Source: Planctomycetota bacterium (GTDB lineage Bacteria > Planctomycetota > UBA1135 > GCA-002686595). From it: a DNA stretch of 38,330 nt. Under the pieces are notes generated by a model. The model made no database searches. It was given only the letters and a program-made list of their open reading frames with translations, and was not told where the DNA came from. The position numbers and the translations under genes are program-made. This document shows, one piece after another, positions 1 to 38,330 of this stretch (its first letter is position 1; the number at the start of each line of letters is the position of its first letter). The stretch covers positions 1 through 38,330 of the forward strand of contig JAKFYL010000017.1 in the NCBI GenBank assembly GCA_021730845.1. Direction: 5' to 3'.

Positions 1-760
1 TCTTGCGGAAGATGTGGGCCGGGTGGGCCTCGGGCAACTGCCAGGCTTTGCCACCATAGCCGCTGCTTTTGTAGGTCGCCCCACCCGTGGAGAAGGCTTG
101 CGCCACGTTGATGTCGTGGTTTACAGCGTAATTCATGCCAGCGATGTCGGGAATGGGCTGAGAGACGCCGGTCGTGATTTGCCCGGTCGCCGTACCCGTG
201 GTCGCACCGCTCGAGTAGACACTACCGTTGACCGACGCGTGGTCTTTGATTTGCACGCCGCCGCCACTGTAGACGTTTCCAGTGATCGAGTCCGCCTGGT
301 TGTTCTTTCCGCCGAATTTCATAACATACGACGGATCTCCGGAGCTGTTGCCTGCAAACAGGGCTGTCGAGTAGATGTTTTCCGTCTCACTCTCGAGCAC
401 AGCCTGGACGCCACGCATGGCACCGTTGTGGTTTCCGAACACCGTCACCGTGGTCGTGTCATTACCGTTGTCGACGACCGTGCCAGAATAGGAGCTGCCG
501 CCGAACGGTACGGCGGCGTTGCCTGCGCCGATGCCGACGGCGCCACCTGCCCGAAGGGCCGCGATCGTCTCGTTCAATCCAGCCTCGGCGACGTAGAACG
601 CCCGCATGGTCGAGGTATCAGCCACCTGTTCGTTCTTCTTCGCCCCGCTCACAGCGAGCATGGCCCCAGCCATGCCGGCCAGAACGAAGGTGGTGATGAT
701 GGCCAAGAGCAGCGCGCTCCCGCGGCGCGAATCCCGCTTCTTCAATCGAATGTCTTTCAT
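1..760 (-). CDS. PilX-like pilus/surface protein, first paralogue (3' end cut by window edge)
   Basis: Read on the minus strand from the ATG at 758-760, the frame stays open for 253 codons to the left edge, so the C-terminus is missing. The N-terminus has a short basic stretch, then one hydrophobic segment (about residues 15-37, GSALLLAIITTFVLAG) and the block AFYVAEAGLNETIAAL. This layout is typical of PilX_N-type minor pilin or pilus-assembly proteins. The rest is rich in Gly, Ser, Thr and Asn, as expected of an exported beta-rich protein. It is collinear with the protein at 2379-3815 along its whole visible length; GVSQPIPDI begins at residue 198 here and 197 there, and both share AWQLPE and HIFRK further on. 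A GAGAG stretch lies just before the ATG. Membership of a pilus or pseudopilus machine is inferred from the N-terminal pattern; no pilus ATPase or platform gene is in the window. Confidence 0.85.
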   Translation of the reverse strand, partial: MKDIRLKKRDSRRGSALLLAIITTFVLAGMAGAMLAVSGAKKNEQVADTSTMRAFYVAEAGLNETIAALRAGGAVGIGAGNAAVPFGGSSYSGTVVDNGNDTTTVTVFGNHNGAMRGVQAVLESETENIYSTALFAGNSSGDPSYVMKFGGKNNQADSITGNVYSGGGVQIKDHASVNGSVYSSGATTGTATGQITTGVSQPIPDIAGMNYAVNHDINVAQAFSTGGATYKSSGYGGKAWQLPEAHPAHIFRK

Positions 761-839
761 AGCTCTCGAGTCCCCCAGACTCCGGCTCGTACGACCCTTT
801 TTTTGCGCACGCCTGGCCCCATTTCCAAGCGTGAGTGCA

Positions 840-855
840 GCGGAGCGATCTCCGC
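840..855. repeat. 16-bp palindrome GCGGAG-CGAT-CTCCGC
   Basis: Perfect inverted repeat with 6-bp arms and a 4-base loop, lying in the 223-base gap between the HEAT-like gene and the first PilX-like gene, both on the minus strand. It could be a terminator hairpin for the upstream HEAT-like gene or an operator for the PilX-like gene. No T-tract follows it on the minus strand; a run of seven T on the plus strand near 798-804 reads as A on the transcript. The role is undecided. Confidence 0.35.
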
Positions 856-983
856 GACGCATTGGGTCTCACTTCGGTAAGCGCTATGTGCTATCTGAAG
901 CCGCTGTCAGGAATCCTGCCAACCAGCTCGGCCGCTCGGAGCCAGCGCGAAAATCTTGCCGGCGCGCCCGGCCATCCTGTCAT

Positions 984-2357
984 CTAGCGGCTGCGACTGG
1001 AAAGAGCATCCAGCCAGTCCTTGCGCACGGCTGGCAACTTCCAGCCCGTGACAGCCACGAGCGCTCGGTGCGCACGCGCAACCTCGTCCTCGTCCTGCGA
1101 GTGCAGCAAGTCCGCCAGCTGGGGACATGTAGCCCCGAGTTTCAGACGCTCCACGACAGCCATGGCCGCGCGCCTCAAGGCCGGCTCCTGGCGTTCTAGG
1201 AGCGCCGCTAGGTGCAAACCCGTCGCACGCGCGAACAGCGGGTGGCGTGCGATCTCGGCCAAGGCCAATACGACTTCGCCCGGATCTTCGACGACCAAGA
1301 GTCCGTAGCAGCCGGCAGAGGATTCATCCCACCACTTCTGTTCTGCGGCGTACCACTTGCGCCAGCCTTCTGTCGTATCGAAGCTGCGTTCGCTGATGCG
1401 CTTGAGGCAGCTGCGAGCTGTCGTCGCCACGAGCGGATCGAGGTCATCCAACATGTCGAGCAGGTACGGCACGACCGTCTCCGTGCGCAGAGCCGTCAAG
1501 GCACTTGCAGCCGAGCGGCGCACGGCATCCGCATTTTCGCGCTCGATGCGCTCGAACAGGCGATCTAGCGTGCTGGCCGACACGCCATCCCAGGCCTGCG
1601 GCGCTAGCCGCGCAAAGGCCTCGAGCACATCGACTTCGGAGTCCAAGTGCTTTCCCAGCATGTGCGATAGAGAGAAAAGCCCCTCCGCACGCCCAGACAA
1701 GGCTATTCCGCGCGCGATGCTGCGCGTCCACTCGGCGGGAAACCCGCGCGCAAGTCTTGGTTCGAGGGCCTTGAATCCGAGGGGGTTGCGCTCGAGCACG
1801 GCCCCCAGAGCCTGGGCTACCCGGGACTCTACTGACTCCGCTTGCATTTGCCTTGCATCGATGTGTTCCAAGGCGGCCAAGACAGTCAATGGCGCATCCG
1901 GCGAGTCGGTCTGGCCCACGACGCGCACAAGTACAAGCCTGGCGTTCAAGGGCATATCGATCCGGAATCTGGATGCGGCGTACGTGAGGACGTCCGAGGC
2001 GGGCAGGATCTTGAGCGCGTCCATGAGGATGGTCGCGCGGGCTTCGATGGCCGAGCGCTCAACTGGATAGTCCACGAACGGTGCGGTTGACTCCCCAATC
2101 AGGACGGAGCAGACATGCGGGATCACCCGTGGACCAATGGCCGCCACGCGTTCGGAGAGCATGAGCTGCGAGGATGGCCTGGTCGACACTTGAGGTTGCA
2201 AAGTGAGCCAAAGGCGGCTCTCGATCGAAAGCGCCTGATCGTCCTTGGCTACTTCGTCGCTGCCTCTGAGCAGTTCCTGTGTCACCCCCCTGGATGAGGT
2301 TGCACTGATCAAGAGCGCAGCCAGCACCGCGCCTTGCAATCGTCGTCGATTTGCCAC
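984..2357 (-). CDS. Secreted HEAT-like repeat protein
   Basis: A 457-residue protein starting with GTG at 2355-2357. Its N-terminus (VANRRRLQGAVLAALLISAT) looks like a signal peptide ending near residue 25, so export is likely. The rest is almost all alpha-helical, with repeated helical pairs of HEAT type, for example around DAVRRSAASALTALRTETVV, PLVATTARSCLKRI and EPALRRAAMAVVERLKLG. No catalytic motif is visible. It lies 21 bases behind the larger PilX-like gene and probably shares its transcript. HEAT-like proteins usually serve as protein-binding scaffolds, so a structural or assembly role beside the pilus-like proteins is plausible but not shown. There is no convincing Shine-Dalgarno sequence before the GTG; a downstream start would remove the signal peptide. 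Confidence 0.75.
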   Translation of the reverse strand: MANRRRLQGAVLAALLISATSSRGVTQELLRGSDEVAKDDQALSIESRLWLTLQPQVSTRPSSQLMLSERVAAIGPRVIPHVCSVLIGESTAPFVDYPVERSAIEARATILMDALKILPASDVLTYAASRFRIDMPLNARLVLVRVVGQTDSPDAPLTVLAALEHIDARQMQAESVESRVAQALGAVLERNPLGFKALEPRLARGFPAEWTRSIARGIALSGRAEGLFSLSHMLGKHLDSEVDVLEAFARLAPQAWDGVSASTLDRLFERIERENADAVRRSAASALTALRTETVVPYLLDMLDDLDPLVATTARSCLKRISERSFDTTEGWRKWYAAEQKWWDESSAGCYGLLVVEDPGEVVLALAEIARHPLFARATGLHLAALLERQEPALRRAAMAVVERLKLGATCPQLADLLHSQDEDEVARAHRALVAVTGWKLPAVRKDWLDALSSRSR

Positions 2358-2378
2358 GTGATTCTCGCCGAACCGAAC

Positions 2379-3815
2379 TTACGGGACGGCAATCTCTCGC
2401 CACACCAGCACGGACCAGGCTGTCCCACCAGGCGTGACTCCCGGAAGCCCAGGCAACGTGAGGTCTCCAACCGAGATTCGGTCGTCGAACTCGACTTGCA
2501 GCTTCGCGTGGTACGACCCGAAGTCATGGCGGATCGCCACATGATTGCCGGCTGTCATGTTGCCGAACACGGACACCTTGGAGGACCCGGACGCGGACAA
2601 GTTCGTATCGTAGAAATTGTTCTCGGCGTACATGAAGGCTTCCATGTGCTCAAGCGTGCCGAACGTCGGGTCGCCGAAGTGGATATTTCCACTATCTGGT
2701 TCCTTCTCGTCCTTGATGGCGACGAACGCGATTCCGTCGCTCTTGGGATCCTCGTAGAAGATGTTGTCCGAGATGTAGATATTGCCGTTCACGATGAACG
2801 TGACTTTGAGCGGGTCGCTGCCCGGGCTACCGAAGGTAAACGTGTACAGCTGGTAGTTGTGAATCCACAGGTTTCCGTCGATGTAGAACACCTTGTTGTT
2901 CGAGCTGAGCCCCGGCTCACCACCTAGGCCTGAGATCGTGATCTTGGTGCCGTCCGTGGATTGCACATTGCTGCTGTTGTTGAGCAGCTCGTAGGGGTCC
3001 TCGAGGAAGTAGTCGTCTTTCGACGTCAGGCTCGTTTCGGAGGAGCGGTTCGATGGGTTCTTGCGAAAGATATGGCACGGGTTCGTTTCAGGAAGTTGCC
3101 ATGCCTCCCCGCCCAACTTGTTCCACTGGTACGTCGCATCAGCGCCTGCGAAAGCCGCAGCCACGTTGATATCGTGGTTGGTGGCATAGTTCATGGCCGG
3201 AATGTCGGGAATCGGCTGGCTCACGCCGGTCTTGGAGGTTGCCGCGCCCGTGCCCGACACCGCACCCGTGGCATAGGCGGTACCATCGATCTTGGCATCG
3301 TCTTTCAGAACAATGCTGCCACCACTGAAGACGTTGCCGCGCACCCGATCGGCTTGCCCCTGCTTTCCTCCCAGTTCCAAGGAATAGTTCGGATCCCCGG
3401 ACTCGTTGCCAGCGAACAAGGCGCAATCGTAGATCGTCGTTTCTTGCTTCTTCAAGACGGCCTGTACGGCGCGGGTTTCGTTGTTGAACAAGCCAATGCT
3501 GGTGATCGTGGTGGTTCCGTCGCCGTTGTCAACCACCGATCCACTGAACTCGCCGCCGCCGAAGGCGTTGCTGGGTGACGTGGAGAGCATGGCGGGTTGT
3601 CCGGACTTGAGCGCGGCAATCGCGTCGTTCAAGCCGGCTTCGGCCGCGTAGAAGGCCTTCATGGAGCCCGTGCCAGCGCTCTGCTGGTTCTTCTTGGATG
3701 CGCTGACTGCGAGCATGGCTCCGGCCATGCCGGCCAACACAAACGTCGCCACGATCGCAATCAATAGCGTGCTGCCCTTTCGTGCCTGAGAGGTTCGAAT
3801 CGTGATGTGCTTCAT
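2379..3815 (-). CDS. PilX-like pilus/surface protein, second paralogue
   Basis: A complete 478-residue protein, ATG at 3813-3815. A basic N-terminus leads into one hydrophobic helix (residues about 15-37) and then AFYAAEAGLNDAI (54-66), the pattern of PilX_N-type pilus proteins. The remaining 400 residues are rich in Gly, Ser, Asn and Thr with no transmembrane segment, so a surface-exposed domain is likely. The middle holds a stretch of glycine-rich beta repeats (GNVFSGG, DGTAYATG, GNIYISDN) reminiscent of right-handed beta-helix or polymer-forming-cytoskeletal-like folds. It is the full-length version of the partial protein at 1-760. The neighbour at 3850-4566 lies 34 bases upstream and the HEAT-like gene 21 bases downstream, suggesting one transcript. 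Which pilus or secretion system it serves is unknown. Confidence 0.85.
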   Translation of the reverse strand: MKHITIRTSQARKGSTLLIAIVATFVLAGMAGAMLAVSASKKNQQSAGTGSMKAFYAAEAGLNDAIAALKSGQPAMLSTSPSNAFGGGEFSGSVVDNGDGTTTITSIGLFNNETRAVQAVLKKQETTIYDCALFAGNESGDPNYSLELGGKQGQADRVRGNVFSGGSIVLKDDAKIDGTAYATGAVSGTGAATSKTGVSQPIPDIPAMNYATNHDINVAAAFAGADATYQWNKLGGEAWQLPETNPCHIFRKNPSNRSSETSLTSKDDYFLEDPYELLNNSSNVQSTDGTKITISGLGGEPGLSSNNKVFYIDGNLWIHNYQLYTFTFGSPGSDPLKVTFIVNGNIYISDNIFYEDPKSDGIAFVAIKDEKEPDSGNIHFGDPTFGTLEHMEAFMYAENNFYDTNLSASGSSKVSVFGNMTAGNHVAIRHDFGSYHAKLQVEFDDRISVGDLTLPGLPGVTPGGTAWSVLVWREIAVP

Positions 3816-3849
3816 GAGTGTTCTGCTCTCGCTGGGTTTCCCCGTGGAT

Positions 3850-4566
3850 CTACATTTCCAGTCGTACGATGGCCGCGCTGGTGTTCGGCTCGAAGGTTCC
3901 TAGCTCGCCCATAGCCATGGTCGTGATGCGCACGACGAGCGTGTTGTCCTTGCGTACGAAAGACAGGCCTTTTTCGTCGATCAGTCCGTTGTGGTTGTCG
4001 TCGAGTCCGTTGGCCTTCTCCGCCTCCAGGTACTTGGCTACATCTGCACCCAGCGTGCTCATGTGCTCGCCAACACCTCCGTCATCCCGGATCAGGACCA
4101 CTTGGCCCTCGTCCACCAGACCGTTGGCGTTGTCGTCCAGACCGTTGCTCGACTCTCCTTCGGCAGGCCGCCACTCGATGCGGCGCAACGACGACCAAAC
4201 CACGCCATCCGCCGTGTAGCTTTCCAACTGGCGGAACTGCAGGCTCGAAGTACCCCAGGTTCCGATCGGATCGGGGTTCAAGCTGGCCGTGCGCAGCATT
4301 CCGAGTTCCTTCACCACTTCCTTGAGCAGTTTGCTGGCCGAGTTTTCGACACCCTTGGCCTCGGATTCAGGCAGCTCGGTCCCCAGGCTCGGTCGCTTGG
4401 GCAGGCCGATCAAGCCAAGCAGCACGCTCAAGGCTAAGACCCCGAGTGGGATGCGTAGACGCTTCGCTCTGGCGCTCAAGGTCGGTGCGCTTGCCGCCGC
4501 CGACTGCTGGTCCATGAGTTGTGTGACAGCCGGATCCTGGCCCCGCTCAGCGACCGTTTGATTCAT
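3850..4566 (-). CDS. Single-pass membrane protein with two Asp/Asn-rich NGLDDN motifs
   Basis: A 238-residue protein, ATG at 4564-4566. About 37 polar residues precede one membrane helix (about 38-55, PLGVLALSVLLGLIGL), and the rest should lie outside the cytoplasm. Two near-identical motifs, NGLDDNANGLVDE (141-153) and NGLDDNHNGLIDE (186-198), resemble calcium-binding loops of the dockerin or EF-hand kind. The segment between FRQLESYTADGVVW and RIEWRPAEGE recalls GspJ/PulJ-like minor pseudopilins, but the classic prepilin cleavage site is not seen. As first gene of the run ahead of the PilX-like gene, it probably works with it at the surface. Calcium binding and the pseudopilin link are both inferences. 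The function is not recognised. Confidence 0.7.
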   Translation of the reverse strand: MNQTVAERGQDPAVTQLMDQQSAAASAPTLSARAKRLRIPLGVLALSVLLGLIGLPKRPSLGTELPESEAKGVENSASKLLKEVVKELGMLRTASLNPDPIGTWGTSSLQFRQLESYTADGVVWSSLRRIEWRPAEGESSNGLDDNANGLVDEGQVVLIRDDGGVGEHMSTLGADVAKYLEAEKANGLDDNHNGLIDEKGLSFVRKDNTLVVRITTMAMGELGTFEPNTSAAIVRLEM

Positions 4567-4928
4567 CGATCCACCGGCCCGCTTTCGAGCTCGAGCGCTC
4601 GGTTGTCATTGGCCGCGCTCAAACAGCAAGCACTCCGCCGCGTCGACCTCGAAAACGAAAGCACCTGCCCGACGAATCGGGACCCGGACGCCAGTTTGGC
4701 GCGCAATTTCGGAACGTCGGACACCATGATCACCCGCCAGCAATGCACCAAGAAACGTACCTCCCCCTGGGGGCACGCTGAGGGTGATTGCCAAGGACAG
4801 CTCTCGTGTTTCGTCCGTTCGGCGGTCCGAGCTTCTACCGCGGTCGCATTTTCTTCACGGCCGCGGGCGGCTTGCACACGGATCGAACTGGCAGGCCGAC
4901 AGGCACGATGGAAAAACTTTCCCGCTCG
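4567..4928. other. Non-coding gap of 362 bases
   Basis: This stretch lies between the degenerate kinase gene and the membrane protein at 3850-4566, both on the minus strand, and so should hold the promoter of the pilus-like run. The only marked structure is a short palindrome CCCCCTGGGGG near 4764-4774. A minus-strand open frame at 4606-4794 would need a TTG start and shows no family features, so I did not call it. No clear -35/-10 pair was found. Confidence 0.5.
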
Positions 4929-5813
4929 TCAGGCCACCGGAACAGAATTCAAGGCAGCCTTGAATTGTTCGGCGCTCGCATAGCGGTCCTTGCGATCCGC
5001 CATCAATCCCTGAAGTACCACGCGTTCCAACTCGGCAGGTACCTTGACTCCCGGCGCCCGCTGGAGCATGGATGGCGCGCGTTTGTCCAGCTTGGCTTGG
5101 AACACCTCGAGTAGGGATTTTCCAGGCCAGGGTAGGACGCCCGTGGCCAATTCGAACATGACCGTGGCAATGTTGTACACATCGCTGCGCACGTCCGGCG
5201 ACTCCCCGCCGAATTGCTCGACTGGTGCATAGAACGGAGTTCCGATCAGCGCGGTGCGGTCTCCCAAATGCTTTGCATTCCACAAGCCGGCGGTCACGCC
5301 TCCATCGACCATGATCGCGTGCAATCCGCCGCGCCCTTTGCGTTCGGCCACGAAAATGGTCGAAGGTTTGATGTCACCGTGCACTAGACCTTGACGGTGG
5401 ACCTCTATCGCACCGTCCAAGAGCTGTTGGCCCAACTCGGCAACGGCTAGCGGGTCCATGCGGCGATGCTCTTCCAGCCACGCACGCAATGTCCGGCCGG
5501 GGGGATAGTCGCTGGCGACGAGCACGTTGCCGTTGCCTACCAGCTTGACCTCTCGCACACGCAGCACGTGCGAAGAGGAAATTTGGCGCCAAGACTCGAG
5601 CAGGCTGGCGAAGGACTTGGCTTGCGCGAGCCCGTCGAACATCGCCGAAGGAAACACCGACAATTCGACGCGTGCTCCGCTGGGTTCTTCGCGCGCCTCG
5701 AGCACCGAGGCGAAGCCGCTGCTGCGATGTGGCCGCTCGATTCGATACGGCCCGAGCGTTCTCCCGGGCGCCAAGTCGAACAAGGAAAAATCGTCGTTCA
5801 GCATGCTCGCCAT
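4929..5813 (-). CDS. Degenerate serine/threonine kinase-like protein (possible pseudokinase)
   Basis: A 294-residue protein that is almost entirely one protein-kinase fold. Kinase landmarks are present: VHGDIKPSTIF (catalytic loop, 144-154), GTPFYAPVEQF (activation segment end, 191-201), DVRSDVYNIATVMFELATG (207-225) and the closing DRYASAEQFKAAL. Key residues are altered. The glycine loop reads RPHRSSGFASV, the strand that should carry the ATP-binding lysine reads RVELSVFPS with no lysine, the catalytic-loop Asn is Thr (KPST), and DFG is replaced by DGG (170-172). The HGD aspartate (147) and K149 remain. There is no transmembrane segment and no sensor domain. It sits 21 bases behind the kynureninase gene on the same strand. 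A scaffold or weak kinase role is likely; activity cannot be judged from sequence. A second ATG at codon 4 is possible. Confidence 0.8.
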   Translation of the reverse strand: MASMLNDDFSLFDLAPGRTLGPYRIERPHRSSGFASVLEAREEPSGARVELSVFPSAMFDGLAQAKSFASLLESWRQISSSHVLRVREVKLVGNGNVLVASDYPPGRTLRAWLEEHRRMDPLAVAELGQQLLDGAIEVHRQGLVHGDIKPSTIFVAERKGRGGLHAIMVDGGVTAGLWNAKHLGDRTALIGTPFYAPVEQFGGESPDVRSDVYNIATVMFELATGVLPWPGKSLLEVFQAKLDKRAPSMLQRAPGVKVPAELERVVLQGLMADRKDRYASAEQFKAALNSVPVA

Positions 5814-5834
5814 CGTAACGGGACTGACGCCGGA

Positions 5835-7085
5835 TCAATAGCTCCGCGTGTCCGTGGCGAAGTCCTTCCACTTTCCGGTAGAACGCAGTTGGGCGAGACA
5901 CTCGGCGAATTCGGCGAGTTCGCTGGCGCGCGTGTAGAAGTGTGGACTCACGCGCAGCCCAGCCTCGGGCCGGTGATCGACCAGGAAACCTTGCTGGGCC
6001 AATGCGGCAACGAAAGCCGGCCCGTGCTCGCTCGGCGCTAGCCCGACGGTCAACATGCCACCTCTGCGCGCCGGGTCGGATGGGCTGGGAATGCGGAAGC
6101 CTCGATTGAGCAGGTCTTTGCGCAAAGTCTCGGTGAGCCGCATCGAGTGCGCGCGGATCCGCTCCACACCCACATCTAGGACGATCTCATAACCCGCAGT
6201 TGCCGCGTACAAACTCGGGACAGCCGGAGACCCTTGCAACAAACGCCAAGCGCCACTGGCGTACTTCTGAGGCCCCAAATCGAAAGCAAAGGGTGCGCGG
6301 TGCGCAGCCCAGCCCGTGATCCTTGGCTCGAACGTCTCCAGCAGGCCGGGCCGAACGTAGAGATACGCAGCACCGGGGCCGCCACACAGCCATTTCACCG
6401 AGCCACCGCACACCATGTCGACCCCAAGGTCGATCACGTCGACAGGTACGGTGCCCACCGATTGGTACGTGTCCAGCAGAACCAGCGCGCCCACCTCGCG
6501 CGCCCGCTTGCAGATAGCTTTGGCATCTTGCACGAAGGCACTGCGGAAGAAAACGTGGCTGATCGGAACGATGAGCGTGCGCTCGTCGATGGCATTCAGC
6601 AAGTCTTCTAGTTCGACCCCGACGCCATCGCGACTCTTGACGACCTCGATTTCCGCGCCGTAGCGCTTCGTACCTTCCCAAACGTACATGTTCGTTGGAA
6701 AGTTCTGGTCGGTGTACACGACCTTGCGTCGCGGTCCGGAAAAATCGAGCGCCGAGGCCACGATCGATTGGATGACCGACACGTTTTGGTGCATCGCAAC
6801 CGTGCCCTCGGGGGCGTGCAAGATCTTCGCCAGCATGTTGCCGATGCGAACCGGAGCATCCCACCAACCTTCAGCCCAGGCGCGAACTCCGCGCGTCGCC
6901 CACTGATCGACGAAGACCGCCAGCTTGTCGGCTACCGCACGCGGCATGGCCCCCAAGCTGTGGGTCACCAGGTAGGTGGTGTTCTCGAGAATCGGAAACC
7001 GATCGCGCCAAGCCGAGGCGAAGCGATCGGGATCCTCGGCCAACGTCGGCCGAAATGTGTTGGCCGCGGCCGAATCAGTTCCCAT
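5835..7085 (-). CDS. kynU: Kynureninase-family PLP enzyme
   Basis: A 416-residue class V aminotransferase-fold protein, close to the usual kynureninase length. It carries the family pattern in order: YLVTHSLGAMPRAV (38-51), the GVRAWAEGWWDAP segment, NFPTNMYVWEG (128-138), LVLLDTYQSVGTVPVD (201-216, with D205 expected to contact the PLP ring nitrogen), and SVKWLCGGPGAAYLYV, where K231 is the likely PLP lysine. Kynureninase (EC 3.7.1.3) cleaves kynurenine or 3-hydroxykynurenine to anthranilate or 3-hydroxyanthranilate plus alanine, in the cytoplasm. The start overlaps the end of the PaaA-like gene by 11 bases, so translation is probably coupled. It ends a run of catabolic genes. A related beta-lyase or desulfurase activity cannot be excluded because several positions differ from textbook kynureninases (DTYQS where DLAHS is common). 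Confidence 0.8.
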   Translation of the reverse strand: MGTDSAAANTFRPTLAEDPDRFASAWRDRFPILENTTYLVTHSLGAMPRAVADKLAVFVDQWATRGVRAWAEGWWDAPVRIGNMLAKILHAPEGTVAMHQNVSVIQSIVASALDFSGPRRKVVYTDQNFPTNMYVWEGTKRYGAEIEVVKSRDGVGVELEDLLNAIDERTLIVPISHVFFRSAFVQDAKAICKRAREVGALVLLDTYQSVGTVPVDVIDLGVDMVCGGSVKWLCGGPGAAYLYVRPGLLETFEPRITGWAAHRAPFAFDLGPQKYASGAWRLLQGSPAVPSLYAATAGYEIVLDVGVERIRAHSMRLTETLRKDLLNRGFRIPSPSDPARRGGMLTVGLAPSEHGPAFVAALAQQGFLVDHRPEAGLRVSPHFYTRASELAEFAECLAQLRSTGKWKDFATDTRSY

Positions 7086-7803
7086 GGGCTCCAGTGCGGG
7101 CCTCGCCCTCGACGTGCTTGGTCTTGAGCGGCGGCATCGCGACTCCCAGCACGTCGCCAGGCGGCAGCACCAGCCCAGTCGCCTTCAAGAATTCGCCCAG
7201 CCCACGCAAGAAGTCTCGCACCATGTCGGCCACGGACTCGCTGCGCAGCCCCAGGGCAACGGCTCGAGCATCACCCCTCGTCCCAGGGCGGCCAAGCGAA
7301 AGCAACGTCACACCCAGCCAGCGATTCAGCATCTGCTGTGCGTGGGGTCGATTGGCCGGGTCGCGACAATACTCGATTACCACGGAATCCTCCGGCAACA
7401 CGGGGGCGCGAGTTTCGTCCAGCCGAGTTTGGGCCGCCGCGGCAAAGTCCTTGCAGGAAGACGTGGCATAGGCTTGCAGGGCCCGGAAATTGGCGCGTTC
7501 GCACAGGAACGAGCACACCGCAAGTTCGATGCGCGATGCAGGGTACGGCACGCGGTCCAACTTGGGCCGAATAGCGGCCATGATGTCGTCGAACCCCAGG
7601 GACTTGTACAGGCGCACCAATTCGCGGAATTGCTGCAACGAGGTATCCAGCGCCCGGGCCAGCGCAATCTTGCTTTCCAGGTCAGGCATGAACTGGATGC
7701 CGTGGCCACGGATGTTGGCCAGCATCAACTGGCGGTAAGCCTGGCCCTCGACGATCTTTTGGAGCAGGTCGAGGGTCTCTTGAGGGTAAACGGTTTGGGT
7801 CAT
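7075..7803 (-). CDS. PaaA/PaaC-like ferritin-fold protein, diiron ligands apparently missing
   Basis: A 242-residue all-helical protein. Its second half resembles the phenylacetyl-CoA epoxidase subunit family (PaaA/PaaC): a tryptophan-containing NRWLGVTLLSLG helix, then a long acidic helix (ESVADMVRDFLRGLGEFLKATG) ending in LVLPP, where PaaA proteins end in a similar GLTVPDP-type segment. In catalytic PaaA subunits the iron ligands lie in ExxH motifs; here the matching helices read ARALDTSLQQFRELV and AAQTRLDETRAP with no ExxH. It may be a structural subunit, as PaaC is, or a repurposed relative. A good ribosome site (AAAGGGG) lies about nine bases before the ATG at 7801-7803. It overlaps kynureninase and lies 106 bases behind the ferredoxin gene. 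The family call rests on pattern recall, so it is moderate. Confidence 0.55.
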   Translation of the reverse strand: MTQTVYPQETLDLLQKIVEGQAYRQLMLANIRGHGIQFMPDLESKIALARALDTSLQQFRELVRLYKSLGFDDIMAAIRPKLDRVPYPASRIELAVCSFLCERANFRALQAYATSSCKDFAAAAQTRLDETRAPVLPEDSVVIEYCRDPANRPHAQQMLNRWLGVTLLSLGRPGTRGDARAVALGLRSESVADMVRDFLRGLGEFLKATGLVLPPGDVLGVAMPPLKTKHVEGEARTGAHGN

Positions 7804-7909
7804 GCTCGAATCCCCTTTGAGGGCTCATTCTAAGGGGATCTCTTGGGCCTCAGGCCAAAAACCCGCGCGAAAGGGCGTACCCATGCCGCGGCCAGCACGA
7901 GAACGGCGC

Positions 7910-8269
7910 TCAGCGCCCTTCAAGGCCAGGCGGCAGCGGACGCCCCGTCAACTGTTCCGGCGGAATTCGCAGCCGTTCAACGGGCCTCCCCCCCAGGATG
8001 TGCTCTTGGATGATGGTCTCGACGTCGCCGGGTACAAGCCCGCCGTACCACACGGCGTCGGGATACACGACCGCCACGGGACCATGGGCGCACTGGTCCA
8101 GGCAACCGGCCTTGTTCGCGCGGACGATGCGCTTGAGCCCGTGCTCGTGCAGTTTGGTCTTGAAGCATTCTACTAGCTCCGCGGCACCACGTGGGGAGCA
8201 GCTTCCGCGCGCATCATCCCCTGTGCGCTCGTTGGTGCACACGAACACATGCTTGTGAAATTCACCCAT
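7910..8269 (-). CDS. Thioredoxin-like [2Fe-2S] ferredoxin
   Basis: A 119-residue protein with the pattern of the thioredoxin-fold [2Fe-2S] ferredoxins (Shethna / NuoE-like). It opens with HVFVCTNER, followed by GSCSPRGA and the second cluster half GCLDQCAHGPVAVVYP. The four probable ligands are C11, C24, C56 and C60, in the expected 12- and 3-residue spacings. WYGGLVPGDVETIIQEHILGG is the usual C-terminal region. Such ferredoxins carry single electrons to oxygenases or reductases in the cytoplasm. It starts 15 bases after the acyl-CoA dehydrogenase stop, so it probably shares that transcript. Its partner is unknown, but an oxygenase or flavin enzyme in the same pathway would make sense. All ligands are intact. 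Confidence 0.88.
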   Translation of the reverse strand: MGEFHKHVFVCTNERTGDDARGSCSPRGAAELVECFKTKLHEHGLKRIVRANKAGCLDQCAHGPVAVVYPDAVWYGGLVPGDVETIIQEHILGGRPVERLRIPPEQLTGRPLPPGLEGR

Positions 8270-8284
8270 ACGTATGACCCCATT

Positions 8285-9442
8285 TCACTGGGCGAGCAAC
8301 TCGCGCGCCAAGATAAGCTTTTGAATCTCGCTCGTGCCTTCGTAGATGCGCAATGCGCGCACTTCGCGCGCCAAGCGTTCGGCAACATTGCCTTTGGTTA
8401 CTCCGAGCCCCCCAAAGTGCTGCACTGTTCGGTCGCAAATCCACCAAGCGCTTTCCGTACTGACCAACTTGGCGCGCGCGACCGCGGCCGTGGCCGGCTG
8501 TCCCTGATCGATGGCCGCGGCTGCTTCCTCGACCAAGAGTTGGGACGAGCGCAAGCGTGCATCCATGTCGGCCAGGTCGAAGCGCAAGGCCTGGTTGGCT
8601 ACCAAAGGCTTGCCAAACTGAACACGTCCTTTCAGGTGGCGTATGGATTCGTCCAGGGCGCGACGGGCCATGCCGCAGGCCGCCGCGGCCACGGACGTTC
8701 GGAACCGGCCGAGCACATCCAGGGCCAATTCCTGTCCCGCCCCGACTGCCCCCAGGCGCCAGGCATCGCTGACGGTGACTCCATCCAAGTGCAGCTCGCC
8801 GATCGGATGGGGAGCGCTGACTTCGAATCGCTGCACGCGCAGCCCCGAACTGCGCGCCGGCACATGAAACATCGTCAACCCGTCGCGCCGGCCGTCCCCC
8901 GCTTCACCACCGGTGCGCGCCAGCAGCGTGAAGAAGTCCGCGATGGGCGCGTTGGAAATGAAGGTCTTTCTGCCCTCCATTTGCCAACCTGCCCCGACTC
9001 GCGCGGCGCGGGTAGTTATCGATCCCAGATCCGATCCGGCGCCGGGCTCAGTCAAGGCCAAGGCTGCAATCGCGCGCCCTTGGGCCACCTGGGTTAGCAG
9101 TTCGCGTTGCAGTTGCGGCTGGCCCGCCATGCTGATCGCGTAGGAGCCCAAGCCTTGCATGACGAACATGACGTCCAGGAGCCCCGAGTGATACGCCAAC
9201 GCTTCGCGAAGGGCGCACAGCGCTCGAACGCTTACGCAATCCGGTTGCGCCAAACCCGCGGCATCTTCGCCTCCATGGAGCTTGGGAACGACCCAGCCGG
9301 TCAACCCGGCCGCATGGACCAGTTCCAAGGCGCGCCGTGCCGCCGCCAGTTCCTCCATGGACTCCAGCGCGTGCGAGGCATCGCGCCCCACGCCGTCGGC
9401 GAGGGCCGCTAGCTGGGCCAACTTGGGATGCGCGTGCTTCAC
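8285..9442 (-). CDS. Acyl-CoA dehydrogenase
   Basis: A 385-residue flavoprotein of normal family length. It carries the FAD/substrate signature ALALTEPGAGSDLGSI, the beta-domain segment GRKTFISNAP, the CoA-side helix GRVQFGKPLVANQALRFDLADM and the C-terminal IYEGTSEIQ, where E368 is the likely catalytic base. The reaction is alpha,beta-dehydrogenation of an acyl-CoA thioester, with electrons passed to ETF. The start is GTG at 9440-9442, sharing the four bases GTGA with the crotonase stop, which fixes the start and indicates coupled translation. Substrate chain or ring type cannot be read from sequence; the neighbours suggest a product of aromatic or cyclic CoA breakdown. No catalytic residue seems to be missing. 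Confidence 0.93.
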   Translation of the reverse strand: MKHAHPKLAQLAALADGVGRDASHALESMEELAAARRALELVHAAGLTGWVVPKLHGGEDAAGLAQPDCVSVRALCALREALAYHSGLLDVMFVMQGLGSYAISMAGQPQLQRELLTQVAQGRAIAALALTEPGAGSDLGSITTRAARVGAGWQMEGRKTFISNAPIADFFTLLARTGGEAGDGRRDGLTMFHVPARSSGLRVQRFEVSAPHPIGELHLDGVTVSDAWRLGAVGAGQELALDVLGRFRTSVAAAACGMARRALDESIRHLKGRVQFGKPLVANQALRFDLADMDARLRSSQLLVEEAAAAIDQGQPATAAVARAKLVSTESAWWICDRTVQHFGGLGVTKGNVAERLAREVRALRIYEGTSEIQKLILARELLAQ

Positions 9443-10254
9443 GATTGGTGAGGACGATCGGACTGCTCATGAAACCGAGGCGGACGTTTGGCCATCGCTG
9501 CCTCGTAGCCCTCCCGGTAATCCGGATGCAACATGCACTCGGCCTGAATCCACCCTTCGAGCTGCATGGCTTGGGCCAAATCCACGCTTTGCTCTTGCTG
9601 CAACATGCGCTTGGTCACCGCCATCCCCAAACTCGGTCCATCGGCCAGCTTGCGCGCGAACTGCACAGCAGCCTTGGGCAATTCCTCAGCACTGACGACG
9701 GCGTTGTAGAGGCCGATCTCGTACGCCCGTTGCGCGTCAATGAATTCGCCAAGCATCAGCAATTCGCTGGCCCGACCCAAGCCCACGATGCGCGGCAGCA
9801 GCCATGCGGCCCCCATGTCCGCACCCGAAAGTCCGACTTTGCTGAACAAGAACGCGATCTTGGCCTCTCTTGCGGCTACGCGAATGTCCGCAGCCGCGGC
9901 CATGACCGCTCCAGCGCCACAGGTCGTGCCATTGAGTGCCGCGACGATGGGCTTCTCGAGCTTGCGCATGTTCTCGATCAGATCGCAGGTCATGCGCGTG
10001 AACGCCAACAAATCGCTCTCGGGAACTCCGAACAAATGACCAATGATGTCCTTGACGTCGCCACCGCTGCAAAACGCCCTGCCGGTTCCGGTCAGAATTA
10101 CGCTGCGCACCCCTTCGCGGTAGCGCAAGTCCACGAATGTGTCGCGCAACTCCGCGTAGGAATCGAAGGTGAGCGCGTTGAGCCGCTCCGGGCGATCCAA
10201 TTGGATCGTCGCGATCCCATCGTCCTCGTGGTATCGAAAATGCTTGGGTTGCAT
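9439..10254 (-). CDS. Crotonase-family protein without the two hydratase glutamates
   Basis: A 271-residue crotonase-fold protein. The CoA-binding and oxyanion-hole pieces are present: GRAFCSGGDVKD (59-69) and NGTTCGAGAVMAAAADIRVA. In 2-enoyl-CoA hydratases two glutamates act on water, one in a GGGCELAM-type motif and one in a PExxxG motif. Here the matching stretches read CGAGAVMA and FSKVGLSGADMGAAWLLPR, with no Glu at either place. D146 in GLSGADMG may be the working acid. The enzyme could therefore be a hydrolase, isomerase or ring-opening member rather than a hydratase. The gene starts one base after the RidA-like stop and overlaps the acyl-CoA dehydrogenase start, so all three are co-translated. 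Family placement is sure, the exact reaction is not. Confidence 0.88.
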   Translation of the reverse strand: MQPKHFRYHEDDGIATIQLDRPERLNALTFDSYAELRDTFVDLRYREGVRSVILTGTGRAFCSGGDVKDIIGHLFGVPESDLLAFTRMTCDLIENMRKLEKPIVAALNGTTCGAGAVMAAAADIRVAAREAKIAFLFSKVGLSGADMGAAWLLPRIVGLGRASELLMLGEFIDAQRAYEIGLYNAVVSAEELPKAAVQFARKLADGPSLGMAVTKRMLQQEQSVDLAQAMQLEGWIQAECMLHPDYREGYEAAMAKRPPRFHEQSDRPHQS

Positions 10255-10255
10255 G

Positions 10256-10699
10256 TCACTCTCGTGCTTTGGCTTGTGCGTTCAATGGAGCGCTGCACTC
10301 GATGGCAGCGATGCCCTGAATCTCCACCAATGCGCCTGGTTCCAAGAGGCCGCTCACTTCCACCAGGGCCATGCTGGGCCAGGTCGCGCCGATGAGCTCG
10401 CGCCAGGCCGCGCCCAATTGGCGGGTCGCATCCATGTACTGGCGCTTGTCCGTCACATAGATCGTCAGCGCAACCAAGTCTTGGCCGGTCCCCCCCGCCG
10501 TGCGCACGACATCCAGTACGTTCGACAAAGCCTGGCGAAACTGCGCTGAAAAATCAGCGCCGCCCACCAAACGCTGTTCGGCGTCCCATGCGATTTGCCC
10601 CGCGATGAACAGCAGGCTGCGGCCTGGGGCCACGAGTACTCCGTTCTCGTAGCCTTTGGGCGCTTTCCAGCCCGCCGGTCGAATGCTGCGGCGACTCAC
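10256..10699 (-). CDS. RidA/YjgF-family protein, conserved arginine absent
   Basis: A 147-residue protein when started at the GTG at 10697-10699, which shares GTGA with the stop of the SDR gene. This start fits the family, whose members are 125-150 residues long. Family landmarks are LFIAGQIAWDAEQRLVG, the helix FSAQFRQALSNVLDVVRTAG, DLVALTIYVTD and the C-terminal VEVSGLLEPGALVEIQGIAAIE. Classic RidA enamine/imine deaminases carry an arginine in the EVARLP segment that holds the substrate carboxylate; here the matching segment reads EVSGLL. It probably belongs to another Rid subfamily, some of which act in catabolism of amino-substituted aromatics (for example 2-aminomuconate deaminases). That fits a pathway starting from kynurenine, but is inference. 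Confidence 0.85.
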   Translation of the reverse strand: MSRRSIRPAGWKAPKGYENGVLVAPGRSLLFIAGQIAWDAEQRLVGGADFSAQFRQALSNVLDVVRTAGGTGQDLVALTIYVTDKRQYMDATRQLGAAWRELIGATWPSMALVEVSGLLEPGALVEIQGIAAIECSAPLNAQAKARE

Positions 10700-11490
10700 G
10701 CGGAAACCTCTTCCAAGATTTTCGGGCCGGAGCCGTCGAGCTCGACCACGCGCCCGTTGGCGCTGCCTTCCATTAGAGCCAGCACCTCCCGGGCGACGTC
10801 TTGCGGCGTGACCAACCGCCCGCCGGGATTTTGTGCGGCCAGAAAGCCGCGCAGTTCGGTTTCGCTCTTGCCAGTCTTCTCGCGCATGCGCGCGATGTTC
10901 TTGTCGGTCATGGGCGAATCGACGTAATGCGGGCAGATGGCGTTGATGGTCACGCCGGTGCCTGCCAGATCGAGCGCCGCGGCACGCGTCCAGCCCAGGA
11001 GGGCATGCTTCGATGCGCAATACACGCTGACGTACTTGTATCCGCGCAAGCCGGCGGAGGAAACGATGTTCACGATGCGTCCGTAGCCGCGCGTACGCAT
11101 GGATGGAGCCAAGGATTCGACCAGGCGCCTGGGGCCATGGAAGTTCACGCCCATCAAGCGTTCCAGGGCATCCTCGTTGTGTTCCGAGAACAACGGTGCC
11201 GAATGCACGATGCCGGCGTTGTTGACCAGCCAATCGACCGGCCCCACGCGAGCCTCGATGCCTTGCACGCGCAAGGCGCCAGCTCGGATCCCGTCCTTGG
11301 AGGCGACGTCCAACGCGATCGCCTCGGCCGAGCCACCCAGGGATTGGATCAAGCGCGCCACGTTTTCGCAAGCAGCCAGGTCCAATGCTGAGACGATGAC
11401 GTGAGCCCCCGCGGCGCCAAGCTGCTGCGCGATCGCGGATCCTATGCCCCGTGACCCTCCGGTCACGAGCGCGACGTGACGGTGGCTCAT
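10696..11490 (-). CDS. Short-chain dehydrogenase/reductase
   Basis: A 264-residue classical SDR of typical length. The Rossmann signature TGGSRGIG is at 10-17, NNAG at 90-93, the catalytic serine is probably S144, and the YxxxK pair is Y157/K161. D61 in ALDVAS fits the adenine-contacting position. The enzyme should be a cytoplasmic NAD(P)-dependent oxidoreductase acting on a hydroxyl or keto group; in a CoA pathway a 3-hydroxyacyl-CoA or cyclic alcohol is a natural substrate. It is the first gene of the catabolic run, 92 bases from the divergent VIT-like transporter gene, so the promoter for the run probably lies in 11491-11582. All catalytic residues are present. Confidence 0.93.
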   Translation of the reverse strand: MSHRHVALVTGGSRGIGSAIAQQLGAAGAHVIVSALDLAACENVARLIQSLGGSAEAIALDVASKDGIRAGALRVQGIEARVGPVDWLVNNAGIVHSAPLFSEHNEDALERLMGVNFHGPRRLVESLAPSMRTRGYGRIVNIVSSAGLRGYKYVSVYCASKHALLGWTRAAALDLAGTGVTINAICPHYVDSPMTDKNIARMREKTGKSETELRGFLAAQNPGGRLVTPQDVAREVLALMEGSANGRVVELDGSGPKILEEVSA

Positions 11491-11582
11491 GCTCGTAGTG
11501 TGCCTATCTCGGGCCGGTCCCGCCAGCCGAAGCGTGTACCCGCGCGTGGCGGCCCGATGCTCTAGAGTTTAGGCTTGCCCGC

Positions 11583-12632
11583 ATGGTCAGCGCGCTCACC
11601 GAGTGGTTTCAAGAACGCCAGTCGCAATGGCTGTACGCGCGGCTGGAGCGCATCGAAACCGACCAGCATCACAAGCAGCTTTTTCACGAACTCGGGCAGG
11701 CTGCTGAGCGCCAGGCCGCGATTTGGGAGCAGCGCGTAACGGAGCAGAAACAAGAGCTGCCTCCATTCCACCCGACCCTGCGCGCGCGTTTGGCCATGAT
11801 CCTGGCGGGCAAGCTCGGCCCCGCGCGCATGAAGCCCGTCCTGGCGGCCCTCAAGGTCCGCGGGCTTTCCGTGTACAGCACGCGCTCGGGCCTTGCCGCC
11901 GGCCACAGCATGCCCACGCAGGTGGGCGAAGTCGGCGCGCGCCATCGCTCCATAGCTGGCGGCACGCTGCGCGCAGCGGTGTTTGGCGTCAACGATGGGC
12001 TGATTTCAAATGCCAGCTTGATCCTGGGTGTTGCAGGGGCTGGTGCCCTTCCGGAGACGGTCATGCTCTCCGGCGTAGCAGGACTCTTGGCAGGAGCCAT
12101 GTCCATGGCCGCCGGTGAGTATGTTTCCGTGCGCTCCCAGCGCGAGTTGTACGAGGGCCAATTGGCGCTCGAACGCGCGGAACTCGCCGAGTACCCCCAA
12201 GAGGAGCAGGCGGAAATGGCCTTGATCTACCAGGCGCGTGGGCTGTCCAAGGAGCAAGCCCTGGCCATGGCGCAAACGGTCATGGCCGATCCCGATCGCG
12301 CGCTGGATGCGCTGGCGCGCGAAGAGTTGGGTCTCGATCCCGATGGCTTGTATTCGCCGTGGCGCGCAGCAGGCGTTTCGTTCGTTGCCTTCGCGGCCGG
12401 CGCGAGTTTGCCACTCGTGCCCTACCTTCCGATCCTCGAATGGTCGGCCGGCCGAGCGCTGCTGGTGGCGATTCTGGCAACGCTGATCGCGCTGTTCGCG
12501 GTGGGAGCTGCGATTTCGATGTTCACCGGTCGATCGGCCGCGATCACGGGGCTACGGATGGTGGCGATTGGATGCCTGGCGGGCGGAGCTACTTGGCTCG
12601 TGGGTCGCGCTCTAGGCGTCGCTGCCGCGTAG
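11583..12632 (+). CDS. VIT/CCC1-family Fe2+/Mn2+ transporter with short N-terminal helical domain
   Basis: A 349-residue protein. Residues from about 127 form the vacuolar iron transporter (VIT/CCC1) fold: FGVNDGLISNASLILGVAGA (134-153), the MSMAAGEYVSVRSQRELYE segment (173-191) ending TM2 and leading into a charged metal-binding loop, and three C-terminal helices (about 260-345). The family exports or stores ferrous iron or manganese across a membrane. About 110 helical residues precede it, with LERIETDQHHKQLFHELGQAAERQAAIWE resembling part of a ferritin/erythrin-like domain, as in membrane-bound ferritin A (MbfA). That domain is shorter than the usual MbfA front half, and a full set of diiron ligands cannot be traced. 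The gene diverges from the catabolic run. The metal carried is not known. Confidence 0.88.
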   Translation: MVSALTEWFQERQSQWLYARLERIETDQHHKQLFHELGQAAERQAAIWEQRVTEQKQELPPFHPTLRARLAMILAGKLGPARMKPVLAALKVRGLSVYSTRSGLAAGHSMPTQVGEVGARHRSIAGGTLRAAVFGVNDGLISNASLILGVAGAGALPETVMLSGVAGLLAGAMSMAAGEYVSVRSQRELYEGQLALERAELAEYPQEEQAEMALIYQARGLSKEQALAMAQTVMADPDRALDALAREELGLDPDGLYSPWRAAGVSFVAFAAGASLPLVPYLPILEWSAGRALLVAILATLIALFAVGAAISMFTGRSAAITGLRMVAIGCLAGGATWLVGRALGVAAA

Positions 12633-12661
12633 CGCAACTGCGCCCCCAACTCTTAGGAGGC

Positions 12662-13366
12662 CTACGGCGTCCCCTCGAACAGCAAGCGATAGCCGATCCA
12701 CAAGCCGGCCACGTCGGCGATGACGTGGCTGATGTATCCCGGCCACAACGTGCGGAAGCGCGCGTAACACCACGACCACACGCAACCGGCCACGAGAACT
12801 CCGGCGCAGGCAAGCATCGTGGTGCGCGTTCCCAACTGGAACTGGAACGCCACGGCGTGGTGCACGGTGAAGAAGCTGGCCGAGAGCAGAATGCTCATCG
12901 CCGCACCGGCCAAATCCTCGCAGCGCTGCTGGACGAATCGGCGCCAGACCCACTCCTCGAGCAGCGAATTCACCAGCGCCAGATACAACGCCAGCGCCAG
13001 ATACCGCGGTTTGGAATCGAGTCCCGCTTGCACGAGCACTTCCCGCAGGCGCTGCACGTCGATCCAAGATTCGCCCAGCCAAGCGTAGGCCCCATGAATT
13101 GCCGCAGCCATCAACACGCCTAGCAGCACCCCCACGGCCAGCCACTGTCCAAAAGTGCCACTGGGGCGCCGTCTGGAGAAGAGCGCCGGCCGCTGCATGC
13201 GCTTTGGAAAGAACGTGGCCACGCCAAGAATCCACGTCTTGCAGGCAAAATACACCGATTGCCCGAGCACGCCAGGCCACCAGGCAAACAGCGCCAGTGC
13301 CCCCAAGGTCGGGAAGGGGACCACCAACATCAATCCGATCCAGGCGTTGCGATGACGGCGGGACAC
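12662..13366 (-). CDS. CPBP-family intramembrane metalloprotease (Abi/CAAX type)
   Basis: With the GTG start at 13364-13366 the protein has 234 residues and several membrane helices. The three motifs of CPBP (type II CAAX-prenyl-endopeptidase-like) proteases are present in order: LLEEWVWRRF (EExxxR), FFTVHHAVAF (FxxxH) and SHVIADVAGLW (HxxxD-like). They form the metal site within the membrane. Substrates of bacterial members are mostly unknown; some process peptides or give immunity to them. An ATG at 13433-13435 is also in frame but would overlap the start of the divergent oxidoreductase gene, so I preferred the GTG. The gene converges with the VIT-like gene, 29 bases apart. Family confidence is high, start confidence low. 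Confidence 0.85.
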   Translation of the reverse strand: MSRRHRNAWIGLMLVVPFPTLGALALFAWWPGVLGQSVYFACKTWILGVATFFPKRMQRPALFSRRRPSGTFGQWLAVGVLLGVLMAAAIHGAYAWLGESWIDVQRLREVLVQAGLDSKPRYLALALYLALVNSLLEEWVWRRFVQQRCEDLAGAAMSILLSASFFTVHHAVAFQFQLGTRTTMLACAGVLVAGCVWSWCYARFRTLWPGYISHVIADVAGLWIGYRLLFEGTP

Positions 13367-13423
13367 GGCTCGCAGCCTACCCGCTTTGGCGCGCAGAGCC
13401 GAGGGAAGGTGCACAATAGTCGT

Positions 13424-14935
13424 ATGCACGCGCATCCTGAGCCCGCGCCCGGCGCCTGGCCGCTTCCCTTTGGAGATTGGCCTACGCGCGAACAGGCCCG
13501 TGACAGTTTGTTGTTCTCGCAACGATCCCTAGGCGCATGCTGCGCGCGCACGCGCACTTGGGTGCCCGCCATGGTCCCCTGGCGGGCGACACAAGAGGGT
13601 TTTGTCACGCCTCAAGTGCTCGATTGGTACCGGCGCTTTGCCATGGGCGCACCTGGCGTTCTGGTGGTCGAAGCTACCGGCATTCGCGACATCAAAAGCG
13701 GTCCCTTGCTACGCATCGGCGACGACCGTTTCTTGCCGGGCCTGCGCGAATTGGTCCAGACGGTGCGCCAGGCTTCCCAGGGCCGGACACGGCTTCTGAT
13801 CCAAGTCATCGACTTCCTCGCGGTTCGAAAGCGGCCGCAAAAGACCCGCTACCTACAAGAATTCCTGCAACTGGGTCCCGAACACAGGGCCGCGGCAACG
13901 CGCGCCATGGGCCACGACCAGCCCTTGAGCGATGCTCAGGTGCGCGCCGCCCTGCTGGGCATGCCACACGAAGAACTGCTGCAGCACCTGTCCGCGCGCG
14001 AGCGCGAAGATTTGGAGTACGGCTACCGCGAACGCGTGGGCGATCTGCACCTGCCGCACGTGGCTGAACTTCCACGGGTGCTGCCGGATCTGTTCGCGGC
14101 CGCCGCGCAGCGCGCCCGGCACGCAGGCTTCGATGGAGTCGAACTGCACTTCGCGCATGCCTACACCATGGCTTCCTTTCTCTCGCGCACCAACCAGCGC
14201 AGCGACGGCTACGGTGGCACGTTGGCCGGACGCCTGCGCTTGCCGCTCGAAGTCGTGGCCGCGGTGAGGCACGCGGTGGGCCGCGACTACACCGTGGGCT
14301 GCCGCCTGCTCGGGGACGAGGTCATCGAGGGCGGCAGTCGCCTGGAAGACACGCGCGTCTCTTGCGCCGAGCTGGCCCGCGAGCTGGATTTCTTGTCGCT
14401 TTCGACGGGCGGCAAGTTCGACGATGCACGCCAACCCAAGGTTGGCGAGGCGGTCTATCCCTACACCGGCAAGAGCGGGCACGAATGCATGCCGACCGTG
14501 CGCATCGATCGTCCCAGCGAGCCAGGGGCGCGCGGGCCGTTCGGCCGACACCTGGCGTTGGCCGGAGAGATTCGGCGCCATGTGCGCGCTGCTGGACACC
14601 AAGTGCCGATCGTGGCCGCAGGAGGCATCGCCAGTTTTCGCGTCGCCGAGGAAGCCTTGCAGCGCGGTGACTGCGACTTCGTCGCCGCGGCCCGTCAGTC
14701 TTTGGCGGACCCGGATTGGTGGCGCAAACTGGAAATGGGCGAGGGATCGAAGATTCGACGCTGTTTGTTCACGAACTATTGCGAAGCGCTCGACCAACGT
14801 CACGCCCAAGTCACCTGCCAGTTGTGGGACCGCGACTTCACGCGACCGGACCCTTGGCCCAGTTCGCACGCGCACGGCATTGCTCGCTCCAAGGACGGCA
14901 AGCGCCGGCTGGTCGCGCCCGGCGCGGACGAATAG
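13424..14935 (+). CDS. Old Yellow Enzyme-family NADH:flavin oxidoreductase, enlarged
   Basis: A 503-residue protein from the ATG at 13424, against 340-380 for simple OYE proteins. The FMN-barrel core is clear: FDGVELHFAHAYTMASFLSR with the substrate-binding HxxH pair, NQRSDGYGGTLAGRLRLPLEVV, and IVAAGGIASFRVAEEALQRGDCDFVAAARQSLADPDWW for the phosphate side. About 100 extra residues, rich in Arg, Gln and Glu, sit between the strand RTRLLIQVIDF and the HFAH motif. A tail (LFTNYCEALDQRHAQVTCQLWDR) has two cysteines in the region where related enzymes bind a 4Fe-4S cluster, but too few for one. No C-terminal FAD/NADPH module is present, unlike dienoyl-CoA reductase. The stop is nine bases before the metallo-beta-lactamase gene. 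It may act on an enoyl or dienoyl compound; the substrate is unknown. Confidence 0.85.
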   Translation: MHAHPEPAPGAWPLPFGDWPTREQARDSLLFSQRSLGACCARTRTWVPAMVPWRATQEGFVTPQVLDWYRRFAMGAPGVLVVEATGIRDIKSGPLLRIGDDRFLPGLRELVQTVRQASQGRTRLLIQVIDFLAVRKRPQKTRYLQEFLQLGPEHRAAATRAMGHDQPLSDAQVRAALLGMPHEELLQHLSAREREDLEYGYRERVGDLHLPHVAELPRVLPDLFAAAAQRARHAGFDGVELHFAHAYTMASFLSRTNQRSDGYGGTLAGRLRLPLEVVAAVRHAVGRDYTVGCRLLGDEVIEGGSRLEDTRVSCAELARELDFLSLSTGGKFDDARQPKVGEAVYPYTGKSGHECMPTVRIDRPSEPGARGPFGRHLALAGEIRRHVRAAGHQVPIVAAGGIASFRVAEEALQRGDCDFVAAARQSLADPDWWRKLEMGEGSKIRRCLFTNYCEALDQRHAQVTCQLWDRDFTRPDPWPSSHAHGIARSKDGKRRLVAPGADE

Positions 14936-14944
14936 GCTGGCAGC

Positions 14945-15781
14945 ATGGTTCGGCTAGCAGGCATCGAGATCCGGGGCGTTTCGGAAGGTGGGATTCAGAC
15001 TTGCTTGGATCTTCCCGAAGTCAAAATGTGTTTTGACTTGGGCCGTGTGCACGAATGGGCAGTACCGCGAGAATTGGTCCTGTTCACGCATGCCCACATG
15101 GACCACATGGGCGGCATCGCCGCGCACACGGCCTTGCGCCACCTGCGCCGACTGCCGCCCCCGCGCTACGTCGTTCCGCCCGAGAATGCTGCGGACATCG
15201 AGGCGCTGCTCGAGGCCTGGAGACGGCTGGATCGCTCGCGCATGGAGTGCCAAGTGATTGGCCTAGGGCCGGGCGCACAGATCGAATTGCCCAATCGCTG
15301 GATCGCGCGCCCCTTTCGCTCCCCGCACCGAGTGATCACGCAGGGCTACGGTCTTTGGAGCAACAAACACAAGCTCAAGCCCGAATTCGCCGGGGCCCCG
15401 CCGAAGGAGATTCGCCGCCTAAAAAGTCAGGGCGTGGAACTGACTTCCTTGGTCGAAACGCCCGAGTTCGTGTTCACGGGCGACACGCTGGTCGAGGTCG
15501 TGGAAGCCCAAGAGGTCGTGCGCAAGGCGCGCGTGCTCGCGATCGAGGTCACGTTCCTCGACGAGCGCGTCAGCGTGGCCGAGTGCCGCGAAAAGGGCCA
15601 CACGCACCTGGAGGAGTTGATCGAGCGCGCCGATTTGTTCGAAAACGAAGCCATCTTGCTGCTGCATTTTTCCACGCGTTACACCGAACGTCAGATCTTG
15701 GGCCTGCTCGAGCAGCGCCTGCCCGACAAACTCAAATCGAAGTGCTCGGCCTTCGTGCGCTCGCTCCAGACCCGCGACTGA
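14945..15781 (+). CDS. RNase Z-like metallo-beta-lactamase fold protein
   Basis: A 278-residue MBL-fold protein. The metal motif HAHMDH is at 49-54 (HxHxDH, the two-zinc site), followed by FRSPHRVITQGYGLW, FVFTGDTLVE (motif with metal-bridging Asp) and LLLHFSTRYTERQI near the end, which matches the HFSxRY ending of tRNase Z enzymes. The flexible arm of true RNase Z is not obvious, so a tRNA 3'-processing role is possible but not proven; many planctomycete and other genomes have several such paralogues. It starts nine bases after the OYE gene and is probably co-transcribed with it. Its last 50 bases overlap the end of the convergent cstA gene. Confidence 0.85.
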   Translation: MVRLAGIEIRGVSEGGIQTCLDLPEVKMCFDLGRVHEWAVPRELVLFTHAHMDHMGGIAAHTALRHLRRLPPPRYVVPPENAADIEALLEAWRRLDRSRMECQVIGLGPGAQIELPNRWIARPFRSPHRVITQGYGLWSNKHKLKPEFAGAPPKEIRRLKSQGVELTSLVETPEFVFTGDTLVEVVEAQEVVRKARVLAIEVTFLDERVSVAECREKGHTHLEELIERADLFENEAILLLHFSTRYTERQILGLLEQRLPDKLKSKCSAFVRSLQTRD

Positions 15782-17426
15782 AGCTGCCGCGCGCTTTCCA
15801 CAGCAGCATGCAGGCCAATCCGACCAAGGCCATTGCAGTAACGGCATTGGCCAGGTGCAGATCGAATCCGCGTGAACTCACCAAACTCGAGCGCGCCAGG
15901 CTCACCAGAGCCCACACGGTGACGACCAGCAGGAACAGCATGGGCACGAACGTGATGCGATTGGAAATCGAACGCTTCTTGAGCCACGCGCTGAGCACGA
16001 TCAAGGTCAAGGCCGCCAGGAGCTGGTTGGATGCTCCAAACAGGGTCCAAAACGTTTTCCACGACCCCGGTGCGGCCGAGCGCAAGACGATGTAGGGCAA
16101 AGCCACCGTGGCCAGCGTGGCTGCAAGGCCCACCAAGCGCGATTTGGTACCCAGCAGTTCCTGCGCCATGTAGCGCGACAGCCTGGTGCACACGTCCAAC
16201 GTGTCGAACACGAAGGTAGAGAACGCCATGGCGCCGAAAGTGATCGCGAAAGCTAGGTGCTCCGGCCCAATCAACATCGTCAAGAAGCGCCCGATGCCGT
16301 TGCCGTAGATCTTGCCTGGGCTCAAAGCGGTGCCCTTGGCACTCAAGAGTTCGCTGCTCGAGCAGATCATCACCGTGGCCAGCGCGATCAGTGCGACGAA
16401 TCCCTCCGCGAGCATGGCGCCGTAGCCGATCCAGCGCGCGTCGGACTCACGGCACACCTGTTTGGATGTAGTTCCCGAACACACCAAACCGTGGAAGCCC
16501 GAGCAAGCACCGCACGCGATGGTCACGAACAGGAACGGAAACAGGCTGCCCGTCGCGCCGCCGGCGTCGAAGGTCTTGAATCCGGGCTGCTCGATGGAAT
16601 AGCCGCCGAACAGCATGCCGACCAGGCCCAAAGCCAGCGCGCTGTAGAGCACGAAACCGCCCAAGTATCCGCGCGGCTGAAGCAGGGCCCACACCGGCGT
16701 GATCGAAGCGATGGCGCAGTACACCAGGATGCACAACACCCAAGTTTCGCGCGGCAAGGTCAGCAGCTGCGAAACCTTGGTTCCATACCACGCCACGGCG
16801 AACGTAGCCGGAACGAAAATCACCGTCAGCAGCCACAGCGGCAAGCGCAAGTAGCGCTGCGCGAGCCCCATGGCCACGGACAGCCCAAGGTACATGACAC
16901 TCGCCGCTGCCACGGCACCGCCGGGATCGAATGCCGCGCCAGCCAGTTCCTCGCCGCCCGTCAAAAACGTTTCGGTCGTCACGTCCGTGAAGGCAATGAT
17001 CACGTAGATCAGGGCGATCCAAATGAAAGCCAGCAGGCACCGGCCCGCGCCTGGTCCCAAGTGCTCGCGAGCCAATTGCGGGATCGACTGTGCACCGTGG
17101 CGCATGGATCCATATAGGCTCGCGAAATCGTGCACGGCCCCGATAAAGACCACGCCGACTGCGATCCAGACCAGGCACGGGATCCAGCCGAATACCGTGC
17201 ATGCCGCAATCGGACCCACGATGGGTCCTGCGGCCGCGATGGCCGAAAAGTGTTGTGCGAAAAGATAGAAGCGCGGCGTTGGAACGAAGTCAACGCCGTC
17301 GTCATGCAAGGTTGCCGGAGTCGGCCGAGCATCGTCGGGCGCCAGAATGCGCGCAACCCGGCCACCCCAGACGTTGTAACCAACCGCGAGCAGCCCTAGG
17401 AACCCGAGCGCAAGCACAGCCAACAT
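15732..17426 (-). CDS. cstA: Carbon starvation protein A, peptide/pyruvate transporter
   Basis: A 564-residue membrane protein with about 15 hydrophobic segments. It has the family sequence YNVWGGRVARIL at the N-terminus, AAAGPIVGPIAACTVFGWIPCLVWIAVG, FIGAVHDFASLYGSMRHGAQSI, and FLFVTIACGACSGFHGLVCSGTTSKQ, all strongly conserved in CstA/BtsT proteins. The family takes up peptides or pyruvate when carbon is scarce. I chose the ATG at 17424-17426, seven bases after the symporter stop; a frame extending 24 codons upstream would overlap that gene and lacks family features. CstA of E. coli is longer (about 700 residues), but 550-600 is common elsewhere. The 3' end overlaps the MBL gene on the other strand by 50 bases. 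Confidence 0.93.
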   Translation of the reverse strand: MLAVLALGFLGLLAVGYNVWGGRVARILAPDDARPTPATLHDDGVDFVPTPRFYLFAQHFSAIAAAGPIVGPIAACTVFGWIPCLVWIAVGVVFIGAVHDFASLYGSMRHGAQSIPQLAREHLGPGAGRCLLAFIWIALIYVIIAFTDVTTETFLTGGEELAGAAFDPGGAVAAASVMYLGLSVAMGLAQRYLRLPLWLLTVIFVPATFAVAWYGTKVSQLLTLPRETWVLCILVYCAIASITPVWALLQPRGYLGGFVLYSALALGLVGMLFGGYSIEQPGFKTFDAGGATGSLFPFLFVTIACGACSGFHGLVCSGTTSKQVCRESDARWIGYGAMLAEGFVALIALATVMICSSSELLSAKGTALSPGKIYGNGIGRFLTMLIGPEHLAFAITFGAMAFSTFVFDTLDVCTRLSRYMAQELLGTKSRLVGLAATLATVALPYIVLRSAAPGSWKTFWTLFGASNQLLAALTLIVLSAWLKKRSISNRITFVPMLFLLVVTVWALVSLARSSLVSSRGFDLHLANAVTAMALVGLACMLLWKARGSFSRGSGASARRPSTSI

Positions 17427-17433
17427 GACTTGG

Positions 17434-18744
17434 TCACGCCTGGCGGGCTTCGGCCTTGCGCTCGGAATTCTCGATGAAGGTGGCGCACACCACGTCACCC
17501 AGTACGTTGACCACCGTGCGCCCCATGTCGAGCAGGCGATCCACGCCCAGGACCAGCGCCAGCCCGTCAGGGGGCACGCCCACCTGCGCCATGACGATCA
17601 TGAGCAACGGCAGGGAACCGCCGGGAACGCCAGCCGCCCCGATCGAAGTCAAAACGCACAATCCAACCACCAGGATCTGCTGCCCGATGGTCAATTCCAC
17701 GCCGAAGATCTGCGCAATGAACAGGACGACGGCGCCCTCGAACAGCGCCGTACCGTTCATGTTCATGGTTGCCCCAAGAGGCAGCACGAATCCGCATACC
17801 GACTCGCGCACTCCCAGCTCGGTGTGCGTCAGCCGCATCGACGTCGGCAACGTTGCATTGCTCGAGGAAGTCGAAAAGGCCGTGACCATGATGGGCATGG
17901 CCTTGCGGAAGAACTCGATCGGCCGCCGGCCCGAAAGCCAGCGCAGCAGTACGGGATACACGCCGAGCACTTGGATCAAGTAACCAATTAGGACCACAGC
18001 CATGTAGGCCGAAAGCTTGGCGAGCAGTTCCCAGCCGAATCGGGAGGTCACCACGAACACCAGGCAAAAAACTGCCATCGGGGCGAGTTTCATGGCGAAA
18101 CCCACGATCACGACCATGGCGTCAGCCAGAGAGTCGAGCCACAAGGCCATGCCGTCGCGCCGATCGCGTGGCAGCACGGTGAGTGCCGCGCCGAACAACA
18201 GCGCAAAGACGATCAGAGGCAACATTTCCATTTTGGAAATCGCGCCCAGGATGTTGCGCGGCACGAACATGTCCAGCACCTGATTCACACGTGCAATGGG
18301 TGTCGGCAGGCGCTGCGCCTGTGAGGCCGCCTTCACGCTGGCCGCGTCCGTCGAAAAATCGGCCATCAGCTCGTCGCGGGTCGCGCTGTCGAAGCCCACT
18401 CCAGGCTCGACCAAGTTCATACCCACGATCCCGATCACTGCGGCACACGAAGAAGTGAGCGCGAAAAACGCGAGCGTACGGCCACCGATCCGTCCGAGCT
18501 TGCTCAGGTTGCCAAGGCGCGCAACGCCGGCGGCCAGTGAGGCGAACACCAAGGGCACGACCACGAAGAACAGCAGTCGCAAGAACACCTGCCCGATCGG
18601 GTGCGCAACGTACGTCGAGAACGACTCCACGAGGCGCTTCGCGCCGTCCGAGTTGCTCGCCCAGGCCTTGGCGGCTATGCCAGCCGCGGCACCCAGACCC
18701 AGCCCGATCATGATCGAGTACTGCTGGCTCTTGGGCGCGCTCAT
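17434..18744 (-). CDS. Dicarboxylate/amino acid:cation symporter (DAACS)
   Basis: A 436-residue protein of the glutamate/dicarboxylate transporter family (GltP/DctA). Re-entrant hairpin 1 reads AFSTSSSNATLPTS, TM7 has ATMNMNGTALFEG (NMDGT-like motif), hairpin 2 has GAAGVPGGSLPLL, and TM8 has DRLLDMGRTVVNVLGD, which in the family holds the substrate-contacting Asp and Arg. The protein should take up an acidic amino acid or C4-dicarboxylate with sodium or protons. A larger soluble loop (about 115-165) lies between TM3 and TM4. The downstream cstA gene starts seven bases after the stop, so the two uptake systems probably share a transcript. Substrate choice (succinate, malate, glutamate or aspartate) is not determined. 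Confidence 0.94.
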   Translation of the reverse strand: MSAPKSQQYSIMIGLGLGAAAGIAAKAWASNSDGAKRLVESFSTYVAHPIGQVFLRLLFFVVVPLVFASLAAGVARLGNLSKLGRIGGRTLAFFALTSSCAAVIGIVGMNLVEPGVGFDSATRDELMADFSTDAASVKAASQAQRLPTPIARVNQVLDMFVPRNILGAISKMEMLPLIVFALLFGAALTVLPRDRRDGMALWLDSLADAMVVIVGFAMKLAPMAVFCLVFVVTSRFGWELLAKLSAYMAVVLIGYLIQVLGVYPVLLRWLSGRRPIEFFRKAMPIMVTAFSTSSSNATLPTSMRLTHTELGVRESVCGFVLPLGATMNMNGTALFEGAVVLFIAQIFGVELTIGQQILVVGLCVLTSIGAAGVPGGSLPLLMIVMAQVGVPPDGLALVLGVDRLLDMGRTVVNVLGDVVCATFIENSERKAEARQA

Positions 18745-18794
18745 GTTGGCGATGCTACGGGGCCGGCGCGCGCGCGGTCAACCATCGGAAGCGA

Positions 18795-19721
18795 TCACTT
18801 GGTGCCGGATCGTGGTTTGTACAGCAAAGAAGCCCCGATGGTGATCACCAGGATTCCGCCGACAGTCGACAACGCCCAGCCCACGGGGATGTGGTAACTA
18901 TGCGCCAAGAGCATCTTGATGCCCACGAACACCAAGATGGCCGACAGGCCTGCCTGCAGGAAACGCAGGCTGGTCATGGCTTCGGCAACCGCAAAATACA
19001 GGGCGCGCAGGCCCATGATGGCCAAAATGTTGGAGCTGTACAGCACCAGGCGGTCCGACGAAATGGACAGCGCCGCCGGCACCGAATCGACGGCGAACAT
19101 GACGTCCGTGGATTCGATGACCACTAGGGCCAGGAAATGCGGCGTGGCCAGCAGCTTGCCCCCGCTGCGCAGGAAGAAGTTCGCGCCTTGGGTTTGCGAG
19201 GTCACCGGCAGGAAGCGCTTGGCCAAACGCAACGCGAGGTTGCCTTCGGGGTGAATCTCGCGCTCCTTTTCAAAGCCGAGCTTGATGCCGGTGAAGATCA
19301 AGAATGCACCCAGCACGTACAAGCTCCACGCGAAACGCTCGGTCAGCTCGACTCCGACGAAAATAAACACCCCGCGCAAGACGATGGCCCCAAAAATGCC
19401 CCAGAATAGGACCCTGTGCTGGTGCTCGGGCCGAATGGCAAAGGAACGAAAGACGACCACGAAGACGAAGATGTTGTCCACCGAAAGGGCTTTTTCGGTG
19501 ATGTAGGCGGCCAAGAACTCTTGCGTTCGCTGGGTTCCGTTCTCGGCCCATAGATACAAGGCCAGGCAGAACAGAGCGGCCACGACGATCCAAACCACTA
19601 CCCACGCCATGGCTTCGCGAAAAGCCATGGCATGAGGCTTGCGATTGACCAGCCCTAGGTCGATGGCGAGCATCGCCACGGTCATGACCCAGAACACCGC
19701 CCATAAGGTCGAATCGGTCAT
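18795..19721 (-). CDS. TerC/Alx-family membrane protein
   Basis: A 308-residue integral membrane protein with about nine hydrophobic segments. Diagnostic stretches are DLGLVNRKPHAMAFREA, AAYITEKALSVDNIFVFVVVF and ALVVIESTDVMFAVDSVPA, in which paired acidic residues within the membrane (EK..SVDN and ES..D..FAVDS) are the family's probable metal site. TerC/Alx/MeeY/MeeF-type proteins export manganese or help load exported metalloenzymes; some are linked to tellurite resistance. It lies 50 bases from the symporter gene and 45 bases from the APC permease gene, all on the minus strand. No Alx-type riboswitch could be recognised in the short upstream gap. Confidence 0.94.
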   Translation of the reverse strand: MTDSTLWAVFWVMTVAMLAIDLGLVNRKPHAMAFREAMAWVVVWIVVAALFCLALYLWAENGTQRTQEFLAAYITEKALSVDNIFVFVVVFRSFAIRPEHQHRVLFWGIFGAIVLRGVFIFVGVELTERFAWSLYVLGAFLIFTGIKLGFEKEREIHPEGNLALRLAKRFLPVTSQTQGANFFLRSGGKLLATPHFLALVVIESTDVMFAVDSVPAALSISSDRLVLYSSNILAIMGLRALYFAVAEAMTSLRFLQAGLSAILVFVGIKMLLAHSYHIPVGWALSTVGGILVITIGASLLYKPRSGTK

Positions 19722-19766
19722 GACTGGGAGCGCGGCATTCCTGGAACGAGCGGTGACACCATCGCA

Positions 19767-21647
19767 CTAGGTGTACAAGAGTAGTCGGATGTAGGACGGG
19801 AGGCGCTTGGCGAGCCCATTGACCACATGGCCGCGCAGCAAGTGGTACACCGCGCTGCGCTGACTGACTCCTACCATGACGGCGGTTACGCCCAAGGTTT
19901 CCGCGGCGCGGATGATACCCTCCACGGCGTTGTGCGATACGGTCCACACGGGAATCAAGGTGAAGCCTTCCCGCTCGGCAATGCGCGAGGCACCCACGAT
20001 GCCCTCAACCACGTCGGGTTCGAGCTCGAAGTCGCTGGCTCGCACGAACAGCCCCGTGCGCTCTTCGACGAATAGCGCGTAGATAGTGGCCCCCTTGCGA
20101 CCGCGCTCGCGGTTCATCGCTTCGGTGATCAATCCGGGATTGAGAGTGCGCATCGCCACGAGCGTGCTGGATGGGTAGAGCTTGGCCACGTCTTTGGCTT
20201 GGGCAAGACTCAGAATCTCTACCTGGGCTTGAGCCTCTAGGTGTTGCTCGGATTCAATCCGGCGTTCCTCGGCGCGGCGTTTGACCCAACCTTGCTTGTA
20301 CACGAAATCCGCGATCCAGCGGTGGCGAGTTCCAAGTGCCAAGGTCATCCCAAGGGCGACCATGGCTACTCCAAACACCGTGGCTGCTTGTTTCGTGTAC
20401 AGATTGGTGCCCCAGGCGACCAGGACGATGAGCGTGGTCGCGACACCGACCCAAAAGCGCAGGCCCCGATCCTCGGCGCGCCAGCGAATCAAATCCAGAC
20501 CGGCAGAACTGAGCACGAACGCGCCTAGCAATCCGAAGGCGTATAGGTTGCCCAGTAGCACCATGTTGCCCTTGGCGAAAAACAGGATGCCGGCTGGAAG
20601 TATGGTCGCGGTGAGAATGGCTACGTGCGGCGTCTTGTAGCGCCGATTGCGCGCCGCGATCGCGGCCGGCATGTAGTTGTGATCGCTCAGCGCCAAGAAC
20701 ACGTGGTAGCTGCCAATGATGGCCGTATTGGCCGCCAGCAGCAGCAGTGCGGCGGCCGATGAGACGACCGCGATCTTGATCGGCAGCCCGCCGTGCAAGA
20801 ATCCTAGCTCCGAAATGAAGCGCTCCGAATCGTGGACCTTGGTCGCGTATGGCAAGAGTGCCACGGAGAACAGAGTCAGCACCGGCGACGTGAGCAAGAC
20901 CGTGCCCACGACGAACTTCATTCCTCGCGAGGCGGTGGCCTGGATCGGCAGCTTCATGGCAGAGCCCAGCTGGCTGATGCTCTCCAGACCAGAAAACGCC
21001 AACCAGGCGCCGGAAAAACCGATCAAGAACTCGCGCGTGCTCAGGTGACCGGAGTTGCGCAGGTTCTCCACGATCATCGACCACTGGCCCGGAATGGGGT
21101 TGAGCACGACCACGCCGATCACGACGATGTTGACCACGAAGGCCAAACCCGCCATGCACAAGGACAGCATCGCGCTCTCGCGAATGCCGATGATGTTCAC
21201 GAGCGCCAGCACCGAAAGCGATAGCAGCGCAAAGAGCACGACGTGGTGCTCGAAGAATGGAAAGACACTGCCGAGGTAGTGAATGCCCGACGTCGACGAG
21301 ATAGCCGACGTCAGGAAATAGTCGATGCAGATCAGGAGCCCGCCAAACGCGCCCCACTTTTCGCCGAAGGCGTTGGACGCGACGCTGACTACCCCACCAC
21401 CTTCCGGAAACCTCCAACAGATCTCGACATACTTCCTAGCCAGCAACATGAAGCCGATGGTGGCTGCCAGTACGAATAGCGGCGTGGAATTGCCGACCTG
21501 CGAGAAGAGGATGCCTGGAACGTAATAGATCGACGTGCCGATGTCGGCGAACACGACACCCCAGACGAGCAGGGGAGTGAGCTGCCGCAGGTCGAGATCG
21601 GGGAGCACACGCCTAGGGGCGTTCTCGCCTGCTTCTGGTCGGGACAT
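19767..21647 (-). CDS. APC-superfamily permease with C-terminal universal-stress-like domain
   Basis: From the ATG at 21645-21647 the protein has 626 residues. The first 430 or so form an APC-type transporter with 12 probable helices: GVVFADIGTSIYYVPGILF in TM1, WRFPEGGGVVSVASNAFG, and FSGAWLAFSGLESISQLGSAMK in TM6. The acidic FPEGGG/ESIS stretches are usual for the family. Residues from about 480 are soluble and look like a universal-stress-protein-type alpha/beta domain (GATIYALFVEE, then ETLGVTAVMVGVSQRSAVYHLLRG near the end). Such fusions are known in amino acid or potassium transporters of the APC superfamily. A longer frame from 21722 would add 25 Pro-rich residues with no family support. 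The substrate is unknown. Confidence 0.88.
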   Translation of the reverse strand: MSRPEAGENAPRRVLPDLDLRQLTPLLVWGVVFADIGTSIYYVPGILFSQVGNSTPLFVLAATIGFMLLARKYVEICWRFPEGGGVVSVASNAFGEKWGAFGGLLICIDYFLTSAISSTSGIHYLGSVFPFFEHHVVLFALLSLSVLALVNIIGIRESAMLSLCMAGLAFVVNIVVIGVVVLNPIPGQWSMIVENLRNSGHLSTREFLIGFSGAWLAFSGLESISQLGSAMKLPIQATASRGMKFVVGTVLLTSPVLTLFSVALLPYATKVHDSERFISELGFLHGGLPIKIAVVSSAAALLLLAANTAIIGSYHVFLALSDHNYMPAAIAARNRRYKTPHVAILTATILPAGILFFAKGNMVLLGNLYAFGLLGAFVLSSAGLDLIRWRAEDRGLRFWVGVATTLIVLVAWGTNLYTKQAATVFGVAMVALGMTLALGTRHRWIADFVYKQGWVKRRAEERRIESEQHLEAQAQVEILSLAQAKDVAKLYPSSTLVAMRTLNPGLITEAMNRERGRKGATIYALFVEERTGLFVRASDFELEPDVVEGIVGASRIAEREGFTLIPVWTVSHNAVEGIIRAAETLGVTAVMVGVSQRSAVYHLLRGHVVNGLAKRLPSYIRLLLYT

Positions 21648-21773
21648 CGAGGGGGATGGCTGAGCAACCCAAACCCGGGGACCCGGATTGGCGGTTGCTG
21701 GGGTGGGGCAGCAATCCCCCATTCCATGGACAGGCCCCAGCCGCCGTCAAGTGCGGCTCGCGAACTGGCGCGC

Positions 21774-21818
21774 AGGCCCAGCTACCGGCCCCAAGAATGC
21801 GACCGGGAAGCTGGGCCT
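21774..21818 (-). terminator. Hairpin just after the sodium:proton antiporter gene
   Basis: Perfect 10-bp inverted repeat, AGGCCCAGCT (21774-21783) and AGCTGGGCCT (21809-21818), with a partly self-pairing inner region (CCGG...CCGG). It begins eight bases past the stop of the minus-strand antiporter gene, the place expected for a terminator. No T-tract follows in the minus direction, so it is either a GC-rich hairpin terminator without U-run or an mRNA-stabilising stem. Confidence 0.5.
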
Positions 21819-21825
21819 TTCGCCG

Positions 21826-23283
21826 TCACAGGAAGAACAGCACGGTCAGCAAGCCGAAGATCGGCAGTAGAATGAGCCCCGAGTACAGCATGTAGCCGAA
21901 GAAGCCCGGCATCTTGATGCCGCTTTGCTCCGCGATGGCCTTCACCATGAAGTTGGGGCCGTTGCCGATGTAGGTGTTGGCTCCCATGAACACGGCCCCG
22001 CAGGAGATCGCTTGAAGCAAACTGTGGGCCAGGTCGCCCTTGCCGAGAAACTCCTTCAAGTACATGCCTTCGACGGCAACACCTTGCATGCCGCTAGCGG
22101 TGGCGGCGAAGGTCAGGTAGGTGGGAGCGTTGTCCAGCACGCTGGAGAGCAGGCCCGCGCCCCAGAAGAAGTGCCACGGCTGGCTCATGGCAAAGGCCTG
22201 GCCCGCAATGTCGCGCTGTCCTTGTCCCCAGGCGTTCAGGATGAGTAGCGCCGGAGCCATGGTGACGAAGATACCGATGAACAGCACCGCGACTTCGACG
22301 ATGGGGACCCAGGAGAAACTGTTCTTCTCGCGCAAGTTGCCCGACGTCGTGAACCAAGCCATCAAGCCCAAGCCGATCATCCCAGCTTCTTGCAGGCCCA
22401 TGGGCCAAGGCTTGCCGCCCGTTCCCACGCCGGCACCCGCGCCGTAAATCACCAGCACGACGCCGAGTAGATACAAGAAGTTGTGCGCCCCTTCGATGCG
22501 CAGCGGGTCGTGCCGCATGACGGCCTCCAACTGGGATCCCTCGCGAGCTCGCTCTTCCTTTTGCAACACGAGTTGGTCCCAGACGTTGAACACGACTAAC
22601 AGGATCGCCACGACGATCAGCCACTCCTTCCAAAGGCCGAAAGTCCAGGCGAACGGCACACCTTTTAGGAAGCCCAAGAACAACGGTGGATCGCCCAAGG
22701 GGGTCAGCAGGCCCCCGCAGTTCGAGACGATGAAAATGAAGAACACGACGATGTGGACTGTCTTCTGCCGCGACTTGTTGGCGCGCAGAAGAGGGCGAAT
22801 CAAGAGCACCGACGCGCCAGTGGTACCGATGAAGCTCGCCAATCCGGCCCCCAGCGCCAGAATGCAAGTGTTGACCAATGGCGTTCCGGCCAAGGACCCT
22901 CCGACGTAGACACCCCCGGTGATTACGAACAGCGAGCCCAAGAGCGCGATGAACGAGACGTACTCGTGGCCCTTCTCGAGCAGATTGTGAACCCCGGCTT
23001 CCCCGAATTGCAGGACCATGTAGGCCCCGATCGGGATGGCGAACAAGGCCGAGACGATGCCCTTGTTGCGGTTGTGCTCCCACCAGTGGTTTGCAACCAG
23101 GGGCAGCACCGCAATCGAGAGCAAAATCCCGGCGAACGGAATCAGAGTCCAAAGCTGGAGCTCGGTGCCCATGTTGGCGTGGGACTGCTCGAACGAAAAA
23201 GCGTGGGAACTAGTCGCGATCACACTGACCAGCAACGCCGCCGCGCGTGCCAGCCAAGCGGAGGCCGGGGGAATTGTCTGCAT
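21826..23283 (-). CDS. Sodium:proton antiporter (NhaD/CitMHS-like)
   Basis: From the ATG at 23281-23283 the protein has 485 residues and about 12 membrane helices. An N-terminal hydrophobic segment (SAWLARAAALLVSVIATSSHAF) may be a cleaved signal peptide. Ion-transporter features include TGGVYVGGSLAGTPLVNT, SFIGTTGASVLLIRPLLRANK, VSNCGGLLTPLGDPPLFLGFLKG, and later SSVLDNAPTYLTFAATA and GANTYIGNGPNFMVKAIAE, the paired re-entrant motifs of the NhaD / citrate-metal transporter superfamily. The expected role is sodium export in exchange for protons, which suits a marine or salt-exposed organism. A 26-codon upstream extension in the same frame has no family support. It diverges from the coiled-coil gene and is followed by a strong hairpin. 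Confidence 0.9.
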   Translation of the reverse strand: MQTIPPASAWLARAAALLVSVIATSSHAFSFEQSHANMGTELQLWTLIPFAGILLSIAVLPLVANHWWEHNRNKGIVSALFAIPIGAYMVLQFGEAGVHNLLEKGHEYVSFIALLGSLFVITGGVYVGGSLAGTPLVNTCILALGAGLASFIGTTGASVLLIRPLLRANKSRQKTVHIVVFFIFIVSNCGGLLTPLGDPPLFLGFLKGVPFAWTFGLWKEWLIVVAILLVVFNVWDQLVLQKEERAREGSQLEAVMRHDPLRIEGAHNFLYLLGVVLVIYGAGAGVGTGGKPWPMGLQEAGMIGLGLMAWFTTSGNLREKNSFSWVPIVEVAVLFIGIFVTMAPALLILNAWGQGQRDIAGQAFAMSQPWHFFWGAGLLSSVLDNAPTYLTFAATASGMQGVAVEGMYLKEFLGKGDLAHSLLQAISCGAVFMGANTYIGNGPNFMVKAIAEQSGIKMPGFFGYMLYSGLILLPIFGLLTVLFFL

Positions 23284-23531
23284 GGGAATCCGGTGAGGGT
23301 TGGGCTGACCCCAAGGGGAAAGGTCTGCCGCTCGGGTTCGGGGCCGGCAGGAAGTTTGCAACCCTGAACCGTCTGCATCAAGTTCGGACTCCGAAGCGGC
23401 CGCCCTTGACTCCGCGAAACGATTTCGCTGGGCCGGTGCCTATTCGCAACTTCCTTCAAGAAGTGCCAGGGCTGGGAGCCGAATACTGTCAGCGCTCACC
23501 TACCCCCCCGGTCCGAAATAGCCCCGGAAAC
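23284..23531. promoter_or_regulatory. Divergent intergenic region with GCGAAA-CGA-TTTCGC palindrome
   Basis: This 248-base gap separates the antiporter gene (minus) from the coiled-coil gene (plus) and must carry promoters for both. A perfect 15-bp palindrome with 6-bp arms lies at 23414-23428, a size and shape typical of a dimeric repressor site. A TTGACT at 23406-23411 resembles a -35 box, but no matching -10 lies at normal distance. The regulatory reading is inference. Confidence 0.45.
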
Positions 23532-25178
23532 ATGTTGGAAATCCAAGTAGCCGTCGTTCTGTGCGTATTCACCTTCCTTTGTGGGGCCGCCCTTGCCTGG
23601 GTGCTCCAAGAGAAGAAGCACACTGCATCCTTGCGTACTTTCACGGCGTCCATGACGTCCAAGGTTCGCGACCGGATGGAATCCTTCGAGCTGCTCGAGA
23701 GCCAGGTCAAGACCTTGCTTGGCGCGCTCAACCAGATGGAAGGGGCCTTTGCCAAGCAAATGGGCATCCAAACCCGTTTCATGAAGCGCCTGACCTTGGG
23801 GGTGAACACGGCCGCAAGCAGCGCGACGGCGGCCGGCGCGGTCGAGGACGACTTGTTCGTGCTCGACATGGATAGCCAAGACACGCCGTCCACACAAGCC
23901 GCCAACCGCAATGGCGACGGAGCCTCGAGCGCCAACACTGGCACGCTTCAGGAGGTCATCGCGAGCTGGGAACAGCGCTGCAAATCGATGCAGGATGGCC
24001 AATTCACCGAACTGGAACGATTGCGCAAGATCATCCAGTCCCAAGCCAAGCAGATCCAGGATCTGATGCCGACCACCCAGTCGAATCAGAACACTCACGA
24101 TCTCGATTCGGTCGCCAACTCCACGGTCCGAAACACGGTTGTCGTCGATGCCCCCAACGTGGCCGACGTGGCAACTACCTTCGTGCCCGACGTGTTCGCG
24201 ACCTGGGAAACGAACGACGATGAGTCCAACGACGCTTCCGATTCTCAAACGCAATCGGCTGCTGCGCAGCTCTCGGCCCTTGAACCCGAGCCCGTGACCC
24301 AATCGTCGAACAGCAGTTCATCCCAGTCCACGAGCCCTGCCTCCAGCATGAACACCAACCAGTCCAATCCCCAAACGACATTCCAAACGTCTTTCGACGC
24401 CCAGTGGGTCGAGTCCCTGGCCCAACTAACGGCCCAGGAGCGCGAGTATGCGCAGATTCACGAGCGCATGGCCAAGGCCAGCACGCATCGTGAATTGCTA
24501 CTGGAGGCCTTGGAGCAGCGCGTCAGCAAGCTGAACGTGGTCGAAGCCAAGTTGCAACGGTCCTTGGAAGATGGCCGCGGCTTGCGCGACCGCTGCAAGG
24601 AGTACGAAGCGGAGGTCGCATCCTGCCGCAAGGAGATCGAGAACTTGGTCCTTCAACTGGCTCAAACCAAGGATGACCAGCGCAAGTCCGAAGACCAAGC
24701 GCTGCAGTGGCAAGAAGAGAGCGAGGCCAAGATCAAGCACTTGGAAGTCGAGTTGGCCGAGCGCAACGAAACTTGCCAAGGACTCGAGCGAACCGTTGAG
24801 GTCCGGGCCCGGGAGTTGGAAGAACTGCGCGGGCTGTGGCAGGGACTGCGCCAACAGCGCGAAGAGCAAGATCTGCGCCTAGCCGACTTGCAAGCCAATC
24901 TGAACGACCGCGGCGAGGAAGTGCAAAGCCTCAACAGCCAGGTTCGCAACTTGACTCGCGACTTGACCGAAGCCCACGATGCGCTCGGCAACAAGTCCAG
25001 CCAACTGACTTCGCTCATGCAGAATCTGGAACTGACCCAAGCCGACGTGGAGCAGCAGCGCCGTGCTGCCGCGGCCAAGGACTCGCACTTGCAGAGCGCG
25101 GCCTCGGTGCTTGGTCGCCTACGCCCGCTGATCGAAGCCTTGGAAGGCGAACTGGCGGTCGAAGAGCGGAAGAAGTAA
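23532..25178 (+). CDS. Membrane-anchored long coiled-coil protein
   Basis: From the ATG at 23532 the protein has 548 residues. Residues 5-24 form one membrane helix (QVAVVLCVFTFLCGAALAWV) right at the N-terminus, followed by a basic stretch, so the bulk should lie in the cytoplasm. A short coiled coil follows (about 45-90), then a low-complexity Ser/Thr/Gln/Asn region (about 95-290) and a long coiled coil from about 295 to 540 rich in Glu, Gln, Leu and Arg heptads. There is no enzymatic motif. It recalls RmuC-type or septum/envelope scaffold proteins by shape only; the RmuC nuclease domain is absent. Its single-gene setting and the hairpin after it suggest its own transcription. The function is not recognised. 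Confidence 0.8.
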   Translation: MLEIQVAVVLCVFTFLCGAALAWVLQEKKHTASLRTFTASMTSKVRDRMESFELLESQVKTLLGALNQMEGAFAKQMGIQTRFMKRLTLGVNTAASSATAAGAVEDDLFVLDMDSQDTPSTQAANRNGDGASSANTGTLQEVIASWEQRCKSMQDGQFTELERLRKIIQSQAKQIQDLMPTTQSNQNTHDLDSVANSTVRNTVVVDAPNVADVATTFVPDVFATWETNDDESNDASDSQTQSAAAQLSALEPEPVTQSSNSSSSQSTSPASSMNTNQSNPQTTFQTSFDAQWVESLAQLTAQEREYAQIHERMAKASTHRELLLEALEQRVSKLNVVEAKLQRSLEDGRGLRDRCKEYEAEVASCRKEIENLVLQLAQTKDDQRKSEDQALQWQEESEAKIKHLEVELAERNETCQGLERTVEVRARELEELRGLWQGLRQQREEQDLRLADLQANLNDRGEEVQSLNSQVRNLTRDLTEAHDALGNKSSQLTSLMQNLELTQADVEQQRRAAAAKDSHLQSAASVLGRLRPLIEALEGELAVEERKK

Positions 25179-25210
25179 CTCGCCTGATCCAAAATTCGGG
25201 TGGGAGTATC

Positions 25211-25244
25211 GAGCGCCGCGTCCGGGCAAACGGCCGCGGCGCTC
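25211..25244 (+). terminator. Terminator-like hairpin after the coiled-coil gene
   Basis: Perfect 10-bp stem GAGCGCCGCG (25211-25220) / CGCGGCGCTC (25235-25244), with an inner CCG/CGG pair closing a six-base loop (GGCAAA). It starts 33 bases after the coiled-coil stop and is followed by CCTGTTTGA, a weak T-tract. This fits a factor-independent terminator on the plus strand, ahead of the DedA gene. Confidence 0.6.
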
Positions 25245-25339
25245 CCTGTTTGATGGAAACGCGCGCCGTCTGGTGTAATGACGCCGGTTTAGAGCCTCCG
25301 CGCGCCTGCACACACTCGTAGCCCACACGGCCAGCCCCG

Positions 25340-25993
25340 ATGCATTGGATCCAAACCCTGATCGACTTCGTCCTGCACCTGGACAAGCATCTCAACCAGA
25401 TCGTCGCCGACTACGGCGTCTGGAGCTACGCGATCCTGTGGCTCATCGTGTTTTGCGAGACGGGCTTGGTAGTGACTCCGTTCTTGCCGGGAGACTCGCT
25501 CCTGTTCGCCGTAGGGGCGTTGGCGGCCAAGCCAGAGAGCGTCCTCAACGTGCATCTGGTGTTCGTGCTGCTGCTCGTGGCCGCGATCTTGGGCGATACC
25601 GTCAACTACCACATCGGCAAGTACCTTGGCCCCAAGGCCATGGCCGGCAGTCGGTTCATCAAACGCGAGCACCTGGAACGCACGCATGCGTTCTTCGAAA
25701 AGTACGGGGGCAAGACCATCGTGCTGGCACGCTTCGTGCCGATCGTGCGCACGTTTGCGCCCTTTGTCGCCGGTGTAGGATCGATGACCTATAGCCGCTT
25801 CATCTACTACAACATCACGGGCGCGGTGCTGTGGGTTGGACTGCTCTTGTATGCCGGCTACTTTTTCGGGTCCCACCCGCTGGTCGAGAAGAACTTCGGC
25901 CTCGTGGTGATCGCGATCATCGTGCTTTCGATCCTGCCCGCAGCCTGGGAGTTCGTGCGCGCACGACGCGAGGCCAAATCGGGCGCGGCCTAA
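25340..25993 (+). CDS. DedA-family membrane protein
   Basis: A 217-residue protein of normal DedA length with about five hydrophobic segments. The core family pattern is intact: [19 protein letters not shown] (re-entrant loop with acidic E40 and D52), [17 protein letters not shown], and [32 protein letters not shown], which carries the conserved arginines needed in YqjA/YghB. DedA proteins act in the inner membrane, where members are lipid scramblases/flippases (for example of undecaprenyl phosphate or phosphatidylethanolamine) and help keep the proton gradient. The next gene converges with it from the other strand. No Shine-Dalgarno sequence is seen; the start is the first ATG before the family sequence. 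Confidence 0.94.
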
Positions 25994-26058
25994 CTCGCCT
26001 CTGCAGATAGTCGCGCTTGTGGCCGCAACGACCGGCTGTGCAATTCGTGCTCTATGCT

Positions 26059-27258
26059 TCAGGCCTTGCGCGCCCAGCGCAGAGTCTCGGCCAGGGACGG
26101 CTCCTTTCCGTGCAAGAGCACGCCGGCCGCGAAGATCTTTCCTGCTGCGCGCCGGAATACCCACGCAGCAAGCGCCAGCAAAACCACAGCTAGCCACGGT
26201 TCCCACCACGGCACGCTGGTCGCCAGCAAGCGTACCGGCAGCACGGCCATGGAGGTGAGCGGGAAGATCGAAAGCACCTGCGCCACGGTCGCGTCGGCGC
26301 GATACACGAGCACGAAGGCAAAGGCGCTCGGAATGGCCGGAATCATGAGCAAGGCCGAACGTGGCGACGAGTTGGGATCGTCGATCGTCGCGGCCATCGC
26401 TGCCATGAACGAGAACCACATCGCCGTCCCCAGTGCCGTTACGAGTGCAATGAGGGCGAGCAGGCCCAGATCGGTCGGAGGCGGCGGCAGTGGGACCTTG
26501 CCTGCACCGAACACGGGCGGGAGCAAGAGAACCGCCGTAAGCACTGCGGCGGCGGTGAAGACCGTGCCGACGATGGCCGCGCCCGCCAGACCGAGAATCT
26601 TGCCGTCGATCCACGATTGTGGGGACACCATCGACAACATCTGTTCCGTGATGCGTTGCTGCTTCTCGCCGGTGATGCCGGCAAAAAGCGAGGCGAATCC
26701 ACTGAACAACACGGCCAGCCCGAGGCCCAGCATGACATTGGCGTACAGGCGGCTCGAACCCACGGAGCCCGCAGCTCCAGTCTCCAGCGTGGTCACACGC
26801 ACCGCAAAGGGCGCTTCCAAGGCGCGACGTTGAGCGTCCGAGATGGAGAGCTGGCTGTACGTCGCCGCGTGACCGGCCTTGGTGAACGCCGGAGCAATGC
26901 GGGCCGTCCAGGCCGACTTGCGCTTGACCAACACTTCTCCGCTTCCATCCGGGGCGATCAGCAGGGCGCCGTCCACCGTATCCGCGGCCAGCGCGGCGCG
27001 CGCGGCAGCTTCGTCCAGAAGACCTTCGGTCACCCAAGTGACGCCGTCGACGGGCGGCAACGGGTAGCTAAGGCCGGCCGCTCCGACTACTGCTACATCG
27101 ACCGGCTTGGTGTGCGCTTTGGAAACCATCTTCCCCACGCCCCCAAACAGCCCCCCCAGTCCGAGCATCACCAGCACTCCGATGAGCTGCTGCCGCCACT
27201 TGACGAAGCGATGGAACTCCCAGCGCGCAATGGTGGCTACCTCGCGCCAGCGTGTCAT
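26059..27258 (-). CDS. ABC-2 type permease (NatB-like)
   Basis: From the ATG at 27256-27258 the protein has 399 residues. One helix near the N-terminus (QQLIGVLVMLGLGGLFGGVG) is followed by an extracellular domain of about 140 residues and then five or six helices (from about residue 175 on), the shape of NatB/YhaP ABC-2 permeases. The segment FASLFAGITGEKQQRITEQMLSMVSPQSWIDGKILGLAG matches the conserved coupling region of the family, which normally contains an E(K/E)xxRxxE-type motif. The ATG overlaps the ATPase stop by the four bases ATGA, so the two are made together. Such pairs export sodium, antibiotics or small molecules; the substrate is not known. Longer frames upstream only cover the ATPase gene. 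Confidence 0.88.
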   Translation of the reverse strand: MTRWREVATIARWEFHRFVKWRQQLIGVLVMLGLGGLFGGVGKMVSKAHTKPVDVAVVGAAGLSYPLPPVDGVTWVTEGLLDEAAARAALAADTVDGALLIAPDGSGEVLVKRKSAWTARIAPAFTKAGHAATYSQLSISDAQRRALEAPFAVRVTTLETGAAGSVGSSRLYANVMLGLGLAVLFSGFASLFAGITGEKQQRITEQMLSMVSPQSWIDGKILGLAGAAIVGTVFTAAAVLTAVLLLPPVFGAGKVPLPPPPTDLGLLALIALVTALGTAMWFSFMAAMAATIDDPNSSPRSALLMIPAIPSAFAFVLVYRADATVAQVLSIFPLTSMAVLPVRLLATSVPWWEPWLAVVLLALAAWVFRRAAGKIFAAGVLLHGKEPSLAETLRWARKA

Positions 27259-28208
27259 GCGGCCTCCGGTGCGGTCGCTGGCGCTGCCGCGCCGACGACC
27301 TTGATGTACATGTCGTGCAGCGTCGGTTCTTCGGTGCGCACACTCACGATGTTCAATCCCTTGGCGCACAGCGCTAGAAGGTCGCCTACGTGTTGCCCCG
27401 GGGCCAGTGCGATTTCGAGCGTCCCGTTCGCGGGGCGCGTGACGCTCACGACTGCCGGGTGGGCCTCGATCGTCGCAACGGCGCCTGGCAGTTCGTTGTC
27501 CACGACCAGGATGAGCCGCACGCCGGTCCCCCAGCGCGCGCGGATCTCCGGCATCGTGCCGGCCAGGACCTCGCGGCCATGCTGCATTACGAACACTCGG
27601 TCAGCCAGGCGTTCGACGAGCGACATCTGGTGCGCGCTCAAGATCACGGTCGTGCCCGCGGCGCGCAGTTCACTCACCAAACCCAAAAACAGCTCCTGAT
27701 TGAGTGGATCGAGGCCGCTGAAGGGCTCATCGAGGATCGCGCATTGCGGGCGATGCAGCACAGCCGCGGCAAATTGCACTTTCTGCTGATTGCCCTTGGA
27801 GAGGGAACCGACCTTGTCCTTGGCGCGCGGCAGGAGCTCGAGGCGGTCGAGCCAGCGTTCGGCCGCGCCGCGCGCGACGCTCGGTTCCAGGCCGCGCAGC
27901 GATCCAAAGTAGGTCAGAACCTGGATGAGCGGCATGTCTTGGTACAGCCCGCGGTCTTCGGGAAGGTAGCCGAGCTGCCCAGCTAGCAATTTGCCGCCCT
28001 GCATCGTGGGCCATTCGATCCGGCCCTCATCCGGGCGCGTGATCCCGACCAGCATGCGCAGCAGCGTGGATTTGCCGGCGCCGTTGGGGCCGAGCAAGGC
28101 AAAGATCTCCCCGGGCGCCACCGCGAGCGAAATGTCGGCGACGGCATGCACGCGAGCGAACCGCTTGTGAACGCCGACGACGTCAAGAAAGGTGCTGGAA
28201 CTCGGCAT
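27255..28208 (-). CDS. ABC transporter ATPase (NatA-like)
   Basis: A 317-residue ABC ATPase. Walker A is GPNGAGKST (40-48), the Q-loop is in QLGYLPEDRGLYQD, the signature is SLSKGNQQKVQ, Walker B is CAILDEPFSGLDP and the switch histidine is in LSAHQM. The GYLPEDRGLY and SKGNQQK wording is typical of NatA/EcsA-type ATPases that pair with ABC-2 permeases. A C-terminal extension (about 225-317) is usual for this group. The protein works at the cytoplasmic face of the membrane with the permease at 26059-27258. A divergent 121-base gap to the plus-strand gene at 28330 holds the promoter. All nucleotide-binding residues are present, so the transporter should be active. Confidence 0.95.
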   Translation of the reverse strand: MPSSSTFLDVVGVHKRFARVHAVADISLAVAPGEIFALLGPNGAGKSTLLRMLVGITRPDEGRIEWPTMQGGKLLAGQLGYLPEDRGLYQDMPLIQVLTYFGSLRGLEPSVARGAAERWLDRLELLPRAKDKVGSLSKGNQQKVQFAAAVLHRPQCAILDEPFSGLDPLNQELFLGLVSELRAAGTTVILSAHQMSLVERLADRVFVMQHGREVLAGTMPEIRARWGTGVRLILVVDNELPGAVATIEAHPAVVSVTRPANGTLEIALAPGQHVGDLLALCAKGLNIVSVRTEEPTLHDMYIKVVGAAAPATAPEAA

Positions 28209-28329
28209 GGTTCGGACGTGGGCTGAAAACGGCCTTCCTCGTGGGATGGCCCGTGGACTGCGGGCGCAAGAATACTCGACCAGGGCGAGAACTTCCCGCG
28301 TACGGGCCGAGCGCTGTTAGGATCTACCC

Positions 28330-28611
28330 ATGCCCGCTCGACTCTCGGAACAATTCGACGTGCTTTTCGTCGCGCTCGATGCAAGCGAGAGCGAACTCGC
28401 ACGCGAGATCCTCGCGGCCGCTGGCATCCCGTCGCTGCTCTACGGCCCCGACTTCGGCTTGGCCGGGCTCGGCGCCGCAGCTCACGCCGCGGCGCGCCGA
28501 CAAGACCTTTACGTTCCTAAAGGCGCGAGCGCAACGGCCCGCGCCGTGATGGTCGAGGCCTGGGGCGAACCGGACGTGGCAGGCAAAGAGCCGCACCGAT
28601 CCAGCACCTGA
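28330..28611 (+). CDS. DUF2007-like small protein
   Basis: A 93-residue protein. The core FVALDASESELAREILAAAGIPSLLYG followed by DLYVPKGASATARAVM fits the DUF2007 (putative signal-transducing) fold, which resembles a ferredoxin-like domain with a helix ending in a GIPSLL strand. The usual family members have 70-100 residues. AGGA seven bases before the ATG is a good ribosome site and decides the start. It lies 31 bases upstream of the metallopeptidase gene, probably on the same transcript. DUF2007 proteins have no firm function; some are linked to PII-like signalling by fold only. The divergent ABC transporter shares the promoter region. Confidence 0.75.
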   Translation: MPARLSEQFDVLFVALDASESELAREILAAAGIPSLLYGPDFGLAGLGAAAHAAARRQDLYVPKGASATARAVMVEAWGEPDVAGKEPHRSST

Positions 28612-28642
28612 CGCGCCGAAGGGCGCCGACGGTTTTCACGCG

Positions 28643-30007
28643 ATGCTCCTGACGTTCCTGTTCGCCCTCGCCTCGCTCCAGGCGCCCTCGCCGCCGCAGG
28701 TGCAATCGATCAGCGACCTCAGCCAGGAGTTCACGTTCTACATGGACGGTCGCTTCCATGCCCAGTACCTCAAAGGCGTCGGCCGCGACGCGCGCAATTG
28801 GGGCAGCTTGCACCGACTCGACCTTTCGAACACGAATCTGCTGCTGCTGGAGGACGGCGATCCGCACGTACCGTTCTCGCCGGAATCGATCGCGCACGTC
28901 GAGCGCTATGTGCGCGAGGGCAGCACGGTTCTACTGATGGCCGACGGCGGAGATCCGATGCCGCCGGGCGAGGCGCTGGTCGCCAAGCTGGGTGGGAGTC
29001 TCTCGCAACGTGCCGCAGAGCCGCCGCTTTCCGCGGTCGGCGCCGACTGGGAGGTCGAGTTCCGCGGCGGCCGCGTGCTCGAAGCGGGTCCGGAGTGGAC
29101 CGTATTGATCCAAGACGCCCAGCAACGGCCGGTGCTCGCGCGGCGCAAGCTCGAACGTGGCTTCGTGCTGCTCGGCAGCCGCGGGCTGTTCGGCCACCAG
29201 CCGGACGCCAAGGACCCGATCAATGCACGGTGGGTGACGCCGCTACTCGTCGAGCTCGCGACACACAAGCGCTTCGATCCGTCTCGCGCTCACGAGCGCG
29301 CCTTCGCGGAGCATGCGCGCGCCGTCGGACCCTTGACGCTCGAGTACACCGACGGCACCGCGCGCTCTGCCGACGCCATTGCAGGCGAGTTCGCGCTCGT
29401 GCGCCCGCATCTGGTTGCGCTCACCGGCGTCGAACCGTCTCCGGGCATGATTCGCCAGCTCCTGATCCTGCCCACCGGCAAAGGCGGCTTCAGCAGCGGC
29501 GAACGCATCGCAATCGCGGCCTGGTGGGGCGGCTATCCCGACCGACGCTACCCCATGGTGGAACTGATCGCGCACGAGGCCGGCCACTCTTGGGTGCTGC
29601 CGCACCCCGAGCCCATGTGGAATGAACCGATCGCGACCTACCTGGGAATCCTGGTCGGCAGGCGCCTGGAGATGCCCGAGGCAGGGCTCACGCTCGAGCG
29701 CCAAATCGCAGCCGGCCGCCGGCACGATCCGGACTTCACGCGCGTGAACCCGCTCGAAAAGGACGCGCCGCGCGACCTCGTGTGGGGTAAGTCATTCTTC
29801 GCATTCGAGGAACTCGAACGTCTCCACGGGCCAGGCGTGCTCGCCAAATACTTCCAGACCAAGCGTGCCATCGTTCCGGCAGGGCGCCAGGGCTACTCGA
29901 TGGACGATTGTGTCGCCGTATGGAGCCGCGCCGTCGGACAGGACCTGTTCCCGTGGTTTCGCTCGCTCGCGTTCCAGGTCGACGCGGAGCGGACGGATCT
30001 CGAGTAG
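28643..30007 (+). CDS. Secreted HEXXH metallopeptidase-like protein with amidotransferase-like front half
   Basis: A 454-residue protein starting with a signal peptide (MLLTFLFALASLQA). Residues about 30-205 look like a GATase1/ThuA-type alpha/beta domain (FSPESIAHVERYVREGSTVLLMADGGD; FVLLGSRGLF), without a visible catalytic cysteine triad. The second half has HEAGH at 311-315 and a glutamate at 328 in MWNEPIATYLG, i.e. HEXXH-x12-E. This fits the M60 (enhancin) pattern HEXXH-x(8,28)-E of gluzincin peptidases, so H311 and H315 plus E328 may bind zinc with E312 as base. M60 members cut mucin-type glycoproteins, but the overall match to that family is uncertain. It is followed by the Dabb gene after 110 bases. 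A role in extracellular protein or glycoprotein breakdown is inferred. Confidence 0.72.
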   Translation: MLLTFLFALASLQAPSPPQVQSISDLSQEFTFYMDGRFHAQYLKGVGRDARNWGSLHRLDLSNTNLLLLEDGDPHVPFSPESIAHVERYVREGSTVLLMADGGDPMPPGEALVAKLGGSLSQRAAEPPLSAVGADWEVEFRGGRVLEAGPEWTVLIQDAQQRPVLARRKLERGFVLLGSRGLFGHQPDAKDPINARWVTPLLVELATHKRFDPSRAHERAFAEHARAVGPLTLEYTDGTARSADAIAGEFALVRPHLVALTGVEPSPGMIRQLLILPTGKGGFSSGERIAIAAWWGGYPDRRYPMVELIAHEAGHSWVLPHPEPMWNEPIATYLGILVGRRLEMPEAGLTLERQIAAGRRHDPDFTRVNPLEKDAPRDLVWGKSFFAFEELERLHGPGVLAKYFQTKRAIVPAGRQGYSMDDCVAVWSRAVGQDLFPWFRSLAFQVDAERTDLE

Positions 30008-30117
30008 CGTCCGGGTCGGACAGCGCCTGATTGGCCGCTGGCAGCTTGCCCTCGGTTAAGCTCTTGCCTGCGACGAAAGGGCATTGGCCCAAGGCAAGCG
30101 ACGGCTCCAACCCACGG

Positions 30118-30432
30118 ATGGCGATGATTACTCACCTGGTGCTGCTCAAGATCCGCAAAGACGTGCCCCAAACGCAGATTGCGCGCGTGTTTGCAGCCCT
30201 CGCGGGCCTCAAGAAATCGATCCGCGGCATCATCAGCTTCTCGAGCGGCGCGTATTCGTCACCAGAGGGTTTGCAGCGCGGCTTCACGCACGCCTTCTGC
30301 ATGACGTTCGAAAACGCCGCCGCGCGCGACGCCTATCTGCCCCATCCGGAGCACGAGAAGGTCAAGAAGATCGTGCTCGAAGTGCTCGAGGGCGGCCTCG
30401 ACGGCGTCATCGCCTTCGACTATGAGTCCTAG
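30118..30432 (+). CDS. Dabb-family (stress-responsive alpha/beta barrel) protein
   Basis: A 104-residue protein from the ATG at 30118; a second ATG six bases on (30124) is equally possible. It has the Dabb pattern: MITHLVLLKIRKDVP at the N-terminus, the helix VFAALAGLKKSIRGI, SGAYSSPEGLQRGFTHAFCMTFENAAARDAYLPHPEHEKV and a final VIAFDYE strand. The histidines H8 (THLVLLK), H67-region FTHAF and PHPEH are those usual in the family, which forms dimeric ferredoxin-like barrels. Functions vary (small-molecule binding, cyclases, stress). The stop overlaps the start of the giant PVC-type gene by 11 bases, which suggests that the two are translated together. Confidence 0.85.
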   Translation: MAMITHLVLLKIRKDVPQTQIARVFAALAGLKKSIRGIISFSSGAYSSPEGLQRGFTHAFCMTFENAAARDAYLPHPEHEKVKKIVLEVLEGGLDGVIAFDYES

Positions 30433-33400
30433 CTGCCGCGCGGGTGGTTGGCGCGCCCATATGCTGCTTGCGGCAGCGGCCGTGCTGGGCTGCGCTGCCC
30501 GCGAACGAGCGTCGTCGCTCGATTCCGGTCCGTCGGGCGCGCCCAGTGATATCACGTTCGAACGCCGCACTCTGGCCACGGAGTTTTTTTGCGAAGGCGC
30601 GCATTTCGCCGATCTCGACCGCGATGGGCATTCGGACGTGATCGCGGGCCCCTATTGGTATCAGGGGCCAGACCTCCGCACGCGCCACGAGTTGTTGCCG
30701 CCTGTTGCCGTCCATCCGGCAGGCTACAGCGAACACTTCTTCGTCTGGCCCCGCGATATCGACGGCGACGGCTGGGTCGATCTGCTCACGGTTGGTTTCC
30801 CGGGCAAGTCGGCCCAGTGGCTGCGCAACCCCTTGGGCTCGGGTGGCCGGCCGGGACAGCATTGGGAGCGTTTCCTCGTCCACGACAAGGTCGACAACGA
30901 GTCGCCGACGTTCGTCGATCTGACTGGCGACACAAATCCAGAACTCGTGTTCCACTCGGGCGGCCGCTTTGGCTTCGTCACCCCAGTGCCGGGCCAGCCC
31001 CGCGCGCCGTGGCAGTTCCACCCCATCTCGGCGAAATTCGACATCGGTCCGTTCACGCACGGATTGGGCGTGGGCGATGTCGATGGCGACGCGCGCGCCG
31101 ACGTGCTGTGGAACGAAGGCTGGCTGCGCCAACCCGAGTCTTTGGACGGCGACCCAATTTGGAAGTTCGAATCCGTCCGTTTCAGTTCCGGCCAGGGTGG
31201 CGCGCAGATATTCGTGCGCGACGTGGATGGCGACAAGGACGGCGACGTAATCACGAGCCTGGCTGCGCACGGTTTTGGCCTGTCGTGGTTCGAGCAGGTG
31301 CAAGGCAGCAGCGGAGCGCGCTTTGTCGAACACCGTTTGATGGGCGCGCGGAGTGAAGAACACGCGCACGGGGTGTGCTTTTCGGAGTTGCACGCGCTCG
31401 ACGTGGCCGATGTCGATGGCGACGGCCTCGACGACATCGTCACGGGCAAGCGCTGGTGGTCCCACGGAGCTGAGGGCGACCCGCAGCCGGGCGCGCCGCC
31501 GCTCGTGGCGTATTTCAAGCTCGTGCGCCGCGCGGGGGGCGCCGACTTCGTGCCGTATGTGATCGACGAGGCGGCAGGCGTGGGCGTGCAACTGGTCACC
31601 GGCGACGTGGACCTGGATGGCCTGCGCGACATCGTCGTGGGCAGCAAACGCGGCGTGTACGTGCTCTTCCAGCGGCGCAAGCCGGCGGGTCCGAGCACGC
31701 AGGGCGCCAAATCGCCGACGCTGGACTTCGAGGACGGGGATCTGCGCGGCTGGACGGCCAGCGGCGATGCGTTTGCGCTTCAGCCGCTGCGCGGCGACCT
31801 GGTTCGCGCGCGCGGACGCGAGCCGAGCCTGCATCAAGGCGAACTTTGGATCGGCGGTTACGAGCGTTTGGGCGACGGCCCGGTGGGTCAGCTCACCTCG
31901 GACGCGTTCGTCGTGGAGCAGCCCTGGGCGAGTTTCTTGGTCGGCGGAGGCGCCGACGACGTCGGCGTCGAGATTGTCTTGGCAACTCCCGAATCGGACG
32001 GGAAAAGCGCCGCCGAACGCATCCTGTTTCGCACCGCAGGCGCGAACTACGAGTCCATGCAGCGCGTCGTCGTCGATCTGAGCGCCCATGTGGGCCGACA
32101 CATCTTTGTACGGCTGGTCGACCAAGCTTCGGGAGGCTGGGGACACATCAACTTCGACGATTTCCGCTTTCATCAAGCAAAGCCGACGTTTGAGCGGCCC
32201 GCTGGGGTGCCGCAGATTCTGCCGCTGGACGAAGTGAAACATGCCGGACTCTCGGCCACACAAGCTGCGCGCGCCATGGAACTGCCGGCGGGCTTTCGAG
32301 TCGACGTGATCGCCGCCGAACCCGACTTGCACCAACCCATCGCGCTGGCGGTCGACGATCGCGGCCGCTTGTGGGTGGCCGAAGCGTTCACCTACCCCAA
32401 GCGCCAAGCCGGCGAGCGCGGATCGGACAACATCGTCGTGTTCGAGGACGAAGACCACGACGGACGCTTCGAGCGCCGCACCGTATTTCTGTCAGGACTC
32501 AACCTGGTCAGCGGTCTGGAAGTTGGATTCGGCGGCGTGTGGATCGGGGCGGCTCCGTATCTGCTGTTCGTGCCGGATCGAGACGCCGACCTCGTGCCCG
32601 ATGGGCCGCAGCAGATCTTGCTCGACGGCTGGGGCTTGGAGGACACGCACGAAACGCTCAATACGTTCACCTTTGGACCCGATGGATGGCTATACGGATG
32701 CCACGGGATCTTCACGCATAGCCGCGTCGGCCGGCCGGGAACGCCGGACGCACAGCGCACGCCACTCAACGCCGGTCTGTGGCGCTTCCATCCGACACGC
32801 CAGGAGTTCGAAGTGTTCGCCTTTGGGACCTCCAACCCCTGGGGCGTGGATTTCGACGCGCACGGACAGGCCTTCTTGACCGCGTGCGTGATCCCGCACT
32901 TGTTCCACGCCGTGCAGGGTGGACGCTACATTCGTCAGGCCGGGTCGCATTTCGATGCGCACGCCTACGGCAACATCGACACGATCGCCGACCACCGGCA
33001 CTACCTCGGCGAGCAGCCGCACTCGGGCAACAATCGCTCGAACGCCAGCGGCGGCGGCCACGCGCATTGCGGCTTGGTGATCTACGGCGAGGATCTGTTT
33101 CCAACGGCCTACCGCGGCGCGCTGCTGTTCGGCAACATCCACGGCAACCGCATCAATCAGGATGTGCTCGAGCGCAAAGGCTCCGGATTCGTCGGCAAGC
33201 ACGCACCCGATTTCCTCCTGGCCAACGACAAATGGTTTCGCGGCATCAATCTGCGCTCGGGGCCAGACGGCGCGTTGTACGTGATCGATTGGTACGACCG
33301 GCAGGCATGCCACTTGACCACCCCCGAAGTCTGGGACCGCTCCAACGGCCGGCTGTACCGCATCTCCTACGGCACGCCCAAACCCGCGGCGATCGATCTC

Positions 33401-35743
33401 GCCAAGCTGGACAGCAAGGCGCTGGTCGAACTTCAGTCCGGCAGCAGTGAGTGGCACGCGCGCCGCGCGCGCCGGCTGCTCCAGGAGCGCGGCCCTGACG
33501 CGCAAACAGAGCAGCGCTTGCTTGCCCAGCTAAGAGAGGCGCCCTCGGATGTGGCACGGCTGCGCAGCCTGTGGGCACTGCATGGACTCGGCGCAGTGAG
33601 CGAAGCCCTCGCGCGCGAGCAGATGCACAGCCCGCACGAGTACCTGCGCGCCTGGGCCATCCAACTCGCACTGGAGGACCGCCAGGTGGAACCGGACACG
33701 CTCGCAAGCCTGGAGCGCTTGGCCGCCAGCGACCCCTCGCCGGTCGTGCGCCTGTATCTGGCCTCGAGTCTGCAACGCTTGCCCCTGGAGCAGCGTTTCG
33801 AGCTCGGCCGCCAATTGGCAGCGCGCGGCGAGGACGAGAACGATGCCAACATTCCCCTGCTCTTGTGGTACGGCGTTGAACCCCTGGTCGCGCACGAACC
33901 TGCACGCGCCCTCGATCTGTTCCAGAGTTCGGCGCTCACCTTTGTGGCGCGCGCTTGCATTCGCCGGGCCGCCGCGAGTCCCAAACTGCACCCCCACCTC
34001 GTGCATACGCTGGCCGGCGCCAACCGGGAATCTTTGCCGTGGATGCTCGAAGCGACGCAGGCCGGACTTGCCGACCAGCGCGGGTTCGGTATGCCGGCTG
34101 GTTGGCCTGCGCTGTATGAAAGGCTGCTTGCAGATAGTCGTGCCGACGTGCGCGAACGCGCTGCGACGCTGGCGGCCGCCTTCGGTGACCCGCACGCTCT
34201 CGCGAATTTCCGCGCAACGCTCTCCGACTCGCAATCTCTGGCTGCACACCGACTGCAGGCGCTCGAAGCCCTCGTGCGCGCGCGCGATCCGCAAACGGCT
34301 CCACTGCTTCTTCCCCTGCTCGACGATGAACGCTTGCGCGGCCCTGCGCTGCGCGCGCTCTCGACCTTCGAGCACGGCGAAACGGCCGCCGCTATCCTCA
34401 AACGCTATGCAACGCTTGGTGTCGAGGAGCGCCGCGATGCCTTGAACGCACTTTCGTCTAGGGGCTCGTACGCGCAGATGCTGCTCGACGCCGTCGCAGC
34501 CGGCACTGTTCCGCGCTCCGATTTGGGCGCGTTCGTCGCCCGCAAACTGGAAAGCTTGGACGATCCGCCCCTAGCCGCGCGCCTAGCCGCGCTCTGGGGT
34601 CGCGTGCGGCCGACTTCCGCGGACCGCGCGACGCAAATCGAGGCCTTGAAGCGCGCGCTGAGCCCGCAAGTGTTGGCCCAGGCAGATCGCGGCCGCGGTC
34701 GCGCCGTCTTTGCGCGCACGTGTCAGCAGTGCCACATGTTGTTCGACAGCGGCGGCAAGGTCGGCCCGGAACTCACTGGCTCGAATCGTGCGGATTTGGA
34801 CTACTTGCTTTCCAACGTGGTCGACCCCAACGCCGTGGTGGGCAAGGATTACCTGGCGACCATGATCTGGACCGTCGACGGACGCCTGCTCACAGGCATC
34901 CAGCGCGAGTCGAACGAAAGCACCGTGACTCTGCAGTCCGAGAACGAGACGCTGGTGATCGCGCGCTCGGAGATCGAAGAGCAGCGGCTCGCGGATGTAT
35001 CGACCATGCCGGAGGGGCTGCTCGATGGTTTGTCGCCCGAGCAGATCGCGGACCTGGTGGCCTATTTGCAAGGACCGGAGCAGGTGCCGCTGGTCGAAGC
35101 TGAGCCCAGCGCGGACAAAAGCGCACCGGAAGGAGAGCTGCGCAAGCAACCCGCTGGCGATTCGGGTGCTGCCACTGCAGGCAAGTTGGAAGTCGGTGTG
35201 TCCGCGCTAGCTCCTTGGAATGGAAATCGATCGGTCTGGCACGAAATCACGAGTCTCCCCGCATACGGAGAGGGGCCGCTTCCCCCGCATACGATCCTGG
35301 GCCACAGCGAAGCGGGACTCGGCGAGAATTCGTTCTTCCACTCCGGCCGGGAACTGGGCGACTTCCGACTGTCGGTGGAAGTGCTGCTCGTCGGCGATGC
35401 CGGAAACTCTGGAATCCAGTTCCGCTCGCGCGTCTTGGAAAACGGCGATGTCGCCGGCTATCAGGCCGATATCGGGCCCGACTGGTGGGGCAAGCTGTAC
35501 GAAGAGCACGGGCGCGGGGTGCTGTGGCCAGAGTCCGGCGAGAAGTTCGTGAAAAAGGGCGAGTGGAATCGGTACGTGATCGAAGCGCGCGGCCACCACA
35601 TCCGCACCTGGATCAACGACGGATTGTGCGTCGATCTCAAAGATGAAGCCGGCGCGCTGCGCGGCATGATCGCGCTGCAAGTCCACTCCGGTGGGCCGAC
35701 GGAAGTGAGGTTCCGCGAATTCAAGCTCGAGATCCTGGACTGA
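30422..35743 (+). CDS. Giant VCBS-propeller / PVC dehydrogenase / HEAT / cytochrome c / DUF1080 protein
   Basis: A 1773-residue exported protein. The N-terminus has a hydrophobic core ending in VLGC (C24), a possible lipoprotein site; an inner ATG at 30461 gives the same signal. Modules in order: seven FG-GAP/VCBS-type repeats with Asp-rich calcium loops (for example ADLDRDGHSD at 63-72 and DVDGDGLDD), about 60-420; a lectin-like beta domain, about 434-590 (LDFEDGDLRGW to INFDDFRF); a PVC-type membrane-bound-dehydrogenase propeller, about 610-990 (FRVDVIAAEPDLHQPIALAV, GRLWVAEAFTYP); HEAT-like repeats, about 993-1410; one haem-c site CQQCH at 1434-1438; and a DUF1080 (3-keto-disaccharide hydrolase) domain, about 1600-1773 (WHEITSL, GNSGIQFRSR, WNRYVIEARG). 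The typical PVC haem protein lacks both the front VCBS part and the DUF1080 part. It probably oxidises a sugar or alcohol outside the cytoplasm. Confidence 0.92.
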   Translation: MSPSCRAGGWRAHMLLAAAAVLGCAARERASSLDSGPSGAPSDITFERRTLATEFFCEGAHFADLDRDGHSDVIAGPYWYQGPDLRTRHELLPPVAVHPAGYSEHFFVWPRDIDGDGWVDLLTVGFPGKSAQWLRNPLGSGGRPGQHWERFLVHDKVDNESPTFVDLTGDTNPELVFHSGGRFGFVTPVPGQPRAPWQFHPISAKFDIGPFTHGLGVGDVDGDARADVLWNEGWLRQPESLDGDPIWKFESVRFSSGQGGAQIFVRDVDGDKDGDVITSLAAHGFGLSWFEQVQGSSGARFVEHRLMGARSEEHAHGVCFSELHALDVADVDGDGLDDIVTGKRWWSHGAEGDPQPGAPPLVAYFKLVRRAGGADFVPYVIDEAAGVGVQLVTGDVDLDGLRDIVVGSKRGVYVLFQRRKPAGPSTQGAKSPTLDFEDGDLRGWTASGDAFALQPLRGDLVRARGREPSLHQGELWIGGYERLGDGPVGQLTSDAFVVEQPWASFLVGGGADDVGVEIVLATPESDGKSAAERILFRTAGANYESMQRVVVDLSAHVGRHIFVRLVDQASGGWGHINFDDFRFHQAKPTFERPAGVPQILPLDEVKHAGLSATQAARAMELPAGFRVDVIAAEPDLHQPIALAVDDRGRLWVAEAFTYPKRQAGERGSDNIVVFEDEDHDGRFERRTVFLSGLNLVSGLEVGFGGVWIGAAPYLLFVPDRDADLVPDGPQQILLDGWGLEDTHETLNTFTFGPDGWLYGCHGIFTHSRVGRPGTPDAQRTPLNAGLWRFHPTRQEFEVFAFGTSNPWGVDFDAHGQAFLTACVIPHLFHAVQGGRYIRQAGSHFDAHAYGNIDTIADHRHYLGEQPHSGNNRSNASGGGHAHCGLVIYGEDLFPTAYRGALLFGNIHGNRINQDVLERKGSGFVGKHAPDFLLANDKWFRGINLRSGPDGALYVIDWYDRQACHLTTPEVWDRSNGRLYRISYGTPKPAAIDLAKLDSKALVELQSGSSEWHARRARRLLQERGPDAQTEQRLLAQLREAPSDVARLRSLWALHGLGAVSEALAREQMHSPHEYLRAWAIQLALEDRQVEPDTLASLERLAASDPSPVVRLYLASSLQRLPLEQRFELGRQLAARGEDENDANIPLLLWYGVEPLVAHEPARALDLFQSSALTFVARACIRRAAASPKLHPHLVHTLAGANRESLPWMLEATQAGLADQRGFGMPAGWPALYERLLADSRADVRERAATLAAAFGDPHALANFRATLSDSQSLAAHRLQALEALVRARDPQTAPLLLPLLDDERLRGPALRALSTFEHGETAAAILKRYATLGVEERRDALNALSSRGSYAQMLLDAVAAGTVPRSDLGAFVARKLESLDDPPLAARLAALWGRVRPTSADRATQIEALKRALSPQVLAQADRGRGRAVFARTCQQCHMLFDSGGKVGPELTGSNRADLDYLLSNVVDPNAVVGKDYLATMIWTVDGRLLTGIQRESNESTVTLQSENETLVIARSEIEEQRLADVSTMPEGLLDGLSPEQIADLVAYLQGPEQVPLVEAEPSADKSAPEGELRKQPAGDSGAATAGKLEVGVSALAPWNGNRSVWHEITSLPAYGEGPLPPHTILGHSEAGLGENSFFHSGRELGDFRLSVEVLLVGDAGNSGIQFRSRVLENGDVAGYQADIGPDWWGKLYEEHGRGVLWPESGEKFVKKGEWNRYVIEARGHHIRTWINDGLCVDLKDEAGALRGMIALQVHSGGPTEVRFREFKLEILD

Positions 35744-35886
35744 GCGCCGCGCCGAACTGGCCGCCCAGGTTGCCTTAGACCCAAACGGTATGTACTGCAT
35801 CTCGAGATCCAAAGGTCGATTCGTCTGGGATGGGTACCCGTTCCCGCTGTCGCCTCTCTAGGGAATCCCGCGGCTATCCTACCTGG

Positions 35887-38046
35887 ATGGCGATTCTCTT
35901 GGCCCTGTTGTGCGCGGCGCAAGTTTCTGACGTCTCCATTGCTCGAGCCGACTGGCTGGCAGACGCGCAGCCCGCGCCCGCGCGCGTCGTCGTCACCCCG
36001 GACACGCACACGATCCGGATGGGCAACGGTCTGATCGAGCGCAGCTTTCGCACCGTGCCGAACGCGGCAACCGTCGGTCTCGACAACGCGATGACCGGCC
36101 AGTCGGAGCTGCGCAGCGTGCGGCCAGAGGCGCGTGTGACGATCGACGGCCGCGAGTACGACGTCGGCGGATTGGCCGGGCAACCGATCCACAACTACTT
36201 GCTGCCCCAGTGGCTGGAATCGATGACAGCGGACCCGACGGCTTTTGCCTTTGTCGGGCAGCGCAGCAATCCGATTGCGCCGCGCCTGCAGTGGAAACGG
36301 CGCACGGCGTGGCTCTCCTCCACCCCCGATTGGCCGCCCAAGGGACTGGAACTCGTGCTTTCCTTTCGCGCGCCCGCGGGCGGCCCCGAGGGCGTAAGCG
36401 TCGACGTGCACTACGAGATCTACGACGGCCTGCCGCTGATCTCGAAGTGGATCGAAGTCGTCAACTACGGCCCTGCCGAAATCACGCTGGATCGCTTTTG
36501 CTCCGAAATCCTCGCCACGATCGAACCGGCGTCGATGGTCGAGGGCGTCGCGGCCGATTTCGCCGGATGGCAGCGCTCCATCCACGTCGAATGCGAATTT
36601 TCGATGGGTGGAGGCAAGGATGCGACGCTCGACGCACCGGGCGCGCGGTGGACGCTCGATCCCCTGTACACGACGCAGGTCAACTACCAACTCCAGACGC
36701 CGTGTGTCCTGGAAGTCTCGCCGCGCAGCGGCCCCGCGGCAAAGATCGCTCCCGGTGGAAAGTTCACCTCGTACCGCGCCTACGAGTTGTTCCACGACTC
36801 CAGCGACCGCGAGCGGCGCGGACTTGCGCTGCGGCGCATGTACCGCACGATCGCGCCCTGGATCTTGGAGAATCCGCTGATCTTCCACGTGCGCTCTGCG
36901 GATCCGGCAGCAGTGCGCTCGGCGATCGAACAGGCGGCCGACGTCGGCTTCGAGCTCGTCTTGATGACTTTCGGATCGGGCTTCGAGATCGAACGCGAAG
37001 ATCCACAGTACCTGGAGCAGATCAAGGAACTGGTCGACTACGCGCACGAGCGCGGCATCGCTCTGGGCGGCTATTCGCTGCTCGCCAGCCGGAGCATCGA
37101 CGCCGAGAACGATGTGATCAATCCGGCGACGGGCAGGCCAGGCGGTTTCGCGACCTTTGGCAATTCGCCGTGTCTTGGAAGCGCTTGGGGACAAGACTAT
37201 TTCCGCAAGCTCTACGCGTTCTTCGAGCGCACCGGGCTGGACGTGCTGGAACACGACGGCAACTATCCAGGGGACGTGTGCGCGTCGAACGCACACCCCG
37301 GCCACGCCGGTCTAGCCGATTCGCAGTACACACAGTGGCGCACCATCTCTAACTTCTACGCCTGGTGCCGCGCGCGAGCGATTTACCTCAACGTGCCGGA
37401 CTCGTACTTCCTGGTCGGCTCCAACAAGTCCGCCATGGGTTACCGCGAAACCAACTGGTCGCTGCCGCGCGAGCAGCAGGAAATCGTCGAGCGCCAGAAC
37501 ATCTACGACGGGACCTGGACCAAGACGCCGAGCATGGGATGGATGTTCGTGCCGTTGACCGAGTACCAAGGCGGCGGCGCTGCGGCGACCATCGAGCCTT
37601 TGTCGGAGCACCTCGATCACTACCGCGTGCGCCTGGAAAACTTGCTCAGCGCCGGCGTGCAGGCCTGCTATCGCGGGCCGCGGCTCTACGACAGTGAGGC
37701 CACGCGCCAACTCGTGAGCGACAAGGTCGCCTGGTTCCAGAAGCACCGCGCGATCCTGGAATCGGACATCGTCCACGGGCGCCGCCCTGACGGCCGCGAC
37801 ATCGATTGGATCCTGCACGTCAATCCGAAGTTGCAAGATCGCGGCATGCTGATCGTCTACAACCCGCTGCCGCAGGCTGCTCGGCGCACGTTGCGCGTGG
37901 ACCTGACCTACACCGGGATCAGCGGCACGGCGCAGGCAATGTTCGCCGATGGCAGCGAGCGCTCGATCGCGGTCGATGCGCGAGGCAGCGCGATGATCGA
38001 ATTGCTCGTGCCAGCGCGCGGGATGACTTGGGTGCGCTTGCGCTGA
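35887..38046 (+). CDS. Secreted TIM-barrel glycoside hydrolase-like protein (alpha-galactosidase-like)
   Basis: From the ATG at 35887 the protein has 719 residues and a signal peptide (MAILLALLCAAQVSDVSIARA); a frame from 35830 adds 19 residues before it. Residues about 30-320 form an all-beta N-terminal domain, and about 330-600 a TIM-barrel-like core: VGFELVLMTFGSGFE, IKELVDYAHERGIALGGYSL, YFRKLYAFFERTGLDVLEHDGNYPGD (D457 is in the position of the nucleophile of clan GH-D enzymes) and FYAWCRARAIYLNVPDSYF. A C-terminal beta domain follows. The layout matches GH27/GH36-type alpha-galactosidases; the acid/base residue could not be fixed. It lies 143 bases after the DUF1080-containing giant gene, fitting a joint role in breaking down an outside polysaccharide. 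Substrate and exact family are not determined. Confidence 0.7.
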   Translation: MAILLALLCAAQVSDVSIARADWLADAQPAPARVVVTPDTHTIRMGNGLIERSFRTVPNAATVGLDNAMTGQSELRSVRPEARVTIDGREYDVGGLAGQPIHNYLLPQWLESMTADPTAFAFVGQRSNPIAPRLQWKRRTAWLSSTPDWPPKGLELVLSFRAPAGGPEGVSVDVHYEIYDGLPLISKWIEVVNYGPAEITLDRFCSEILATIEPASMVEGVAADFAGWQRSIHVECEFSMGGGKDATLDAPGARWTLDPLYTTQVNYQLQTPCVLEVSPRSGPAAKIAPGGKFTSYRAYELFHDSSDRERRGLALRRMYRTIAPWILENPLIFHVRSADPAAVRSAIEQAADVGFELVLMTFGSGFEIEREDPQYLEQIKELVDYAHERGIALGGYSLLASRSIDAENDVINPATGRPGGFATFGNSPCLGSAWGQDYFRKLYAFFERTGLDVLEHDGNYPGDVCASNAHPGHAGLADSQYTQWRTISNFYAWCRARAIYLNVPDSYFLVGSNKSAMGYRETNWSLPREQQEIVERQNIYDGTWTKTPSMGWMFVPLTEYQGGGAAATIEPLSEHLDHYRVRLENLLSAGVQACYRGPRLYDSEATRQLVSDKVAWFQKHRAILESDIVHGRRPDGRDIDWILHVNPKLQDRGMLIVYNPLPQAARRTLRVDLTYTGISGTAQAMFADGSERSIAVDARGSAMIELLVPARGMTWVRLR

Positions 38047-38049
38047 ACG

Positions 38050-38067
38050 CGCCTACGACGCTAGGCG
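38050..38067. repeat. Inverted repeat CGCCTA/TAGGCG in the convergent gap
   Basis: A 6-bp stem (38050-38055 with 38062-38067) with a six-base loop starts three bases past the glycosidase stop, followed by six A. A competing longer stem pairs 38060-38067 with 38081-38088. It could help end both convergent transcripts, but the A-run stands on the wrong side for a standard terminator of the plus-strand gene. Confidence 0.3.
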
Positions 38068-38092
38068 AAAAAATGCCGCTCGCCTGGCGCAA

Positions 38093-38330
38093 TCACGGGC
38101 AAACGGTGAATTGCAGGCCGTTGGTGATCCCGACAGTGAACGCCGCTTGCGGATCGCGGAACCAAACCTGGGCGTTGATCACGCTGCCGCTAGAGATGAG
38201 CGAGCCACCGGTCGGATGGTTCAGCAACACGCCCAGGTTGTAGCTGACGGATCCCGAGCAGAACGGCGGCGTGCCCGTGCCCCCAGAATTGACCAATCCA
38301 AGCCGGAACAGCGGCGGATTGACACACAAC
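38093..38330 (-). CDS. C-terminal end of a secreted planctomycete-type protein (5' part outside window)
   Basis: The minus-strand frame is open from the right edge to a TGA at 38093-38095, giving 78 visible residues and no convincing internal start, so this is the last part of a longer protein. It ends with INAQVWFRDPQAAFTVG and GLQFTVCP, plus an inner FCSGSVSYNLG segment. This all-beta tail, ending in a cysteine-proline pair and paired with an inner cysteine, resembles the repeated tail at the ends of many secreted proteins in planctomycetes of the Saltatorellus/Poly30 group (from memory). Such tails may serve in surface attachment or sorting. The function of the whole protein cannot be told. 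Confidence 0.7.
   Translation of the reverse strand, partial: LCVNPPLFRLGLVNSGGTGTPPFCSGSVSYNLGVLLNHPTGGSLISSGSVINAQVWFRDPQAAFTVGITNGLQFTVCP

Follow-up and report, generated by a model that had tools for sequence, protein, structure and literature searches.

The window, a 38,330-nucleotide stretch of a Planctomycetota contig, carries on its forward strand an uninterrupted open reading frame (30422-35743, ATG to stop) for a protein of 1773 aa, which follows a small Dabb gene (Table 1). From the sequence itself, Pfam and NCBIfam matches and an AlphaFold model, the parts of this one chain are, in order: a signal peptide, FG-GAP/VCBS blades, a β-sandwich, a TIGR02604 propeller, HEAT repeats, a TIGR02603 cytochrome and PF06439/DUF1080. 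The domain list of the original prediction was therefore correct, but its title counted five modules where its text named six kinds. From its signal, the large protein is a predicted exported lipoprotein, and the orthologues have Sec- or lipoprotein-like signals. If the first ATG is used, the two genes share exactly the 11 bases (30422-30432) described earlier; translation might instead begin at Met14 (30461), which would leave a 28-base gap after the Dabb stop codon. When the 738-aa protein encoded downstream was searched against the PDB, there was no match.

Table 1. Features of the locus (window coordinates; residues refer to the 1773-aa protein)
Feature	Positions	Strand	Basis
Dabb gene (PF07876), 104 aa, no signal peptide	30118..30432	+	PF07876 match
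Large modular haem protein gene	30422..35743	+	1773 aa; domain matches, colinear orthologues
Predicted signal peptide, lipobox-like VLGC (Cys24)	30422..30493	+	Read from sequence
Seven-bladed FG-GAP/VCBS propeller (res 45-425)	30554..31696	+	Pfam, AlphaFold, Foldseek
Jelly-roll/lectin-like β-sandwich (res 428-590)	31703..32191	+	Modelled fold
PVC propeller TIGR02604/DUF7133 (res 612-985)	32255..33376	+	Profile match; soluble-GDH fold
HEAT/α-solenoid (res 1000-1410)	33419..34651	+	HEAT_2 match
TIGR02603 mono-haem cytochrome c domain (res 1421-1552)	34682..35077	+	TIGR02603; Kustd1711 match
CQQCH haem-c attachment site (C1434-H1438)	34721..34735	+	100% in 83 sequences
Met1529, predicted distal haem ligand	35006..35008	+	100% in 83 sequences
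PF06439/DUF1080 (res 1611-1773), BT3469-N/CBM66-like subtype	35252..35740	+	Pfam, sequence, fold

Colinear orthologues of about 1,720-2,000 aa were found in more than 20 other, independent genomes, and the layout recurs across Planctomycetota. Natural splits also exist: in Blastopirellula marina (L100) the FG-GAP propeller has a neighbouring gene of its own, in a Verrucomicrobia locus (L105) it is likewise separate, and a further split occurs in G022. Such splits would give some footing to the view that two or more genes were fused into the large frame during assembly, but orthologues with the same order in one frame, several of them on single contigs, leave that view with a negligible probability, and it was discarded. 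Because colinear orthologues occur in so many independent genomes, the frame is neither a chance product nor a fusion artefact, and the earlier reading of a single gene was upheld. The bare propeller-HEAT-cytochrome core is commoner than the full form (27 versus 11 in one ortholog comparison), and DUF1080 is missing from the majority of proteins that combine a PVC propeller, HEAT repeats and haem. Genes neighbouring the orthologous loci include Gfo/Idh/MocA oxidoreductases and a sulfatase. The large protein is a real, very large protein of known kind and conserved layout that is predicted to be exported.

The N-terminal propeller gave an FG-GAP_3 match in Pfam (E 8.9e-18). Seven FG-GAP motifs with DxDGDG-type repeats were evident by eye (residues ~60, 116, 166, 219, 267, 330 and 395), and the AlphaFold model places about 28 strands here, equivalent to seven four-stranded blades, in agreement with the seven VCBS repeats counted originally. 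Foldseek matches of this propeller include aldos-2-ulose dehydratase and integrins, and the former ranked first for the N-terminal half (E 2.5e-11). A sequence search found no link between the N-terminal half and aldos-2-ulose dehydratase, so a specific kinship was dropped and only the likeness of fold was retained. Given the match to aldos-2-ulose dehydratase, the VCBS propeller could also be catalytic. The VCBS supercluster includes lectins (PMC8023676). The adjoining domain, initially called lectin-like, was modelled as a β-sandwich; it has no Pfam family match and is 53% identical between orthologues.

The PVC dehydrogenase propeller proposed at the outset is present above curated cut-offs: residues 624-984 match TIGR02604 (E 5.8e-118) and DUF7133 (E 8.9e-70), with scores of 394.4 bits against 122.2 and 236.4 against 27. 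No other part of the protein is as well conserved (68.5%, versus 41-58% for the other folded parts), and the propeller contains a near-invariant, histidine-rich set of residues (H743, H790, H826, H858, H860, H880, H882, H907, H964 and C963); a near-invariant His/Asp/Arg set was found in the 81 PVC propellers compared. The fold matches soluble GDH (5min/1c9u; E 1.1e-7 for 5min), and hhalign aligned the propeller with the GSDH profile at 99.5% (E 5e-22). In GSDH an arginine in the RNP motif contacts PQQ; at this position (804), 81 of 81 PVC propellers have Ser, Thr or Asn, and 11 aligned GSDH proteins of relatives keep Arg. None of 41 genomes, which are incomplete, yielded pqqC over the cut-off; G037 gave a single weak hit. 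Assignment as a PQQ enzyme was rejected because the RNP arginine is lost and pqqC was not found, although the fold is kept; PQQ may still be supplied exogenously. The genome from which the window derives has 11 TIGR02604 matches.

Beyond this propeller, a HEAT_2 match (E 9.6e-12) bears out the HEAT-like repeats, which form the least conserved folded part (41%). TIGR02603 matches residues 1421-1550 (E 1.5e-31; 109.1 against a cut-off of 68.15), and the CxxCH site noted earlier lies within this match as CQQCH. Both cysteines (C1434 and C1437), H1438 and M1529 are invariant in 83 sequences. Kustd1711 (7zs0), a diheme cytochrome c of anammox bacteria, has His/Met ligation and a Ca-tuned potential of ~+350 mV (PMC11791136), and by analogy with it His/Met haem c binding is predicted here.

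At the C-terminus, PF06439 matches residues 1632-1769 above its gathering cut-off (E 1.5e-24; 87.6 against 26.8), as expected of the DUF1080 domain first described. A 12-residue insertion at its N-terminal edge is absent from 13 orthologues; a frameshift was rejected as its cause, the other frames holding no orthologous motif. According to their PDB titles, the characterised DUF1080 proteins BT2157 and AL2 are 3-keto-2-hydroxyglucal hydratases or eliminases. The subtype found here lacks the BT2157 signatures, namely EYQxLDD, or EYQxLD(D/N) across the solved BT2157-type proteins, QDHG and an insertion of ~30 residues. When catalytic residues were checked, this signature of the tested enzymes was missing, but the subtype keeps ten candidate-site positions, polar or aromatic, invariant or nearly so (Q1666, R1668, Q1681, D1683, W1689, Y1693, E1695, R1698, Q1753 and H1755). 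The sequence matches 4jqt (BT3469-N) with E 2.4e-31 and CBM66 with E 0.0013. The fold corresponds to CBM66 (4azz; target-normalised TM 0.74, rmsd 3.5 Å), whereas TM to BT2157 is 0.42-0.45. With its invariant Gln, Arg, Asp, Tyr, Glu and His, the domain may be an enzyme after all. Five DUF1080/TIGR02604 frames occur in the window's own genome.

The upstream gene matches PF07876 with E 2.8e-23 (82.8 bits against a cut-off of 25), and its product is presumably cytosolic. Dabb adjoins or lies near the large gene in 8 genomes, always on the same strand and in either order, and the orthologues in the 7 genomes other than this one are 54-73% identical. Relatives that lack the large gene yielded no Dabb. 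The operon reading was thus right, and this recurrent linkage makes it firmer than first supposed. RhaM members of the Dabb fold clan are sugar isomerases or mutarotases.

Direct support is available for the domains, their conservation, the conserved haem ligands, the fold and the Dabb linkage. We infer catalysis by the propeller, an electron path and the roles of the docking domains and Dabb. As read from the sequence, there is about an even chance that the large protein is exported, docks on its substrate and works, linked to a haem, as a carbohydrate oxidoreductase or as an enzyme that cleaves glycosides. Such a carbohydrate-active redox enzyme would be exported, probably with a lipid anchor, and would dock on a glycan through its FG-GAP propeller, jelly-roll and CBM66/BT3469-N-like DUF1080 domain. 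The TIGR02604 propeller, with its soluble-GDH fold and a histidine-rich pocket in place of a PQQ site, would be the catalytic unit and would either oxidise the bound sugar or assist its cleavage by redox chemistry. Electrons would pass to the His/Met haem c, held beside the propeller by the HEAT solenoid, and on to the respiratory chain, and the co-translated, signal-less Dabb protein would take over the product once imported into the cytosol, where it might isomerise or mutarotate the sugar as RhaM members do. A more specific proposal is tentative and unlikely: that the PVC propeller represents a novel kind of enzyme, one that oxidises sugars or cleaves glycosides with redox assistance. In it, a soluble-GDH fold would have its quinone pocket replaced by a His/Cys-lined metal site, work in cis with haem c, be held on polysaccharide by three modules that bind carbohydrate and have a dedicated cytosolic Dabb enzyme for its product.

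The original prediction suggested oxidation to a 3-keto sugar followed by cleavage by DUF1080. Its domains and Dabb operon stood; the supposed catalysts fared less well, DUF1080 lacking the BT2157 signatures and the propeller the PQQ arginine. In full, this mechanism would have the propeller oxidise a glycoside at C3, the haem take up the electrons and DUF1080 cleave or hydrate the 3-keto product in cis, all in one chain. The PF06439 score, the ten subtype residues and the five DUF1080/TIGR02604 frames in the same genome speak for it, as does the action of DUF1080 proteins on 3-keto sugars, known for Caulobacter from genetics (PMC9007349) and for BT2157 (8rr2, 8tda, 8v31). We nevertheless judge it unlikely: besides the missing BT2157 features, the fold fits CBM66 better and DUF1080 is absent from most PVC propeller-HEAT-haem proteins.

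Another view makes the propeller glycoside hydrolase-like, with redox steps transient or absent and a haem that is regulatory or re-oxidises trapped enzyme. Its evidence is Lac161_ORF7, a verrucomicrobial protein with TIGR02604, HEAT_2 and CxxCH, expressed in E. coli BL21(DE3)pLysS with IPTG and reported as a β-galactosidase that liberates glucose when it acts on lactose (Km 1.8 mM, kcat 13.2 per s; PMC5342196). Searches for the function of TIGR02604/TIGR02603 proteins gave almost nothing, and this single report of lactose hydrolysis was the only enzymatic data found for TIGR02604-HEAT-CxxCH proteins. The Km is close to that of LacZ, and the expression host presumably carries lacZ; contamination from the host is therefore possible. 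Since no DUF1080 is listed for Lac161_ORF7, its reported lactose cleavage suggests that the catalytic site may lie in the TIGR02604-HEAT-CxxCH core. The invariant haem ligands argue for electron transfer, and a hydrolase of this kind is accordingly improbable. A mostly structural protein for surface adhesion or glycan docking, with a binding role for every domain and a degenerate PVC propeller, would suit the integrins among the FG-GAP matches, the HEAT solenoid and the CBM66-like domain, but is very improbable given the invariant haem ligands and a PVC propeller that is conserved above all other parts of the chain.

TIGR02604/TIGR02603 proteins abound in both Planctomycetota and Verrucomicrobiota. 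The more specific proposal, with its metal site in the propeller, would if true establish what a large family of redox proteins in these phyla does. The splits, module losses, histidine set, missing PQQ pathway and Dabb partner narrow down the residues and substrates worth testing for how these bacteria attack polysaccharides. The closest known systems are the PVC-type heme-binding CxxCH proteins (TIGR02604 plus TIGR02603; DUF7133), which share the propeller-HEAT-cytochrome core order, the His-rich set and CxxCH...M, but lack the N-terminal FG-GAP propeller, jelly-roll and C-terminal DUF1080. Lac161_ORF7 (109 kDa) has the TIGR02604, HEAT_2 and CxxCH core in common and a reported lactose activity, with no FG-GAP, jelly-roll or DUF1080 listed. 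Soluble PQQ glucose dehydrogenase/GSDH (5min, 1c9u; PF07995) shares the propeller fold and RNP asparagine, and differs in its RNP arginine, in the pqqC pathway gene not found here and in the His-rich set seen here. The C-terminal domain of Kustd1711 aligns with TIGR02603, distal Met included, but belongs to a stand-alone cytochrome. Aldos-2-ulose dehydratase (4a7k/4a7y), of the VCBS superfamily, likewise has a seven-bladed VCBS propeller followed by β-rich domains, but no detectable sequence match. BT2157/AL2 have the PF06439 β-sandwich and NSG, YQ, LY(D/E), GEWN and Q-x-H in common with the window's DUF1080, which differs in the signatures noted above. The N-terminal domain of BT3469, deposited merely as a putative hydrolase, is closest to this DUF1080 in sequence, and the CBM66 of levanase SacC, a binding module of a levanase rather than part of a haem protein, has the best target-normalised TM to it.

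The large modular protein is real, conserved and coherent, and it belongs to a known family whose modules are common in Planctomycetota. Its gene encodes 1773 amino acids in one unbroken frame, on which HMM searches placed, in order, FG-GAP repeats, a TIGR02604/DUF7133 domain (the PVC propeller), HEAT_2 repeats, a TIGR02603 cytochrome domain with CxxCH and PF06439 (DUF1080). The single chain of modules in the original prediction was thus borne out. The N-terminus, MSPSCRAGGWRAHMLLAAAAVLGC, resembles a lipoprotein signal. In AlphaFold models built from 14-15 orthologues, residues 45-425 form approximately 28 strands arranged as seven blades and residues 430-590 a β-sandwich; after these come a propeller, an extended helical solenoid, a cytochrome-like domain that has a β insertion, and a C-terminal β-sandwich.

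Of 40 related genomes, 13 carry a full-length colinear orthologue (46-58% identity) and one (G022) a split form; 330 residues are invariant across 14 orthologues. The full form also occurs in several further families within a 199-genome sample of the phylum, single-contig genomes included, and a scan of named genomes recovered it from Rhodopirellula sp. SM50 and many Planctomycetota MAGs. In Blastopirellula marina DSM 3645, the FG-GAP propeller is a separate, divergent gene adjoining a 1366-aa remainder, and Verrucomicrobia MAGs in the named-genome scan contain a form devoid of FG-GAP. Genes with a PVC propeller in that scan comprised 11 full forms, 10 lacking FG-GAP, 24 with FG-GAP plus core and 27 with the bare core (propeller, HEAT repeats and cytochrome), and the modules therefore represent a mix-and-match set. 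The orthologue in genome G001 has a second FG-GAP propeller C-terminal to DUF1080, in a 2116-aa frame.

The predicted 11-base overlap with the adjoining Dabb gene was confirmed from the first ATG of the large gene; initiation at Met14 would leave the two genes without overlap. Close Dabb orthologues (at least 57% identity) are present in 7 of 41 genomes, the window's own (G000) included, and all seven fall among the 15 genomes that carry the large gene (Fisher p 0.0003, uncorrected for kinship). In six of the seven, Dabb is located at the large-gene locus, approximately 1.2 kb away in G003, and it lies elsewhere in G019. It likewise adjoins the large gene in G156 and G200, from another family, and the two genes share a strand in all eight linked cases. 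The genomes with Dabb upstream (G000, G003 and G004) constitute a single clade, with a support of 0.999. Those with Dabb downstream (G005, G012, G035, G156 and G200) represent three or more lineages, and the large gene and downstream Dabb of G012 share an ATGA stop/start overlap. That this partner has been kept through a change in gene order speaks for a functional link. No signal peptide is present in the Dabb proteins, and so they probably act in the cytosol, while the large protein is predicted to be exported. RhaM, which we take to belong to the Dabb fold clan, provides the analogy for a suggested role as a sugar isomerase or mutarotase.

The surrounding genes are compiled in the table. 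The 738-aa product, for which a PDB search returned no match, is possibly a distant glycoside hydrolase. Genes for Gfo/Idh/MocA-type oxidoreductases lie near the large gene in genomes G007, G037 and G001, as does a sulfatase gene in G002. These neighbors hint at (sulfated) glycan substrates.

Coordinates of the large gene, its neighbors and features at loci in other genomes (L numbers)
Feature	Position	Strand	Remarks
Large gene	30422-35743	+	modular haem protein
Dabb gene	30118-30432	+	PF07876; 104 aa
Extra residues in DUF1080	35234-35300	+	near N-terminal edge of domain; about 12 residues
738-aa protein	35830-38046	+	signal-like N-terminus; only sub-threshold GH36N/GH97/TIM-barrel matches
454-aa protein	28643-30007	+	signal-like start; weak DUF4350 match; HEAGH (HExxH) zinc-peptidase-like motif
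CstA, sodium:dicarboxylate symporter, TerC, amino acid permease, CitMHS_2	15732-23361	-	five consecutive membrane transport-type genes
Oxidoreductase and sulfatase neighbors	L042:12565-13698; L056:8948-10090; L044:7271-8467; L051:9418-10947		other genomes
G001 orthologue	L044:8430-14780	-	

The proposal that a sugar is oxidized to its 3-keto form and then cleaved by DUF1080 on the same protein is partly supported. Across 27 members of this DUF1080 subtype, ten residues, all polar or aromatic, vary little or not at all, so the domain is under constraint. In contrast, the EYQxLDD and QDHG motifs of the BT2157 type are replaced by GYQADIG and QVHS, and the BT2157-type insertion is absent. PDB titles describe proteins of that type as 3-keto-2-hydroxyglucal hydratase or eliminase/hydratase. 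Among solved proteins, the domain resembles the first domain of BT3469 (E 2.4e-31) and also CBM66, rather than the BT2157 type, and the annotations of DUF1080 and CBM66 overlap (PMC5673643). For this domain, 3-keto cleavage and binding or some other activity are equally likely. Four other TIGR02604 frames in the window's genome include PF06439, making the combination ordinary there. The window's domain also has ~12 extra residues (the ITSLPAYGEGPL region) that are seen in none of 13 orthologues; a frameshift does not account for them.

DUF1080 proteins have been tied by genetics to 3-ketolactose use in Caulobacter (PMC9007349); in Thermogutta, they have been linked to the cleavage of xanthan or glucan (PMC10881899). 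Lactose hydrolysis was reported for Lac161_ORF7, a TIGR02604-HEAT-CxxCH protein made in BL21(DE3)pLysS with IPTG (PMC5342196); we, rather than those authors, raise host LacZ as a possible contaminant. The literature searched yielded no other activity for proteins of this arrangement. Four residues of the cytochrome domain, C1434, C1437, H1438 and M1529, show no variation in 83 sequences, and the domain's solved relative Kustd1711 is His/Met ligated and Ca-tuned, with a potential of about +350 mV (PMC11791136).

The function of the PVC propeller, which can be put to the test, is the point of interest here. Across 81 PVC propellers, H743, R788, H790, N805 and D956 are conserved in every sequence, and H826, H858, H860, H880, H882, H907, C963 and H964 in ~95% or more. 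No pqqC match over the cut-off was found in 41 genomes (65-95% complete), a search that lacks a positive control, as the control genomes also gave no match. Structure comparison matched the C-terminal model of the large protein to the PQQ-dependent soluble glucose dehydrogenase (GSDH), and the propeller profile aligned with that of GSDH in hhalign (99.5%, E 5e-22). GSDH has Arg in its RNP motif, whereas all 81 PVC propellers have Ser, Thr or Asn at the corresponding position 804.
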